This document shows positions 1 through 59,718 of a stretch of 59,718 nucleotides of DNA, one piece after another; the first letter of the stretch is position 1, and every line of letters starts with the position of its first letter. Both the position numbers and the translations under genes were made by a program. The stretch spans positions 1-59,718 of the forward strand of contig CAJJAH010000006.1 in NCBI GenBank assembly GCA_905182255.1. Direction: 5' to 3'. The DNA comes from Cryomorphaceae bacterium BACL11 MAG-121001-bin54 (GTDB lineage: Bacteria; Bacteroidota; Bacteroidia; Flavobacteriales; BACL11). The notes beneath the pieces are model-generated. The model saw only the letters and a program-made list of their open reading frames with translations, was not told the origin of the DNA and made no database searches.

Positions 1-81
1 GAGTCTTATAAAAATTAAAAAGTAAGTAACCTACATATGAGAGAAAATCCTCTTATTTCTTCTTTTGCATTGCATAAACTT

Positions 82-105
82 CCAATACACCTTTATCGGA
101 TAAAA
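82..105. repeat. 24-bp direct repeat, copy upstream of tag
   Basis: A 24-base stretch here is identical to bases 639-662 inside the tag coding region, same orientation. The flanking bases do not match, so only this short block is shared. It lies in a 217-base leader region that otherwise shows no convincing gene. The open frame at 37-231 that covers it lacks recognisable protein features and overlaps tag, so it is not called. Confidence 0.8.
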
Positions 106-217
106 CCCATAAAAATTCCTTTTGCCCGTTTCTACCGTATGAAAGACTATCATATTGCTGACTATAATTTATATTGGATAAACATTAGAAACAACCTGAG
201 ATACCGATTAAAAGAAA

Positions 218-790
218 ATGGATACAACTAAAAAAAGATGCAATTGGCCTAAGGATGATACGCTCTATCTGGAGTACCATGACAAAGAATGGGGCGTTCC
301 TGTTTATGAGGATGCCAAGATATTTGAATTTTTATTATTAGAAACTTTTCAAGCAGGACTAAGTTGGATTACGATACTTAGAAGAAGAGAAAAATTTCGA
401 TTGGCTTTTGATTATTTTGATTTTCAAAAAATTGCTAATTACACGGATGAAAAACTAGCTGAATTAAAGCTAGATGCTGGAATTATTAGAAATACCTTAA
501 AAATAAAAGCAGCCAAAACAAATGCTATTGCTTTTATAGCAGTGCAAAAAGAGTTTGGGACTTTTAGTAAATACCTTTGGGACTTTGTAGATGGAAAGGC
601 TGTACAAAACAACTTTACCAATATGAGTGAAATGCCTGCCAATACACCTTTATCGGATAAAATAAGTAAAGATTTAAAGAGTAGAGGATTTAAGTTTGTA
701 GGCTCAACTATTGTTTACGCACACATGCAAGCCATGGGCATTGTAAACGACCATACCACAGCTTGTTTTAGACATAAAGAAGTTAGTTAA
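218..790 (+). CDS. tag: DNA-3-methyladenine glycosylase I
   Basis: Base-excision repair enzyme that removes 3-methyladenine from alkylated DNA in the cytoplasm. The 190-aa length fits the Tag family. Visible family signatures are the start RCNW, YHDKEWG near residue 20, FQAGLSWITIL near 45-55, and the C-terminal NDHTTACFRH. Cys8, His21, His179 and Cys183 match the spacing of the zinc-binding Cys-His-His-Cys set known in E. coli Tag. The ATG at 218 leaves only a few residues before the zinc cysteine, as in relatives. The gene stands alone on the plus strand, with a weak hairpin after its stop. Function is assigned with high certainty from these motifs. Confidence 0.95.
   Translation: MDTTKKRCNWPKDDTLYLEYHDKEWGVPVYEDAKIFEFLLLETFQAGLSWITILRRREKFRLAFDYFDFQKIANYTDEKLAELKLDAGIIRNTLKIKAAKTNAIAFIAVQKEFGTFSKYLWDFVDGKAVQNNFTNMSEMPANTPLSDKISKDLKSRGFKFVGSTIVYAHMQAMGIVNDHTTACFRHKEVS
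639..662. repeat. 24-bp direct repeat, copy inside tag
   Basis: Identical to bases 82-105. Here it encodes part of tag (around residues 141-149), so this copy is presumably the original and the upstream one a fragment. Confidence 0.8.
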
Positions 791-791
791 A

Positions 792-813
792 ATTGGGGGA
801 TTTCCCCATTTTA
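792..813 (+). terminator. weak terminator after tag
   Basis: Immediately after the tag stop codon a TGGGG/CCCCA stem of 5 bp with a 5-base loop (794-808) is followed by a short T run. The stem is short, so this is a modest terminator candidate. Confidence 0.45.
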
Positions 814-921
814 CTCAACAAAAACCTTCTTTACCACAGTACCATCACTATAGATATAAAATTGAAACCAGTCCAACATTGAGTTACATTATTCAACACA
901 AAACTCCCATTAAGTACTAAG

Positions 922-956
922 TTCTGTTGTGCTTTAATGGTAAAAGCACAACAGAA
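922..956. repeat. perfect 14-bp inverted repeat (hairpin)
   Basis: Bases 922-935 and 943-956 are exact reverse complements around a 7-base loop, in the gap between tag and the band-7 gene (both genes end here, converging). There is no long T run on either side, so it is not a textbook intrinsic terminator, but it sits where a shared bidirectional terminator would be expected. Confidence 0.7.
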
Positions 957-995
957 TAGTAATGTTATAAGGCTTAATTAATCAATAATTAGTTT

Positions 996-1919
996 CTATT
1001 TCTTAGGCTTTTTCATTGCATCCACAGCCAATAAACTACTTTGAATTTGCATTTGTAAGTCGCCAACATTATCAGGCGAGTAAGGCATAAATATAGTACT
1101 CGTATTATTTTCAGAAAGCTTAGCAACCGTTTCATAATGTTGAGTCATAAATAGCATATTCATAACATCTTGACTAGTAACATGGTCCTCCATAGCTAGC
1201 TTTACCTCAGCAACTGATTCTTTCAATCCGTTAGCAATAGCAATTCGCTGTAAGGCTATACCTTCCCCAGCCAAACGCTTACTTTCAGCATCCGCCTCTG
1301 CAGCTGCAATCACTCTAATTTTTGCTGCAGCAGCCTCTTCTTTAGCAGCTTCTTTCATTCGCTTAGCTGCATTAATTTCATTCATTGCATGTTTAACCTT
1401 TGCATCAGGGTCAATATCAGTAACCAAAGCTTTTATAAAATCGAAACCAAATTGTTGCATAGTTTCTGAAAGCTCATTTTTAACTGCTATTGCAATTTTA
1501 TCCTTTTCGGCAAATACTGCATCCAATTCCATTTTTGGCACTTCAGAACGAATAGAATCAAATACATAAGATTGAATTTGACGTTCAGGATTATTTAACT
1601 TATAAAAAGAACTTTCTATACCATCAATAGAATCAACAACAAAAAATTGAACAGAGACAATAATCTTAACGAATACATCATCCTTAGTTTTGGTTTCCAC
1701 CTCAACAGGCAATTCTCTAACTCTCAAATTAATATCGCCTGCAATACTGTCAATTAAGGGAATTTTAAACTGCAGTCCTGCCCCAGATACTTTATGAAAC
1801 TTACCTAAACGCTCAATAACAACTGCTGTTTGCTGCTTTACCATATATAAAGTTCCTTTTAGCAAGAAAAGGCCAATTATGATGTAAATTATGTTTCCGA
1901 AAATAATATTTGTATCCAT
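996..1919 (-). CDS. SPFH/band-7 (stomatin-like) membrane protein
   Basis: A 307-aa protein with one N-terminal membrane segment (about residues 5-24) followed directly by the SPFH/band-7 domain (from VVIERLGKFHKVSGAG near residue 33). An alanine/glutamate-rich coiled coil follows at about 185-235 (KRMKEAAKEEAAAAKIR, AAEADAESKRLAGEG), then a tail. This order is typical of stomatin/slipin and plant HIR-like proteins, which oligomerise on membranes and organise microdomains. No NfeD partner or protease gene lies next to it, so a quality-control role cannot be argued from context. It has its own candidate promoter just upstream (1954-1980), which overlaps the preceding gene's terminator. The family is confident; the exact role is unknown. 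Confidence 0.88.
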   Translation of the reverse strand: MDTNIIFGNIIYIIIGLFLLKGTLYMVKQQTAVVIERLGKFHKVSGAGLQFKIPLIDSIAGDINLRVRELPVEVETKTKDDVFVKIIVSVQFFVVDSIDGIESSFYKLNNPERQIQSYVFDSIRSEVPKMELDAVFAEKDKIAIAVKNELSETMQQFGFDFIKALVTDIDPDAKVKHAMNEINAAKRMKEAAKEEAAAAKIRVIAAAEADAESKRLAGEGIALQRIAIANGLKESVAEVKLAMEDHVTSQDVMNMLFMTQHYETVAKLSENNTSTIFMPYSPDNVGDLQMQIQSSLLAVDAMKKPKK

Positions 1920-1953
1920 TTTTTATTGTTTTAAATTGTTTTAAATTTTAACT

Positions 1954-1980
1954 CAAATATACGTAAAAAAAAGGAGCCAA
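1954..1980 (-). promoter_or_regulatory. candidate Bacteroidota promoter for the band-7 gene
   Basis: On the minus strand TATATTTG (plus 1961-1954) matches the TAnnTTTG -7 element. A TTG at 1980-1978 could serve as the -33 element with a spacer of 16, slightly shorter than usual. The -33 triplet lies inside the terminator palindrome of the upstream gene. Confidence 0.5.
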
Positions 1981-1990
1981 TTGGCTCCTT
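1962..1990 (-). terminator. intrinsic terminator after the M42 peptidase gene
   Basis: Bases 1971-1990 are a perfect 20-base palindrome (8-bp stem AAGGAGCC/GGCTCCTT with an AATT loop). On the minus strand it is followed by an eight-T run, directly after the stop codon at 1996. It closes the five-gene minus-strand run that starts at 8126. Confidence 0.9.
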
Positions 1991-1995
1991 AATTT

Positions 1996-3084
1996 TTATT
2001 TCAAATATCTAAAATCATGATTATTTTTAATTTTTTGTAACGATTCATAAATCAATCGGATTACATCTTCAACATCATCCTTATGTACAGTTTCAACTGT
2101 GGTATGCATGTACCTTAACGCAAGCGATATTAAAGAAGAAGCAACCCCACCAGTTGAGTAGGCAAAAGCATCCGTATCCGTACCTGTAGCACGAGAAGCA
2201 GCCATTCTCTGGTAAGGAATTTTATTCTTTTCAGCAGTATTAATAATTAACTCCAATAAATTATTTTGGACTGCAGGGCCATAAGTCAATACCGGACCTG
2301 CTCCACATTTTGTATCTCCTTGTTTTATTTTATCAATCATTGGTGTACCTGTATCATGACAAACATCCGTTACAATAGCAACATCAGGTCTTATCGTATC
2401 CACAATCATTTGTGCTCCTCTTAAGCCTACTTCCTCCTGTACCGAGTTAGTAATGTATAATCCAAAAGGTAATTTTACTTTATTTTCCTTTAACAAACGA
2501 GCCACCTCAGCAATCATAAAACCTCCTATACGATTATCCAATGCTCTACCTACATAAAAGTTTTTATTCAAAATCATGAATTCATCCTCATAAGTAACCA
2601 CACAACCTACATGAATTCCTAGTCCCTCAACCTCATCCTTATCCTTAGCTCCACAGTCCAAAAAGATATTATCTAACTTAGGGGATTTTTCAGTTGCTCC
2701 ACTTCTAGTATGAATTGCTGGCCAACCAAATACAGCCTTAACCATTCCTTTTTTGGTATGTATATTTACTCTTTTGGAGGGAGCAATCTGATGATCAGAA
2801 CCACCATTTCTTCTTAGGTAAATAAATCCATCTTTAGTAATATAATGCACAAACCAAGAAATTTCATCAGCATGAGCTTCAATAACAACCTTATATTTTG
2901 CCTCAGGGTTTATCACCCCAACTACAGTTCCGTAAGTATCTACAAAATGCTCATCGATGTATGGGTTAATGTACTCCAACCACAATTTTTGCCCCCCACT
3001 CTCAAAGCCTGTTGGAGATGGGTTATTTAAATATTTTTTTAAAAAAGCTTCTGACTTTTTAGTGATAATTTTCTTCTTTGCCAT
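1996..3084 (-). CDS. M42 family metallopeptidase (glutamyl aminopeptidase / endoglucanase-M type)
   Basis: A 362-aa dinuclear-metal aminopeptidase of family M42, acting on peptides in the cytoplasm. The metal and catalytic residues fall in the expected order: His71-Ala-Asp73 in EAHADE, Asp183 in GRALDNRIGG, the Glu217-Glu218 pair in SVQEEVGLRGA, Asp240 in VTDVCHDTG, and His327 in RYMHTTVETVH. No signal peptide is seen. It is the last gene of a minus-strand run behind dsbD, with 17 bases between, and is followed at once by a strong terminator. Some M42 members are labelled endoglucanases by old homology; aminopeptidase is the better expectation. Substrate preference cannot be read from sequence. 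Confidence 0.93.
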   Translation of the reverse strand: MAKKKIITKKSEAFLKKYLNNPSPTGFESGGQKLWLEYINPYIDEHFVDTYGTVVGVINPEAKYKVVIEAHADEISWFVHYITKDGFIYLRRNGGSDHQIAPSKRVNIHTKKGMVKAVFGWPAIHTRSGATEKSPKLDNIFLDCGAKDKDEVEGLGIHVGCVVTYEDEFMILNKNFYVGRALDNRIGGFMIAEVARLLKENKVKLPFGLYITNSVQEEVGLRGAQMIVDTIRPDVAIVTDVCHDTGTPMIDKIKQGDTKCGAGPVLTYGPAVQNNLLELIINTAEKNKIPYQRMAASRATGTDTDAFAYSTGGVASSLISLALRYMHTTVETVHKDDVEDVIRLIYESLQKIKNNHDFRYLK

Positions 3085-3101
3085 TATTTAAATTTTATTT
3101 T

Positions 3102-5036
3102 CTATTTATTAAATTGTTGGAGACCTCTGCTTAACCAATCAGCAAACAAATCTACTGTCCCATAATCTTGGTAGTTGGCATTTTCGACTAATGGTTCTTC
3201 ATCATGATTTAAAAACACGTAATACGGTTGTGAATTAGTCCCGTAATTATTGGCTTGCAATACCATCCATTTATCTCCAGTGGTTTTTACTTTTTTAATT
3301 TTTCCTGCCATTGTCGTTTCGTACTGCTGCTCCTTTGGAAGGTCAATTCTTTCATCAACATATAATGAAATTAAGACCACATCATTAGCAAGGGTATTTT
3401 TCACATGAGCAGCTGACCAAACTTGTTCTTCCATCTTACGACAATTCACACATGCGTGCCCTGTAAAATCCAATACCACGGGCTTATTTATTTTTTTAGC
3501 ATGAGCCATTCCAATATCATAATCATGAAAAACAAGAATTCCTTGAGGCCCTAAATGCTGACCATCTTCTTCATGAGCTGAAATAGCATTACCTCCTTGA
3601 GAGTTTCCGACACCATAAGGAGATTCACTGTATTGCATAGGTGGTGGAAAAGCATTAATTATCTTCAGTGGTGCACCCCACATACCAGGAATCATGTACA
3701 AAGTTAAAGTACCCGTTAAAATAGCAGCACTCAAACGACCAACAGAAACATATTTTAAATCCGAATCATGGGCAAACTTTAAGAATCCTAGCAAGTACAC
3801 AGTCAGCAGTCCAAAAATCATAATCCATATTGCAATAAATAACTCGCGTTCCAACCAATGAGTCTGCATTACTAAATCCGCATTCGACAAGAATTTGAAA
3901 GCTAATGCAATTTCTAAAAATCCTAAAGTTACTTTTACTGAATTTAGCCATCCTCCTGATTGAGGTAAAGAGTTTAACCATCCTGGGAAGGCTGCAAATA
4001 AAGCAAATGGTAAAGCAATGGCTAATGAAAAACCGAGCATACCAATAATTGGGCCCATATACCCTCCTGATGCCGCTTCAACTAGTAAAGTTCCTACAAT
4101 TGGTCCTGTGCAAGAAAAAGAAACTAAAGCTAAAGTGAAAGCCATAAAGAAGATGCCAATTAAACCTCCCTTCCCTTCCGCCTCAACACTTTTGTTTGTC
4201 CAAGAGGATGGTAATTGAATTTCGAAAGCCCCTAAAAAAGAAGCTGCAAAAACAATCAACAATATAAAAAATCCAATATTAAAATAAACATTAGTCGCCA
4301 TATTATTTAAAGCATCAGCCCCAAATATTGAAGAAACACCAACTCCTAAAGCAACATAAATTGCAATAATAGAAAGTCCGTAAATAATAGCATTTGCAAT
4401 TCCTTGCGCTTTTGTTTTGGACTGCTTAGTGAAAAAAGAAACCGTCATAGGTATCATAGGGAAAACACAAGGAGTTAGCAAAGCTGCAAAACCACTTATA
4501 AAGGCAATAAAAAAGAGTGCCCACATGCTTTTTCCTTCTTTTTCATCAGAAGTATTTTTTGTATCTTCAACAATAACACCTCCATCAACACCTTTTATTT
4601 CAAAAGAAAACTCTACCTCTTCAGGTGGCAAACATTGAGCTTCATCACATACCATAAAGTAAACATTTCCATCTAAATTAAAATCTTCAGCGGAAGAAAC
4701 TTGTACTATTTGCGTGAAAATAGCTTCATTTTTAAAGTACTTTAGAATCATGTCAAAATTAGGGTCAAACTCTTCAATTGGCATGCCTTCATTAGGAATT
4801 CCAACTAATGAATAAGCACCTTGAGTTGTAAAAGAAAACTCTGTAGGTACAGGCCCATCATCATCAATAAATTGAGAATATAAATACCAACCATCATCAA
4901 TAGTTGCTTTGAACTGCAATTCTATTTCATTATCCGACACTTGTTTTTGAGAAAAATCCCAAGAAACAGGAGTAAAAATTTGTGCTGATGTAATCACACT
5001 CAGAAGTGTAAAAAATAGGATGAAAATTTTCTTCAT
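3102..5036 (-). CDS. dsbD: Thiol:disulfide interchange protein DsbD
   Basis: A 644-aa membrane protein that carries reducing power from cytoplasmic thioredoxin to the periplasm. In order it has a signal peptide (residues 1-18, ending near TSAQ), a periplasmic DsbD-alpha-type domain with the cysteine pair in MVCDEAQCLPP, an eight-segment membrane domain with PCVFPMIPMT and FSCTGPIVGT, and a C-terminal thioredoxin-like domain with CVNC (about residues 529-532). All three redox cysteine pairs of the relay are present. The region between the membrane domain and the thioredoxin domain is long and lists PPPMQYSESPYG-type low-complexity sequence. It follows a small membrane protein by 2 bases, so the two are probably co-translated. 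Confidence 0.94.
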   Translation of the reverse strand: MKKIFILFFTLLSVITSAQIFTPVSWDFSQKQVSDNEIELQFKATIDDGWYLYSQFIDDDGPVPTEFSFTTQGAYSLVGIPNEGMPIEEFDPNFDMILKYFKNEAIFTQIVQVSSAEDFNLDGNVYFMVCDEAQCLPPEEVEFSFEIKGVDGGVIVEDTKNTSDEKEGKSMWALFFIAFISGFAALLTPCVFPMIPMTVSFFTKQSKTKAQGIANAIIYGLSIIAIYVALGVGVSSIFGADALNNMATNVYFNIGFFILLIVFAASFLGAFEIQLPSSWTNKSVEAEGKGGLIGIFFMAFTLALVSFSCTGPIVGTLLVEAASGGYMGPIIGMLGFSLAIALPFALFAAFPGWLNSLPQSGGWLNSVKVTLGFLEIALAFKFLSNADLVMQTHWLERELFIAIWIMIFGLLTVYLLGFLKFAHDSDLKYVSVGRLSAAILTGTLTLYMIPGMWGAPLKIINAFPPPMQYSESPYGVGNSQGGNAISAHEEDGQHLGPQGILVFHDYDIGMAHAKKINKPVVLDFTGHACVNCRKMEEQVWSAAHVKNTLANDVVLISLYVDERIDLPKEQQYETTMAGKIKKVKTTGDKWMVLQANNYGTNSQPYYVFLNHDEEPLVENANYQDYGTVDLFADWLSRGLQQFNK

Positions 5037-5038
5037 AT

Positions 5039-5515
5039 TTATTTTAATTTATCTTTTATAACTCGTGTTAATTCTTCAGATTTTTGACTTCCAATAAGAT
5101 AAATCAAACCATCTTTATCAGTTAGTTCAACAGCATCAATTCCTCTTGTATAAAATCGAATTGTTCCCTTTAGGTTCAAGTTGTAAACGGAGCGATTCAA
5201 AAAATATTTGCTATATTTTACTTTTTTAACAGATACAATGCTTGCGGTGTCGATTTTTATTTTTCTAGAAGTCCAAAGCCCATCTAGGATGATGCTTCCG
5301 TTTTTCACTTTAGTTTCAAAATGCAGTATAAATAATAGCAATGTTGAAATGACCATTATTCCTATCCCAATAAAGAAGTAAAGCTCTCCCGCCTTATCTT
5401 GATTCTCTCTCCAATAATAAGCAACTAAACAAAAAATTGCCAATGACATTCTTCTACTAAGAGACATTTTATTAAGCCCCAAATATTGTTTTTCTATAAA
5501 ATCAAACTCTGACAT
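5039..5515 (-). CDS. small membrane protein, PH-like C-terminal domain possible
   Basis: 158 aa, not recognised as a named family. It has two hydrophobic segments (about residues 22-34 and 44-63) separated by a short charged loop. After them comes a soluble beta-rich part (from about residue 70, NGSIILDGLWTSRKIKIDTASIVSVKKV) whose pattern recalls bacterial PH-like domains. It sits between tilS and dsbD with 12 and 2 bases between genes, so it is in the same transcript. The neighbours do not suggest a common pathway. Function unknown. Confidence 0.75.
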   Translation of the reverse strand: MSEFDFIEKQYLGLNKMSLSRRMSLAIFCLVAYYWRENQDKAGELYFFIGIGIMVISTLLLFILHFETKVKNGSIILDGLWTSRKIKIDTASIVSVKKVKYSKYFLNRSVYNLNLKGTIRFYTRGIDAVELTDKDGLIYLIGSQKSEELTRVIKDKLK

Positions 5516-5527
5516 TCCTCTATAAAT

Positions 5528-6832
5528 TTAAAGTTGTGCAATGTACACTTTTTTTGTATTGCTTTCTAGCTTATACCTTTCGTCAATTCTCCAGCCCAGC
5601 ACCCAAACAACATCAACACCAGAACATAACAGCCACTGCTCTTGTTTATCTATTATTGAAAATTTATTATCAATGAAAAAATCACTTAATTTCTTAAATT
5701 TATTCATTCCTAATGGCATGAACTTATCTCCTTCTTTCCACTTGCGTAAAGTTAAAGGGAATTTTAATTTTTCAACATCCAATTGGGCGATATTATTATC
5801 ATAAATAATAGTTTTATCAGCCATAACTTTAAAATTTATTTCTAGCGGATGAACTAAACTTGTAGTTTTTTCAGTAATCTCAAAAACCTCATTTTCTTTA
5901 TTTAAAAGAGAGATAAAAATATTTTCTCTGTCTACTACTAACTGATGAGTAGATGAAAAAAACTGTTTTCCACTTTGTCCCTGCAATGCTTTTGAAATTG
6001 CCTCCACAGCACAGAAACCATAAGCAGATAATAATTCATATAAATAGCTATGGAGGGGTTTTAGCGCTAATAAAGCTGAAATTTCAAGCTGCACAATTCC
6101 ATTTTTTTCTTGAGTTAAATCTTTTCTTACTTCTTCAACTTTAGAAGTATAAATGTTAGCAACACCTTCCAAAATTCTCATCTCATCCTTTACAGTTTGC
6201 TGAATACTTGGGTTCATTTGGGCTAACAAAGGTATTAACTCATGCCTTATTTTATTGCGCAAATACTTAACAGAAGCATTACTACTATCCTCTCTAAAAA
6301 CTAAGCCTCTATCTTTCAGATACTTCTCAATTTCTAATCGTGAAACTGAAAGTAAAGGCCTAACAATTGCATTATTTTTTTCTTTAATCCCTAAAAAACC
6401 TTTTAACCCTGATCCTCTTACTAAATTAATAAAAAAGGTTTCTACATCATCATTAGAATGATGAGCAATGGCTAAGTATTTAGCGCTTGACTTAATTCGT
6501 AATTTCTCAAACCATCCATATCTTAAATCACGAGCTGCCATTTGTGTAGAAATCTTATTTTCAGCAGCATAAACTAAAGTATCAAACTGTTTTACATGCA
6601 GTTTTAGCTGGTGTTCTTTTGCTAATTCTTGAACAAAATATTCATCAGCATCCGATTCTTCTCCTCTCAAATTAAAATTACAATGTGCTAATTCAAATGA
6701 ATACCCTAATTCAAGTAAAACATGCATTAAACAAATGCTATCAGCACCCCCACTTATGCCTAGAATAAGCTTATCTTCTCTTATAAAAAGAGATTTTTCA
6801 TTAATAAATTGCTGGACTTTATCTTTCATCAA
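5528..6832 (-). CDS. tilS: tRNA(Ile)-lysidine synthetase
   Basis: 434 aa. Converts C34 of the CAU anticodon of minor isoleucine tRNA to lysidine using ATP and lysine, so that the tRNA reads AUA and is charged with Ile. The N-type PP-loop SGGADS is at residues 27-32. The expected HCNFNLRGEESDADE stretch and the HHSNDDVETFFINLVRGSG stretch follow. The C-terminal TilS domain carries LTLRKWKEGDKFMPLGM. A likely substrate, a tRNA with a CAT anticodon, is encoded at 33044-33117. The start overlaps the end of the pabB-like gene by 14 bases, indicating translational coupling. Confidence 0.96.
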   Translation of the reverse strand: MMKDKVQQFINEKSLFIREDKLILGISGGADSICLMHVLLELGYSFELAHCNFNLRGEESDADEYFVQELAKEHQLKLHVKQFDTLVYAAENKISTQMAARDLRYGWFEKLRIKSSAKYLAIAHHSNDDVETFFINLVRGSGLKGFLGIKEKNNAIVRPLLSVSRLEIEKYLKDRGLVFREDSSNASVKYLRNKIRHELIPLLAQMNPSIQQTVKDEMRILEGVANIYTSKVEEVRKDLTQEKNGIVQLEISALLALKPLHSYLYELLSAYGFCAVEAISKALQGQSGKQFFSSTHQLVVDRENIFISLLNKENEVFEITEKTTSLVHPLEINFKVMADKTIIYDNNIAQLDVEKLKFPLTLRKWKEGDKFMPLGMNKFKKLSDFFIDNKFSIIDKQEQWLLCSGVDVVWVLGWRIDERYKLESNTKKVYIAQL

Positions 6833-8126
6833 ATTGAAAATTTAACACCTCAAAAATAGGCCTTATCTTTACCAAACACTCCTCATATTCATCATTCGCA
6901 TCGGATTTAATCGTAATTGCACCACCAACAGCCACTGACAAGTATTTTGTACTTGCATTATACAAAATTGTTCTGATAACAACATTAAAATCAAAATCTC
7001 CTTTTGGAGTAATATAACCAATTGCTCCAGAAAAAATACCCCTTTTAAACTCCTCTAATTGCTCAATAAGTTCCATTGCTCTAAGTTTAGGGACGCCTGT
7101 CATGGAACCCATAGGAAAAACTGACTTTAATATTTGACTTAAATTAATGTCATCATCTACCTTTGACGATATAGTGCTAATCATCTGATGTACTTTTTTA
7201 AAAGTATAAACACCACATAATTCCTCCACCTTTACACTTGCTTTACTAGCTGTAATTGACAAATCATTTCTTACCAAATCAACAATCATTACATTTTCTG
7301 AAATTTCTTTTTCACTTTCAATAAGTTCCTTTATTAAGGCACTATCTTCAGCTAAATCACTCCCTCTCTTCCTTGTTCCTTTTATAGGCTGTGAAATAAT
7401 TTTATTACCTGATTTTTTAATAAATCGTTCTGGGCTAGCACACATTATATTCAAATCATTTAGCTTTAAAAAAGAGGCAAAGGGTGTTTTTGCATTTAAA
7501 TTTAACCCCCTAAATACTTGCTGAGGATTAAGCAATACTTGATCAGAAAAAAACTCCTGACAATAATTTACTTCATAAATATCCCCTCTTTGAATATGCT
7601 TTTTAATCACTCCAATTTTTTCTAAATATTTTGCTTTAGTATCTCTTTGCTTTAACTCTACAGCATTGCTTTTATCCTCCCAATTTAATTGTTCATAGAC
7701 TATAAATTGCTGGCAATCTTCCTTACTCTCATAGCTCTGAACTTCCAGTGTATTGCCTTTTAATAATAATACATACTTAGGAATAAAAAAAAATAAGCTG
7801 GCTGCATTTATCCCATCATCATTATTAGAAGCCAACTGCTCTACTTCATTCTTCAAATCATAAGAGAGGTAGCCAAATAACCAATCCCTATGCTTATCAT
7901 GAAAATTTTGCAATGCATTAAAAGAATCAATATCAACGTTAAGTATTTCAAGAGCATCTACACCTGCAATCAAATCGTAATTAATATAATCAGCAGGCAA
8001 GCTAGTATGATTCTTCATTCTATTAGAATCCAAAATGCTAACATAATTAAGCACTTGGCTTTTATAAAGCAATAACTTAATTAACTCACTTGGCTTATCA
8101 ATCTTAAATGTATACGAGAATCTCAC
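6819..8126 (-). CDS. pabB: Aminodeoxychorismate synthase component I (PabB-like chorismate-binding enzyme)
   Basis: 435-aa member of the anthranilate synthase I/PabB/isochorismate synthase superfamily. The chorismate-binding half shows SQPIKGTRKRG, ENVMIVDLVRNDLS, FPMGSMTGVPKLRAMELI and FSGAIGYITPKGDFDFNVVIRT. The lysine in PIKGT is characteristic of PabB rather than TrpE, which normally carries alanine there, so 4-amino-4-deoxychorismate for folate is the likely product. The start is GTG at 8126, giving MRFSYTFKIDKPSEL. No glutamine amidotransferase partner is adjacent. It heads the minus-strand run with tilS, overlapping it by 14 bases. Confidence 0.85.
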   Translation of the reverse strand: MRFSYTFKIDKPSELIKLLLYKSQVLNYVSILDSNRMKNHTSLPADYINYDLIAGVDALEILNVDIDSFNALQNFHDKHRDWLFGYLSYDLKNEVEQLASNNDDGINAASLFFFIPKYVLLLKGNTLEVQSYESKEDCQQFIVYEQLNWEDKSNAVELKQRDTKAKYLEKIGVIKKHIQRGDIYEVNYCQEFFSDQVLLNPQQVFRGLNLNAKTPFASFLKLNDLNIMCASPERFIKKSGNKIISQPIKGTRKRGSDLAEDSALIKELIESEKEISENVMIVDLVRNDLSITASKASVKVEELCGVYTFKKVHQMISTISSKVDDDINLSQILKSVFPMGSMTGVPKLRAMELIEQLEEFKRGIFSGAIGYITPKGDFDFNVVIRTILYNASTKYLSVAVGGAITIKSDANDEYEECLVKIRPIFEVLNFQFDER

Positions 8127-8175
8127 TTTGCAAAAATAGGAAAAGCAAACTCATTTTATTTTATATTTTTGAGGG

Positions 8176-8586
8176 ATGAAAAAAATACTCTTCATATTTA
8201 TTGCTTTACCTTTTATTTTAGTAGCACAAACTGATACTACTTTCAATGAAAACAAAGAGATTACTAGTGTAAATGAACAAGGAATAGATGCCCTATTTCA
8301 TAAATACAAAAACATTTTAAAAGCCAAAAATGGAGTAGAAGGTTGGCGTGTTCAACTACTTTTTAAAGCCAAACAAAAAGAAATAATGCAATTAAAAATT
8401 AATTTTATTAGGCTTTACCCAGAAATTCCAGCTTATTTGGAATATGACGCCCCTTATTATAGAGTTAGGGTAGGTAACTTTAGAACAAAACTAGAGGCTA
8501 TAAAAGTAAAGCACCAGATAAGTAGAAAATTTCCTGGCGCTTATCCTGTTAGGGATATTATTAATTTTTCTCAATTAAAAAAATAA
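8176..8586 (+). CDS. secreted SPOR-domain protein
   Basis: 136 aa with a signal peptide (residues 1-17, ending LVAQ). The C-terminal part has the SPOR pattern: GWRVQLLF near residue 55, then YRVRVGNFRTKLEAIKVKHQISRKFPGAYPVRD. SPOR domains bind denuded peptidoglycan glycan strands, often at division sites, so an envelope location is expected. It is a lone plus-strand gene between the divergent pabB-like gene and the convergent end of infB, 4 bases from the infB stop. A TATTTTTG element at 8164-8171 lies so close to the ATG that a promoter there would give an almost leaderless mRNA. Confidence 0.82.
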   Translation: MKKILFIFIALPFILVAQTDTTFNENKEITSVNEQGIDALFHKYKNILKAKNGVEGWRVQLLFKAKQKEIMQLKINFIRLYPEIPAYLEYDAPYYRVRVGNFRTKLEAIKVKHQISRKFPGAYPVRDIINFSQLKK

Positions 8587-8590
8587 GAAT

Positions 8591-11200
8591 TTATTTTAAC
8601 ACCCTTTTTACTTCAACCTCTTCGTATCCTTCAATTATATCACCTACTTTAAGATCATTGAAGTTTTCTATTGACATTCCACATTCAAATCCTTTTTTCA
8701 CTTCAGTAACATCATCCTTGAAACGTTTTAATGATGATAATTTACCAGTGTAAACTACAACACCATCACGAATAAGCCTTACACCTGTTTGTCTAGTTAA
8801 AGAACCGTCTAGCACCATACATCCTGCTATAGTACCAATCTTAGATATCTTAAAGGTTTCTCTAATTTCAATATTACAAATAATTTTTTCTTCAACATCA
8901 GGTCTAAGCATACCCTCCATTGCTAATTTCAATTCTTCAATTGCTTTATAAATTATAGAATACAATCTAATATCAATTTGTTCAGCTTCTGCTAATTTAC
9001 GTGCTTTTAATGACGGCCTAACTTGGAAACCAATAATAATTGCATCTGAAGCTGCTGCTAGCATAACATCTGATTCTGAAATTTGACCTACTGCTTTTTG
9101 AATAATATTTACTTTTATTTCCTCTGTAGAAAGTTGCTGCAAAGTATCAGATAATGCTTCAATAGAACCATCAACATCTCCTTTAATAATAACATTAATT
9201 TCTTGAAAACCACCTAAAGCAATTCTTCTTCCAATTTCATCAAGAGTTAAGTGTTTCTGCGTTCTTACACTTTGCTCTCTTTGTAATTGAGCCCTTCTTG
9301 AGGCAATTTTTTTTGCTTCTTGCTCACTTTCTATAACATGAAATTCATCTCCTGCTGTTGGCGCACCATCTAAACCTAATAATACTACTGGAGTTGAAGG
9401 TCCTGCATTATTTCGTGTTTCACCCCTTTCATCTAGTAAGGCTTTAACTTTACCTGAGTAAGAACCTGCTAAAACATAATCCCCAACATTTAATGTTCCC
9501 TTCTGAACTAGCAATGTAGATAAGTATCCCTTACCTTTATCTAGTGATGCTTCAATAACTGTTCCCTGGGCATTTCTATTTGGATTTGCTTTTAGGTCAA
9601 GCATCTCAGCTTCTAAAATAATTTTTTCTAAAATTTCTGGAACGCCAGTCCCAACCTTAGCTGATATATCCTGAGATTGATATTTACCCCCCCAATCTTC
9701 CACAAGAAGGTTCATTTCCGCTAATTCGCCTTTGATTTTTTCAGTATCTGCAGTTGGTCGGTCAATTTTGTTAATTGCAAAGATAATAGGAACACCTGCC
9801 GCTTGAGCATGACTAATTGCTTCCTTTGTCTGAGGCATCACTCTGTCATCAGCTGCTACTACAACCACTACAATATCAGTAACTTTTGCTCCCCTAGCCC
9901 GCATTGCGGTAAAGGCCTCATGTCCTGGTGTGTCTAAGAACGAAATTTGCTTTCCATTTTTTAATGACACTTCATAAGCCCCAATATGTTGTGTAATCCC
10001 ACCTGACTCTCCAGCAATTACATTTGTTTCTCTGATGTAGTCCATCAATGAAGTTTTTCCATGATCAACATGCCCCATAATTGTTATAATTGGAGCACGT
10101 GTTTCAAGTTGATCCTCAGCATCTACAATCTCTTCGATAGATTCTTGTACATCAGCCCCAACAAATTCAACCTTAAAACCAAAATCCTCTACTAACATTT
10201 GGATTGTTTCGGCATCTAACCTTTGATTCATACTCACCATCATCCCAAGACCCATACAAGTGGTTACAATTTCAGTAACCGCAACATCCATTAAAACTGC
10301 TAACTCGCTTGCCGTAGCAAACTCAGCAATCTTTATTACTTGATCGCCAGCAGCTCTTTCTTGATTTTCAACATCCGCAACATCTTTATGTGCTTGTCTT
10401 TTATCTTTTCTATTTCTTACAGATGATTTTTTACCCCCTCTTCCTTGTAATTTTGCTAATGTTTCTCGTACCCTTTTTTGAGCCTCTTCTGGGGATATTT
10501 CTATTGTTTTTTTAGTAGGTTTTACTACTTTTTTAAACTTCTTAGGGTCAACTTTAGTTTTTACAATTCTCAGCCTTTTCTTTTTCTCAGCCTTTTCTGG
10601 TTTCTTAAATTGAGTTAAATCTATTGTTTTACCAGTTACCTTAACGCCTCTTAGCTTGCCAGCACTAGCCTTAATAATTCCTTCAGCTATCTTAGGCTCT
10701 TCTATTTTTTCTAACTGTTCTTCAGTGTCTTTGACAACTTTAATGGATTCGATTTTTGTTTTAAGTGGTTTCTTTGGACTAATATCAACTTTACCAACAA
10801 CTTTCAATTCCTTTTTTGTTGTTTTTGCTGTGATTATCTCATCTTTAGAATGAGCTTTTTCTTGTTCTGCAATATCAGCTTCTTTCTTTAATTTGATTTC
10901 AAGCTGAACTTTTATCTTTTCTTCAGCTACTTTTTGAGCTTTTTCCTCAGCTTCTTGCTGTTTAATAATTTCTTCAGCTTTAGCTAATTCTTTTTCTTTG
11001 GACAATAACTCAGCTGATAATTTTGCTTTCTTTTCAGAATCAAATTCTCCTAACAAATCCATGTAGATCTCATGAGACACTTTTGTATTGGGCTTTAAAT
11101 CCTCAATACCTTTTGCTTCAAGAAATGAATATATTCTGTCAATACTGACATTGAATTCCTTAACTAACTTGTTTAACCTTACGCTTTTTTTATCTGACAT
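8591..11200 (-). CDS. infB: Translation initiation factor IF-2
   Basis: 869-aa GTPase that positions initiator tRNA on the 30S subunit. It starts with an IF2_N domain ([24 protein letters not shown]), followed by a long lysine/glutamate-rich linker to about residue 280 and a second N-terminal domain. The G domain has GHVDHGKT (about 372-379), DTPGHEAFT and NKID. The beta-barrel domains II and IV and domain III follow. Length and order are normal for Bacteroidota. Third gene of rimP-nusA-infB, 19 bases after nusA. Confidence 0.98.
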
Positions 11201-11219
11201 ACTTAGGTCTTAATTTTTA

Positions 11220-12461
11220 TTAATCTTCAAACTCTGAACTTAAGACGCTCAGAATACTTTCTACAGTTTCAATTTCTAGATCTGTTCTTAATACTAGGTC
11301 TTTTGCTGAAATATCTAGTACACTTTTTGCTGTATCGCAACCAATCGCTTTCAAAGCGTCAATTACCCATGATTCTAGTTCGTCTGTAAACTCATCAATA
11401 GCGACATCGTCCTCAAAACTACCTGCATCTCTATATACATCAATATCATATCCTGATAATTTCCCAGCTAAATTAATATTATGTCCTCCTCTACCAATAG
11501 CTAATGAAACTTGGTCGGCAGCCATAAACACACTTGCTCTCATTTTTTCATCATCCAACTTTACAGAAGTAATTTTTGCTGGGTTCAACGCTCTTGTAAT
11601 TAACAATTGAGAATTCTCAGTAAAATTTACTACATCAATATTTTCATTCTTTAACTCACGAACAATACTATGAATTCTTGAACCCTTCATTCCTACACAT
11701 GCACCTACAGGATCAATTCTATCATCATACGATTCTACAGCTACCTTGGCTCTTTCTCCAGGAATTCTAACTACATTTTTAATAGTTATTATACCATCAA
11801 ATACTTCAGGAACCTCTTGCTCAAATAAACGCTCAATAAATTCTGGTGCAATACGAGAAAGAACAATATTTGCTTTATTATTTTTAAGACTTACTTCCTT
11901 GATTACTGCTCTTACAGACTCGCCTTTTTTAAAGTAATCTCTAGGTATCTGCTCTAATTTTGGTAAAGACAAATCGTTACCTTCATCATCTTGCAATAAG
12001 ATTTCATTTCTCCATATTTGGTAAACTTCACCATGAATAATTTCACCAATTCTCTCTTCATAACGCTTCATTAACTCATCTCTATGCTGGTCAGCTATAC
12101 GAGCCATTAAATGCTGACGGATAGAAAGCACTTGCCTTCTTCCAAATTCAGATTCAAAGCTTACTTGCTCGGAAACTTCTTCTCCTACCTCATAATCATC
12201 TTCAATTTTCAAAGCATCAGTCAAAGAAATTTGTGCAATAGGAATTTCAACTTCCCCATCTTCAACAACTTCCCTGTTTCTCCAAATTTCTAAATCTCCT
12301 TTATCAACATTAATAATAACATTAAAATTACCTTGTTCATCATACTTTTTACTCAGCACCGTTTTAAAAACATCTTCTAAGATGTTCATCATAGTTTCAC
12401 GATCAATATTCTTAACCTCTTTAAACTCTGAAAACGATTCAATTAAATTTTCTACTTCCAT
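11220..12461 (-). CDS. nusA: Transcription termination/antitermination factor NusA
   Basis: 413 aa. RNA polymerase-binding factor controlling pausing, termination and antitermination. The N-terminal polymerase-binding domain is followed by an S1 domain (from about 135, GEIIHGEVYQIWRNEILLQDDEG), KH1 with GMKGSRIHSIVREL, and KH2 with SLAIGRGGHNINLAGKLSG. It is shorter than the 495-aa E. coli protein, lacking the second C-terminal acidic repeat, as is common outside gammaproteobacteria. It lies between rimP and infB with 5 and 19 bases between genes. The operon leader contains a hairpin that could be a NusA-responsive attenuator (see 12932-12960). Confidence 0.97.
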   Translation of the reverse strand: MEVENLIESFSEFKEVKNIDRETMMNILEDVFKTVLSKKYDEQGNFNVIINVDKGDLEIWRNREVVEDGEVEIPIAQISLTDALKIEDDYEVGEEVSEQVSFESEFGRRQVLSIRQHLMARIADQHRDELMKRYEERIGEIIHGEVYQIWRNEILLQDDEGNDLSLPKLEQIPRDYFKKGESVRAVIKEVSLKNNKANIVLSRIAPEFIERLFEQEVPEVFDGIITIKNVVRIPGERAKVAVESYDDRIDPVGACVGMKGSRIHSIVRELKNENIDVVNFTENSQLLITRALNPAKITSVKLDDEKMRASVFMAADQVSLAIGRGGHNINLAGKLSGYDIDVYRDAGSFEDDVAIDEFTDELESWVIDALKAIGCDTAKSVLDISAKDLVLRTDLEIETVESILSVLSSEFED

Positions 12462-12466
12462 TCTGT

Positions 12467-12922
12467 TTATTTAAAATTTATTTTAAGTTTAGTCTCTTTT
12501 ATTTCTTCTTTTGGAATACTTATTTCTTCCAGTATATAATCTTTCCTATTTCCTTTTTTCTTTTTTAATACCTCTAGCAACAGTGATTCATTGTAGGAAA
12601 TAATAACACCTGTTTTTCTCTTACCATTAGTTAATAAAACACCAACCTCTTTTCCGATATATTTCTGATATTGTTCATCAACCATGAACGGATTATCTAG
12701 CCCTGCAGAACAAACAGTAAGCTCATAATCTTCTGACTCTCTATCAAAATGTTCCTCAATATATTTACTTATTAGCAAACAATGTTCTACCTGAACTCCT
12801 TCCATTCTATCAAAAAATAAAGTAATAACATTTGCTGTATTCACTTTTACATCTACTAAGAAGCCACCTTGTTCTTTAATCTTTGGCTCGGCTACTTTTA
12901 TTATTTCTTCTTTTGATATCAT
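12467..12922 (-). CDS. rimP: Ribosome maturation factor RimP
   Basis: 151-aa protein needed for 30S subunit maturation. The family pattern includes an N-terminal KH-like half (VAEPKIKEQGGFLVDVKVN), EHCLLISKYIEEHFD and the conserved YELTVCSAGLDNPF, followed by the C-terminal SH3-like half (YIGKEVGVLLTNGKRKTGVI). First gene of the conserved rimP-nusA-infB operon. The ATG at 12922 has no clear Shine-Dalgarno sequence, as is usual in this phylum. Confidence 0.95.
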   Translation of the reverse strand: MISKEEIIKVAEPKIKEQGGFLVDVKVNTANVITLFFDRMEGVQVEHCLLISKYIEEHFDRESEDYELTVCSAGLDNPFMVDEQYQKYIGKEVGVLLTNGKRKTGVIISYNESLLLEVLKKKKGNRKDYILEEISIPKEEIKETKLKINFK

Positions 12923-12931
12923 AATGCTATG

Positions 12932-12960
12932 TAAAAAAAGAAGAGGCTAACAGCCTCTTC
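12932..12960 (-). terminator. intrinsic terminator / possible attenuator in the rimP leader
   Basis: On the minus strand a 9-bp perfect stem (12960-12952 with 12948-12940) and 3-base loop are followed by seven Ts. It lies 62 bases after the stop of the giant repeat-protein gene and only 10 bases before the rimP ATG. Because a good promoter (12986-13017) lies upstream of the hairpin, it can act both as terminator for the giant gene and as an element within the rimP leader. Confidence 0.85.
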
Positions 12961-12985
12961 CTCTTTACCTATCTAATTTCGTTTG

Positions 12986-13017
12986 CAAATGTAAGGAGAT
13001 TTTTTTAATCTCGCAAA
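12986..13017 (-). promoter_or_regulatory. candidate promoter for rimP-nusA-infB
   Basis: Minus strand: TTTG (plus 13017-13014), 20-base spacer, TACATTTG (plus 12993-12986). This fits the Bacteroidota TTTG / TAnnTTTG consensus well. Predicted transcription start is near 12979, upstream of the terminator-like hairpin, giving a leader of roughly 57 bases. Confidence 0.6.
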
Positions 13018-13021
13018 CCTT

Positions 13022-16000
13022 TTACTGCAAGACAATTCTTTTACTAACAAATGAGTTCCTAGTCCTAATTTGAATCATAAAAATACCTCTAGGGGAATTA
13101 GAAAAATCAATTCGCTTAGTATACTCACCTATGAAGTCTTGTTTATCTTCCTGAAACACTAATTTACCAAATGCATCAACTATGGTAATTTCAAAATTAT
13201 CTAATTTTTCAGCCATAAAGCTAATATTAAATAGTCCTCTTGTTGGATTCGGGTAGATATTTAAATATTCACCTAGATCAATATCCCCTGCAGTAATCCT
13301 GTTTCCTGCTAATGTTGTAACAGTATCCCATCCAGTCCAAGCAGAATTATAATTAACTGAAGGATCGCAGATTGTTCTAATTCTAAAGCGATAATTCTCA
13401 TTCGAGATTAATCCTGTTAATGTGAGATTATTTAACCCAGGTGTGATAGTAGTATCAATTCTGGTATTCCATGGTGCACCGACTACTAAATACATAAGCC
13501 TGTAAGTAAATGCAGCTGGATTTGAATCCCAACTCAATACAGCTGAAGATGTTGTAATAGAATCAATAATTATATTAGTTGGTGGAATACATCCATTAAC
13601 TGTATTAAAGACCTCAAAACTTGAAAATGCAGAATTATTATTGCCACTACCATCACAAACACTCTTCACTTGCCAATGATAAGCTGTCCCAGACAATAAA
13701 GAAGATAAATCAAGTGAATTAGTAGTCACTGTAGTGTAAGTAAATGTTCCCCAACCTTGATTTACTTGCTTGTATCTAACTATATATTCCAAAGCTCCAG
13801 GAGATACATCCCAACCTAAAGTAGCATCAGTTAAACCAATTGCTGTAGTATTCGTATTTGTTGGAGTAGTACATACCGTTAAAGTAGCAAAAGACTGAGT
13901 AGAACTCCATGCTGATACTGAACTATTATCAGAAGAACAAACTGATTGTATCTCCCACTCATAAGTAGTAGATGAAGTTAAGTTTAATTTCTCTTTTGAA
14001 GTACCATATAAATAATTCAATGCAATACTCCAAGAAGAAGTTCCCTGAACTCTCATACGTATATTGTAATGATGAGCATCCGTAACTGCTGACCAGTTCA
14101 TAGTCGCTCTATCTAACTGAATGTTAGAGACAGATAAACCTGTTGGAGGCGATAATGAAATAACATTAATAGTTGTTGCAGATGAAGTTGCTATACAACC
14201 AGCTGGATTAGTAACTGTTAAACTATAAGTACCCGCTACAGAAGTTGTATAAGTAGAAGAAGTCGCACCAGAAATAGCACCACTTAAATCATTCCACTGG
14301 TAAATACTACCCGATGGTGACCAACTAGTCATACTCAAAGTTACACTCTCACCCAAACATATAGGAGAACCTCCTGTTGGATTCTGAACTGTAACACTAA
14401 AGGCTGAAGCTGGCGTAGTAATAACATAAGTAGCAGTATATTGACATGTATTGTTGTCAGTAACTGTTACACTATAAGTACCTGCAGCTAAAGAAGTAAG
14501 ATCTTCACTGGTAGAACCATCACTCCATAAATAAGAGAATGAACCACTACCACCAATTACTGATAAATCAAGAGATCCATCACTACCACCAAAACAGCCA
14601 ACATTAGTCTGAATAATATTTAATGAAGCATTACAAGAACCTGTATTAAAGACCTCAAAACTTGAAAATGCAGAATTATTATTGCCACTACCATCACAAA
14701 CACTCTTCACTTGCCAATGATAAGCTGTCCCAGACAATAAAGAAGATAAATCAAGTGAATTAGTAGTCACTGTAGTGTAAGTAAATGTTCCCCAACCTTG
14801 ATTTACTTGCTTGTATCTAACTATATATTCCAAAGCTCCAGGGGATACATCCCAACCTAAAGTAGCATCAGTTAAACCAATTGCTGTAGTAGTCGTGTTT
14901 AATGGAGTAGTACAAGGAATTGTTGTTGTAAAGCTCTCTGTAGAAGACCATGCTGATACTGAACTATTATCAGAAGAACAAACTGATTGTATCTCCCACT
15001 CATAAGTAGTAGATGAAGTTAAGTTTAATTTCTCTTTTGAAGTACCATATAAATAATTCAATGCAATACTCCAAGAAGAAGTTCCCTGAACTCTCATACG
15101 TATATTGTAATGATGAGCATCCGTAACTGCTGACCAGTTCATAGTCGCTCTATCTAACTGAATGTTAGAGACAGATAAACCTGTTGGAGGCGATAATGAA
15201 ATAACATTAATAGTTGTTGCAGATGAAGTTGCTATACAACCAGCTGGATTAGTAACTGTTAAACTATAAGTACCCGCTACAGAAGTTGTATAAGTAGAAG
15301 AAGTCGCACCAGAAATAGCACCACTTAAATCATTCCACTGGTAAATACTACCCGATGGTGACCAACTAGTCATACTCAAAGTTACACTCTCACCCAAACA
15401 TATAGGAGAACCTCCTGTTGGATTCTGAACTGTAACACTAAAGGCTGAAGCTGGCGTAGTAATAACATAAGTAGCAGTATATTGACATGTATTGTTGTCA
15501 GTAACTGTTACACTATAAGTACCTGCAGCTAAAGAAGTAAGATCTTCACTGGTAGAACCATCACTCCATAAATAAGAGAATGAACCACTACCACCAATTA
15601 CTGATAAATCAAGAGATCCATCACTACCACCAAAACAGCCAACATTAGTCTGAATAATATTTAATGAAGCATTACAAGAACCTGTATTAAAGACCTCAAA
15701 ACTTGAAAATGCAGAATTATTATTGCCACTACCATCACAAACACTCTTCACTTGCCAATGATAAGCTGTCCCAGACAATAAAGAAGATAAATCAAGTGAA
15801 TTAGTAGTCACTATAGTAGAAGTAAATGTTCCCCAACCTTGATTTACTTGCTTGTATCTAACTATATATTCCAAAGCTCCAGGGGATACATCCCAACCTA
15901 AAGTAGCATCAGTTAAACCAATTGCTGTAGTAGTCGTGTTTAATGGAGTAGTACAAGGAATTGTTGTTGTAAAGCTCTCTGTAGAAGACCATGCTGATAC

Positions 16001-19000
16001 TGAACTATTATCAGAAGAACAAACTGATTGTATCTCCCACTCATAAGTAGTAGATGAAGTTAAATTAAATTTCTCTTTTGAAGTACCATATAAATAATTC
16101 AATGCAATACTCCAAGAAGAAGTTCCCTGAACTCTCATACGTATATTGTAATGATGAGCATCCGTAACTGCTGACCAGTTCATAGTCGCTCTATCTAACT
16201 GAATGTTAGAGACAGATAAACCTGTTGGAGGCGATAATGAAATAACATTAATAGTTGTTGCAGATGAAGTTGCTATACAACCAGCTGGATTAGTAACTGT
16301 TAAACTATAAGTACCCGCTACAGAAGTTGTATAAGTAGAAGAAGTCGCACCAGAAATAGCACCACTTAAATCATTCCACTGGTAAATACTACCCGATGGT
16401 GACCAACTAGTCATACTCAAAGTTACACTCTCACCCAAACATATAGGAGAACCTCCTGTTGGATTTTGAGTTGTAACACTAAAGGCTGAAGCTGGCGTAG
16501 TAATAACATAAGTAGCAGTATATTGACATGTATTGTTGTCAGTAACTGTTACACTATAAGTACCTGCAGCTAAAGAAGTAAGATCTTCACTGGTAGAACC
16601 ATCACTCCATAAATAAGAGAATGAACCACTACCACCAATTACTGATAAATCAAGAGATCCATCACTACCACCAAAACAGCCAACATTAGTCTGAATAATA
16701 TTTAATGAAGCATTACAAGAACCTGTATTAAAGACCTCAAAACTTGAAAATGCAGAATTATTATTGCCACTACCATCACAAACACTCTTCACTTGCCAAT
16801 GATAAGCTGTCCCAGACAATAAAGAAGATAAATCAAGTGAATTAGTAGTCACTGTAGTGTAAGTAAATGTTCCCCAACCTTGATTTACTTGCTTGTATCT
16901 AACTATATATTCCAAAGCTCCAGGGGATACATCCCAACCTAAAGTAGCATCAGTTAAACCAATTGCTGTAGTAGTCGTGTTTAATGGAGTAGTACAAGGA
17001 ATTGTTGTTGTAAAGCTCTCTGTAGAAGACCATGCTGATACTGAACTATTATCAGAAGAACAAACTGATTGTATCTCCCACTCATAAGTAGTAGATGAAG
17101 TTAAGTTTAATTTCTCTTTTGAAGTACCATATAAATAATTCAATGCAATACTCCAAGAAGAAGTTCCCTGAACTCTCATACGTATATTATAATGATCTGC
17201 ATCTGTAACTGCTGACCAGTTCATAGTCGCTCTATCTAACTGAATGTTAGAGACAGATAAACCTGTTGGAGGCGATAATGAAATAACATTAATAGTTGTT
17301 GCAGATGAAGTTGCTATACAACCAGCTGGATTAGTAACTGTTAAACTATAAGTACCCGCTACAGAAGTTGTATAAGTAGAAGAAGTCGCACCAGAAATAG
17401 CACCACTTAAATCATTCCACTGGTAAATACTACCCGATGGTGACCAACTAGTCATACTCAAAGTTACACTCTCACCCAAACATATAGGAGAACCTCCTGT
17501 TGGATTCTGAACTGTAACACTAAAGGCTGAAGCTGGCGTAGTAATAACATAAGTAGCAGTATATTGACATGTATTGTTGTCAGTAACTGTTACACTATAA
17601 GTACCTGCAGCTAAAGAAGTAAGATCTTCACTGGTAGAACCATCACTCCATAAATAAGAGAATGAACCACTACCACCAATTACTGATAAATCAAGAGATC
17701 CATCACTACCACCAAAACAGCCAACATTAGTCTGAATAATATTTAATGAAGCATTACAAGAACCTGTATTAAAGACCTCAAAACTTGAAAATGCAGAATT
17801 ATTATTGCCACTACCATCACAAACACTCTTCACTTGCCAATGATAAGCTGTCCCTGGTAATAAAGAAGATAAAACAAGTGAATTAGTATTTATAGTATCA
17901 TAAGTAAATGTTCCCCAACCTTGATTTACTTGCTTGTATCTAACTATATATTCCAAAGCTCCAGGGGATACATCCCAACCTAAAGTAGCATCAGTTAAAC
18001 CAATTGCTGTAGTAGTCGTGTTTAATGGAGTAGTACAAGGAATTGTTGTTGTAAAGCTCTCTGTAGAAGACCATGCTGATACTGAACTATTATCAGAAGA
18101 ACAAACTGATTGTATCTCCCACTCATAAGTAGTAGATGAAGTTAAGTTTAATTTCTCTTTTGAAGTACCATATAAATAATTCAATGCAATACTCCAAGAA
18201 GAAGTTCCCTGAACTCTCATACGTATATTGTAATGATGAGCATCCGTAACTGCTGACCAGTTCATAGTCGCTCTATCTAACTGAATGTTAGAGACAGATA
18301 AACCTGTTGGAGGCGATAATGAAATAACATTAATAGTTGTTGCAGATGAAGTTGCTATACAACCAGCTGGATTAGTAACTGTTAAACTATAAGTACCCGC
18401 TACAGAAGTTGTATAAGTAGAAGAAGTCGCACCAGAAATAGCACCACTTAAATCATTCCACTGGTAAATACTACCCGATGGTGACCAACTAGTCATACTC
18501 AAAGTTACACTCTCACCCAAACATATAGGAGAACCTCCTGTTGGATTCTGAACTGTAACACTAAAATCAGGTAATATTGTTAGAATAGTTGTCACTGTTG
18601 AGTCACAACCTAAATTAGTAGTATAGATATCAAAATATGTACCACTTGAAGAATAAGTATTTCCATTTATAGAATATGAATACCCAAAACAAATAGTTTG
18701 ATTATTGACAGAAAAAGCAGATGGATTAATAATAAGATTTAATGTCGCTGTACTATCACAACCATTTGAATTAGTAGTTGTAAAAGTGTAAACTCCACTA
18801 GCTGTATAAGTCTGTCCATTCCAATTGTAATCATCACACTCTGTAACATCTGTGGATGATAAAGTAGATGGATTTATAGTAAGATTTAATGTCGCTACAG
18901 AATCACAACCATTTGAATTAGTAGTTGTAAAAGTGTAAACTCCACTAGCTATATAAGTCTGTCCATTCCAAGTATAATCATCACACTCTGTAACATCTGT

Positions 19001-22000
19001 GGATGATAAAGTAGATGGATTTATAGTAAGATTTAATGTCGCTACAGAATCACAACCATTTGAATTAGTAGTTGTAAAAGTGTAAACTCCACTAGCTGTA
19101 TAAGTCTGTCCATTCCAATTGTAATCATCACAAGAAGTTGCAGCTGATGTACTAGTTGTTGATGGATTTACAGTAAGATTTAATGTTGCTACAGAATCAC
19201 AACCATTTGAATTAGTAGTTGTAAAAGTGTAAACTCCACTAGCTATATAAGTCTGTCCATTCCAAGTATAATCATCACACTCTGTAACATCTGTGGATGA
19301 TAAAGTAGATGGATTTATAGTAAGATTTAATGTCGCTACAGAATCACAACCATTTGAATTGGTAGTTGTAAAAGTGTAAACTCCACTAGCTGTATAAGTC
19401 TGTCCATTCCAAGTATAATCATCACACTCTGTAACATCTGTGGATGAAACGGTTGGGTAAAAACAACTACTATCATTTACAGTAGCTGTAGAATCATAGT
19501 TACATGCATTAGAATCCGTACAACCCAAGACAATAATATAAGAACATGAACCATCATCAATTGTAGCCATAGGATCATAATTAACAGCAGCAGAATCTGT
19601 ACAACCAAGATAAATACAAGAACCATCACTAGTATTTACATTAGGATTATAATTACTTGCTGCAGGGTCATTACATCCATATGTAAATGGAACACATGAT
19701 CCGTCATCAGTATTTACTGATGAGTTATAATTAAATGCAGAAATATCAGTACAACCATAAATAAATGGTATACACGATCCGTCGTCACAAACTGCGTTAG
19801 CATCATAGTTAAATTGAGTAGGGTCAGTACATCCATCAGGTAAATTAATTGTAAGATTTAATGTTGCTACAGAATCACAACCATTTGAATTAGTAGTTGT
19901 AAAAGTGTAAACTCCACTAGCTGTATAAGTCTGTCCATTCCAATTGTAATCATCACAAGAAGTTGCAGCTGATGTACTAGTTGTTGATGGATTTACAGTA
20001 AGATTTAATGTTGCTACAGAATCACAACCATTTGAATTAGTAGTTGTAAAAGTGTAAACTCCACTAGCTATATAAGTCTGTCCATTCCAAGTATAATCAT
20101 CACACTCTGTAACATCTGTGGATGATAAAGTAGATGGATTTATAGTAAGATTTAATGTCGCTACAGAATCACAACCATTTGAATTAGTAGTTGTAAAAGT
20201 GTAAACTCCACTAGCTATATAAGTCTGTCCATTCCAATTGTAATCATCACACTCTGTAACATCTGTGGATGATAAAGTAGATGGATTTATAGTAAGATTT
20301 AATGTCGCTACAGAATCACAACCATTTGAATTAGTAGTTGTAAAAGTGTAAACTCCACTAGCTGTATAAGTCTGTCCATTCCAAGTATAATCATCACACT
20401 CTGTAACATCTGTGGATGATAAAGTAGATGGATTTATAGTAAGATTTAATGTCGCTACAGAATCACAACCATTTGAATTAGTAGTTGTAAAAGTGTAAAC
20501 TCCACTAGCCGTATAAGTCTGTCCATTCCAAGTATAATCATCACACTCTGTAACATCTGTGGATGATAAAGTAGATGGATTAATTGTAAGATTTAATGTT
20601 GCTACAGAATCACAACCATTTGAATTAGTAGTTGTAAAAGTGTAAACTCCACTAGCTGTATAAGTCTGTCCATTCCAATTGTAATCATCACAAGAAGTTG
20701 CAGCTGATGTACTAGTTGTTGATGGATTTACAGTAAGATTTAATGTTGCTACAGAATCACAACCATTTGAATTAGTAGTTGTAAAAGTGTAAACTCCACT
20801 AGCCGTATAAGTCTGTCCATTCCAAGTATAATCATCACACTCTGTAACATCTGTGGATGATAAAGTAGATGGATTTATAGTAAGATTTAATGTTGCTACA
20901 GAATCACAACCATTTGAATTAGTAGTTGTAAAAGTGTAAACTCCACTAGCTGTATAAGTCTGTCCATTCCAATTGTAATCATCACAAGAAGTTGCAGCTG
21001 ATGTACTAGTTGTTGATGGATTTACAGTAAGATTTAGTGTTGCTATAGAATCACAACCATTTGAATTAGTAGTTGTAAAAGTGTAAACTCCACTAGCTGT
21101 ATAAGTCTGTCCATTCCAAGTATAATCATCACACTCTGTAACATCTGTGGATGATAAAGTAGATGGATTTATAGTAAGATTTAATGTCGCTACAGAATCA
21201 CAACCATTTGAATTAGTAGTTGTAAAAGTGTAAACTCCACTAGCTGTATAAGTCTGTCCATTCCAAGTATAATCATCACACTCTGTAACATCTGTGGATG
21301 ATAAAGTAGATGGATTTATAGTAAGATTTAATGTCGCTACAGAATCACAACCATTTGAATTAGTAGTTGTAAAAGTGTAAACTCCACTAGCTGTATAAGT
21401 CTGTCCATTCCAAGTATAATCATCACACTCTGTAACATCTGTGGATGATAAAGTAGATGGATTTATAGTAAGATTTAATGTCGCTACAGAATCACAACCA
21501 TTTGAATTAGTAGTTGTAAAAGTGTAAACTCCACTAGCTATATAAGTCTGTCCATTCCAAGTATAATCATCACACTCTGTAACATCTGTGGATGATAAAG
21601 TAGATGGATTTATAGTAAGATTTAATGTCGCTACAGAATCACAACCATTTGAATTAGTAGTTGTAAAAGTGTAAACTCCACTAGCTGTATAAGTCTGTCC
21701 ATTCCAAGTATAATCATCACACTCTGTAACATCTGTGGATGATAAAGTAGATGGATTTATAGTAAGATTTAATGTCGCTACAGAATCACAACCATTTGAA
21801 TTAGTAGTTGTAAAAGTGTAAACTCCACTAGCTGTATAAGTCTGTCCATTCCAAGTATAATCATCACACTCTGTAACATCTGTGGATGATAAAGTAGATG
21901 GATTTATAGTAAGATTTAATGTCGCTACAGAATCACAACCATTTGAATTAGTAGTTGTAAAAGTGTAAACTCCACTAGCTGTATAAGTCTGTCCATTCCA

Positions 22001-24886
22001 AGTATAATCATCACACTCTGTAACATCTGTGGATGATAAAGTAGATGGATTTATAGTAAGATTTAATGTCGCTACAGAATCACAACCATTTGAATTAGTA
22101 GTTGTAAAAGTGTAAACTCCACTAGCTGTATAAGTCTGTCCATTCCAAGTATAATCATCACACTCTGTAGCTGCAGTTGATGATGTAGTTGGAATACATA
22201 AACAAACAATAGAAAACGGAAATGCTTGAACATCAATATTTCCTAACTCAGAATCAACCGTTGAAGTAACTGTTAAAGATCCGGCAGTAGGATTAATAAA
22301 TACATTAAGAAAGTTAATAGTACTTGAGTTGCCACTAGTAAAATTATTCCCATCAGCAATAGAAGTAGCTGATATACTAACTCCTGGATTTAAATTGGTA
22401 ATAGTAAAAGTACCTAAAGCTAATCCAGTAGCTATATCCACAGATTCAATAACTGCCTGAGTAGAACCAACTGTTGAAACAACTACCAAAGTAGTATTAA
22501 CTGTATTAAAGCCTGCACCAGCAATACTACTAGCTGAACCAATAACATCTCCAGAAGACATATTTGAAATATCAAAAGAACCTGCATCTGATGTAAATAA
22601 TGAAGTCAATATATCTACCTCACCAGCATCCTGACTTAAGATAACAGTTAAATCTGTTAAACTATCACAATCAGTGTTGGAAAGTGAAATTGAAACAGTT
22701 GGAGAAAAATCTAAGACTACACAGACAATAGAAAACGGAAATGCTTGAACATCAATATTTCCTAACTCAGAATCAACCGTTGAAGTAACTGTTAAAGATC
22801 CGGCAGTAGGATTAATAAATACATTAAGAAAGTTAATAGTACTTGAGTTGCCACTAGTAAAATTATTCCCATCAGCAATAGAAGTAGCTGATATACTAAC
22901 TCCTGGATTTAAATTGGTAATAGTAAAAGTACCTAAAGCTAATCCAGTAGCTATATCCACAGATTCAATAACTGCCTGAGTAGAACCAACTGTTGAAACA
23001 ACTACCAAAGTAGTATTAACTGTATTAAAGCCTGCACCAGCAATACTACTAGCTGAACCAATAACATCTCCAGAAGACATATTTGAAATATCAAAAGAAC
23101 CTGCATCTGATGTAAATAATGAAGTCAATATATCTACCTCACCAGCATCCTGACTTAAGATAACAGTTAAATCTGTTAAACTATCACAATCAGTGTTGGA
23201 AAGTGAAATTGAAACAGTTGGAGAAAAATCTAAGACTACACAGACAATAGAAAACGGAAATGCTTGAACATCAATATTTCCTAACTCAGAATCAACCGTT
23301 GAAGTAACTGTTAAAGATCCGGCAGTAGGATTAATAAATACATTAAGAAAGTTAATAGTACTTGAGTTGCCACTAGTAAAATTATTCCCATCAGCAATAG
23401 AAGTAGCTGATATACTAACTCCTGGATTTAAATTGGTAATAGTAAAAGTACCTGAAGCTAATCCAGTAGCTATATCCACAGATTCAATAACTGCCTGAGT
23501 AGAACCAACTGTTGAAACAACTACCAAAGTAGTATTAACTGTATTAAAGCCTGCACCAGCAATACTACTAGCTGAACCAATAACATCTCCAGAAGACATA
23601 TTTGAAATATCAAAAGAACCTGCATCTGATGTAAATAATGAAGTCAATATATCTACCTCACCAGCATCCTGACTTAAGATAACAGTTAAATCTGTTAAAC
23701 TATCACAATCAGTGTTGGAAAGTGAAATTGAAACAGTTGGAGAAAAATCTAAGACTACACAGACAATAGAAAACGGAAATGCTTGAACATCAATATTTCC
23801 TAACTCAGAATCAACCGTTGAAGTAACTGTTAAAGATCCGGCAGTAGGATTAATAAATACATTAAGAAAGTTAATAGTACTTGAGTTGCCACTAGTAAAA
23901 TTATTCCCATCAGCAATAGAAGTAGCTGATATACTAACTCCTGGATTTAAATTGGTAATAGTAAAAGTACCTAAAGCTAATCCAGTAGCTATATCCACAG
24001 ATTCAATAACTGCCTGAGTAGAACCAACTGTTGAAACAACTACCAAAGTAGTATTAACTGTATTAAAGCCTGCACCAGCAATACTACTAGCTGAACCAAT
24101 AACATCTCCAGAAGACATATTTGAAATATCAAAAGAACCTGCATCTGATGTAAATAATGAAGTCAATATATCTACCTCACCAGCATCCTGACTTAAGATA
24201 ACAGTTAAATCTGTTAAACTATCACAATCAGTGTTGGAAAGTGAAATTGAAACAGTTGGAGAAAAATCTAAGACTACACAGACAATAGAAAACGGAAATG
24301 CTTGAACATCAATATTTCCTAACTCAGAATCAACCGTTGAAGTAACTGTTAAAGATCCGGCAGTAGGATTAATAAATACATTAAGAAAGTTAATAGTACT
24401 TGAGTTGCCACTAGTAAAATTATTCCCATCAGCAATAGAAGTAGCTGATATACTAACTCCTGGATTTAAATTGGTAATAGTAAAAGTACCTAAAGCTAAT
24501 CCAGTAGCTATATCCACAGATTCAATAACTGCCTGAGTAGAACCAACTGTTGAAACAACTACCAAAGTAGTATTAACTGTATTAAAGCCTGCACCAGCCA
24601 TACTAATAGCTGAACCAATAACATCTCCAGAAGACATACTTGAAATATCAAAAGAACCTGCATCTGATGTAAATAATGAAGTCAATATATCTACCTCACC
24701 AGCATCCTGACTTAAGATAACAGTTAAATCTGTTAAACTATCACAATCAGTGTTGGAAAGTGAAATTGAAACAGTTGGAGAAAAATCATTAAGATTTTGA
24801 GCAATAATTTGATTAGGATTTAATAAAAAACCTAAACAAAAAATTAACATTAAATTTGATAAAATTTGGGTAAAATTTCTTTTCAT
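13022..24886 (-). CDS. giant secreted repeat protein with T9SS type A sorting domain
   Basis: 3954 aa. Residues 1-30 are a signal peptide (IFCLGFLLNPNQIIAQ). Residues about 34-898 are five copies of a 173-aa repeat. About 899-1681 are 16 copies of a 49-aa repeat with paired cysteines (ECDDYTWNGQTYTASG...NSNGCDS). About 1682-1812 are five GCTD..NY..DDGSC cysteine/aspartate repeats. About 1813-2057 are five more 49-aa repeats plus a degenerate one. About 2106-3759 are five 347-aa composite units (Ig-like, two FnIII, and SprB-like in the first four). A last FnIII follows, and the end (from NIYPNPTRGLFNISF to the final SKRIVLQ) is a type A CTD that directs secretion by T9SS and surface attachment. 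A surface adhesin or matrix protein is inferred. No catalytic domain was found. Confidence 0.92.
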   Translation of the reverse strand: MKRNFTQILSNLMLIFCLGFLLNPNQIIAQNLNDFSPTVSISLSNTDCDSLTDLTVILSQDAGEVDILTSLFTSDAGSFDISSMSSGDVIGSAISMAGAGFNTVNTTLVVVSTVGSTQAVIESVDIATGLALGTFTITNLNPGVSISATSIADGNNFTSGNSSTINFLNVFINPTAGSLTVTSTVDSELGNIDVQAFPFSIVCVVLDFSPTVSISLSNTDCDSLTDLTVILSQDAGEVDILTSLFTSDAGSFDISNMSSGDVIGSASSIAGAGFNTVNTTLVVVSTVGSTQAVIESVDIATGLALGTFTITNLNPGVSISATSIADGNNFTSGNSSTINFLNVFINPTAGSLTVTSTVDSELGNIDVQAFPFSIVCVVLDFSPTVSISLSNTDCDSLTDLTVILSQDAGEVDILTSLFTSDAGSFDISNMSSGDVIGSASSIAGAGFNTVNTTLVVVSTVGSTQAVIESVDIATGLASGTFTITNLNPGVSISATSIADGNNFTSGNSSTINFLNVFINPTAGSLTVTSTVDSELGNIDVQAFPFSIVCVVLDFSPTVSISLSNTDCDSLTDLTVILSQDAGEVDILTSLFTSDAGSFDISNMSSGDVIGSASSIAGAGFNTVNTTLVVVSTVGSTQAVIESVDIATGLALGTFTITNLNPGVSISATSIADGNNFTSGNSSTINFLNVFINPTAGSLTVTSTVDSELGNIDVQAFPFSIVCVVLDFSPTVSISLSNTDCDSLTDLTVILSQDAGEVDILTSLFTSDAGSFDISNMSSGDVIGSASSIAGAGFNTVNTTLVVVSTVGSTQAVIESVDIATGLALGTFTITNLNPGVSISATSIADGNNFTSGNSSTINFLNVFINPTAGSLTVTSTVDSELGNIDVQAFPFSIVCLCIPTTSSTAATECDDYTWNGQTYTASGVYTFTTTNSNGCDSVATLNLTINPSTLSSTDVTECDDYTWNGQTYTASGVYTFTTTNSNGCDSVATLNLTINPSTLSSTDVTECDDYTWNGQTYTASGVYTFTTTNSNGCDSVATLNLTINPSTLSSTDVTECDDYTWNGQTYTASGVYTFTTTNSNGCDSVATLNLTINPSTLSSTDVTECDDYTWNGQTYIASGVYTFTTTNSNGCDSVATLNLTINPSTLSSTDVTECDDYTWNGQTYTASGVYTFTTTNSNGCDSVATLNLTINPSTLSSTDVTECDDYTWNGQTYTASGVYTFTTTNSNGCDSVATLNLTINPSTLSSTDVTECDDYTWNGQTYTASGVYTFTTTNSNGCDSIATLNLTVNPSTTSTSAATSCDDYNWNGQTYTASGVYTFTTTNSNGCDSVATLNLTINPSTLSSTDVTECDDYTWNGQTYTASGVYTFTTTNSNGCDSVATLNLTVNPSTTSTSAATSCDDYNWNGQTYTASGVYTFTTTNSNGCDSVATLNLTINPSTLSSTDVTECDDYTWNGQTYTASGVYTFTTTNSNGCDSVATLNLTINPSTLSSTDVTECDDYTWNGQTYTASGVYTFTTTNSNGCDSVATLNLTINPSTLSSTDVTECDDYNWNGQTYIASGVYTFTTTNSNGCDSVATLNLTINPSTLSSTDVTECDDYTWNGQTYIASGVYTFTTTNSNGCDSVATLNLTVNPSTTSTSAATSCDDYNWNGQTYTASGVYTFTTTNSNGCDSVATLNLTINLPDGCTDPTQFNYDANAVCDDGSCIPFIYGCTDISAFNYNSSVNTDDGSCVPFTYGCNDPAASNYNPNVNTSDGSCIYLGCTDSAAVNYDPMATIDDGSCSYIIVLGCTDSNACNYDSTATVNDSSCFYPTVSSTDVTECDDYTWNGQTYTASGVYTFTTTNSNGCDSVATLNLTINPSTLSSTDVTECDDYTWNGQTYIASGVYTFTTTNSNGCDSVATLNLTVNPSTTSTSAATSCDDYNWNGQTYTASGVYTFTTTNSNGCDSVATLNLTINPSTLSSTDVTECDDYTWNGQTYIASGVYTFTTTNSNGCDSVATLNLTINPSTLSSTDVTECDDYNWNGQTYTASGVYTFTTTNSNGCDSTATLNLIINPSAFSVNNQTICFGYSYSINGNTYSSSGTYFDIYTTNLGCDSTVTTILTILPDFSVTVQNPTGGSPICLGESVTLSMTSWSPSGSIYQWNDLSGAISGATSSTYTTSVAGTYSLTVTNPAGCIATSSATTINVISLSPPTGLSVSNIQLDRATMNWSAVTDAHHYNIRMRVQGTSSWSIALNYLYGTSKEKLNLTSSTTYEWEIQSVCSSDNSSVSAWSSTESFTTTIPCTTPLNTTTTAIGLTDATLGWDVSPGALEYIVRYKQVNQGWGTFTYDTINTNSLVLSSLLPGTAYHWQVKSVCDGSGNNNSAFSSFEVFNTGSCNASLNIIQTNVGCFGGSDGSLDLSVIGGSGSFSYLWSDGSTSEDLTSLAAGTYSVTVTDNNTCQYTATYVITTPASAFSVTVQNPTGGSPICLGESVTLSMTSWSPSGSIYQWNDLSGAISGATSSTYTTSVAGTYSLTVTNPAGCIATSSATTINVISLSPPTGLSVSNIQLDRATMNWSAVTDADHYNIRMRVQGTSSWSIALNYLYGTSKEKLNLTSSTTYEWEIQSVCSSDNSSVSAWSSTESFTTTIPCTTPLNTTTTAIGLTDATLGWDVSPGALEYIVRYKQVNQGWGTFTYTTVTTNSLDLSSLLSGTAYHWQVKSVCDGSGNNNSAFSSFEVFNTGSCNASLNIIQTNVGCFGGSDGSLDLSVIGGSGSFSYLWSDGSTSEDLTSLAAGTYSVTVTDNNTCQYTATYVITTPASAFSVTTQNPTGGSPICLGESVTLSMTSWSPSGSIYQWNDLSGAISGATSSTYTTSVAGTYSLTVTNPAGCIATSSATTINVISLSPPTGLSVSNIQLDRATMNWSAVTDAHHYNIRMRVQGTSSWSIALNYLYGTSKEKFNLTSSTTYEWEIQSVCSSDNSSVSAWSSTESFTTTIPCTTPLNTTTTAIGLTDATLGWDVSPGALEYIVRYKQVNQGWGTFTSTIVTTNSLDLSSLLSGTAYHWQVKSVCDGSGNNNSAFSSFEVFNTGSCNASLNIIQTNVGCFGGSDGSLDLSVIGGSGSFSYLWSDGSTSEDLTSLAAGTYSVTVTDNNTCQYTATYVITTPASAFSVTVQNPTGGSPICLGESVTLSMTSWSPSGSIYQWNDLSGAISGATSSTYTTSVAGTYSLTVTNPAGCIATSSATTINVISLSPPTGLSVSNIQLDRATMNWSAVTDAHHYNIRMRVQGTSSWSIALNYLYGTSKEKLNLTSSTTYEWEIQSVCSSDNSSVSAWSSTESFTTTIPCTTPLNTTTTAIGLTDATLGWDVSPGALEYIVRYKQVNQGWGTFTYTTVTTNSLDLSSLLSGTAYHWQVKSVCDGSGNNNSAFSSFEVFNTGSCNASLNIIQTNVGCFGGSDGSLDLSVIGGSGSFSYLWSDGSTSEDLTSLAAGTYSVTVTDNNTCQYTATYVITTPASAFSVTVQNPTGGSPICLGESVTLSMTSWSPSGSIYQWNDLSGAISGATSSTYTTSVAGTYSLTVTNPAGCIATSSATTINVISLSPPTGLSVSNIQLDRATMNWSAVTDAHHYNIRMRVQGTSSWSIALNYLYGTSKEKLNLTSSTTYEWEIQSVCSSDNSSVSAWSSTQSFATLTVCTTPTNTNTTAIGLTDATLGWDVSPGALEYIVRYKQVNQGWGTFTYTTVTTNSLDLSSLLSGTAYHWQVKSVCDGSGNNNSAFSSFEVFNTVNGCIPPTNIIIDSITTSSAVLSWDSNPAAFTYRLMYLVVGAPWNTRIDTTITPGLNNLTLTGLISNENYRFRIRTICDPSVNYNSAWTGWDTVTTLAGNRITAGDIDLGEYLNIYPNPTRGLFNISFMAEKLDNFEITIVDAFGKLVFQEDKQDFIGEYTKRIDFSNSPRGIFMIQIRTRNSFVSKRIVLQ
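13610..18569 (-). repeat. five 1041-bp tandem repeats (Ig-FnIII-FnIII-SprB units)
   Basis: Period 1041 bp (347 aa), nearly identical over long stretches including synonymous sites; unit starts near 18566, 17525, 16484, 15443 and 14402. Each unit encodes an Ig-like part (NPTGGSPICLGESVTL), FnIII-1 (PPTGLSVSNIQLDRATMNW), FnIII-2 (LTDATLGWDVSPGALEYIVRY) and a SprB-like part (VGCFGGSDGSLDLSV). The fifth unit lacks the SprB part and has an altered FnIII junction (QSFATLTVCTTPTN). Confidence 0.95.
18715..19449 (-). repeat. five 147-bp tandem repeats (second block)
   Basis: Same 49-aa unit as the block at 19845-22191, separated from it by the GCTD region. The next 49-aa stretch downstream (GYSYSINGNTYSSSGTY) is a diverged sixth copy. 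Subtypes in N-to-C order: ECDDYTW/TAS, ECDDYTW/IAS, SCDDYNW/TAS, ECDDYTW/IAS, ECDDYNW/TAS. Confidence 0.93.
19450..19843 (-). repeat. five GCTD...DDGSC cysteine-rich repeats
   Basis: Encodes five units of about 25 aa of the form GCTDxxAxNYxxxAxxDDGSC, a repeat common in secreted Bacteroidota proteins. The Asp clusters suggest calcium binding and the cysteine pair a disulfide. Unlike the flanking repeats, these copies differ from each other. The fifth has DSSC in place of DGSC. Confidence 0.88.
19845..22191 (-). repeat. sixteen 147-bp tandem repeats (first block)
   Basis: Exact 147-bp period (49 aa); the conserved WNGQTY-encoding site recurs near 22135, 21988, 21841 and so on down to 19930, 16 times. 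Copies differ at few positions: ECDD versus SCDD, YTW versus YNW, TAS versus IAS, and the PSTLSSTDV versus PSTTSTSAAT linkers. Confidence 0.95.
22193..24787 (-). repeat. five 519-bp tandem repeats
   Basis: Exact 519-bp period (173 aa); the junction motif recurs at 22721, 23240, 23759 and 24278. Each copy encodes DFSPTVSISLSNTDCDSL through AFPFSIVC. Differences are few: the first copy has SSMSSG and AISMAG where the others have SNMSSG and ASSIAG, and one copy has GLASGT for GLALGT. Confidence 0.95.
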
Positions 24887-25363
24887 AATATTTTTTTTAA
24901 TACTTGTTTTGATACTTGTTTTGATACTTTTTTTATAGCATTATTTGTCGTAATAACAATATAATTTGCGAATATACAAAATTATTTAATTATCGAGGGT
25001 GTATTACTCAGCATTCTAATAATATTTTAAAAAAATTCTCGTCATTTTTAAGCTGCAAACTCTTAAAATAAATCAATATCGAAATAATGTTCTGAAAAAA
25101 CCTATAGCTAAAATTTTTATCATACGCTAAACAAAGCAGATGCAAATAAAACTACACTTTAAAACTAATAGATAGACATTTATAAAACCTAAAAACAATA
25201 GTATTAAAGAGTTGAAGAATTGTAATTATAACTTAATACAAGAAAATAAATTCTGATAATTAGAACTCCTAAAGATGAAATAATGAAAAAAATAGGTGAT
25301 TTACAATGAATATTTACTGAAGTATTTACGCATACATTAGTTGTTGGTCCAATTTGTAAAAAG
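24887..25363. other. intergenic region upstream of the giant gene
   Basis: 477 bases without a gene. Next to the giant gene start there is a 12-bp direct repeat (24901-24912 and 24913-24924, then a partial third), which would lie in its 5' untranslated region. No convincing TAnnTTTG promoter with a matching -33 was found here for the giant gene. The rest is very AT-rich and shows no ORF, RNA or repeat that I can support. A 10-bp block (CCAATTTGTA, about 25349-25358) reappears inverted on the other side of the tRNA-Gln gene. Confidence 0.6.
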
Positions 25364-25436
25364 TTGACCGACTAGGGCTCGAACCTAGACTCTTCTGCAC
25401 CAAAAGCAGACGTGTTGCCAGTTACACCATCGGTCA
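25364..25436 (-). tRNA. tRNA-Gln (anticodon TTG)
   Basis: 73 bases folding into a full cloverleaf on the minus strand: acceptor TGACCGA/TCGGTCA, anticodon stem TCTGC/GCAGA with loop TTTTGGT, and T arm with GGTTCGAGC. Anticodon TTG reads CAA/CAG. The U1-A72 end pair fits glutamine tRNAs. CCA is not encoded. Confidence 0.95.
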
Positions 25437-25579
25437 ATATACAAATTGGTCGGCAAAAATAACAATTAAGTAAGAAGTACAAAATAATTTCTCATTTTTT
25501 CGTTATTAATAAAATCAAGACAGAAATCAATAATTAATTTTATACATTCGCCATTCTAACAAAAAAGTACTATTTAAAG

Positions 25580-28500
25580 ATGAATCAATTCAAAAAACTA
25601 AATAATATTATTGGATGGAGCGTATTTTTAATCGCCTCATTTGTTTATCTATCCACTATTGAACAAACCGTAAGTTTTTGGGATTGTGGCGAGTATATTG
25701 CAACGGCATATAAATTACAAGTTGGACATCCTCCTGGAGCTCCATTATTTCAGTTATTTGGCAGAATTTTTACGCTTTTTGCAGCTCAAGGAACTTCTGA
25801 AGTAGCAGTTGCTATCAATATTCTATCCGCATTGTGTTCCTCATTTACTATTCTATTTCTCTTTTGGACGATTACAGCCTTTGGAAGAAAGATGTTTTTT
25901 AAAGACAATAATTATGAAACGGGTAAAATATATGCTGTTTTAGGAAGTGGGCTTGTAGGAGCTTTAGCTTACACTTTTTCTGATTCTTTTTGGTTCTCGG
26001 CTGTTGAGGGAGAAGTTTATGCCATGTCATCCTTTTTTACAGCAATAACCTTTTGGTGCATTATGAAATGGGAGCAGGAAGCTGACCAACCTTTAGCGAG
26101 CAGATGGCTTGTTTTGATTGCTTACTTAATAGGGCTTTCAGTTGGGGTGCATTTATTATCCTTACTTACAATCCCTGCAATGGGAATGATTTACTATTAC
26201 AAAAAATACCAATATACTAAGTCAGGAGCAATAAAAGCATTCGTCATTTCAATGATGATATTAGGCTTAGTTCAGGCTGTTATTATTCCAGGTGCCGTAA
26301 GTTTAATTTCTACTTTTGAGTTGTTTTTTGTAAATACAATAGGTTTGCCATTTAATTCCGGAACTATTATTTATTTCCTTTCAGTGATAGTTGCTATTGC
26401 ATTCGGATTATCTTACACTAAGAAACACAATAAAGCAGTTTGGAATACAGTAATATTAGGAGTTATGATGTTACTAATAGGGTATTCATCATTCGCAATT
26501 TTAGTTGTCCGATCCAATGCAAATCCTCCTATTGACGAGAATAATCCTGAAGATGCAGTCGGACTTTTATCCTATTTAAAAAGAGAACAATATGGAAGCT
26601 GGCCGATCGTTTACGGGCAACATTTTAATGCAAAATTAGATAGTAAAAAACCATATTTAGATGGGAATCCTGTATATGCAAAAGATGAAAAGAAAGGGAA
26701 ATATGTTGTAATAGACAAGAGGAAAAATACACTTCCAAATTACAGCAAAAAAGATAAAATGTTTTTTCCAAGAATTTGGAGTAATACCCAAGCTAGACAT
26801 GCGGGAGGCTATGTAAGTTGGGCGGGTCTTAAAAACAAAGATGCAAAACCTACTTTTGGTCAAAACCTAACCTATTTTTTCAAATACCAAATTGGGTGGT
26901 CCTATATTCGTTATTTTATGTGGAATTTCACTGGAAGGCAGAATGATTTTATGAATATGGATGGAAATTCCTTAAAAGGAAACTGGGAAAGTGGAATAGG
27001 ATTTATTGATAATGCTAGATTAGGAACACCTTCAGCAGAAGTAGATGTGCCGGATTATTTAGGGAAAAATAAAGGTAAAAATCATTATTATTTTCTCCCT
27101 CTAATTTTAGGATTAATTGGAATGTTCTTCCACTTTAAACAGAACAATCAAGATGCCTTGACTGTTTTATTATTTTTCTTATTTACTGGAGTCTTAATTA
27201 TCATTTATTTAAACGTGGTACCATTTCAACCTAGAGAGAGGGATTATGCCTATGTAGGTTCTTTTTATGCCTTTGCAATCTGGATAGGAATGGGTGTTTT
27301 AGGAATCTATGATTTTTTAAGTAAAAGAATGAGTTCGTCTGCAAGTGCAGCTTCAGCCACTATTATAGCACTTATTATCCCAACAATAATGGCAGCTGAA
27401 AATTGGGATGATCATGACAGAAGTGGAAGGTTTACAGCTTTAGAGGTTGCAAAAAACTACCTCAACTCTTGTGATAAAAATGCTATATTATTTACAAATG
27501 GTGATAATGATACTTTCCCACTTTGGTATGCACAGGAAGTAGAGGGAATACGAACAGATATTAAAGTGGTTAATTTATCTTTGTTCAATACTCCTTGGTA
27601 TATTGATCAAATGAAAAGAGCATCTTATGATGCAGCTCCTATACCATCATCATTAGAACATGATGATTACAGGGCCGGAACAAGAGATTATACTCCAATA
27701 AATGAACGATTTAAAGATTATGTTGAAGTAAAAGATGTCGTAAATTTTATTAACAGTAAAAGTTCAAAAGCTAAGATCAATACTTCAGCAGGACTAAGAA
27801 GCTACTGCCCTACTAAAAAACTAAAGCTTTCGGTTAACAAAAAAAATGTAAAATCATTTATTCCTAAAGAATATCATGAGAAAATTGTAGATGAAATAAA
27901 ATTCAAATTAAAAGGAAATGGGCTTTATAAAAATAAATTAATGGTGCTGGATATTTTGGCTAACTTCAATTGGGAGCGCCCTATATATTTTGCTATTACT
28001 GTAGGAAGAGACAACTTTATGGGCTTAGAAAAATACTTTCAGTTAGAAGGTCTGGCATATAGACTTGTCCCGTATGTAGCTCAATCTCCTGATGGACAAA
28101 CAGGAGTTGTACATGCTGAAAAAATGTATGAAAGATTAGTTGAAAATTTTAAATGGGGAGGATTCAATAATCCTGATTTATATTTTGATGAAACCAATAC
28201 TAGAATGGTAATGAATTTCAGAAATAATTATTCCCGTTTAGCAGAAGCTTTATTGACTAAAGGTGACACTGCTAGGGCAATTGAAACATTAGATAAATGT
28301 ATGGCAGAATTTCCAAGAGATGTAGTTAACTTAAGTTATTTTTCATTACCAATTATTGACATCTATTACAAGTTAGGAGAAGATAAAAAAGCAAAAAAAG
28401 TACTAGCATTAATGATTGATGATTACTTAACTGAAATTAAATACTTAAAAGAGTTTGAAAGCGGAAGTGGGCTAAAGCAGAACATAGGAATAGCAGGGCA

Positions 28501-28675
28501 AGTACTTAGCAGTTTAGGTAGGGTGATTCAGATTCATAAATTAGAGGATTTATCATTTACCTATACTAATCAAGAAGGAATCTATTACAAAAGTAACGGA
28601 GATAATAAAGTAGAAATTGATTATGAAACTTATCGCATCAATACTTTTATGGACGACTATTTAAGCATTCAATAA
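25580..28675 (+). CDS. DUF2723 membrane glycosyltransferase (GT117/TMEM260-like)
   Basis: 1031 aa. The N-terminus (WSVFLIASFVYLSTIEQTVSFWDCGEYIATAYKLQVGHPPGAPLFQL) is the hallmark of DUF2723, a family related to the eukaryotic protein O-mannosyltransferase TMEM260, with the D/E near the first loop. Roughly twelve membrane segments run to about residue 620, followed by a large soluble part with FTNGDNDTFPLWYAQEVEG and a helical TPR-like end (LLTKGDTARAIETLDKCMAEFPRD). A role in attaching sugars to exported proteins fits a genome with many T9SS substrates, but is inferred. Followed by the deacetylase gene after 5 bases. Confidence 0.88.
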   Translation: MNQFKKLNNIIGWSVFLIASFVYLSTIEQTVSFWDCGEYIATAYKLQVGHPPGAPLFQLFGRIFTLFAAQGTSEVAVAINILSALCSSFTILFLFWTITAFGRKMFFKDNNYETGKIYAVLGSGLVGALAYTFSDSFWFSAVEGEVYAMSSFFTAITFWCIMKWEQEADQPLASRWLVLIAYLIGLSVGVHLLSLLTIPAMGMIYYYKKYQYTKSGAIKAFVISMMILGLVQAVIIPGAVSLISTFELFFVNTIGLPFNSGTIIYFLSVIVAIAFGLSYTKKHNKAVWNTVILGVMMLLIGYSSFAILVVRSNANPPIDENNPEDAVGLLSYLKREQYGSWPIVYGQHFNAKLDSKKPYLDGNPVYAKDEKKGKYVVIDKRKNTLPNYSKKDKMFFPRIWSNTQARHAGGYVSWAGLKNKDAKPTFGQNLTYFFKYQIGWSYIRYFMWNFTGRQNDFMNMDGNSLKGNWESGIGFIDNARLGTPSAEVDVPDYLGKNKGKNHYYFLPLILGLIGMFFHFKQNNQDALTVLLFFLFTGVLIIIYLNVVPFQPRERDYAYVGSFYAFAIWIGMGVLGIYDFLSKRMSSSASAASATIIALIIPTIMAAENWDDHDRSGRFTALEVAKNYLNSCDKNAILFTNGDNDTFPLWYAQEVEGIRTDIKVVNLSLFNTPWYIDQMKRASYDAAPIPSSLEHDDYRAGTRDYTPINERFKDYVEVKDVVNFINSKSSKAKINTSAGLRSYCPTKKLKLSVNKKNVKSFIPKEYHEKIVDEIKFKLKGNGLYKNKLMVLDILANFNWERPIYFAITVGRDNFMGLEKYFQLEGLAYRLVPYVAQSPDGQTGVVHAEKMYERLVENFKWGGFNNPDLYFDETNTRMVMNFRNNYSRLAEALLTKGDTARAIETLDKCMAEFPRDVVNLSYFSLPIIDIYYKLGEDKKAKKVLALMIDDYLTEIKYLKEFESGSGLKQNIGIAGQVLSSLGRVIQIHKLEDLSFTYTNQEGIYYKSNGDNKVEIDYETYRINTFMDDYLSIQ

Positions 28676-28680
28676 TAAAC

Positions 28681-29292
28681 TTGTTTATTACAACACCAAA
28701 ATTTATACAAGCACTCTTTCCTTCATTAATTTGGAGGATGGAGACACAAGATAAAAGAATATGGCTTACATTTGATGATGGACCAAGCCCTCAAGTTACC
28801 CCATGGATTTTATCTGTTTTAAAAAAAGAAAATGTTAAAGCTACTTTCTTTTTACTTGGACAACAAATAGAAGAATTTCCTAAATTAACAGATGCTATTG
28901 TTAAAGACGGTCATACTATAGCTAATCATTCATATTCTCATAAAAACGGATGGCTTACCAATAAAGGAAAGTATTTAGAAGACATAGAAAGTTGTCAAGA
29001 ATTAATGCCTAACAATAAATTATTCCGACCACCTTACGGTAAAATTACCAAATCACAAATTGCAGTACTCAAAAAAAAATATAAAATCATTCTATGGGAC
29101 GTTCTTAGTTATGATTTTCAGCAAAATACAAGTGCTGAAAGAGTGCAAGAAAATATTATAAAAAATACTAAAGCAGGATCAATAATAGTATTACACAACA
29201 ACACGATGAGTTTTAAAAATATTTACCCAATACTTGCAAAGACTATTCAGCAATTAAAAAAAGAGGGCTATAGTTTTAGTGCTACTTGGTAG
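28681..29292 (+). CDS. NodB-type polysaccharide deacetylase family protein
   Basis: 203 aa. The NodB fold motifs are all present: TFDDGP (residues about 31-36) with the catalytic/metal Asp pair, NHSYSH (metal histidines), RPPYG, LWDVLSYDF and IIVLHNN. Members remove N-acetyl groups from GlcNAc polymers such as peptidoglycan or exopolysaccharide. The likely start is TTG at 28681, because the residues ahead of the first ATG (28738), TPKFIQALFPSLIWRM, match the usual N-terminus of this Bacteroidota subfamily. No clear signal peptide. Lies 5 bases after the DUF2723 gene; its 3' end overlaps the convergent methyltransferase by 11 bases. Confidence 0.88.
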   Translation: MFITTPKFIQALFPSLIWRMETQDKRIWLTFDDGPSPQVTPWILSVLKKENVKATFFLLGQQIEEFPKLTDAIVKDGHTIANHSYSHKNGWLTNKGKYLEDIESCQELMPNNKLFRPPYGKITKSQIAVLKKKYKIILWDVLSYDFQQNTSAERVQENIIKNTKAGSIIVLHNNTMSFKNIYPILAKTIQQLKKEGYSFSATW

Positions 29293-30058
29293 CAATGCAA
29301 AAGTGATCTAAGCACTCAGTTTTAGAAGAACATATTGAATAGTCGGAATAGACAAGAGAGTTTACAATTCCTTTATTAGCATCCTGCAAACTGTTTCGGT
29401 TAAATCTATTTAAGATATCATAAGGTATCTGCAACAACCATCTAGGCAACCAGTATTGAAAATTTAGAATATCAAAACGAGTAATTTTACGAACAGATTC
29501 TTTATTTTTATTATAATAATCCATTACCTTATCATTCCCAAAAACACCTTTCAACTCATATTTATCAAATGAAGTTTTAAGTATTCCCCTCATTTGTTCA
29601 GGATTATATTCACGTATATGCCAAGGGTTTCTAGTTAAGGACATCATACTATTTGGAGTTGTCAAAATCACCTTGCCTTTTGGCTTTAATACCCTATAGA
29701 TTTCTTTCAAAAACATTTTATCGTCCTTAATATGCTCAATCACTTGAAAGGTAACTACAAAATCAATACTATTATCTTTAATCTCTTTTAAAGGAGGTAC
29801 TTGCGTTTTAATAAATGTAATATTATTTGCTTTCTTTAACTCATCACTAATTTCAGTATTATACTTATCAACTGCAATATAATTATCTGCTTTAGGAGCT
29901 AACTCCATAATCCCATACCCCTCCCCGCTGCCTATTTCAAGTACAGTTCCACTAATTAATTTAGCAGCTTCTTTATAAGCTATTAAGTGTCTTTGATAAA
30001 TAACATTTTCAGAAGGGTCTAGATGTGAACTTCTTTCAGCTGTCTGTAATATTCCCAT
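29282..30058 (-). CDS. class I SAM-dependent methyltransferase
   Basis: 258 aa. Motif I VLEIGSGEGYGIMEL (about 39-53), the acidic IAVDKYN following it, DNSIDFVVTFQVIEHIKDDKMFL and the post-motif RVLKPKGKVILTTPN are those of Methyltransf_11/UbiE-like enzymes that use S-adenosylmethionine. The C-terminal part (WYLPRWLLQIPYDILNRF-like hydrophobic patch at about 205-220) may approach a membrane or a lipid substrate. The substrate is not evident and the neighbours (deacetylase, exonuclease) do not reveal it. Confidence 0.85.
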   Translation of the reverse strand: MGILQTAERSSHLDPSENVIYQRHLIAYKEAAKLISGTVLEIGSGEGYGIMELAPKADNYIAVDKYNTEISDELKKANNITFIKTQVPPLKEIKDNSIDFVVTFQVIEHIKDDKMFLKEIYRVLKPKGKVILTTPNSMMSLTRNPWHIREYNPEQMRGILKTSFDKYELKGVFGNDKVMDYYNKNKESVRKITRFDILNFQYWLPRWLLQIPYDILNRFNRNSLQDANKGIVNSLVYSDYSICSSKTECLDHFCIATK

Positions 30059-30092
30059 TTAATTAATTTTGAAAGCTGCAAATATAAGAAAT

Positions 30093-30857
30093 CTAATCTG
30101 CTAACTCTACAAGGACAGGGCAATGGTCAGAATGCTTAGCTAAAGGCAAAATATTTGACTTCTTTAATTTAGGCAAAAGAGTGTTAGAAATCATGTTATA
30201 GTCAATACGCCATCCCAAATTTTTGGCTCTTGAATTTGCCCTGTAACTCCACCAACTATAATTATGTGGATCAGTATTTAAATATCTAAAAGAGTCTACA
30301 AAACCACTAGCAAGAAATTGACTTACCCAATCTCTTTCTTCAGGCAAAAATCCTGATGAATTTTTGTTAACTTTAGGATTATGAATATCAATTTCAGCAT
30401 GACAAATATTATAATCTCCCGAAATAATTAGGTTTGGAATTATCTTTTTTAATTCCATAATATAATTGTTAAATAAAGACAAAAACTCAATTTTAAAAGC
30501 TTGCCTTAAAGGATTACTTCCTGAAGGAAAATAAACACTAAGAACAGAAAAGCCTTCAAAATCTGCTCGTATCACTCTGCCTTCAAAATCAATTTTTTCA
30601 ATACCACAACCATACTCAACATGCTTAGGTTTCATTTTTGACAAGATAGCAACGCCGCTATACCCAGGTTTTTCAGCAGATTTGATAAAACAATTGTATC
30701 CCAAATCATTAAAGATAGCTTCATCAAATTGTTCGGGCTTTGCTTTAATTTCTTGCAAACATAAAATATCTGCATTTACAACTTTTAACCATAAAGGAAA
30801 TCCCTTTTTAATAGCAGCCCTAATTCCGTTAACATTATATGTAATTATAGTTGGCAT
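30093..30857 (-). CDS. xth: Exodeoxyribonuclease III / AP endonuclease
   Basis: 254-aa EEP-family nuclease for base-excision repair. Family motifs: TYNVNGIRAA, ILCLQEIKA with the metal-binding Glu, FIKSAEKPGYSGVAILSK, LIISGDYNICHAEIDIHNPK, GFLPEERDW, WRIDYNMIS, and the final HSDHCPVLVEL with the catalytic Asp-His pair. It follows the coiled-coil protein gene with no gap (stop at 30858). Complete and of normal length. Confidence 0.95.
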   Translation of the reverse strand: MPTIITYNVNGIRAAIKKGFPLWLKVVNADILCLQEIKAKPEQFDEAIFNDLGYNCFIKSAEKPGYSGVAILSKMKPKHVEYGCGIEKIDFEGRVIRADFEGFSVLSVYFPSGSNPLRQAFKIEFLSLFNNYIMELKKIIPNLIISGDYNICHAEIDIHNPKVNKNSSGFLPEERDWVSQFLASGFVDSFRYLNTDPHNYSWWSYRANSRAKNLGWRIDYNMISNTLLPKLKKSNILPLAKHSDHCPVLVELAD

Positions 30858-31763
30858 TTATCTTAGCTTGAAGTCTAAATGAGCGGCAATACTCCCCTCA
30901 ATTATTAAATTAACATGATATGCACCTGCTGATAACACCTGCACTCTTTCCCACTCAAAACAATGTGTCATTTCAATATTTTTATACTCAAATTCAGCAG
31001 AACTTGTACAGCTATATGTTGAGTCAGCAACATTAGTTGTAAGAATATTAGTTCCCAAAACTAATTCTCCGCTTCCATCAATAACTTGCAAATAAATAGT
31101 CTTTATTTCTGAGTCAGAAATCTGGTTGGCAGAAACTGAAAAACAAGTTCTAATTTTCTGTACTTTTTTAGCATATCTAGTTGCAAATTCTCTTCCTGTA
31201 CTCCTGTAGCGAATAGTTTCAATTTTAGCATCAAACACCTCTAAAATAGCACCTTTACTTACTTTTTCTTCTAACTTCTTATTTTTCTTATTTAGCTTAT
31301 AATTCTTCCAGTTTATATCCTTATTTACTTTTACAACACTATCTTTTTCTAAAACCAGTACACCATTCAAAACTAATAAAGAATCAATATTTGCTAAATA
31401 TCGTTTTGATATATCCTTAAGAGCTGCAATTTTTTTCCTTGCCTCGTCTAAATCACTTTTTGTTCTTATAAGGTTTCTAATTTCAGCAATTTGATCCTGA
31501 ATAACAGAATCTTTTTCATACAATTGTTCATTCAAATCTCCATATTCATCTAACAAATCATCATGATCATCAATCAAATCATCCAGCTCGTCCCGCAACA
31601 TGTTTTTTTGCTCAATAAATTGAACTTTTAATTGCATTTGCTGTTCCATTCTATTCTGTTGAAAAAAAAGAGAAATAATAAGTAAAATAACAATTCCTAT
31701 AAATAGAATAATTATTTTTCTAGCAGTTGAGTTTGACCATAATTCTTTAATTTTATCCATCAT
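30858..31763 (-). CDS. membrane-anchored coiled-coil protein of unknown function
   Basis: 301 aa. One membrane segment (about residues 16-34, IIILFIGIVILLIISLFF), then a long coiled coil (about 36-160) with an unusual acidic run DELDDLIDDHDDLLDEYGD, then a globular beta-rich C-terminal part (from about 172 to 301) ending HVNLIIEGSIAAHLDFKLR. The topology suggests the coil and globular domain lie in the periplasm. No known domain was recognised. Part of a run DUF4197 - DUF1844 - this gene - xth with gaps of 4, 1 and 0 bases. Confidence 0.78.
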   Translation of the reverse strand: MMDKIKELWSNSTARKIIILFIGIVILLIISLFFQQNRMEQQMQLKVQFIEQKNMLRDELDDLIDDHDDLLDEYGDLNEQLYEKDSVIQDQIAEIRNLIRTKSDLDEARKKIAALKDISKRYLANIDSLLVLNGVLVLEKDSVVKVNKDINWKNYKLNKKNKKLEEKVSKGAILEVFDAKIETIRYRSTGREFATRYAKKVQKIRTCFSVSANQISDSEIKTIYLQVIDGSGELVLGTNILTTNVADSTYSCTSSAEFEYKNIEMTHCFEWERVQVLSAGAYHVNLIIEGSIAAHLDFKLR

Positions 31764-31764
31764 G

Positions 31765-32049
31765 TTATTTTATAGTTTCATTACCAACTATATCTACAGA
31801 CTTAGCTTTTTCATTCAAATAATTTATGTTTAACTCTGAAAGCATTTCATCTAAAACTTTCACAATTTCATCTGTAATGTTTCCCTTTGTTTTAACTTTA
31901 AGCATTTCCATCAAATCAATAGTTTGACTTACATATTCTAAATTACGACTTACCTTTCCTGTTGGGTCAGCAATTTTTCCTAGACCCTGCATAGCAGAAG
32001 TGTGGAACATATAAATTAATTGCATTAAAAGCTGATCATTTTTTTCCAT
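31765..32049 (-). CDS. DUF1844 family protein
   Basis: 94 aa, all helical. The pattern LIYMFHTSAMQGLGKIADPTGKVSRNLEYVSQTIDLMEMLKVKTKGNITDEI matches DUF1844, a small uncharacterised family found widely in bacteria. The length is normal. It lies between the DUF4197 gene (4 bases away) and the coiled-coil protein gene (1 base away). Function not known. Confidence 0.82.
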   Translation of the reverse strand: MEKNDQLLMQLIYMFHTSAMQGLGKIADPTGKVSRNLEYVSQTIDLMEMLKVKTKGNITDEIVKVLDEMLSELNINYLNEKAKSVDIVGNETIK

Positions 32050-32053
32050 ATTT

Positions 32054-32764
32054 TTATTTAAATACTTTTAGTAAAAGTTCTGAAGTTCTAGCCTTGGGAT
32101 TACTTCTAATTTCCTTCTCTTGATTAGAGATAAGCACAAAAATACCATCAATTGTTTTATTAGTCACATAATCCTCCAAATCAGGATTTACTGATTTAGT
32201 GAAAGGAATTGTATTATAAGAATTTACCAATGGATTCCAATATTTTGTAACCTCAACTTGCTGAATAGCTTTTTTGGCTATTGGCTTTATTTTATTGTAC
32301 AGCTTTACACTTATTTGTTTTTTTAAATAAGAAGTTGCAGCTGTATTTCCACCTTTTAAAATCTGTAATGCATCTTTAATATTCATAGCATTAATGGCTT
32401 CAACAAAAATAACTAATACCTCCTTAGAGGCCAATTCAGCTGCTGAGTTTATGCTCTTTTCAAATTCCTTAATTTGTGATTGCATACCTGCCTTTTTCAA
32501 GGTTTTTTTCATTTTTTCGGCCTCATCAGGAAAAGGAATACGAATAAGTATATTATTATAAAACCCTCCCTTTACTGACGAATTCTTAACAGCTTTATTA
32601 GCCCCAATAACTAAAGCTTCCTTTAACCCTTTGGACACTTCATCTTTATTAGCAGAAGTTGAAAGTAACGCACTAGATTTGGTACTAGCAATTTTCAATA
32701 AATCTATTTGTGCTAAACAAGGATGAGACACAATCAATAGTAGAGCTAAAAATATGAATTTCAT
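32054..32764 (-). CDS. DUF4197 family secreted protein
   Basis: 236 aa with a signal peptide (residues 1-18, ending HPCLAQ; the cysteine at about 16 is not in a convincing lipobox). The mature part, GLKEALVIGANKAVKNSSVKGGF, IRIPFPDEAEKMKKTLKKAGM, AINAMNIKDALQILKGGNTAATSYLK and the final DGIFVLISNQEKEIRSNPKARTSELLLKVF, matches DUF4197, a periplasmic or outer-membrane-associated family of unknown role. First gene of a four-gene minus-strand run. Confidence 0.85.
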   Translation of the reverse strand: MKFIFLALLLIVSHPCLAQIDLLKIASTKSSALLSTSANKDEVSKGLKEALVIGANKAVKNSSVKGGFYNNILIRIPFPDEAEKMKKTLKKAGMQSQIKEFEKSINSAAELASKEVLVIFVEAINAMNIKDALQILKGGNTAATSYLKKQISVKLYNKIKPIAKKAIQQVEVTKYWNPLVNSYNTIPFTKSVNPDLEDYVTNKTIDGIFVLISNQEKEIRSNPKARTSELLLKVFK

Positions 32765-33010
32765 AAATAATTAATTTAATCGCTAAAATAAGTATAACCT
32801 CAAAATTTAATCTACATTTTTGTTTATTTTTTGAAATTTTTCGTATTACAAATATTATCAGATAATAGATTATCAAAATGCTATTGGGCAGTATATTTAT
32901 ATAACAAAGATATTATTCAAATACATAAGATTGCTAAAAATAAAGCAATTTAGATGCAAAAAATCATATAATTCCATAACTAGAAATGTAGTTAAATAAT
33001 ATTTTAGCCA

Positions 33011-33040
33011 ATAAAAAACCCCACCAAATAGGTGAGGTTT
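33011..33040 (-). terminator. terminator after the CAT-anticodon tRNA
   Basis: Minus strand: stem AAACCTCACC with GGTGGGGTTT (one G-T mismatch-type pair) and a 5-base loop, followed by a run of six Ts, starting 3 bases beyond the tRNA 3' end. Confidence 0.8.
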
Positions 33041-33043
33041 CTG

Positions 33044-33117
33044 TGGGCCCAGCTGGGCTTGAACCAGCGACCCCTTGATTATGAGTCAAGTGCTCTAACC
33101 AGCTGAGCTATGGGCCC
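33044..33117 (-). tRNA. tRNA with CAT anticodon, probably tRNA-Ile2 (lysidine-modified)
   Basis: 74-base cloverleaf, acceptor GGGCCCA/TGGGCCC, anticodon loop CTCATAA (CAT), T arm CGCTGGTTCAAGCCCAGC. It could be Met elongator or the minor Ile tRNA. The C4-G69 and C5-G68 pairs and the T-arm sequence resemble E. coli tRNA-Ile2 (the TilS substrate) rather than tRNA-Met, which has U4-A69 and A5-U68. No encoded CCA. Confidence 0.9.
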
Positions 33118-33175
33118 TATTTAAAAACTATTTGCAAAACTATCAAAATTGTTCAATAATTTGCAATTTTACCGA

Positions 33176-33796
33176 ATGAAAAAATACAAAACCATTATTT
33201 TTGATTTAGGAGCTGTTATCCTAAACATTAACTATGAAAATACAATAAATGAATTCACCAAATTAGGCATAAAAAATGCAGATACTTTTTACTCTAAAAA
33301 AGTACAAATAGAATTATTTAATAAAATTGAAACAGGTAAAATTAGTAATAATGAATTTCTGAAAGAATTACAGAAAGAAACTAAAAATGCAAATATCAAA
33401 CAAGTAAAAATAGCATGGAATGCTATGCTGCTAGATTTACCAACAGAACGATTACATTTGATAAAAAAATTAAAATCTAATCATACAATTTTCCTACTTA
33501 GTAATACAAATTCTATACACATTAATGCGTTTAAAGAACAGTTAGGAAATAAAAAATGGTTGGAATTTAGCGAATTATTTGACAAAATGTATTTATCTCA
33601 CGAACTAGGTTTAAGGAAACCAGATGCTAAAATATTCGAGTATATTCTTAATGAACAGAAACTAAAAGCTGAAGATGTATTTTTCATTGATGATTCTCCA
33701 CAACACATAGCCAGCGCAAAAAAATTAGGAATATCTTGTCATCATTTATTAGATAGTGAGGATGTTATATCTCTATTTCCTGACATAACTCTATAA
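33176..33796 (+). CDS. HAD-superfamily hydrolase (subfamily IA)
   Basis: About 206 aa from the ATG at 33176 (an upstream TTG at 33149 would add nine poor residues). Motif I is TIIFDLGAVIL, with the nucleophile Asp but Gly where many HAD phosphatases have the second Asp, as in other DLGGV-type members. Motif II is FLLSNTN, motif III KPDAKIFEYIL and motif IV FFIDDSPQHIASAKKLG. A phosphatase acting on a small sugar phosphate or nucleotide is the usual inference; the substrate is unknown. The 3' end overlaps the convergent epimerase gene by 32 bases. Confidence 0.87.
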   Translation: MKKYKTIIFDLGAVILNINYENTINEFTKLGIKNADTFYSKKVQIELFNKIETGKISNNEFLKELQKETKNANIKQVKIAWNAMLLDLPTERLHLIKKLKSNHTIFLLSNTNSIHINAFKEQLGNKKWLEFSELFDKMYLSHELGLRKPDAKIFEYILNEQKLKAEDVFFIDDSPQHIASAKKLGISCHHLLDSEDVISLFPDITL

Positions 33797-34169
33797 GCAC
33801 ACCATTGGTGTCTTTAGGATGTAAGAAGCAGATCAACTTATTGTCAGCTCCTTTTTTTGGCTGGTCATTTAAAGTTCTAATACCTTCAGATTTTAGGCGT
33901 CTCATTTCAACTTTTATATCTGCAACATCAAAAGCAATATGATGCATTCCCTCTCTATTATTATCTAGATATTTTGCAATAGAACTACTCAGATCGGTTG
34001 CTGCTACTAATTCAATTTTGCTCTCCCCTACTTGAAAAAAAGAAGTAATTACGGATTCTGATTCTACGGGCTCAGATTTGTAACTTTCTTTACCAAATAT
34101 TTTAACAAATACTTTATTTGAAGCCTTAATATCCTTGACAGCAATACCGATATGTTCTATTTTTTTCAC
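33765..34169 (-). CDS. mce: Methylmalonyl-CoA epimerase
   Basis: Interconverts (R)- and (S)-methylmalonyl-CoA in the propionate/succinate pathway. VOC-fold motifs: KIEHIGIAVKD (metal His), MHHIAFDVADI (metal His), and NGVLIELCQ (metal Glu). I place the start at GTG 34169, giving MKKIEHIGIAVKD (about 134 aa, the normal family length), one base after the PorP stop. The longer frame to 34217 would add 16 residues that overlap porP and match nothing. The mutase subunits are not in this window. Its 3' end overlaps the HAD gene from the other strand. Confidence 0.9.
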   Translation of the reverse strand: MKKIEHIGIAVKDIKASNKVFVKIFGKESYKSEPVESESVITSFFQVGESKIELVAATDLSSSIAKYLDNNREGMHHIAFDVADIKVEMRRLKSEGIRTLNDQPKKGADNKLICFLHPKDTNGVLIELCQEIEI

Positions 34170-34170
34170 T

Positions 34171-35100
34171 CTAATAGCCCCAAAAACCTGTGTGCCTTTG
34201 AGAGGAAAGAGCTCCAATTCTAAAAGAGATACCTAACTCATGAGTACCATAGCTATATTGTGTAATTTCATCAGAAAATGAATGATCATAAGAGTATGAT
34301 ATATGCATATTGTTTGCAGCAAATCCAAAAGAAAAAATAGCTGTACCATTATTTCTGAATGCTAATCCTGCCCAATTATTTTCTAAAAATATAATTCTTG
34401 TTGTAATATCAATTAGGCCTTTTTGATATTGTATTTTTCTAATTAGAAAAGAGGGTTCCAGTTCCCAATCATTATTTATCACATTAAATTTATAAGCCCC
34501 CATTCCATAATAATTTCTATATTCTGAGTTAGAATATGGAGATCCTGTAATTTCATTGTTAAAAGATGATTGAAACATGTTTGATATAGAAAATCCAACA
34601 TAAAATTCTTTACCATAAACATATGTTCCAGATGAAGCGTCTGCTAAAGTTTTATCATAGGATTTTGTGGAGAAAGCAGGGTCAAATCCTGGGGGAATAT
34701 CATCTCTATTAAACTCTATATTATGATACATTAGTTTAGCTCCTAAGCCAAAAGATAATTTTACATCATTGTAATTAAGCGGCACATGGTAAGCATAGTT
34801 TAAATGTAAATTAGCTTGTAAAGCAGGAGTAGCTTTATCAAACATAAAGTAACCTCCCATAGCAGAACGACCATTGTGATTTAAAGTCCCGTGATAAGAT
34901 ATATTTGTGCTTAATGGAGCTCCTTCAAAACCTAACCATTGTTGTCTAGTTTGTAATGTTAAAGGATTATATGATTTACTACCAGAAATAGCTGGATTAA
35001 TAAACATATCATTTACATAATATTGAGTAAATAATGGTTCTTGCTGTGCAAATACATTCACAACAAAAAATGTTCCTATTATAAAAAATATTTTTTTCAT
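34171..35100 (-). CDS. PorP/SprF-family T9SS-associated outer-membrane protein
   Basis: 309 aa with signal peptide (residues 1-18, ending NVFAQ). The N-terminal QEPLFTQYYVNDMFINPAISGSKSYNPLTLQTRQQWLGFEGAP is the diagnostic start of PorP/SprF proteins. Alternating beta-strand pattern and a C-terminal GTHELGISFRIG stretch fit an outer-membrane barrel. Such proteins are partners of T9SS substrates with type B sorting domains; the gene just upstream, overlapping by one base, encodes exactly such a substrate. The C-terminal end lacks a typical terminal aromatic after a strand (ends GFWGY), which is acceptable for the family. Confidence 0.92.
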   Translation of the reverse strand: MKKIFFIIGTFFVVNVFAQQEPLFTQYYVNDMFINPAISGSKSYNPLTLQTRQQWLGFEGAPLSTNISYHGTLNHNGRSAMGGYFMFDKATPALQANLHLNYAYHVPLNYNDVKLSFGLGAKLMYHNIEFNRDDIPPGFDPAFSTKSYDKTLADASSGTYVYGKEFYVGFSISNMFQSSFNNEITGSPYSNSEYRNYYGMGAYKFNVINNDWELEPSFLIRKIQYQKGLIDITTRIIFLENNWAGLAFRNNGTAIFSFGFAANNMHISYSYDHSFSDEITQYSYGTHELGISFRIGALSSQRHTGFWGY

Positions 35101-36218
35101 TACCTTACAATTGTTAATACTCCTTTAAACACCTCATCTTCATTCTCTAAATCAATTACATAATAATATGTTCCTGAAGGCAATGGTTGACCATTCAAAT
35201 CTTCACCTCCAAAAGCTACATCTTCTGCATTAATATAATTTCTTCTTCTAAAAACTTGTCTTCCATTTCTGTCATACACCAAGACTAAAGCCTGCGGATA
35301 AAGCTGTATGTTTTCTATTTCCCAAAATTCATGAATATCATCATCATTAGGTGAAAATACTTTATAAACTGTAATACAAATTGCCGGGTTCGATTTGACT
35401 TCAATAGTGTCATGCGTGATACAACCCAATGCATCAGTAATTTTTACATAATATTCTCCTGGAAATAAGTTTTCAATACTTGAAAAAGAATCGTGCTCAA
35501 TAATAATAGTGCTGTCAATAGACCACTGAAACAAAAAAGGTGGTGTACCTTCTTGTACAAACACTCTAGCCTCCCCTCCATAATCATCTTTACAAATAAC
35601 CCCAACTGAAGACATGAAGGGATTCATACTTAGAACATTGTTAATCAGAATATTTTGAGGATATTTGGGAGTACAACCATTCTTATCAGTTATACCTAAG
35701 GAATAATTCCCAGTTGGTAAGTCAAATATTGAGTCATTTGTACCTACTATTATAGAAGAACTGTTTACAAGCTCATATGTGTATAACTCTCCACCATTAA
35801 AAGGAGTCCCGCCTGTTACACTAATAACCAAATCAACCGTATCATCTTTTGAGCAGAGCCCCTCTAATAAAAAAGTAGCTTCAATATCATTTGTTTCATT
35901 TACAGTAAATGTATCTGACATTTGACAAATTAATGCTGACGTAAAATCTCCTGGAATACTATATTCTGATATTGTTAATATATAGTCTCCAGCATAAAGT
36001 GAATTAATAGGAATTGATGTTGCTGAAAAACCAGCAGGACCACTCCAATTAAATGATGCATTTACGTTAGGAACAATTAAATCTACTCCACCTATATTGT
36101 CATCAAAACAAAGAATATTTGCAATATTAACTGATGAGGTATCATAACCACATTGAGATTGAGCCGTGAAACTAAAAAGTAAGGCAACTATAAATACTAT
36201 TTTTTTTAATGTCTTCAT
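35100..36218 (-). CDS. secreted protein with gliding-motility-associated (T9SS type B) C-terminal domain
   Basis: About 372 aa from ATG 36218, chosen because it gives a clean signal peptide (MKTLKKIVFIVALLFSFTAQS); the longer frame to 36275 adds 19 unlikely residues. The body holds SprB-like segments (IANILCFDDNIGGVDL, GVICKDDYGGEARVFVQEGTPPFLFQW, GEYYVKITDALGC). The C-terminal domain VYKVFSPNDDDIHEFWEIENIQLYPQALVLVYDRNGRQVF...PSGTYYYVIDL is the CHU/type B CTD. The stop overlaps the porP ATG (TAATG), an arrangement seen for sprB-sprF type pairs. Likely a surface protein whose export depends on the neighbour. Confidence 0.9.
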   Translation of the reverse strand: MKTLKKIVFIVALLFSFTAQSQCGYDTSSVNIANILCFDDNIGGVDLIVPNVNASFNWSGPAGFSATSIPINSLYAGDYILTISEYSIPGDFTSALICQMSDTFTVNETNDIEATFLLEGLCSKDDTVDLVISVTGGTPFNGGELYTYELVNSSSIIVGTNDSIFDLPTGNYSLGITDKNGCTPKYPQNILINNVLSMNPFMSSVGVICKDDYGGEARVFVQEGTPPFLFQWSIDSTIIIEHDSFSSIENLFPGEYYVKITDALGCITHDTIEVKSNPAICITVYKVFSPNDDDIHEFWEIENIQLYPQALVLVYDRNGRQVFRRRNYINAEDVAFGGEDLNGQPLPSGTYYYVIDLENEDEVFKGVLTIVR

Positions 36219-36243
36219 GCTGTTTTTTAAGATGGACAAATAT

Positions 36244-36279
36244 AAAAAAAAATGCTTGTTATTTCTAACAAGCATTTTT
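36244..36279 (-). terminator. strong terminator after tRNA-Cys
   Basis: Minus strand: stem AATGCTTGTTA with TAACAAGCATT (at least 11 bp perfect, extendable by A-T pairs), GAAA loop, then a run of about nine Ts. It begins 4 bases beyond the tRNA-Cys 3' end. Confidence 0.92.
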
Positions 36280-36282
36280 CAG

Positions 36283-36353
36283 AGGTATCGAGCAGATTCG
36301 AACTGCTGTAGATGCTTTTGCAGAGCATAGCCTAGCCACTCGGCCACGATACC
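36283..36353 (-). tRNA. tRNA-Cys (anticodon GCA)
   Basis: 71-base cloverleaf: acceptor GGTATCG/CGATACC, anticodon stem ATGCT/AGCAT with loop CTGCAAA, T arm AGCAGTTCGAATCTGCT. U at the discriminator position, the known identity base for cysteine tRNAs. Confidence 0.95.
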
Positions 36354-36410
36354 ATTTCGAGTAGTGCAAATTTAATTATTTTTAAACTATCAGCACACTA
36401 ATTAAACAAA

Positions 36411-36974
36411 TTATTTTCCATTAAAATCGGACATAGTACGACCTATACCCATACTAGTAAATGCTTGAATCATTTTTACTGCTAAGTCTGTACGATCATC
36501 CATAGTAATATAATTCTGATCAGTAAAATTACCCAAGACATATTCAGCCTGTTTTCCTCTGGAAAAATCATCACCAACACCAAAACGCAACCTTGGATAA
36601 ATACTTGTTGCCAACTGACTTTGGATATCTTTCAATCCGTTATGACCTCCATCAGAACCTTTTTTTCGCATACGAACAATGCCAAAAGGCAATGAAATAT
36701 CGTCCGTAACTACTAAAATATTTTCAATATCTACCTTAGTTTGTTGCATCCAGTACTTTACGGCCTTCCCTGAAAGGTTCATAAAGGTATTTGGTTTAAC
36801 CAAAACCAAAGTGCGCCCCTTAAATTTTATCTGAGCAACATCAGCTAACCTTTCGGTAGAAAAAGAAATGTTGGATAAGCCCGCAAGCTTATCCAACATT
36901 TTAAATCCTATATTGTGCCTTGTATTTTCATACTCAGCACCAGGGTTACCTAATCCAATGATTAAGTATTTCAT
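36411..36974 (-). CDS. pth: Peptidyl-tRNA hydrolase
   Basis: 187 aa. Releases peptides from prematurely dissociated peptidyl-tRNA. GLGNPGAEYENTRHNIGF places Asn10 and catalytic His20 as in E. coli Pth. KPNTFMNLSGKAV and VVTDDISLPFGIVRMRKKGSDGGHNGLKDI (catalytic Asp and the conserved GGHNGL) follow. It lies 3 bases after rplY; the L25-Pth pairing is widespread, and with prs upstream forms a prs-rplY-pth run. Confidence 0.97.
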   Translation of the reverse strand: MKYLIIGLGNPGAEYENTRHNIGFKMLDKLAGLSNISFSTERLADVAQIKFKGRTLVLVKPNTFMNLSGKAVKYWMQQTKVDIENILVVTDDISLPFGIVRMRKKGSDGGHNGLKDIQSQLATSIYPRLRFGVGDDFSRGKQAEYVLGNFTDQNYITMDDRTDLAVKMIQAFTSMGIGRTMSDFNGK

Positions 36975-36977
36975 GAT

Positions 36978-37607
36978 TTATTCAGCAGCTGGCGCTTCAG
37001 CACCTTCAGCAGAAGCATCTCCCTCAGCGACTTCTTCAACTTCTTCAACTTCTTCCTCAACAACAGCTCTTGCAGTTTTAACGCCGACTACAACTGAATT
37101 TCCTGGAGCAACTAACTCACATCCTTCAATAGTAATATCCTTAATGTAAGTAAACATACCAATATTTAAGTGTTCAATGTTTAGCTCTATTGAATTAGGT
37201 AAATTAGCCACTAAACCTTTAGTGATAATTTTACTTCTTCTAAACATTAAGTTACCTCCATTCTTAACTCCTATTGAAGTGCCATTTAAGTTAACTGGAA
37301 TAGAAACCGTTATTTCTTTGTTATCAAATACTTCTAAGAAATCAATGTGTAGTATTTTATCCGTTACTGGGTGAAATTGAATGTCTTGCATAATAGCTTT
37401 AGTAACAGTGCCATCAATGCTTAATTCAACTAAAAAAGTATCTGGAGTATACACAAGCTTTCTAAAGTCATTTTCATGAGCATAGAAAGTCACTTGCTTT
37501 TCTCCCCCGTAAAGTACACATGGTACATTACCCTGATTTCTTAACGCACGAGTGTTAGTTTTCCCAACATTCTGTCTTTCTTTTGCGTTAATTGCTAGTG
37601 TTTTCAT
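36978..37607 (-). CDS. rplY: 50S ribosomal protein L25 (long Ctc form)
   Basis: 209 aa. Binds 5S rRNA. The N-terminal L25 domain starts LAINAKERQNVGKTNTRALRNQGNVPCVLYGG and carries LVELSIDGTVTKAIMQDIQFHP. The C-terminal TL5/Ctc domain follows (about residues 100-185, KEITVSIPVNLNGTSIGVKNGG), then an acidic/alanine tail (VEEEVEEVEEVAEGDASAEGAE) common in Bacteroidota. Between prs (31 bases upstream) and pth. Confidence 0.95.
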   Translation of the reverse strand: MKTLAINAKERQNVGKTNTRALRNQGNVPCVLYGGEKQVTFYAHENDFRKLVYTPDTFLVELSIDGTVTKAIMQDIQFHPVTDKILHIDFLEVFDNKEITVSIPVNLNGTSIGVKNGGNLMFRRSKIITKGLVANLPNSIELNIEHLNIGMFTYIKDITIEGCELVAPGNSVVVGVKTARAVVEEEVEEVEEVAEGDASAEGAEAPAAE

Positions 37608-37638
37608 CTTTATTTAAATTTGATTATTAATTCTTAAT

Positions 37639-38583
37639 TTATTGGTTGCTTCTCCATTTATCAGAAATAGACTCATTTTTCACTACTGAAGTGATTGTTT
37701 GAGCAAAGAAATCAGCAACTGAAATTTCTCTTACTTTACTACTATTATGTGTTTTAGGAATTGTGTTTGTAACTACTAATTCCGCAATGTTTGAATTATC
37801 TAACCTTTCATAAGCTTTGCCCGATAAAATAGCATGTGTACAATATGCCCTTACACTTGTCGCTCCATTTTCTATCATTAAATCTGCAGCTTTAGTAAGT
37901 GTCCCACCAGTATCCACCATATCATCAATAATTACAACATCTTTACCTTTTACATCTCCTAATACTTTCATCTCACCAATAACATTGGCTTGCTTGCGCT
38001 CTTTGTAGCAGACAACAACTCCTGAATTTAAGATTTTAGCATATGCATTTGCTCTTTTACTACCCCCCATATCAGGTGAAGCAATAGTCAGATTAGGTAA
38101 ATTAAGACTTGTAATATCTTCAATAAAAAGCTCTGAAGCGTATAAATGATCAACAGGAACTTCAAAAAATCCTTGAATTTGATCAGCATGTAAATCCATA
38201 GTCATAATACGATCAACGCCTGCTGCAGTAAGTAAATTAGAAACTAGTTTAGCCCCTATCGGTACTCTTGGTTTTCCTTTTTTGTCCTGACGAGCATAAC
38301 CAAAATAAGGCATTACTGCAATAATATTGGCTGCTGAAGCTCTTTTTGCAGCATCAATCATTAGCAATAACTCCATCAAATTATCAGATGGGGGTGTGGT
38401 AGATTGAATCAAAAATACATCAGCACCTCTTACTGTTTCGTCAAATGAAGGCTCAAACTCACCATCAGAAAATTCAACTATTGAGGATTTATTTAACTCA
38501 ACACCAAAGGCATTAGCGATTTTACTAGCTAAGTTCTTAGTATTATTTCCTGCAAAAAATTTAATTGGTCTTTCCATGGACAT
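37639..38583 (-). CDS. prs: Ribose-phosphate pyrophosphokinase
   Basis: 314 aa, the normal length. Makes PRPP from ribose-5-phosphate and ATP. Signatures: FAGNNTKNLASKIANAFG, FSDGEFEPSFDETVRGADVFLIQST, VMPYFGYARQDKKGKPRVPIGAKL, TMDLHADQIQGFF, and the PRPP-binding loop DVVIIDDMVDTGGTLTKAA. First gene of prs-rplY-pth. Upstream on the minus strand TATATTTG (plus 38611-38604) fits a -7 element, although no clear -33 TTG is seen. Confidence 0.97.
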   Translation of the reverse strand: MSMERPIKFFAGNNTKNLASKIANAFGVELNKSSIVEFSDGEFEPSFDETVRGADVFLIQSTTPPSDNLMELLLMIDAAKRASAANIIAVMPYFGYARQDKKGKPRVPIGAKLVSNLLTAAGVDRIMTMDLHADQIQGFFEVPVDHLYASELFIEDITSLNLPNLTIASPDMGGSKRANAYAKILNSGVVVCYKERKQANVIGEMKVLGDVKGKDVVIIDDMVDTGGTLTKAADLMIENGATSVRAYCTHAILSGKAYERLDNSNIAELVVTNTIPKTHNSSKVREISVADFFAQTITSVVKNESISDKWRSNQ

Positions 38584-38603
38584 ATCTTGTTAAAAAAGGG
38601 GTG

Positions 38604-38611
38604 CAAATATA
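38604..38611 (-). promoter_or_regulatory. -7 element candidate for prs-rplY-pth
   Basis: TATATTTG on the minus strand 21 bases before the prs ATG matches TAnnTTTG. The partner -33 TTG is not evident in the expected range, so confidence is modest. Confidence 0.35.
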
Positions 38612-38699
38612 CACTTTAGGTCTTAAATAGGCTAATGATTTTATTTTTTAGTTAAAAGGTGAAAGATTTGAAGTAAACATCTATTTTTGCATTCCACTT

Positions 38700-38781
38700 G
38701 CCCAGGTGGCGGAATTGGTAGACGCGTTGGTCTCAAACACCAATGAGGTAACTCGTGCCGGTTCGAGCCCGGCTCTGGGTA
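38700..38781 (+). tRNA. tRNA-Leu (anticodon CAA)
   Basis: 82-base class II tRNA with a long variable arm. Acceptor GCCCAGG with TCTGGGT (two G-U pairs), D arm GGCGGAATTGGTAGACGC, anticodon stem TTGGT/ACCAA with loop CTCAAAC, T arm CCGGTTCGAGCCCGG. Reads UUG. A TATTTTTG element at 38682-38689 upstream could be its -7 box. Confidence 0.95.
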
Positions 38782-38783
38782 CT

Positions 38784-38814
38784 AAAGCAGAAACAATAAG
38801 TTTCTGCTTTTTTT
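38784..38814 (+). terminator. terminator after tRNA-Leu
   Basis: Perfect 11-bp stem (38784-38794 with 38800-38810), 5-base loop, followed by seven Ts in total. Starts 3 bases after the tRNA. Confidence 0.92.
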
Positions 38815-38868
38815 ATATACCTAAAAATACAAGTTTTTTGTATCTTGCACCTTTATTTACATCAACTA

Positions 38869-39300
38869 ATGACCAGCACAAAACAAGAAAAATACGATAG
38901 GGCTTACCTAAGAATGGCAATAGAGTGGGCAAAGCTATCCCATTGTAAACGCAAACAAGTGGGTGCACTAATTGTAAAAAATAGAATGATAATTTCAGAT
39001 GGCTACAACGGGGCTCCAACTGGCTTTGAAAATTGCTGTGAAGATGAAAATGAAAAAACTCACTGGTATGTACTACATGCTGAAGCAAATGCCATACTAA
39101 AAACCGCTAGTTCCACTCACAATTGTAGCGGAGCAACAGTATATCTAACTCTTTCCCCTTGTAGAGAATGTAGTAAACTTGTACATCAAGCTGGCATAAA
39201 ACGCCTTGTATTCATTAATAAATATAAGGATACATCTGGAATTGACTTTTTAAAAGAAGCAGGTGTAGAAGTAGTAGAATTTGACAAGCAAAAATTATAA
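38869..39300 (+). CDS. dCMP deaminase family protein (ComEB-like)
   Basis: 143 aa from ATG 38869; a TTG at 38845 would add eight residues that look like leader. Deaminates dCMP to dUMP for dTTP synthesis. Zinc motif HAEANAIL gives His70 and the proton-shuttling Glu72; LSPCRECSKL gives Cys98 and Cys101. SDGYNGAPTGFENC is the nucleotide-binding loop typical of dCMP deaminases. The stop overlaps the next ATG by one base (TAATG), so it is translationally coupled to the protease gene. Confidence 0.92.
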   Translation: MTSTKQEKYDRAYLRMAIEWAKLSHCKRKQVGALIVKNRMIISDGYNGAPTGFENCCEDENEKTHWYVLHAEANAILKTASSTHNCSGATVYLTLSPCRECSKLVHQAGIKRLVFINKYKDTSGIDFLKEAGVEVVEFDKQKL

Positions 39301-40817
39301 TGAAAAAATTACAACCTCTTATTTATGCCCTGCTGATCTGCAGTGGAATACTTCTAGGTAATTTAGGAAACGATTCCCCTAAAGCAACCCAGGAGGGGAA
39401 AATAAATGCCATTCTTAATCTAATTGACAATCACTATGTAGATACGCTAAATACTAGCGATTTTGAAGATAAAACTATTAATGCTATTTTAAACGAGCTT
39501 GACCCCCACTCCGCTTACATTCCCGTGAAAAAATACCAAGCTGTAGAAGAGGATATGCAAGGGAGTTTTAGCGGGATAGGTGTTCAATTTAATATTATTG
39601 ATGATACTATAGTAGTGGTTTCGGCTATTTCAGGAGGTCCATCAGAAAAACTTGGAATTCAATCGGGTGATAGAATTACATCTGTAGAAAAAGAAGATGT
39701 CGCTAGCACTGGTATAAAAAATGAAGGAGTAATAAAATTACTAAGAGGGGAAAAAGGGAGCATAGTAAATGTTAATATAAAAAGAAGAGGGCAATTAGAA
39801 TTAATACCCTTTGCAATAACACGTGATGATATACCACTATATAGTGTAGATGTTGGAATAATACTAAAAGATCATATTGGTTATATAAAAATCAACCGAT
39901 TTGCTGCTACCACTTATGAAGAAATGATGGAGAAAGTAAATTCCCTACAACAAGAGGGAATGCAGAAACTCATCCTTGATTTAAGAGGGAATCCAGGTGG
40001 ATATCTACATATTGCCAACCAAATGTGTGACGAATTCCTAAAAGATGGAGAGCTAATCGTATTTACTGAAGGCAGAAATAGGCCAAAAGAAGAAACATTT
40101 GCCACTCGTAATGGACAGCTAGAAAACATAAAGGTAATAGTACTTATTGATGAAGGTTCCGCATCTGCATCCGAAATTGTATCGGGAGCCTTGCAAGATA
40201 ACGATAGAGGAAAAATTATAGGGAGAAGATCGTTCGGAAAAGGCTTAGTACAGGAACAGATTCCACTTCAAGATGGATCGGTAATTCGTCTTACCACACA
40301 AAGATACTACACTCCATCTGGCAGATGCATTCAAAAAGATTATGGGAAGAATGAAAAGGATTACTACTTAGAACAATACGTACGAAAAGATACAATAGAT
40401 AACTTTCCTGATAGTTTAATATACACAACAAAAAATGGAAGGACGGTATATGGTGGTGGTGGAATTACGCCAGATATAACTATAAAAAGAGATAGTACAG
40501 CAAACTATTTGCAAATAAATAGAATGATTAGTAAGGGCTGGTTAAATGAATTTTGCTTAGAGCAAAGCGAACAGTTGAAAAAGAAAAATATTAAATCCCA
40601 TACCGAAATTAATAAAACTATTATTTACTCCCAATACAAAGAATTTGTAAACGAAAAAGATAAAAACTTTAAGCTGAAACTAGGGAATACTGAATTAAAG
40701 TATTTCAGTAACCTATTAAAAGCAACTACCTGCCGCAACCTATGGGATAATGATATTTATTACTCTGTGCTAAGTTTGGAAGATGAATACATACAAAGAG
40801 CAATAAATGAATTTTAA
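39300..40817 (+). CDS. S41 C-terminal processing peptidase (CtpA type)
   Basis: 505 aa. N-terminal hydrophobic signal or anchor (PLIYALLICSGILLGNL) directs it to the periplasm. A PDZ domain (about 90-175, GIGVQFNIIDDTIVVVSAI, KLGIQSGDRITSV) precedes the S41 catalytic domain with LDLRGNPGGYLHIANQMCDEF, DEGSASASEIVSGALQDNDRG (catalytic Ser) and GRRSFGKGLVQ (catalytic Lys). The C-terminal extension of about 100 aa is family-like. Such proteases trim envelope proteins. Coupled to the dCMP deaminase gene without obvious functional link. Confidence 0.94.
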   Translation: MKKLQPLIYALLICSGILLGNLGNDSPKATQEGKINAILNLIDNHYVDTLNTSDFEDKTINAILNELDPHSAYIPVKKYQAVEEDMQGSFSGIGVQFNIIDDTIVVVSAISGGPSEKLGIQSGDRITSVEKEDVASTGIKNEGVIKLLRGEKGSIVNVNIKRRGQLELIPFAITRDDIPLYSVDVGIILKDHIGYIKINRFAATTYEEMMEKVNSLQQEGMQKLILDLRGNPGGYLHIANQMCDEFLKDGELIVFTEGRNRPKEETFATRNGQLENIKVIVLIDEGSASASEIVSGALQDNDRGKIIGRRSFGKGLVQEQIPLQDGSVIRLTTQRYYTPSGRCIQKDYGKNEKDYYLEQYVRKDTIDNFPDSLIYTTKNGRTVYGGGGITPDITIKRDSTANYLQINRMISKGWLNEFCLEQSEQLKKKNIKSHTEINKTIIYSQYKEFVNEKDKNFKLKLGNTELKYFSNLLKATTCRNLWDNDIYYSVLSLEDEYIQRAINEF

Positions 40818-40877
40818 ATCTGCTAAATTTTACAAACTAATTGTAATTTTGAATACTTCATATAATAAAAAAGAAAA

Positions 40878-42200
40878 ATGAATATTACAGTAATAGGATC
40901 TGGATATGTTGGACTAGTATCAGGAACTTGTTTTTCCGAGATGGGAAATAAAGTTACTTGTGTAGATATTGATCCAATAAAAATAGAAAAATTAAATAAA
41001 GGAATAATTCCTATTTTTGAACCTGGTCTGGACCAAATGGTTTTAAAAAATGTAAAGAATAAAAATTTATTTTTTACAACAGAATTAGATAAAGCTTTAA
41101 AGGATTCTGAAATTGCTTTTATAGCAGTAGGAACCCCTATGGGAGCTGATGGATCTGCAGATTTACAATATGTATTGGCAGTAGCAAAATCTATTGGACA
41201 AAGCATGCAAAAAAGATTAGTTATTGTAGATAAATCTACAGTACCTATTGGAACTGCAGATAAGGTAAAAGCAACCATTCAAAAAGAATTAGATGTACGT
41301 AATTCAGACTTAAAATTCGATGTAGTTTCTAACCCTGAGTTTTTAAAAGAAGGCGCAGCGATAGATGATTTTATGAAACCAGATAGAGTTGTTATTGGTT
41401 CAGATTCAGAATATGCTATTGAATTAATGAAGCAATTATATTCTCCCTTCTTTAGAACACATGATCGTTTTATTACGATGGATATTCGTTCTGCTGAAAT
41501 GACAAAATATGCAGCAAATGCAATGTTGGCAACTAAGATTTCGTTTATGAATGAAATTGCTAATATTTGCGAGAAAGTGGGTGCTGATGCAAATAAAGTA
41601 CGTATTGGTATTGGTTCAGACAAAAGAATAGGATATAGTTTTATATATCCAGGTGCTGGTTATGGTGGGTCTTGTTTTCCAAAAGATGTAAAAGCACTTA
41701 CCAAAATTGCTAAAGAAAATGGGTATGAGTCCAAATTAATCACCGCAGTTGAAAAAGTTAATGATGCACAAAAATTAGTCATCGCTCAAAAGATAGTCAA
41801 ACGATTTGGAGAAGATTTAACAGGCTATACTTTTGGTGTTTGGGGATTGGCATTTAAACCAGGAACAGATGACATGCGAGAAGCTCCAGCAATTTATGTA
41901 ATCAAAGAATTAATAAAGCGCGGTGCTATGATAAAAGCATATGACCCAAAGGCTATGAATGAGGCTAAAGAGCATTACCTAAATGGGATTCAAAATATTG
42001 AGTATGTAGATTCTAAATATGAAGTTTTAAAAAACTCAAGTGCTTTAGTTCTATTAACTGAGTGGAAAGAATTTAGATCTCCAGATTTTGAAGAACTAAA
42101 AAATAAATTAAAAAATCCAATTATTTTTGATGGGAGAAATCAGTACAATGCCTTTAATTTAGAATCAAAAGGATTTGAATATTTTCAAATAGGTAAATAA
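40878..42200 (+). CDS. ugd: UDP-glucose/nucleotide-sugar 6-dehydrogenase
   Basis: 440 aa. Oxidises the C6 alcohol of a UDP-sugar (most likely UDP-glucose to UDP-glucuronate) with two NAD+. Rossmann motif GSGYVGLVSGTCFSEMGNKVTCVDID at the start, then STVPIGTADKV, NPEFLKEGAAIDDFMKPDRVVIG, and the catalytic Cys266 in GAGYGGSCFPKD. KPGTDDMREAPAIYVI lies in the C-terminal UDP-binding domain. All key residues are present. First gene of the polysaccharide locus, followed after 6 bases by a related but broken dehydrogenase. Confidence 0.94.
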   Translation: MNITVIGSGYVGLVSGTCFSEMGNKVTCVDIDPIKIEKLNKGIIPIFEPGLDQMVLKNVKNKNLFFTTELDKALKDSEIAFIAVGTPMGADGSADLQYVLAVAKSIGQSMQKRLVIVDKSTVPIGTADKVKATIQKELDVRNSDLKFDVVSNPEFLKEGAAIDDFMKPDRVVIGSDSEYAIELMKQLYSPFFRTHDRFITMDIRSAEMTKYAANAMLATKISFMNEIANICEKVGADANKVRIGIGSDKRIGYSFIYPGAGYGGSCFPKDVKALTKIAKENGYESKLITAVEKVNDAQKLVIAQKIVKRFGEDLTGYTFGVWGLAFKPGTDDMREAPAIYVIKELIKRGAMIKAYDPKAMNEAKEHYLNGIQNIEYVDSKYEVLKNSSALVLLTEWKEFRSPDFEELKNKLKNPIIFDGRNQYNAFNLESKGFEYFQIGK

Positions 42201-42206
42201 AGAATA

Positions 42207-43506
42207 GTGAAAAAGGACACTAAAATTGCCGTTATCGGTCTTGGTTATGTTGGATTGCCTTTGGCTGTTGAATTTGCTAAAAAATATGTAGTTGTTGGCT
42301 TTGATATTAATCCTGAACGAGTAGAAGAATTAAGAAAAGGAATTGATGAAACATTAGAAATAACAAATGAGCAGTTAAGTGCCGTTTTAGTAGAAAATAC
42401 AAAAGAATTATCTAATAATATATTGGTTTATTGCCAAGTTCTGATGTAAAGGATATTGCATTAGCTACTGTTTATATTGTTACTGTTCCAACTCCAGTAG
42501 ATGAACATAAAAATCCTGATTTAAGTTATTTGATTTCTGCATCTAAGATGATAGCTACTGTTTTAAAAAAAGAGGATATAGTCATTTATGAATCTACCGT
42601 TTATCCTGGCTGTACTGAAGAAGATTGTGTGCCTGTCTTAGAAAAATACTCTGGACTTAAATTCAATAAAGATTTTTTCTGCGGTTATTCTCCTGAACGC
42701 ATTAATCCCGGAGATAAAATAAATACTATTTCTACGATTAAAAAGGTAACTTCAGGTTCTACGCCAGAAATAGGTGAAAAAATTAATAATTTATACAAAT
42801 CCATAATTACAGCTGGCACACATTTAGCTCCTTCAATAAAGGTTGCTGAAGCTTCCAAAGCTATTGAAAATGCACAAAGAGATGTAAATATATCTTTTGT
42901 AAATGAACTGGCCTTAATATTCGATCGCATGAATATTGACACGGATGATGTCTTGGCTGCAGCAAATACTAAATGGAATTTTTTACCTTTCAAGCCTGGA
43001 TTAGTGGGTGGTCATTGTATTTCTGTAGATCCTTATTACTTAGCACATAAAGCAGAATCTTTAGGCTATCACCCGGCAGTTATTCTTTCTGGAAGAAAGG
43101 TGAATGATGAAATGGGAATATTTGTGGCTACAAAAGTCATTAAAATAATGACTAGAAAAGGAATACCCATTACAGGATTCAAATATTTTAATTCTAGGAA
43201 TTACCTTTAAAGAAAATTGTCCTGACATCAGAAATACAAAAGTAGTTGATATTTACAAAGAACTTGTTTCCTATGGTGTTAAGGTAGATGTTAATGACCC
43301 ATGGGCAAATAAAAATGATGTGATGGATGAGTATGGAATCAAATTAACGGAAACTCTAAATCTTGAGCAGTATCAAGCTATTATACTAACCGTTGCTCAT
43401 AAAGAATACTCTACATCTTAAGATAGGTGAATTAAATAGAGATGAAGTTGTAGTATTTGACACAAAATCAGTATTTGATAAGACGTTAGTAGATTCTAGA
43501 TTGTAA
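42207..43506 (+). pseudogene. nucleotide-sugar dehydrogenase (TviB/WbpA-like) broken by three frameshifts
   Basis: Reading across three frames restores a complete protein of about 430 aa that would make a UDP-HexNAc uronate. It starts GTG 42207 with [23 protein letters not shown] frame change near 42420-42425 (two extra bases or one missing) leads into [35 protein letters not shown] and the catalytic [18 protein letters not shown]. An extra T near 43179 changes frame again into [19 protein letters not shown], and one extra base near 43416 leads to LKIGELNRDEVVVFDTKSVFD, ending at the stop 43504-43506. No other stops occur, so the damage is recent or is sequencing error. Confidence 0.88.
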
Positions 43507-43562
43507 TCAAAATCTATTAATTACGATTCAAGATCTACTTCTTTATGTATCGAAAATGTATC

Positions 43563-43586
43563 AACTTTAGATTAAAGTTTTAGTTA
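43563..43586 (+). terminator. weak hairpin after the broken dehydrogenase
   Basis: AACTTTA/TAAAGTT, 7 bp with a 3-base loop, followed by TTAGTTAGTTT. AU-only stem except one pair; a weak terminator candidate separating the dehydrogenases from upxY. Confidence 0.35.
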
Positions 43587-43664
43587 GTTTGCATTAAAGA
43601 AATAAGTTAACAAATGAATGTGAGCTAAGTGCTTATTAAATATTAATTACCCTTGTTTTTTAAT

Positions 43665-43672
43665 TATCTTTG
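43665..43672 (+). promoter_or_regulatory. -7 promoter element candidate upstream of the UpxY-like gene
   Basis: TATCTTTG fits TAnnTTTG and lies 20 bases before the ATG. A TTG at 43653-43655 is too close to be a regular -33, so this is a partial match. Confidence 0.4.
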
Positions 43673-43692
43673 TTTTGAATGAAATTATTTAA

Positions 43693-44163
43693 ATGGTAGA
43701 TACAATTTCAAAAAATTGGTTTGTAATATATACAAAACCTAGGCAGGAATTAAAGGTATTGGAACACTTAACCCATTTAGGGATAGAAGCTTATACTCCA
43801 ACTAAAATTGAAGTTAGAAAATGGTCTGATCGCAAGAAAAAGGTGACCGTTTGTTTATTGCCTTCAATGGTATTGGTTTGTTTAGAGGAAAATGAAGTAA
43901 GTAAAGTATTTGAAGTTCCGGGAGTGAGAAGATATTTGTTTGTACATGGTGAGCGAGCTAGAGTCACGAATGATGAGGTTTTAGCAATGAAACACTATAT
44001 AGAAAACACTTATCAGTTGTTAGATAAAAAAGACCATTTAGTGGGGAGTAAGATAAAAATACCTTCACTAAATCAAGAAGCGGAGATAATTTCTGTTAAA
44101 GGAAAGCGTTGTATAGCCCAATTAGAATTACTTGGAGCTACTGTATCATTTCAATTGAACTAA
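43693..44163 (+). CDS. NusG-family transcription antiterminator (UpxY/RfaH-like)
   Basis: 156 aa. NGN domain: NWFVIYTKPRQELKVLEHLTHLGIEAYTPT, RKWSDRKKKVTVCLLPSMVLV, and VPGVRRYLFVHGERARVTNDEVLAM. A short KOW-type C-terminal part (LVGSKIKIPSLNQEAEIISVKGKRCIAQLELLGATVSFQL) follows. In Bacteroides, UpxY proteins encoded at the start of capsule operons allow polymerase to read through the long leader and operon. Its place directly before the biosynthetic genes, followed by a 152-base structured leader, fits that role. The preceding gap of 186 bases isolates it from the dehydrogenases. Confidence 0.9.
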   Translation: MVDTISKNWFVIYTKPRQELKVLEHLTHLGIEAYTPTKIEVRKWSDRKKKVTVCLLPSMVLVCLEENEVSKVFEVPGVRRYLFVHGERARVTNDEVLAMKHYIENTYQLLDKKDHLVGSKIKIPSLNQEAEIISVKGKRCIAQLELLGATVSFQLN

Positions 44164-44315
44164 TCAATTGAATTTTTTTTTAATTAGTAAAAAATATTAC
44201 TGTGGGTAGTAAGGGCGGAGCTGTAAGAAAAAGGAAGGTTTTTGAATAAAATAGAAGAAAACAGACTACCGGCCCTAGTCTTTGAATTAGAGCTTAAGAA
44301 TACTTAAAATAATAT
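44164..44315 (+). promoter_or_regulatory. structured leader after upxY with ops-like GC-rich patch
   Basis: 152 bases, mostly AT, with two GC-rich islands. The first (44202-44224) contains GGCGGAGCTGT, resembling the RfaH ops core GGCGGTAG. The second forms a hairpin AGACTA/TAGTCT with loop CCGGCCC (44263-44281). AGGGCGG at 44212-44218 can instead pair with CCGGCCCT (44269-44276) with one bulge, so two exclusive folds exist. Regulatory function is inferred from position. Confidence 0.4.
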
Positions 44316-44801
44316 ATGAGTAAATTGTTTTATAAAAATATTGAAGATGAATTAACTAATTTGGGGTTTCAAATTGTAGATTCAAATCTTGAGAAACCTT
44401 GGGGGGCTTATTTTTGTATTGATGAAAATCAAGCTCAAGAATTTTCTAATAAATTTTTTGATGGTATAGACGTAGATAGCTTAAAAGTTAGAAATAAATT
44501 GAGCCCTAAAATCTTGATTGTAAAACCAAACAGCAGATTATCATGGCAATATCATAATAGGCGTGCTGAAATTTGGCAAGTATATAAAGGTCAAGTGGGT
44601 GTTGTGCAAAGTGATACCGATATTGAAAATGAGCTAAAAAATTATATGCCGGGTGATCAAATCAAATTAAGACAAGGTGAAAGGCACCGTTTAGTTGGAT
44701 TGGCTGATTATGGGGTGGTGGCCGAAATTTGGCAGCACACAGATGAAATTCCATCTAATGAGGATGATATTATTAGGGTACAAGATGATTTTAATAGATA
44801 A
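44316..44801 (+). CDS. cupin, type II phosphomannose isomerase-like
   Basis: 161 aa. The central KILIVKPNSRLSWQYHNRRAEIWQVYKGQVGVVQSD and MPGDQIKLRQGERHRLVGLADYGVVAEIWQH match the cupin domain found at the C-terminus of ManC-type bifunctional enzymes, which interconverts fructose-6-P and mannose-6-P. The metal-binding His and Glu (H-N-R-R-A-E, RHR) are visible. The nucleotidyltransferase (GDP-mannose pyrophosphorylase) half is absent, so GDP-mannose must be made by another gene. Next to fcl and gmd, which supports a GDP-mannose/fucose link. Confidence 0.82.
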   Translation: MSKLFYKNIEDELTNLGFQIVDSNLEKPWGAYFCIDENQAQEFSNKFFDGIDVDSLKVRNKLSPKILIVKPNSRLSWQYHNRRAEIWQVYKGQVGVVQSDTDIENELKNYMPGDQIKLRQGERHRLVGLADYGVVAEIWQHTDEIPSNEDDIIRVQDDFNR

Positions 44802-44807
44802 GAGATA

Positions 44808-45755
44808 ATGAATAAGAAAACTAAAATATATATTGCAGGACATAGAGGTATGGTTGGGTCTGCTGTATGGAGAGCTTTAGAAGAGAAAGGATATACAAAT
44901 TTATTAGGTAAAAAAAGTAGTGAACTAGATTTAAGAAATCAACAGGCAGTTATGAATTTTTATGCAACTGAAAAACCTGAAGTAGTGATTGATGCCGCTG
45001 CAAAAGTTGGTGGAATTCTCGCTAATAACGATTATCCCTACCAATTTTTAATGGAAAACATGCAGATTCAAAATAACTTAATTGATGGCGCATTAAATGC
45101 GGGAATTGAGAAATTTATTTTCTTAGGAAGTTCTTGTATTTATCCAAAGTTTGCACCCCAGCCATTAAAAGAAGATTGTCTACTTACTAATTCTTTAGAA
45201 CCTACTAATGAATGGTATGCCCTTGCAAAAATAACAGGTGTAAAAACCTGCCAGGCTATTAGAAAACAATTCAATAAAGATTATGTAAGTTTAATGCCTA
45301 CAAACTTGTATGGGTATTTTGATAATTTCGATTTAGAAACCTCTCATGTCTTGCCTGCAATGCTGCGCAAGTTCCATGAAGCAAAAGAAAATAATACTCC
45401 TGTAAAATTATGGGGAAGCGGAACACCAATGCGAGAGTTTTTGTTTGTAGATGATATGGCAGAAGCTGTTGTTTATGCATTAGAAAATAAATTGCCAGAA
45501 TATTTATACAATGTAGGGTCAGGTAAAGACATTACTATAAAAGAATTGGCAGAAACCATACAACAAGTAACAGGACATAACGGTGAAATTATTTGGGATA
45601 CTAAAAAGCCAGATGGGACACCAAGGAAACTAATGGATGTATCTAAAATGGCAACATTGGGTTGGGAATATAGTACCGAATTAAAAGAAGGAATTGAAAA
45701 AACATATTCTTGGTTTTTGGAGAATATAGAAAATATAAAAGAAGTTAAAATGTAA
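44808..45755 (+). CDS. fcl: GDP-L-fucose synthase
   Basis: 315-aa SDR enzyme that epimerises and reduces GDP-4-keto-6-deoxymannose to GDP-L-fucose with NADPH. Signatures: [57 protein letters not shown], the catalytic Tyr-x3-Lys in [11 protein letters not shown], and [14 protein letters not shown]. Complete. It comes before gmd, separated by 34 bases that contain a small hairpin. Confidence 0.96.
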
Positions 45756-45774
45756 ACTATCTCGTGATAGTTTA
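45753..45774. repeat. 9-bp perfect hairpin between fcl and gmd
   Basis: TAAACTATC/GATAGTTTA with a TCGT loop; it includes the fcl stop codon. No T run follows, so it is not a standard terminator. It could affect mRNA stability or partial termination. Confidence 0.55.
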
Positions 45775-45789
45775 ATAAAAATAAATAAT

Positions 45790-46917
45790 ATGAAAGTAGC
45801 TTTAATTACAGGAATTACAGGCCAAGATGGATCTTATTTAGCTGAGCTATTGTTGGAAAAAGGATACATGGTACACGGTATTAAAAGAAGGTCATCCTTA
45901 TTTAATACTGATAGAATTGATCATTTATATCAAGATCCACACCATCCTGATCAAAAATTTAAATTGCATTATGGAGATTTATCAGATGCAATGAATTTGA
46001 CCCGTATTATCCAAGAAACACAACCGGATGAAATTTATAATTTAGGAGCTATGTCGCATGTTGCTGTTTCTTTTGATACTCCAGAATATGTAGGAAATAT
46101 TGACGGATTAGGAACTTTACGAATATTAGAGGCCGTAAGAATTTTAGGTTTAGAAAAGAAAACAAGAATTTACCAAGCTTCAACTTCTGAATTATACGGA
46201 GGTATGCCAGAAAATAAAAATGAAAAAGGTTTTTATGACGAATTCTCACCGTTTTACCCCCGTTCTCCATACGGAGTAGCTAAAATTTACGGTTTTTGGA
46301 TTACTAAAAACTATCGTGAAGCCTATAATATGTTTGCTTGTAATGGTATTTTATTCAACCACGAATCGCCAAGAAGAGGTGAAACTTTTGTAACCAGAAA
46401 AATTACCCGTGCGGTATCAAAAATAGCATTAGGGTTGCAAGATAAATTATTTTTAGGGAATTTGGAAGCTAAACGTGATTGGGGACATGCCAAAGATTAT
46501 GTTAGAATGATGTGGATGATATTGCAAGCTGACAAGGCAGAAGATTGGGTAATTGCAACAGGAGTTACTACAACAGTGAGGGATTTTGTACGTTTGGCTT
46601 TTGGAGAAGTTGGAATTGAATTAGAATTTAAAGGAGAAGGAAAAGATGAGAAAGCATATGTTACAGCATGTAATCATAAAGATTTTCAAGTCAAAATAGG
46701 TAAAGAAGTTTTATCTGTAGACCCCTCCTATTTCCGACCAACAGAAGTTGATTTGTTAATTGGAGACCCTTCAAAGGCGAAAAAAAAATTAGGCTGGGTA
46801 CCAGAACATGACTTAGCTTCTTTGGTAAAAGACATGATGGAATGCGATGTATCACTAATGAAAAAAGATATTGCTTTACTTAAAGCAGGACATGAAATTT
46901 TAAAACAGGCTGAGTAA
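45790..46917 (+). CDS. gmd: GDP-mannose 4,6-dehydratase
   Basis: 375-aa SDR enzyme converting GDP-mannose to GDP-4-keto-6-deoxymannose, the step before fcl. [62 protein letters not shown], the catalytic YGVAK in [29 protein letters not shown], and [17 protein letters not shown] are all typical. Complete and of normal length. Together with fcl it gives GDP-L-fucose for the surface polysaccharide. Confidence 0.97.
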
Positions 46918-47076
46918 AAGACAAATAAAGAAACACTTACAAGTTTTTTAAAGAATTTATTATAGTTCTTCCCTCTTGTATTTATAAATCACTAACGATT
47001 TATTCCTAATGACAAATATTAGTTTTTTTGACATAGAACTATAACATTTATTATACAAGAAGATTTCATTAATTAT

Positions 47077-48435
47077 ATGTTAAAAATACAGGATATTATT
47101 TCTAATTTTTTTCAGGGACATAAACGCTCTGTAGAGGCTAAAAAACAGATAATTTATTCTTTCGGATTAAAAGTGGTAAGTGTATTAATTGGATTGTTAT
47201 ATGTGCCGCTACTTATAGATTACTTGGATGTAGAAAGGTATGGGGTTTGGATAACATTAACTTCTATTGTTGGATGGTTTACTTTTTTTGATGCAGGATT
47301 AGGGAATGGATTAAGAAATAAACTAACAGAGGCATTAGCTTATGATAATCAAAAATTAGCTCAAGAATATGTAAGCACGACTTATGCATTAATCTCAATT
47401 GCATTTATATCTGTTCTATTAATATTTTATTGTATTAACCCTTTTTTGAATTGGAACATCATATTAAACTCAGAGAATATCCCAAAAGAAGAATTGTCAC
47501 TCTTAGCTTTAATAGTTTTTACATTCTTCTTTCTAAGATTTATTTTTCAAATTATTGGAGTTATCTTAATGGCAATTCAAAAACCTGCAATAAATAATAT
47601 TTTTGGACCTATTGGTAATTTAATTAGTCTAAGTATAATCTATTTATTAATAATTACTGCAAAAAAAAGTATAGTACTACTAGGTTTTGTAATAAGTTTT
47701 ACCCCATTATTAGTTTTAGTGTTAGCATCATTTATACTTTTTAATGGTCAACTTAGAGATTTAAAACCAAGTCTAAATAGAATAAATATGAATCATGCAA
47801 AAAGTCTTTTTGGACTAGGCATGAAATTCTTTCTTCTTCAAATCTCAGCTATAGTAATGTTTTCACTTTCTAATATAATTATCATTCAAGTTTTAAACCC
47901 TGAGCAGGTTGCTTTATATAATATATCTTATAAATATTTTCTGATACCAATAATGCTTTTCTCAATAATAATGACGCCAATTTGGTCTGCAGTTACTGAC
48001 GCATTTACAAGAAATGACAGTAATTGGTTAAAATCTACTATGAAAACATTAAATCGTATTTCAATAGTGTTTGTTATAGGAATTATTGTTATGTTATTAT
48101 TTAGTAAACAAATTTATAATACTTGGCTTGGAGACAGGGTAGATATACCACTAGAACTTTCAATGTCAATGGCCCTATTTGCAATTATTAACGTTATAAT
48201 TACTCCATATTCTTATTTCATCAATGGCATAGGGAAATTAGCTATTTCAATACGGATAACTATATTTAAAATAATATTATTCATTCCAACTGCCTATTTC
48301 TTGGTGAACACTAGTCTAGGAGCTTCAGGTGTTATGTATGCAACATGCTTTTTTAGTGTAATATCTCTGCCTATATATATATTACAAATAAATAGAATAT
48401 TTTCTGGAAATGCGAGAGGTTTATGGGGAAAATAA
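47077..48435 (+). CDS. oligosaccharide flippase (Wzx-like)
   Basis: 452 aa with about 12-14 hydrophobic segments starting at residue 28. The first segments (FGLKVVSVLIGLLYVPLLIDYLDVERYGVWITLTSIVGWFTFFDAGLGNGLRNKLTEAL) show the pattern of the MATE/MOP polysaccharide exporters, with GLGNGLRN conserved. Such proteins flip lipid-linked repeat units across the inner membrane. It follows gmd by 159 bases with no clear terminator. Together with a Wzy-like protein at 51937 it points to a Wzx/Wzy-dependent pathway. Confidence 0.88.
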   Translation: MLKIQDIISNFFQGHKRSVEAKKQIIYSFGLKVVSVLIGLLYVPLLIDYLDVERYGVWITLTSIVGWFTFFDAGLGNGLRNKLTEALAYDNQKLAQEYVSTTYALISIAFISVLLIFYCINPFLNWNIILNSENIPKEELSLLALIVFTFFFLRFIFQIIGVILMAIQKPAINNIFGPIGNLISLSIIYLLIITAKKSIVLLGFVISFTPLLVLVLASFILFNGQLRDLKPSLNRINMNHAKSLFGLGMKFFLLQISAIVMFSLSNIIIIQVLNPEQVALYNISYKYFLIPIMLFSIIMTPIWSAVTDAFTRNDSNWLKSTMKTLNRISIVFVIGIIVMLLFSKQIYNTWLGDRVDIPLELSMSMALFAIINVIITPYSYFINGIGKLAISIRITIFKIILFIPTAYFLVNTSLGASGVMYATCFFSVISLPIYILQINRIFSGNARGLWGK

Positions 48436-48814
48436 ATGGAGAAGGGAATACAAAAAAGAATTATAAATATTTTATGTTTGTGTTTGTTAAAGCAAAACAC
48501 AACAATATGAAACAAGCGAAATACTTTAACGCAACAACAAATGTGCAATTGCGTTCTGAAATTAATATGAGCACATCAATAAACAGGAACTTGTAGATAA
48601 AAAAAATTTAATGAAAGTCTTACCGCTGCTTGGTCAAAAATAGTAGCTTTAAATTAACTTAAAGCTAAATGAGGTTTGGTGTTGCCTTATTAAACTTAAC
48701 ACAAATATACTTTGTTGATATTCTATTTGATAGGCTTATTATTGCCGTTTCAAAACATATACTATCATCTAATGGGTAATTTTAAATAAAGTAGATAACA
48801 TATAATAATAAATT
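48436..48814. other. intergenic region between the flippase and the 72-aa gene
   Basis: 379 bases with no recognised gene. A 29-residue frame (48507-48596, MKQAKYFNATTN...) exists but has no support. An 8-bp hairpin AGCTTTAA/TTAAAGCT lies at 48645-48666. The stretch near 48636-48650 (AAAAATAGTAGCTTT) is close to one near 50571-50586 in the next large gap. This could be remnant sequence from an earlier locus rearrangement. Confidence 0.5.
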
Positions 48815-49033
48815 ATGGGTGAAATATTGAAAATGTTGGGAAGTAGTAATATACTTGGGTTGCACTTTGAATTAGAGCTTAACAAAGCAAATGCTGAAAA
48901 TTTGCCAGAATCGGTTCATATACAAAATAGCTCTGGGCGTATTGAATTAAGTGATAAAGAGTTTGTTAAATTCGCAACTACTTATTTATCTGCAAAGAAA
49001 AAATTTGAAATTTTAAAAGAAATATATGAATGA
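48815..49033 (+). CDS. 72-aa protein sharing a small domain with the ParB-like neighbour
   Basis: Not a named family. Residues about 32-55 (ESVHIQNSSGRIELSDKEFVKF) align with residues about 29-52 of the 250-aa protein at 49674 (EAIHLHYENFRIDLTSDQFLSL): the spacing of V/I-H-x-x-N, R-I-x-L and the acidic x-E/Q-F agree. It ends in a helix-forming charged tail. It overlaps the next gene by 8 bases, so it is expressed. It may be a stand-alone version of that domain acting as adaptor for the nucleotidyltransferase encoded next. Confidence 0.7.
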   Translation: MGEILKMLGSSNILGLHFELELNKANAENLPESVHIQNSSGRIELSDKEFVKFATTYLSAKKKFEILKEIYE

Positions 49034-49670
49034 TTATTTTGAAAAAGAGGAGGTTTCTAGTTGCTTTGATATTTTAAATAAAGCGAATATTAATTATATT
49101 TTACTTAGAAATATTAATAATGAATTACCAGAAAAACTATTAAGAACAAAAGATATCGATATTATTGTGCATAAAGATAATTTACAGCTTTTACATGAAA
49201 TATTTTTATTAAATGGTTGGAAACAAATAAGACACCCATATTATAAAACTCCATTTTTATATGCAATGACTCCATTTCGATTTTACGATAAAAATGGGTT
49301 ACATATAGATATCAGTTGTGAATTATCATGTCGAAGTTTAAATGATGGAGAGTGGTTCCCATTACACCAAAAAATTCAAGATGATATTTGGCTTAATAAA
49401 GTTGACATTAAGAGTAAACCTTGGAAGTATGAACTTTCTTCTGAAGATGAGTTTATACATTTAATTACAAGATGTATTTTTGATAAAAAAAAATTTAGCA
49501 AGGAGTATATTCTAAGGATTGATTTCTTATTTAATAAAATAGATTTGGAAATTACACTCTCTAAATTGCATTTAATTTTTTACAATTTTTCAAATAAATT
49601 AATAGATATGATTTCTGCTAAAGAATATAATTATTTACCTAAGACATATATAACTTATAAAGACTATTAG
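49026..49670 (+). CDS. nucleotidyltransferase-like protein
   Basis: 214 aa. The N-terminal half (NINYILLRNINNELPEKLLRTKDIDIIVHKDNLQLLHEIF) resembles minimal nucleotidyltransferase folds with the Asp-x-Asp motif in KDIDIIV. The partner HIDISCELSC supplies a third possible metal ligand. Such uncharacterised nucleotidyltransferases are frequent in polysaccharide loci. It overlaps the 72-aa gene and is followed after 3 bases by the ParB-like gene, so the three are one unit. The transferred group and acceptor are unknown. A related but longer protein is encoded at 58595. Confidence 0.68.
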   Translation: MNDYFEKEEVSSCFDILNKANINYILLRNINNELPEKLLRTKDIDIIVHKDNLQLLHEIFLLNGWKQIRHPYYKTPFLYAMTPFRFYDKNGLHIDISCELSCRSLNDGEWFPLHQKIQDDIWLNKVDIKSKPWKYELSSEDEFIHLITRCIFDKKKFSKEYILRIDFLFNKIDLEITLSKLHLIFYNFSNKLIDMISAKEYNYLPKTYITYKDY

Positions 49671-49673
49671 ATA

Positions 49674-50426
49674 ATGAGTAATCCAGCAGTAATATATTTA
49701 GCGGAATGTAAGACAAAAAGTGGAGGTAGTTTCCGTATAGAAGATAATATCGGTGAGGCAATTCACTTACATTATGAGAATTTTAGGATTGACTTAACCT
49801 CAGATCAATTTCTATCATTAGGCGCATTAATAAATAATGCAATTTCAGAAATTATTGACGTCAAAGATTTTGATTTGAAATATTTTGATCCTGTTTTTTT
49901 GGCAAATATAGGTGAGGATCTGACTGATCTAAGGGAAATGAGATTTGAAAATATTTTACTAAATAATTTAAAGATACAACGTAAAGGTATTTTTAATTTA
50001 ACAGTAGTATCTAAACTAAGTAAATCAAGGGTTATTCGAGCCATAAAAGGGGATCCAAAAGAAAATGACTCTTATATGCAATCTAACAACTATTCCGAGT
50101 CTAACCAAGATCGAGTTGATTCAATCGTAAGTAAAATTAAAAGTGAAGGGTACCCATTTAATGATCAGTATATTGTATTGTTTAATAATCAAAATATTAT
50201 AAGAGATGGGCAACATAGAGCATCTGCACTTTATATTGAAGGGGAAACCAAGATGGTTCCTGTAATCCGATTAATTTTTACAAACAATGCACATAACATG
50301 TCAAATTATCCTTGGCTAAGAGTATTGTTTTATTGGAATAAGAAAAGAATAAGGAGTATATTTATTCGTTTTTACATTAAAATAAATAGAGCTATCAAAA
50401 GAAGGAAAAGTCTTTTAGATAATTAG
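49674..50426 (+). CDS. ParB/sulfiredoxin-fold-like protein with N-terminal small domain
   Basis: 250 aa. N-terminal domain (about 20-60) is shared with the 72-aa protein. The C-terminal part, RVDSIVSKIKSEGYPFNDQYIVLFNNQNIIRDGQHRASALYIEGETKMVPVIRLIF, has the IxDGQHRA-A motif typical of ParB-N/sulfiredoxin-like folds, which in several families are ATP- or CTP-using. A basic helix (NKKRIRSIFIRFYIKINRAIKRRK) closes the protein and may bind membrane or nucleic acid. No DNA-binding HTH is seen, so plasmid partitioning is unlikely. A role in modifying sugars or lipids is possible but not shown. Confidence 0.68.
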   Translation: MSNPAVIYLAECKTKSGGSFRIEDNIGEAIHLHYENFRIDLTSDQFLSLGALINNAISEIIDVKDFDLKYFDPVFLANIGEDLTDLREMRFENILLNNLKIQRKGIFNLTVVSKLSKSRVIRAIKGDPKENDSYMQSNNYSESNQDRVDSIVSKIKSEGYPFNDQYIVLFNNQNIIRDGQHRASALYIEGETKMVPVIRLIFTNNAHNMSNYPWLRVLFYWNKKRIRSIFIRFYIKINRAIKRRKSLLDN

Positions 50427-50674
50427 CAAAAAACCAAATATGCTTCTCAATTTATTTTTTATCAGTTAAATACTCCTTCCGTAAATATCCTTACTTATTA
50501 GATGTTAAAGTTTAAAAACGTGCTCTTATAAATGCCTTGTTGGTTTACCGTAAGTAAAGTTCACTGTTCCAAAAAATAGTAACTTTGCTGCTAATATTGG
50601 ATTCATACTTATATGTCTATAATTTCACTATTATTCGTTAAAAAATTAAAACAAACTATATCAAATATAATAAT

Positions 50675-51916
50675 ATGAAAATAGTAACGGTCAACCATTC
50701 GGATATTGGAGGAGGAGCAGCAAAAGCGGCTTACAGACTGCATTCCTCATTTCTGGATAATAATATCAATAGTATTTTCTTTGTTTATATTAAAAAAAGT
50801 AATGATCCCTCTGTAATAGCATATTCGAAGAAGTATAGTTCTTTTAAATCAGTGATTAGGAATACACTTGAAATGTTGCCATTACGTTTATATAAAAAAC
50901 GTAGTCCAATATTTTTTAGTGCGGCATGGGTTCGATCTTCTAATATAATAAGAGAAATCAATCGATTAAAACCAGACATTGTTCATCTGCACTGGATTTG
51001 TGGTGGAATGTTACGGATTGAAGATTTAGTAAAAATTAATGCTCCTATCGTTTGGACTTTACATGACAATTGGGTTTTTACTGGAGGTTGCCATGTCAAA
51101 TGGGAGTGTGAAAAATATAAACAAAGTTGTGGGTCGTGTCCGCGTTTGGGGAGCAAAAAGGAAAATGACCTTAGTAATAGAATATGGAAGAGGAAAAAGA
51201 AAGCTTTTTCTAAGATAAAAAACCTCTCACTGATAGGGCCTTCAAATTGGATATTAAAATGTTCTAAAGAAAGTAGCCTATTAAAAAACAATTATCATAT
51301 AAATATTCCAAACCCACTCGATATATTTAAATTCAAACCTGTTGATAAAAACGCTGCACGAGAACTATGGAATTTACCAAAAAATAAAAAGTTAATTTTA
51401 TATGGTGCAGTTGACGCTACAAGCGATATTAATAAAGGATTTAAAGAGTTTAGTGAAGCAATCCAAAAACTATCGTGTGAGAATGTAGAACTTATTGTTT
51501 TTGGAGGACCTACAAGGAATGAATCTGATTTGTTTGGATTAAAAACTCATCATATTGGTTTTTTGAATGATGAAGAAAGTCTAATTACACTTTATAGTTC
51601 TGCTGATTGCATGGTTGTACCTAGTTTGCAGGAGGCATTTGGTCAAACTGCTTCAGAAGCAATGGCTTGCCAAACTCCAGTAGTCGCTTTTAATCATTCT
51701 GGATTAAAAGATATAGTTGATCATAAAGTCAATGGATATCTAGCAATACCATTTGATACTGATGATCTATCTAGAGGTATAGATTGGGTTCTTAATAAGG
51801 GTACAAACTATAAAGAGTTATGTGTAAATGCAAGAAATAAAATTGTACACAACTTTAATAGTGATCTAATTGTAGAAAATCATATTAAACTATATAGGGA
51901 AATTATAAATCTATAA
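50675..51916 (+). CDS. glycosyltransferase family 4
   Basis: 413 aa, two Rossmann halves (GT-B). The start VNHSDIGGGAAKAAYRLHSSFLD and the middle VWTLHDNWVFTGGCHVKWECEKYKQSCGSCPRLG (a cysteine-rich insert common in this GT4 subgroup) are followed by LILYGAVDATSDINKGFKEF and the donor-binding EX7E in QEAFGQTASEAMACQTPVVAF. Adds a sugar to the lipid-linked repeat; the sugar is not deducible. The gap before it is 248 bases, the largest within this part of the locus. Confidence 0.9.
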   Translation: MKIVTVNHSDIGGGAAKAAYRLHSSFLDNNINSIFFVYIKKSNDPSVIAYSKKYSSFKSVIRNTLEMLPLRLYKKRSPIFFSAAWVRSSNIIREINRLKPDIVHLHWICGGMLRIEDLVKINAPIVWTLHDNWVFTGGCHVKWECEKYKQSCGSCPRLGSKKENDLSNRIWKRKKKAFSKIKNLSLIGPSNWILKCSKESSLLKNNYHINIPNPLDIFKFKPVDKNAARELWNLPKNKKLILYGAVDATSDINKGFKEFSEAIQKLSCENVELIVFGGPTRNESDLFGLKTHHIGFLNDEESLITLYSSADCMVVPSLQEAFGQTASEAMACQTPVVAFNHSGLKDIVDHKVNGYLAIPFDTDDLSRGIDWVLNKGTNYKELCVNARNKIVHNFNSDLIVENHIKLYREIINL

Positions 51917-51936
51917 ATTAAGTCATAGGACTATTC

Positions 51937-53013
51937 ATGTATTTTATCTCAAAAATTCTTTCATCATCGTTAACTCTAAGTTTACTATTAGTCATCTTAT
52001 TGATAGTATTTTTTAGAGAATTTTTTATGTCCAAAAAAAGAAAAAATTTAATGGTATATCTAAGCGTTTTATTGCTATTTGTAGGTATTAAGTCATTAAG
52101 TACAGAATTTTTAAATGACAACGCGGTATATGATCTAAAAAAACTATTGAATATTATTATTTTACTTGGGTGTTATCCATTTTTTGAAAGATTTTTTTCA
52201 GCACATAATGCAATTAGAGCACTATTATTTTTTGAGACAGTTCTTATATTTTTATATTTTCCATTAGATTATTTCTTTATAAATGATTCTGTAAGTAATT
52301 GGAAAGTAAGTATTCAATATGCACTAGCATTCTTATTTTACGCAAATATTTTTATGTGGGAAAAAGGCATTTATAAAAAGATAAATTTTTTACTCGTAAT
52401 AATCTTAAGTTTATTTTTTATTATTTCACTTGCAAAATGGCTTATTCTAAACCTTGCAGTTTTAGTATTTATTTATGGGAAAGAAAAAAAATTCATACTA
52501 ATAGGTTTAATAATTGTTCTTATCGGATCAAATTATTTAGATAAACTGATGAAAATAAAAAATTACGATAATGTTGAAAATTATCTAGATGAGAGGATTA
52601 TTAGGTCAGAAAGTTCTACTAAACAATATTATGGGGTAAGTGATGGGGGCAGAACTGATCTATTAGCATTATATATAGACGACATAATTAATAATCCTAA
52701 ATTATTTGGCCAAGATATCGGCTATTATAACTTTATAGATGTTCATGAGCACAATTCTATTATTTTTTATTATTCAAGATTAGGACCTATTTTTTTTATT
52801 TTTATGCTATTGATATTAAATAAGTTTTTCAAGACAGCTTATCCATACAAACTTAAAGGGAATTCAAAAAGAATTGTGATTACTTTTTTTACTTATGTTT
52901 TTATCTCATTTCAAATTGGTGAATCTTATGGAGACTTAATTCCATTGCTCTCAATTATAATTACTATTGCTATATTTAATAATTGTAATAAAACTAAAAT
53001 AACTTTAACTTAA
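51937..53013 (+). CDS. polytopic membrane protein, candidate Wzy polymerase
   Basis: 358 aa with about 9-10 hydrophobic segments, beginning MYFISKILSSSLTLSLLLVILLIVFF. There is one larger non-membrane stretch (about residues 205-270, DNVENYLDERIIRSESSTKQYYGVSDGGRTDLLALYIDDI). This topology, with a sizeable loop containing Arg and ending in a VHEHNSIIFYYSRLGPIFFIF segment, is that of O-antigen/capsule polymerases (Wzy). Such proteins share little sequence, so the call rests on topology and position between glycosyltransferases. It follows the GT4 gene after 20 bases. Confidence 0.7.
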   Translation: MYFISKILSSSLTLSLLLVILLIVFFREFFMSKKRKNLMVYLSVLLLFVGIKSLSTEFLNDNAVYDLKKLLNIIILLGCYPFFERFFSAHNAIRALLFFETVLIFLYFPLDYFFINDSVSNWKVSIQYALAFLFYANIFMWEKGIYKKINFLLVIILSLFFIISLAKWLILNLAVLVFIYGKEKKFILIGLIIVLIGSNYLDKLMKIKNYDNVENYLDERIIRSESSTKQYYGVSDGGRTDLLALYIDDIINNPKLFGQDIGYYNFIDVHEHNSIIFYYSRLGPIFFIFMLLILNKFFKTAYPYKLKGNSKRIVITFFTYVFISFQIGESYGDLIPLLSIIITIAIFNNCNKTKITLT

Positions 53014-53020
53014 TTGTAAT

Positions 53021-53827
53021 ATGAAGATAAGCGTTGTAACTGTTTGTTTTAATAGTAAGAAGTTCATCGAGTTTACTTTTGAATCTATTTTAAATCAGTC
53101 TTATAAAAATATAGAATACATTGTGATTGACGGAGGATCAACGGATGGGACATTGAATGTTATTAAAAGATATGAAAAATTGTTTAATCAAAAAGGCATT
53201 TCACTTATATGGACTTCGGAAAAAGATAAGGGCATGTACGATGCTTTAAATAAAGGTTTTAAAAGAGCGACAGGTGATATATTTTGTTGGATAAATAGTG
53301 ATGACTTTTTAATGCCTTGGACATTCTCAGTTGTTGCAAAAATATTTGATAGCAATAAGGAAGTTAAGTGGTTAACAGGAATACCAACAACAATAAATGA
53401 AAGCAATATAGTGTATAATATCCCAAAATTTACACCTATTTATTTGCGATCATTTATAAAGCTGGGACTTTATAATAGTAAATGTTTAGGTTTTATTCAA
53501 CAAGAATCTACTTTCTGGAGCAGAAGTTTATGGGAGAAATCAGGAAATGAAATAGATGATTCTTATAATTTATCAGGGGATTATGTTTTATGGAAAAAAT
53601 TTTCTGAACATGCAGAATTGTATACTGTAGATACTTTTTTGGCAGGTTTTAGAACACATAGTTTACAATTAAGTTCAGACATCTCAATTTACTATGATGA
53701 ACTTCGGAAAAAGGAAATAAATATAATCTCTATTCCGGTTTCATTAAGACATTTAGTGAATATGATAATTTTCTTTTTGTATAACAAGAAACTTATCATC
53801 CGATCGTTAAAATATTTCAAACAATAA
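53021..53827 (+). CDS. glycosyltransferase family 2
   Basis: 268 aa, GT-A fold. N-terminal SVVTVCFNSKKFIEFTFESILNQSYKNIEYIVIDGGSTDGTLNVI and the metal-binding region KGMYDALNKGFKRATGDIFCWINSDDFLMP carry the DGGSTD and S-D-D motifs. The C-terminal half has FIQQESTFWSRSLWEKSG, a subgroup feature seen in WcaA-like enzymes. Starts 7 bases after the polymerase candidate. Sugar not known. Confidence 0.92.
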   Translation: MKISVVTVCFNSKKFIEFTFESILNQSYKNIEYIVIDGGSTDGTLNVIKRYEKLFNQKGISLIWTSEKDKGMYDALNKGFKRATGDIFCWINSDDFLMPWTFSVVAKIFDSNKEVKWLTGIPTTINESNIVYNIPKFTPIYLRSFIKLGLYNSKCLGFIQQESTFWSRSLWEKSGNEIDDSYNLSGDYVLWKKFSEHAELYTVDTFLAGFRTHSLQLSSDISIYYDELRKKEINIISIPVSLRHLVNMIIFFLYNKKLIIRSLKYFKQ

Positions 53828-53850
53828 TATTTATTAAATTATATAAATTT

Positions 53851-54597
53851 ATGCTAAGTATAATAACGCCAGTTCTAAACGGTTCAAAATTTATAGAAAC
53901 TACTATAATCTCAATTAGTAAACTTAAAATACCACATGAACATATCATTGTAGATGGTGGTTCAACTGATAGTACTTTAGATATAATAAAAAAATATCCA
54001 AATATAATATTGTTACATCAATTAGAGAAGCTTGGAATGTATCAAGCAATAGATATGGGTATTAAAAATTCAAAAGGAGAAATTTTAACTTGGATAAATA
54101 GTGATGATAAAATTCTTAAAGATGGTTTTGAAGAAATGTATAATGAATTTATGTTAAACAAAACAGATTTAATTTTTTCTAATGGGATACATCATTTTAT
54201 TGATAAGTGTAATTATAAAGTAGTTACTGCACTTCCATATGCTAGGTATTTTTTAAAACAAGGTATTTTTCCTTTTGTTCAATCTAGTTCTATGTTTTCA
54301 AAAAAAGGGTATTGTAAAGTTGGTGGGTTTGATTATTTAAAATTTAAAATTATTGGAGACAGAGATTTATTTCAAAAAATGGCTTATGATATAACGTTAA
54401 AAATAAAATATGTCCCGGTTTTTTCATCTGTTTTTTTGCGATATGAAGATTCCTTATTATTTAGAAATATAGACTTGTTGAAAAATGAACATGAATATAC
54501 AATAAAAACTAATTCTAGTTTATTCAATAGAGGTCTCTACCATTTCTTTAGGGCAGTAAAAAATACTTATTGGAAAATAAAAAATATTAATAAATGA
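53851..54597 (+). CDS. glycosyltransferase family 2
   Basis: 248 aa. LSIITPVLNGSKFIETTIISI, HIIVDGGSTDSTLDII and EILTWINSDDKILKDGF place it in the same GT2 group as the preceding gene; the two are similar in layout (both have a late QSSSMFSKKGYC / QQESTFWSRSLW stretch) but differ enough to be old paralogues. The stop overlaps the next gene's start by 4 bases (ATGA), so translation is coupled to the kinase-like protein. Confidence 0.91.
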   Translation: MLSIITPVLNGSKFIETTIISISKLKIPHEHIIVDGGSTDSTLDIIKKYPNIILLHQLEKLGMYQAIDMGIKNSKGEILTWINSDDKILKDGFEEMYNEFMLNKTDLIFSNGIHHFIDKCNYKVVTALPYARYFLKQGIFPFVQSSSMFSKKGYCKVGGFDYLKFKIIGDRDLFQKMAYDITLKIKYVPVFSSVFLRYEDSLLFRNIDLLKNEHEYTIKTNSSLFNRGLYHFFRAVKNTYWKIKNINK

Positions 54598-55235
54598 TAG
54601 CATTTTCAGGGATTGATGGAGCTGGAAAATCGACGCAAATTGAATTGCTTAAAACACATTTTGAGCAATCTGAAAAAAAAGTAGAATTATTTTGGAGTAG
54701 AGGTGGATATTCTCCAGGCATGATGTTGCTAAAAAGTTTATTTATAAAGAAAAAAGAAATAGAAGAATGTGATGATTCAGCAATCATTATTCGTGACAAA
54801 CAATTTTCAAAGCCTTTAATAAGAAAAACATGGCTTTTTTTATCTATTTTAGACCTAATATATTTCTATGGAATATATATCAGGTTTAAAGAACTTTTAG
54901 GGATAAAAGTAATTTGTGACCGTTACATTTTTGATACTTCAATAGATTTTAGATTAAATTTTCCGCAAGAGAAAGTCGAAAAATGGTATTTATGGAGATT
55001 CTTAATTTTCTTTGCAATAAGACCCAAAAGACATTTTGTAATCACTATACCTGTTGCAGAATCAATTAGAAGATCTGCTTTAAAAGATGAACCTTTTCCG
55101 GACACCTTAGAAACTTTAGAATTAAGATTAAAAGATTATTTAGCTTTTATTGCTGAAAAAAAATTTACCGTTCATATCGATGGCACAAAGGAAATTGATG
55201 ATATTCATGCGATTATAAAAGTAGACATTTTATAA
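54594..55235 (+). CDS. thymidylate-kinase-like P-loop protein
   Basis: 213 aa. Walker A at residues 6-14 (GIDGAGKST) and the DRY-like ICDRYIFDTSID (about 105-115) match thymidylate kinase folds. However, the expected substrate loops are changed: the region after Walker A reads FWSRGGYSPGMMLL rather than the usual EPGGT, and a hydrophobic stretch (LFLSILDLIYFYGIYI) sits where the family has its central helix. A house-keeping tmk is normally elsewhere. Its ATGA overlap with the GT2 upstream and one-base overlap with the APH-like kinase downstream suggest it phosphorylates something in the polysaccharide pathway. Substrate unknown. Confidence 0.75.
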   Translation: MIAFSGIDGAGKSTQIELLKTHFEQSEKKVELFWSRGGYSPGMMLLKSLFIKKKEIEECDDSAIIIRDKQFSKPLIRKTWLFLSILDLIYFYGIYIRFKELLGIKVICDRYIFDTSIDFRLNFPQEKVEKWYLWRFLIFFAIRPKRHFVITIPVAESIRRSALKDEPFPDTLETLELRLKDYLAFIAEKKFTVHIDGTKEIDDIHAIIKVDIL

Positions 55236-56344
55236 TGAGAATTTTACTTCTAGAAGAAAGAGAAGACTTCGATAAGATACTAAAAGATACTTTAGAAAAT
55301 ACAACATTTTTCAAGAATCGAGAAGGTAAAAAAGAAGAAAAATATTTCATCAATAAGTATTTAAATTTTATTGCAACAAATAGACTTTCTGGTAATGTTT
55401 TCCAGACATTAGTCAACGAATATTCTTCCTCATTAATTTGGTGGAAAAAAGGAATGCAATTAGTTTATGTCAAATTGGCTATCTCAATGGTTTTTAGAAG
55501 CCTCTTTGCACAAAGAAGCTTAATGCTTTCAGAAGATTTTAAAAACTATTTAATTTTAGGTGGTAATCATAGATTACGTTTGTTTTATGGTGAGTTAAAA
55601 GATAGTATTGTCATATTAAAATCAGGTGAGAATCAAAAGTTTATGAAGAACGACATTGCCATCCGAACAGAGAACAATTTATCATATGCTCCTAAGATTT
55701 TTGATTCAGACAACGATTGGTTAAGGGAAGAGTATTTTAACGGAATTCCTTTTAATCGTATAGAAAGTGAAGAAAGAAAACGAAATCTAAGAGATGTCAT
55801 CATTAATAATCATTTAGAGGAATTATTATTACCAAATCTAAGGCAAATTCCTTTAACCGATTACATTCATCTTATTGAAAATGAGATGTCTGAACTCATT
55901 ACTGATGAAAATATTACGATAAAGAAAGATGTTTTAGTCTTAATTCAAAAAGTTTTTAGAATCTTATTTATGAAACTCTCAAGTAATAATGTAAAAATTT
56001 CTTGGAGTCATGGTGATTTTCAACCTGCCAATATTCTAGTGAATAACCACAATTATAAAGTGATTGATTGGGAAGCTTCAAATAAGCGTTTTTATTTGTA
56101 TGATGTATTTACATTATTCAGTAAAATAAGAAGTAATATTTCTCTTACAAAAGCTATTGAAAATTACAAGAATGTAGATAAAAGCTTTGATAAAATAAAT
56201 AAAAGAACAGAAGAAGAAATCATATTGTTATTGATTGAGGAGTTGAGATATCATATGAACGAAGAGTTTTCTAAAAACTTCTATACTGCTGGAATTAAAA
56301 CAGAGAAGTTGTGTTATTGCATAACAACATATATTTATGAATAA
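55235..56344 (+). CDS. APH-like (aminoglycoside/choline kinase fold) phosphotransferase
   Basis: 369 aa. The catalytic loop WSHGDFQPANILV gives His259, Asp261 and Asn266; IDWE at 277-280 gives the metal-binding Asp278. This is the APH/ChoK kinase fold, which phosphorylates small molecules, sugars or lipids. The N-terminal 100 residues are less clear and may be a substrate-binding or membrane-associated region. The start overlaps the previous stop by one base and its end overlaps the next gene by 8. Resistance to antibiotics is unlikely, given the context. Confidence 0.78.
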   Translation: MRILLLEEREDFDKILKDTLENTTFFKNREGKKEEKYFINKYLNFIATNRLSGNVFQTLVNEYSSSLIWWKKGMQLVYVKLAISMVFRSLFAQRSLMLSEDFKNYLILGGNHRLRLFYGELKDSIVILKSGENQKFMKNDIAIRTENNLSYAPKIFDSDNDWLREEYFNGIPFNRIESEERKRNLRDVIINNHLEELLLPNLRQIPLTDYIHLIENEMSELITDENITIKKDVLVLIQKVFRILFMKLSSNNVKISWSHGDFQPANILVNNHNYKVIDWEASNKRFYLYDVFTLFSKIRSNISLTKAIENYKNVDKSFDKINKRTEEEIILLLIEELRYHMNEEFSKNFYTAGIKTEKLCYCITTYIYE

Positions 56345-57473
56345 AAAAGCAACACTATTTAATCAAGTTACGGGTCCTTTGTTTATTGATATAGCGAATG
56401 CATATGCTAGCAAATATGATGAAGTAATTTTGATCACAGGCTCTTTAGAGCCAACTTCAACAAAATTAAACCCTAAGATCAAAATTATTCTCAAATGCAA
56501 GTATAAAAGGAATAAAGGGTATTTAAGGATATTCACATGGCTTCTTTTCTATATCCAAAGCTTTATTTACATATTATTTGAAAAATATCATGGTAAAATA
56601 CTATTTGTAAGTAACCCTCCATTATTACCTTTTTTAGGAAGTAATTTTTATGGGAGTAAAAACATAGATTTTGATGTTCTGATATATGACGTATATCCAG
56701 ATGCACTTTCAAATTTTGGGTATATTAAAGAAGGATCATATTTATACCGATTTTGGGATCGAATGAATAAGAAAGTTTATAAAAAAGCCCAAAGAATTTT
56801 TACAATTAGTGAAGTAATGAAAAAGTTTGTTGCAAGAAATGTTGAATCTTCTAAAATTAAAGTTGTTTATCCTTGGGTAGACACTTCATTCATTAAGCCA
56901 ATGAGAAAAAAAGATAATAGTTTTGTTGAGAAAATCGGGTTAAGTGACAAAAAAGTTATTTTGTACTCTGGGAATATGGGTTTAACTCATGATTTAAAGA
57001 TCGTACTAAAGACCGCTAAAAAAATGAACGCTTCAAAAAATAACTTTCACTTTCTTTTTATAGGAGATGGTGCGCAAAAAAAAAACTTGTTAAGATATAA
57101 AGAAGATAATAACTTAAGTAACGTTACTTTTTTACCCTATCAAGATCCCGAAGTATTGCCATTTTCTTTTGGCTCTGCAGATTTTGCAATCGTTTCTTTA
57201 AGCTCTGTTGCAGAAGGGCTATCAGTCCCTAGCAAAACATTTTATTCTTTAGCAGCGGGTTCCGCTATAATTGCTATTTCAGAAAAAGGTTCAGAAATAG
57301 AACAATTAATATCAAAAAATGATTGTGGTATATCGATACAGCCAAATGAAGTCTCTATAATGAGAGATTTTTTAACTAATACTTCAGATTTAGATTTAGA
57401 ACAAATGAAAAAAAACTCTAGAATTTTAAGTAAGCAATTTACAGTTGCGAATGTTAAATACTTTTTGAAATAA
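56337..57473 (+). CDS. glycosyltransferase family 4
   Basis: 378 aa. The N-terminal half (ATLFNQVTGPLFIDIANAYASKYDEVILITGSLEP) and the donor half (VILYSGNMGLTHDLKIVLKTAKKMN, HFLFIGDGAQKKNLL, EGLSVPSKTFYSLAAGSAIIAIS) are those of GT-B enzymes similar to WbuB-type transferases, with E-x-x-x-P-S-K-x-F/Y in the donor site. DVYPDALSNFG is the usual WbuB-like DxYPD motif. Overlaps the APH-like gene by 8 bases and is followed by another GT4 overlapping by one. Confidence 0.9.
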   Translation: MNKKATLFNQVTGPLFIDIANAYASKYDEVILITGSLEPTSTKLNPKIKIILKCKYKRNKGYLRIFTWLLFYIQSFIYILFEKYHGKILFVSNPPLLPFLGSNFYGSKNIDFDVLIYDVYPDALSNFGYIKEGSYLYRFWDRMNKKVYKKAQRIFTISEVMKKFVARNVESSKIKVVYPWVDTSFIKPMRKKDNSFVEKIGLSDKKVILYSGNMGLTHDLKIVLKTAKKMNASKNNFHFLFIGDGAQKKNLLRYKEDNNLSNVTFLPYQDPEVLPFSFGSADFAIVSLSSVAEGLSVPSKTFYSLAAGSAIIAISEKGSEIEQLISKNDCGISIQPNEVSIMRDFLTNTSDLDLEQMKKNSRILSKQFTVANVKYFLK

Positions 57474-58588
57474 TGGGGAAAGTTATTTTTATTGGAAATT
57501 ATCCACCTCCTTTTTCAGGACAGTCAATCGCATTTAAAACATTAGTTGATGGCTATAGCATTAAATCTAAAGATTTCTTTGTAATAAATACCATAGAAAA
57601 AGTAGGTAAAAGAGGAGTTGTATACAGAATTTTTGACTATATAGGTGTAATTTTTAGACTTCTGTATTTATTACTTTCTAAGAAAGTAGACACTGTATAT
57701 CATATTGTATCTAGTAATAAGAATGGGTTTATCAGAGACTTTGTTGTAATTAATATTTCTTACTTCTTTAGAAAGAAAGTTGTCTTGCATTCTCATAATG
57801 GTAATTACGATCAATTTTACGATTCATGTTCAGATTCATTAAAAAAAACAATCTTTAAAACAATTCATAGGGCAAATATAATTATACTTTTAAGCAGAAA
57901 ACTAAGAAATACTTTTTACTTCATTAAAAATGACAGTAAGTTTGCGTACGTAAATAACGGATTGCCTATAGATAGACCTAAAGTGTTAGATAAACGTAAA
58001 GAAGAAGTTTTTTCTATATTATACTTATCAAATCTTATTGAATCTAAAGGATACTTAGATGTCATTAATGCTGCTATATTAATGAAAAAACTGAAAATAT
58101 TAACAAAATTTCATTTTCACTTTGCTGGTGACTTTATGCTAAATCCGTCTCAAGATAAATCATATAAATCGATTAAGGAAGCTAGTCAATTATTTTTAGA
58201 TTTAATAGAAGATAATAAGTTGTCTGAGTATATCACTTATCATGGGATAGTACAAGGAGAAAAGAAAAATAATTTATTACATAATGCTGATGTATTTTTA
58301 TTGCCAACTTACTATAATGTAGAAGCTCAGCCACTAACAATAATTGAAGCAATTGCATATGGTTGTGCTATTTTCGCAACAAATTTTAGAGGTATTCCTG
58401 AAATGTTGATTGATGGACATAATGGCAAGTATGTAGATGCAAATTCTCCATCTGATATAGCAGAAAAACTAAGTTATTTAAATAGGGCGGATATTCAAGA
58501 ATATTCAATATATTCAACTGATTTATTTGATAAAAATTTCACCAAAGAAAAACATATAAGTAATATGCTTAATTTAATAGGACTTTAA
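57473..58588 (+). CDS. glycosyltransferase family 4
   Basis: 371 aa. Opens with VIFIGNYPPPFSGQSIAFKTLVDG, the G-N-Y-PP-P start of many GT4 enzymes. The donor half shows FSILYLSNLIESKGYLDVINA, FHFAGDFML and AEAQPLTIIEAIAYGCAIFATNFRGIPEML (the EX7E equivalent as Q-P-L-T-I-I-E-A). Its stop is 6 bases before the final partial gene. Sugar not known. Confidence 0.9.
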   Translation: MGKVIFIGNYPPPFSGQSIAFKTLVDGYSIKSKDFFVINTIEKVGKRGVVYRIFDYIGVIFRLLYLLLSKKVDTVYHIVSSNKNGFIRDFVVINISYFFRKKVVLHSHNGNYDQFYDSCSDSLKKTIFKTIHRANIIILLSRKLRNTFYFIKNDSKFAYVNNGLPIDRPKVLDKRKEEVFSILYLSNLIESKGYLDVINAAILMKKLKILTKFHFHFAGDFMLNPSQDKSYKSIKEASQLFLDLIEDNKLSEYITYHGIVQGEKKNNLLHNADVFLLPTYYNVEAQPLTIIEAIAYGCAIFATNFRGIPEMLIDGHNGKYVDANSPSDIAEKLSYLNRADIQEYSIYSTDLFDKNFTKEKHISNMLNLIGL

Positions 58589-58594
58589 AAGAAA

Positions 58595-59718
58595 ATGAAA
58601 AAAGAGTATAAAGAAATATTGAATCTTGCTTTGTCTAGTAAGCATATCGACGAAAAAGTTATCAAATTAAAACAACTATGGAGTTTAATTATAGAAGAAT
58701 CTCTTTTTCAACATGCACAAGAAGATGAAGTAGCAAGCCACATTGCTTATATTCTAAAGTCTAGTAAATTAAAATATGCTTCTTTTTGGGATAAAGTTTA
58801 TATAGATACCGATCATTGTATTACTGTTTTAATGGATGTGTTAGAAGAAGTAGCAAGTAAATTAAAAGAAAATAAAATCGATATAGTTGCCCTAAAAAAT
58901 GCAGGAATTACTAAAGCTATTTTTAAGAATAATGCATGTTCTCCAATGGGAGATCTAGATTTGTTAGTAAGAAGTAAAGACTTTAGAAAAGCACATGAAA
59001 TTATTTTAAACGATTTAGATTTTACTTTTAAATTTAGGTCTGAGTTTGAAGAAGAAGATTTAGAGGAAGCTTTCCGTGGAGGAGGGACAGAGTATTACAA
59101 AATTGTGGATGGGCATAAAGTTTGGTTAGAATTACAATGGAGGCCAATAGCAGGAAGGTGGATTCAACCGCATAATGAGCCCAATGGAGATGAATTAATG
59201 AATGGTTCAATAGAAGTAGAAAACTCAGATGTGAGAATTCTTTCTCCAGAAGATAATTTATTACAAGTAGCTTTGCATACAGCAAAACATTCCTATGTAA
59301 GGGCCCCTGGTTTTAGATTGCATTCAGATGTGGATAGAATTGTAAGATTCCAAGCAATTGATTGGAAAAAATTTGAAGAAAAGGTTTGTAATTTAAAAAT
59401 AAAAACTGCCGTATACTTCTCATTATATTTTGCTTCTCAATTAATTAAAACTCCAATTCCTGACTTTATTCTTAGTTCATTAAAGCCATCATGGTTAAGA
59501 AAAAAAATGATATTACGATTCATTAATAAAGCAGGAATTTACAACCAAAACAAAAAAAAGTTTTCTAAAATAGGTTATATTGTATTTAACTTAGCTTTAT
59601 ATGATTCTATTGGAGAAAATATCAAAGCAATATTCCCTTCATATAATTCAATTAAAATTAAATACCCAATAAAAAACAAACTACAATTACCATATTTCTA
59701 CTTTATTAGAATTAAAGA
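58595..59718 (+). CDS. nucleotidyltransferase family protein (NTP_transf_5-like), runs off the window
   Basis: Open from ATG 58595 to the window edge without a stop, at least 374 aa. The core IVALKNAGITKAIFKNNACSPMGDLDLLVRSKDFRKAHEII has the K-x-A-x-x and MGDLDLLV (metal Asp pair) motifs of the uncharacterised nucleotidyltransferase family Pfam NTP_transf_5. WLELQWRPIAGRW and DNLLQVALHTAKHSYVRAPGFRLHSDVDRIV follow in the usual place, so the fold is complete. Such genes recur in capsule and exopolysaccharide loci. It is a second nucleotidyltransferase in this locus, along with the shorter one at 49026. Confidence 0.8.
   Translation, partial: MKKEYKEILNLALSSKHIDEKVIKLKQLWSLIIEESLFQHAQEDEVASHIAYILKSSKLKYASFWDKVYIDTDHCITVLMDVLEEVASKLKENKIDIVALKNAGITKAIFKNNACSPMGDLDLLVRSKDFRKAHEIILNDLDFTFKFRSEFEEEDLEEAFRGGGTEYYKIVDGHKVWLELQWRPIAGRWIQPHNEPNGDELMNGSIEVENSDVRILSPEDNLLQVALHTAKHSYVRAPGFRLHSDVDRIVRFQAIDWKKFEEKVCNLKIKTAVYFSLYFASQLIKTPIPDFILSSLKPSWLRKKMILRFINKAGIYNQNKKKFSKIGYIVFNLALYDSIGENIKAIFPSYNSIKIKYPIKNKLQLPYFYFIRIK

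Follow-up and report, generated by a model that had tools for sequence, protein, structure and literature searches.

A giant, predicted T9SS-exported repeat protein of a marine Flavobacteriales bacterium: near-identical tandem arrays at a fixed locus and signs of exchange between species

The closest described class to the gene analysed here is that of the Periscope Proteins (SasG, Rib, Sgo_0707, CdrA and others), surface proteins that carry tandem folded domains of more than 50 amino acids that are more than 80% identical (PMC8201768, PMC9704523). Their repeats have Ig-like folds, their DNA identity favours intragenic recombination, and their copy number differs between genomes (PMC8201768, PMC9704523). 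Three further cases are relevant: SprB, the gliding adhesin of Flavobacterium johnsoniae, which is a T9SS type B substrate with a carrier, SprF (PMC12635249); Flavobacterium psychrophilum, in which genes for a gliding motility-associated repeat protein and LRR genes vary in repeat number, as resolved with long reads (PMC8400371); and MpAFP, the ice-binding adhesin of Marinomonas primoryensis, with about 120 copies of one 104-residue repeat (PMC4083281).

The window, the whole stretch of DNA that was analysed, comprises 59,718 nucleotides of contig CAJJAH010000006.1 of Cryomorphaceae bacterium BACL11 MAG-121001-bin54. This contig is C6 of the metagenome-assembled genome G000, which is partial (1.04 Mb, 7 contigs, 53% complete), and its haplotype is referred to as W. 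The features of the locus are as follows.

8591..11200, minus strand: infB (IF-2), conserved downstream neighbour (Pfam)
11220..12461, minus strand: nusA, conserved downstream neighbour and flank marker (Pfam, family search)
12467..12922, minus strand: rimP, conserved downstream neighbour (Pfam, synteny)
13022..24886, minus strand: giant repeat gene, single ORF of 3954 aa, T9SS type A cargo (ORF and translation, Pfam/NCBIfam tail)
13025..13258, minus strand: T9SS type A C-terminal sorting domain, aa 3877-3954 (PF18962, E 9.9e-20; TIGR04183, E 3.8e-8)
13364..13585, minus strand: terminal fn3 domain, single copy (PF00041, best stretch aa 3768-3841)
13568..18565, minus strand: block C, four full and one truncated copy of 1041 bp (347 aa), starting at aa 2108
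18695..19429, minus strand: block B sub-array 2, 5 x 147 bp (TRF)
19430..19843, minus strand: five diverged Cys-rich modules, GCTD..NY..DDGSC (translation)
19844..22165, minus strand: block B sub-array 1, 16 x 147 bp (49 aa, two Cys per unit), final unit shortened (TRF)
22193..24784, minus strand: block A, 5 x 519 bp (173 aa), Ig-like beta-sandwich (AF2 model)
24797..24886, minus strand: signal peptide, aa 1-30 (called by eye from the sequence)
25580..28675, plus strand: TMEM260-like membrane protein (PF11028), divergent upstream neighbour, family-wide (Pfam, family search)

Set against the Periscope Proteins, blocks A (173 amino acids, 97-100% identical) and C (347 amino acids, at least 97% identical over the four full copies) have repeats of the size and likeness that define the class, whereas the B units, at 49 amino acids, fall slightly below the length limit. 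The giant gene would thus join the class by its behaviour, with a function that we infer. Periscope genes change in repeat number at the strain level; the giant gene has equal numbers in the two haplotypes of one species that were compared, and different numbers in congeneric species. It departs from the class in its predicted export by the T9SS in Bacteroidota (the review text contains neither 'Bacteroid' nor 'type IX'), in its several arrays, each amplified separately and with evidence of array exchange between species, and in lacking an evident ligand domain at the N-terminus. In fold alone, the A unit is similar to collagen-binding and pilin domains. As with SprB, the protein is large, is predicted to be exported by the T9SS and contains SprB repeats, but its tail is of type A. 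Like the F. psychrophilum genes it shows repeat-number differences in a flavobacterial surface-related protein, although that case concerns other proteins and repeat kinds in cultured isolates of one species. With MpAFP it shares a very long array of near-identical Ig-like repeats in a marine bacterium (a cold-water one in the case of MpAFP); unlike MpAFP it has several repeat kinds and T9SS export, and no ice-binding domain was recognised in it.

The initial annotation had described a 3954-residue T9SS protein with no strand given, and the single minus-strand frame ending in a PF18962/TIGR04183 tail bears this out. The TIGR04183 match exceeds the curated cut-off, assigning the tail to type A, and together with the N-terminal signal peptide it gives the protein both marks of a type A cargo. 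The signal peptide is kept in orthologues, with an identical start in the congeneric genomes G007, G008 and G013. SprA is present in 11 of the 14 genomes of the genus; G000 itself, which is 53% complete, yielded none. Given its sorting domain and the presence of SprA in congeners, the product would be a C-terminally anchored surface protein, and it may act as an adhesin. A Pfam scan of the neighbouring genes found no carrier-like gene.

The copies of block A begin at amino acids 35, 208, 381, 554 and 727. The unit matched no Pfam family, and its AF2 model (pLDDT 91.7) is an Ig-like sandwich, with TTHA1873 (Z 9.9), YcnI (Z 9.6) and pilin and collagen-binding domains (Z 8-9) as the nearest solved folds in the PDB. 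These matches were dropped as a clue to function, as such Z values mean an Ig-like sandwich at the level of the fold only. The units of block B start at amino acids 908-1643 (16 units) and 1820-2016 (5 units), and a model of three of them, built without an alignment, reached a pLDDT of 48. A linker separates the second B sub-array from block C, each unit of which consists of an Ig_7-like domain (under the Pfam cut-off), two fn3 domains and an SprB repeat (PF13573, E 3.3e-11). Translation and Pfam revealed no recognisable adhesive or ligand domain N-terminal of block A, the repeats beginning straight after the signal peptide. Matches to ACT_5, DUF928, Proteasome_A_N and NCBIfam equivalogs were short, with no passing stretch or below cut-off, and were set aside as repeat-driven noise. 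A search of a plasmid collection with the giant gene gave no match.

Two further observations concern the surroundings of the gene and its A unit. A 12-bp tandem repeat (4.2 copies, 24886..24935) adjoins the start codon upstream, with one haplotype difference at 24918, and could change expression through spacing; G007 has a different, 15-bp repeat (2.6 copies) at the gene start (L022 5762-5800). A single diverged A-type domain lies elsewhere in the same genome (G000:C7 52662-53129) in a shorter ORF (430-450 aa) conserved in most genomes of the family; this domain may be the source of the array unit or a sister to it.

Within W the copies of each array are far more alike than chance would allow. 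In block A only 4 of 519 sites vary, all of them non-synonymous, and none of about 124 synonymous sites differs between copies (pS 0.000, the last few codons of copy 5 excluded). Many B units are identical and the others are mosaics of two linker types, in both sub-arrays. Copies 1-4 of block C differ at 4-17 of 801 bases and copy 5 at 22-33 of 801, its final ~240 bases being unrelated, so that it is a truncated copy; mean pS in block C is 0.037, with copy 5 the most diverged. For comparison, pS between sister species is 0.27-0.37 in the flanking genes (nusA 0.33, TMEM260-like gene 0.27). The blocks differ in age, C being visibly older than A.

The same MAG holds a second version of the locus. 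Positions 374760-416977 of contig C1 align to window positions 1-42217 at 99.88% identity (51 mismatches, one gap); the bin contains two strain haplotypes, whose contig ends overlap by 42 kb. In C1 the gene has an intact frame, the same length of 11865 bp and the same copy numbers (5/16+5/5). The two haplotypes differ at 18 positions within the gene, and in all 18 the C1 base is already found in a sibling copy at the same position; for 16 of them the W base, too, occurs in a sibling copy in one haplotype or both. The probability that a random change matches a sibling base is 0.063 and, with the differences counted as about nine independent events (three sites in A, four in B, one in C and a C tract), the agreement has p ~1.5e-11. 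At sites 146/179/186 of block A, W reads GTG in the first copy and AGT in the other four, where C1 reads GGG, GTG, GTG, GGG and AGG. In copy 4 of block C, a tract of three sites has been switched to the state of copy 3, or the reverse, between the haplotypes. This is the signature of conversion or exchange among copies, seen at 0.1% divergence with no net change in copy number, in a strain-level comparison of two haplotypes of one species.

These data bear on most of what had been proposed from the sequence at the outset. The repeats of 519, 147 and 1041 bp in 5, 16+5 and 5 copies are seen in both C6 and C1, with the qualification that block C has four full copies and a truncated one. The statement that copies differ little even at synonymous sites is exact for block A and only roughly true of block C. 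Recent amplification or gene conversion is upheld by the zero synonymous change in A and by the sibling-state haplotype differences. The expected variation of copy number between strains did not appear, the two haplotypes being equal, and what varies is the number in congeneric species.

In W, G007, G008 and G013, respectively, block A has 5, 5, 9 and 6 copies and block B has 21, 2, ~26 and 14. Block C has five copies in W, five in G007 and four in G008, and its unit is not recognisable as such in G013. G007 is a sister species, with a NusA protein 99% identical to that of W; in the centre of its gene a 78-bp Cys-rich unit is repeated about 31 times (translation, TRF), an amplification seen in G007 only, and this unit is the same kind of module as the five diverged GCTD..DDGSC modules of W. 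Different modules are amplified at one place in different species. This comparison within the genus comprises one haplotype pair and four arrays, all from metagenome assemblies. As assembled, the reading frames of the gene in G007 and G008 are broken. The break in G007 opens the 78-bp array (L022 8480-8630) in a stretch for which a simple homopolymer error does not account, and is either an assembly junction or a genuine disruption.

Homogenisation is seen in each of the three congeners compared: four of the five A and four of the five C copies of G007 are identical, as are five of the six A copies of G013 and A copies 1-6 of the nine in G008. Divergence is greatest in the last A copy, at 4 nt in G007, 13-15 nt in G008 and 47 nt in G013, which fits its place at the array edge. 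Among the 58 A units placed in a tree, those of genus g1 (W/C1, G007, G008 and G013) cluster by species, and those of genera g2 and g8 (G014/G037 and G020/G081, with four copies each) cluster by position, which places the locus in a state of fast turnover in the genus of W and in a static one in two other genera. A constant number of diverged copies, which the initial annotation had named as the outcome that would speak against its proposal, is therefore what G014/G037 and G020/G081 display, with four position-specific A copies, and is absent from the genus of W.

The site itself is conserved. The A unit was detected in 46 of 80 relatives, and the gene order TMEM260-like, repeat gene, rimP, nusA, infB is kept. 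In a survey of 52 species and 15 genera of the family, the TMEM260-like flank was found in 39 genomes, nusA as well in 30 of these, and both were joined on one contig in 11, nine of which hold a repeat gene between them. The interval from the TMEM260-like gene to nusA measures 13.1 kb in W and C1, 12.5 in G007, 14.7 in G008, 13.0 in G013 and 9.9 in G022, and 6.0, 5.8, 5.6 and 5.2 kb in G014, G037, G081 and G020. The two empty sites, in G033 (L068) and G040 (L069), are ~1 kb long, with rimP alone directly beside the TMEM260-like gene; G022, of the same genus, carries the repeat gene. The idea that the TMEM260-like neighbour glycosylates the giant protein found no support, since the O-glycosylation motif D[ST][AILVMT] occurs at 33 sites against 31.6 in shuffled sequences, which is no enrichment.

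The comparison of W, G007 and G008 adds a further element. Outside the arrays, dS between W and G007 ranges from 0.34 (TMEM260-like gene) through 0.39 (linker between B and C), 0.43 (nusA) and 0.44 (tail of the repeat gene) to 0.51 (rimP); in the arrays it is ~0.12 (A) and 0.10-0.12 (C). The pair G007 and G008 shows the opposite, with 0.64-0.67 for the arrays and 0.17 for the tail, and the block A of W is at a dS of 0.8-0.9 from those of both G008 and G013. Four-fold sites differ between W and G007 at 23 of 242 positions in the arrays against 146 of 559 elsewhere (p 3e-8). The numbers of sites at which W=G007, W=G008 and G007=G008 change from 150/17/17 on the array side to 16/19/47 on the tail side (chi-square p 6e-22), which places one putative junction.

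13600..13614 (~13607), no strand: approximate inter-species breakpoint at the edge of block C (site counts)

The excess of G007=G008 sites persists through rimP (17/10/36), and nusA is even (49/37/46). On the simplest reading of these counts, W, G007 and G008 would be mosaics formed by inter-species recombination, with a breakpoint at the array edge. The alternative that arrays evolve within genomes only, and that the mosaic stems from rate differences or retained ancestral variation, draws on the fact that just three species have comparable arrays and tails and that they are near equidistant in nusA. It does not explain readily why dS is low in the arrays and high in the tail for W-G007 and the opposite for G007-G008, nor the four-fold site difference and an abrupt switch at the array edge that reaches into rimP, and we regard it as unlikely. 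As a separate observation, dN between W and G007 in the arrays is ~0.06 and is not lowered in step with dS, giving a dN/dS of ~0.5 against ~0.15 in the tail, for which diversifying selection is one candidate cause.

A different objection is that reads of different copies were merged or mis-polished, so that the identity of copies is false or the haplotypes are shuffled. The locus does break assemblies, as had been predicted: both flanks are present and unjoined in 19 relatives, whose contigs mostly stop between a few hundred bases and a few kb from the flank, that is, in the gene or just before it, and the four complete versions of the gene in the genus come from assemblies of 2-8 contigs. The frame break of G007 at its 78-bp array, unlike a homopolymer error, and the fact that consensus calling could homogenise copies (the FRAM18 HiFi reads behind G007 were Illumina-corrected; PMC8254474) point the same way. 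Nevertheless, C6 and C1, which were separately assembled, concur on 5/16+5/5 copies and an intact frame, and the haplotypes differ in combinations of three linked sites and in a transferred C tract of three sites, which is more than a mere loss of variation. Near-identical arrays were obtained independently in G007, G008 and G013. The FRAM18 data set that gave G007 also gave G014 with its diverged four-copy array, so homogenisation is not an effect of the pipeline as such, and each array, at 2.3-5.2 kb, is shorter than the HiFi reads of that set (8.6-9.6 kb). An artefact thus seems improbable. The related suggestion that the real copy number is larger found no sign in its favour, C1 and C6 agreeing as far as assemblies can tell.

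As to function, the SprB repeat (PF13573) in the C unit of a T9SS cargo could indicate a gliding adhesin like SprB that is moved along the cell surface, instead of a fixed stalk of variable length. SprB-type repeats are common to many surface proteins, however. SprB itself is a type B substrate carried by SprF (PMC12635249), whereas the giant protein has a type A tail, and we doubt that it is a gliding adhesin. That ancient arrays were kept alike by purifying selection, with ordinary point mutation making the differences and no conversion, could draw on the somewhat older divergence of block C (mean pS 0.037), but is hardly credible given no synonymous difference among the A copies of W at a dS of 0.8-0.9 to G008 and G013, copies that cluster by species and haplotype changes that copy sibling states.

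We therefore favour the interpretation that the gene probably encodes a long, stalk-like surface protein with a T9SS type A anchor, whose arrays evolve by intragenomic recombination and in which segments are occasionally replaced from congeners at a fixed site. The recombination is suggested by the near-zero pS within the arrays, the clustering by species, the copying of sibling states, the changes in copy number and modules, and the mosaic breakpoint. Long near-identical repeats would serve as substrates for homologous recombination; gene conversion and unequal exchange would homogenise the copies and alter their number, and the repeats would also supply homology to incoming DNA of related species. 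The product would be exported by the T9SS and anchored by its C-terminus, with the arrays as its stalk, an extended rod to judge from the Ig-like fold of A. Stalk length and module make-up may in turn alter contact with surfaces, other cells, grazers or phages.

Perhaps, and we put this forward tentatively, the fixed site beside rimP-nusA-infB is a natural module-exchange locus in a family of small-genome marine Flavobacteriales. Species would trade array segments there, with breakpoints falling on array edges, and each genome would then homogenise and re-amplify what it received, so that every species has its own stalk while the anchor and flanks stay constant.

The locus allows the conversion of copies, the amplification of arrays and exchange between species to be distinguished, because the flanks are fixed and there are relatives with non-homogenised arrays. 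Short-read MAGs routinely lose the gene, so such surface proteins are likely to be undercounted in ocean genomics. The idea of a variable-length stalk, which comes mainly from pathogens, is here extended to uncultured marine bacteria with small genomes, in which a surface stalk seems to have been rebuilt differently in each species while its site has remained constant.

Follow-up and report, generated by a model that had tools for sequence, protein, structure and literature searches.

Two adjacent genes of the window (the whole 59,718-nt stretch of DNA analyzed here) encode a thymidylate-kinase-like (TMK-like) P-loop kinase and an APH/choline-kinase-like kinase, and we put it at about an even chance that they supply the two kinases of a dedicated module with three activities in Wzx/Wzy-type exopolysaccharide (EPS) loci, which builds a phosphate-containing polysaccharide substituent. 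The nearest relatives of both kinases elsewhere in Bacteroidota are the two ends of one protein of 785–822 residues. The proposed module would comprise an APH-type hydroxyl kinase, a Pol-beta-type nucleotidyltransferase (NTase), and a TMK-like kinase with an altered dTMP site.

The kinase pair and its polysaccharide locus

The window is the entire contig C6 of a draft genome of 1.04 Mb (53% completeness), and its polysaccharide locus spans from about 43.7 kb to the window end. Besides a NusG-like protein and a mannose-6-phosphate-isomerase-type cupin, the locus encodes, all on the + strand, the GDP-fucose pair of an fcl-like epimerase (44808..45755) and a GDP-mannose 4,6-dehydratase (45790..46917), covered by PF01370 and PF16363 matches; a Wzx-like flippase (47077..48435; PF01943, 26 bits, slightly below the cut-off of 28.2); a small PF14907 NTase of 214 aa (49026..49670), whose membership in the module is uncertain; a GT4 glycosyltransferase (50675..51916; PF00534); a multi-pass protein (51937..53013), an ORF with no family match and Wzy-like solely by position; and two GT2 glycosyltransferases (53021..53827 and 53851..54597; PF00535). 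The TMK-like gene (54594..55235; + strand, 213 aa) and the APH-like gene (55235..56344; + strand, 369 aa) follow. Downstream on the same strand lie two GT4 glycosyltransferases (56337..57473 and 57473..58588; PF00534), the first with an orthologue of 43% identity in locus L136 (7621-8754), and a large PF14907 NTase (58595..59718), inside which the contig ends.

The successive overlaps among the genes from 53851 to 58588 are 4, 1, 8, and 1 nt. The start-stop overlaps described in an earlier, sequence-only reading of this DNA, which join the kinase genes to each other (1 nt) and to the flanking glycosyltransferases (4 and 8 nt), were confirmed. Tight gene overlaps are common in bacterial operons and are by themselves no evidence of function; the above-chance signal is the conserved pairing of the kinases rather than the overlaps.

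The TMK-like protein scored 39.1 bits against PF02223 (cut-off 27) and 39.4 bits against TIGR00041, the curated equivalog of dTMP kinase, which is under half of the cut-off of 83.25. Its AlphaFold model, built from 30 sequences (pLDDT 74, with weak stretches at 37-52 and 59-66), has the dTMP-kinase fold over its entire length (best Foldseek E 7.3e-10; Z 17.7 and rmsd 3.4 Å with 183 residues aligned to 5h70_B). With the dTMP kinase Tmk (TIGR00041/PF02223) it shares this whole-length fold, the P-loop GxDGxGKST (GIDGAGKST in the window), and the DR motif (DRY). It differs in that REPGG is replaced by RGGYxP or RPxxxP and SIAYQ by an Asp-containing motif, while the Arg of SASRAQ is without counterpart; the window protein carries RGGYSP and DRYIFDTSIDFR.

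For the motif comparison, 15 EPS-type rows (the window and 14 others, row G129 excluded) were set against five ordinary tmk sequences, namely that of E. coli and four from Bacteroidota, one of which is the tmk of G694, a genome described below. EPGG, the SASRAQ helix Arg, and AYQ (SxxAYQ), which we take to be dTMP-contact motifs of solved Tmk, were found in all five ordinary sequences and in none of the 15 EPS-type rows, and the window and the 14 others differ from ordinary tmk at the same places. Position 118 of the window protein is Asp in 15/15 EPS rows and Ala in 5/5 ordinary tmk; position 114 is Asp in every EPS row, the register of ordinary tmk there being ambiguous. As regards the helix Arg, only its absence is claimed from the alignment, the replacing residue being ambiguous (Asp by ungapped spacing to the DR motif, Tyr 95 by MAFFT). 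The altered substrate loops that had been suggested from the sequence alone were thus borne out against the five ordinary tmk sequences, and where intact dTMP-binding residues had been named as a possible counter-argument, the dTMP-site motifs proved to be changed.

The APH-like protein gave a borderline PF01636 score of 23.9 bits (cut-off 23.2), with the match confined to residues 252-300. The catalytic HGDxxxxN and the metal-binding Asp motif are present (SHGDFQPAN and IDWE), and HGDF, N, and DWE are common to the APH-like proteins of the window and of G694 and to four fused rows.

A fused protein in Bacteroidota

An APH profile built from two rows found five matches in 395 genomes of the phylum besides its two own members. 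All five lay in frames found independently when the same number of phylum genomes was searched with the window TMK-like protein, with the APH and TMK matches in frame and 643–841 nt apart. As these five genomes gave 5 to 13 first-look candidates each, 4 of them scored, it is not expected by chance that the APH matches meet the fused frame every time. When the plain APH protein was searched at the level of the order (395 genomes), three of the five non-own matches were such fused frames; the remaining two were a 359-aa frame elsewhere and a broken one. The APH-like protein differs from APH/choline-kinase-like proteins (PF01636) in that its nearest relatives in the phylum were found fused to TMK-like domains.

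When genome_contigs was scanned with four aligned fused proteins as query, the scan peptides being taken only from the APH part, at least 588 stretches were returned, at least 189 of which encode relatives. The best 80 of these were kept; as the ranking used agreement with the entire fused query, full-length proteins are favored. Hosts among the best 80 of at least 189 include Flavobacterium, Chryseobacterium, Hymenobacter, Pedobacter, Balneolaceae, and others. In the same best 80, HGDxxxxN and, further on, a P-loop occurred within a single ORF in every case (80/80); DR[YFHW]xxDxxxDxxR was present in 78, an xDxD motif between the APH motif and the P-loop in 72, and D[WF]E following the APH loop in 67. 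Among 27 aligned fused members, the catalytic residues H249, D251, N256, D268, and E270 of the APH part, D410, D412, and D460 of the NTase part, and K589, T591, D683, R684, and D688 of the TMK part were invariant (27/27).

The AlphaFold model of a fused protein of 787 aa was confident and compact (pLDDT 88.9, pTM 0.84). Structure comparison found TMK folds and APH(2'') kinases in this model; the APH chains appeared in the Foldseek list, whereas the VIA list is filled by the TMK domain, and the lack of NTase rows in it carries no weight. In the window, the three parts are separate genes and not one polypeptide. A tree of the TMK-like sequences divided three ways, on long branches, into window plus G694, the fused clade, and housekeeping tmk. 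A grouping of window and G694 with the fused clade to the exclusion of housekeeping tmk was considered, and the tree does not join them.

The fused gene sits in a conserved Wzy-type exopolysaccharide locus. Neighbors were counted in the best 80 of at least 189 fused loci, some of which are ended by contig ends. A GT4 cluster and a DUF1972 glycosyltransferase were each found in 65 loci, a Wzy_C protein in 64, a neighbor without Pfam match in 62, a Wzz/Wzc-like protein in 61, a WecA-like transferase in 51, and an export protein in 49. Two further GT4 clusters reached 65 loci (a count that includes L136) and 66 loci (including L136 and the window), and a hexapeptide acetyltransferase directly follows the fused gene in 60 of the best 80.

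Separate genes, plasmid forms, and nucleotidyltransferases

In G694, a genome of another class, orthologues of the TMK-like protein (43–44% identity), the APH-like protein (37%), the next GT4 (43%), and the NTase at 58595 (60% over 362 residues) are encoded in one locus. Behind the TMK-like gene comes an overlapping APH-like gene, and after that the GT4 gene orthologous to 56337 of the window. More polysaccharide genes and the PF14907-like protein lie downstream, and GDP-mannose-dehydratase-like and fcl-like genes upstream. Lack of conservation of the pairing, which had been named as evidence against the earlier reading, is contradicted by the recurrence of the pair with a 58595-type NTase in another class and by the fusion of the parts in many Bacteroidota. 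The separate-gene form is rare: across a set of 395 genomes and an overlapping one of 391, it was found in the window and G694 only. In the 391 genomes of the class of G694, the TMK profile (E ≤1e-9) matched G694 and one weaker candidate only, which on reading was a housekeeping tmk. In G129, a TMK-like gene overlaps an NTase-like gene, and no APH match was found there at E 0.1. A search of genome_contigs with the window TMK-like protein alone found no related locus.

On plasmids, the fused query matched one Hymenobacter record (fused), one of Agrobacterium leguminum, and four of Leisingera. In the Agrobacterium record and the one Leisingera record examined, both alphaproteobacterial, the APH part is a separate gene annotated as 'phosphotransferase', and the second gene encodes a 'hypothetical protein' of 457–465 aa with an NTase-like front and a TMK-like rear; both gene pairs are in polysaccharide loci. 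The Agrobacterium APH query and NTase-TMK query each matched the same six of 72,556 plasmids, four of which come from one genus. The window TMK-like protein had no plasmid match, and that of G694 had four weak ones; the two examined were both archaeal and outside polysaccharide loci.

The sequence-only reading had placed two NTases, at 49026 and 58595, with the kinase pair. Both are indeed PF14907 proteins (35.4 and 121.8 bits, respectively; cut-off 31.2) with a DxD motif, and the 58595 type recurs in G694; the link of 49026 to the module is weak. Set against the Agrobacterium NTase-TMK protein, 49026 matched its NTase half locally (41% over 49 aa; E 5e-06 for a single comparison), and no intact relative of it was found in the 197 other phylum genomes searched. 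The fused middle domain matched no Pfam NTase family. Against the NTases of the window, G694, Agrobacterium, and Leisingera taken together, it gave a profile match with P 1.5e-05 and a probability of 79.6%; against 49026 alone, the probability was 4.3%. No convincing solved relatives were found for the fused middle domain, 58595, or 49674, and none by sequence for 58595. PF14907 proteins are nucleotidyltransferase-fold proteins, and PsmN of the lasso-peptide systems discussed below presumably belongs to this family as well. Pfam titles PF14907 (NTP_transf_5) as uncharacterised.

Proposed role and alternative readings

APH kinases phosphorylate hydroxyls and TMK-type kinases phosphorylate phosphates. 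In the proposed mechanism, the APH enzyme would phosphorylate an acceptor hydroxyl, on a small precursor or a lipid-linked repeat unit; the TMK-like enzyme would phosphorylate a phosphate, either that of the APH-made intermediate or that of a partner substrate; and the transferase would make or use an activated phosphodiester. The presence of three active sites in one polypeptide implies steps on a shared or successive intermediate. All three activities probably serve one pathway, whose substrate, product, and step order can be proposed here only in outline.

A precedent is given by PsmK/PsmN of lasso peptides, which according to a review put phosphate and hexose on a serine (PMC9266682). There, too, the phosphate comes from a kinase, and the addition of hexose to it requires an annotated nucleotidyltransferase (PMC9266682). 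The system differs in its peptide substrate, in its HPr-kinase-type kinase, and in that no TMK-like partner is described for it. Taken together, the family facts applied to the intact motifs, the fusion, and the PsmK/PsmN precedent point to a phosphate-based EPS substituent or an activated building block. A further-reaching version is offered tentatively, as a possibility that we do not favor: a trifunctional enzyme (hydroxyl kinase, nucleotidyltransferase, and phosphate kinase) that is widespread but undescribed, and that is one protein in Bacteroidota and divided among genes in the window, might make a new phosphoanhydride- or phosphodiester-activated Wzx/Wzy building block, which would amount to a new polysaccharide phosphorylation pathway and to the recruitment of a dTMP kinase to a non-nucleotide substrate. 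The initial idea of successive phosphorylation and nucleotide transfer on a sugar or lipid intermediate is thereby supported in part: the conserved pair and a TMK-like protein other than the housekeeping enzyme stand, the successive chemistry is a proposal, and the tie to 49026 is weak.

The constituent families are known, and the trio and its fusion appear to be undescribed. A search of full-text literature, with subscription journals mostly outside it, found no published account of the kinase pair, of the fused protein, or of PF14907 by accession. As the annotated records examined name these proteins phosphotransferase or hypothetical protein, a gene at the conserved core of an EPS locus common in Bacteroidota lacks a role assignment. 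Should the module phosphorylate the polymer, this would account for charged, metal-binding coats, offer a case in which the use of a nucleotide kinase for glycan chemistry can be tested, and contribute to defining PF14907. Because the parts are fused, a direct test of the question needs only a single gene of a cultured strain.

Among the alternatives, sugar or polyol salvage fares best, and we regard it as fairly unlikely. Here the APH enzyme would make a sugar-1-phosphate and the NTase an NDP-sugar or a comparable donor, with the TMK-like enzyme supplying or remodeling the nucleotide; the product would be an ordinary activated donor and not a phosphate-bearing polymer. Pairing a kinase with a nucleotidyltransferase is how sugar salvage works, the APH family consists of hydroxyl kinases, and the module lies among glycosyltransferases. 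AmgK and NahK are APH-family kinases that make sugar-1-phosphates, and cell-wall sugar salvage by AmgK/MurU likewise uses an APH-family kinase and then a nucleotidyltransferase. However, MurU is an RmlA-type nucleotidyltransferase and is not known to have a TMK-like partner, whereas the NTases here are PF14907 proteins and the RmlA type had no match among the 16 window proteins scanned. Furthermore, a kinase that supplies nucleotide would not account for the altered acceptor motif that the TMK-like domains have in common.

By analogy with the lasso-peptide kinase/NTase pairs, the module might instead phosphorylate and modify a protein or peptide that regulates or primes EPS export, which we consider improbable. 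The same review provides a published case in which a kinase and an annotated nucleotidyltransferase yield a phospho-sugar on a peptide (PMC9266682). However, no HPr-kinase-like or PqqD-like match was seen in the 16 window proteins scanned. TMK-type kinases, moreover, act on small phosphates.

Supply of dTDP-sugars, with the TMK-like protein as a second dTMP kinase feeding dTTP to a dTDP-sugar pathway, would agree with the TMK fold and with the rfbABCD genes of the Leisingera locus. It is highly improbable, given that the window and G694 loci have the GDP-fucose pair, that the dTDP-rhamnose set was seen in neither, and that the dTMP-site motifs are changed.

A housekeeping dTMP kinase placed in the operon by chance is scarcely credible, and was ruled out by the score under half of the cut-off, the altered motifs, the lack of a match in the genus genomes searched, and the coexistence of an EPS-type TMK and an ordinary tmk in G694. 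A search of 149 relatives with the TMK-like gene matched none of the genus's 13 other genomes, which also must make dTTP (4 of the 13 are ≥90% complete and ≤5% contaminated). The five matches outside its own genome comprised four in frames of 787–910 residues and G129. G694, the holder of the closest TMK-like orthologue, has its separate ordinary tmk elsewhere in the genome. The one point in favor of a housekeeping role is that neither the 53% complete draft nor any other of the 14 genomes of the genus yielded a dTMP kinase over the TIGR00041 cut-off; on the possible objection that the gene might be the only tmk of its genome, the motifs, the genus survey, and G694 speak against it, and the draft itself does not. 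Two other kinases of the draft were set aside as deoxynucleoside kinases, namely the other PF02223 match, at C1:309678 (PF01712, 137 bits), which neighbors a folK-like gene, and the gene at C1:314949 (PF01712, 194 bits). The four matches of about 200 aa that were read from the TMK search of the phylum set (G412, G660, and the tmk of G999 and of G694) were ordinary tmk genes in other surroundings.

dTMP kinases in the genus

The cut-off of the dTMP kinase model TIGR00041 was reached in none of the 14 genomes of the genus, the source draft included, and a canonical dTMP kinase seems to be absent from the genus. The weak dTMP kinase matches of the draft outside the window were both deoxynucleoside kinases; their genes are separated by roughly 5 kb (L138, G000:C1:308000-318000), and one of them is adjoined by a folK-like gene.

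The related locus in G129

In genome G129 (L015:8235-9529), a TMK-like gene and an overlapping nucleotidyltransferase-like gene, the latter encoding 221 amino acids with hydrophobic stretches, are flanked by glycosyltransferase-like genes. No APH match was found at this locus.

Other genes of the polysaccharide locus

The 250-aa protein encoded at 49674-50426 (+), starting 3 bp past the small nucleotidyltransferase gene, gave no Pfam match over cut-off, and a search for solved relatives returned none that was convincing. It contains a 'IIRDGQHRASAL' box, which we take to be reminiscent of ParB/sulfiredoxin-fold proteins.

The first gene of the locus encodes a NusG-like protein (43693-44163, +), a placement resembling that of the antiterminators at the head of Bacteroidota capsule loci.
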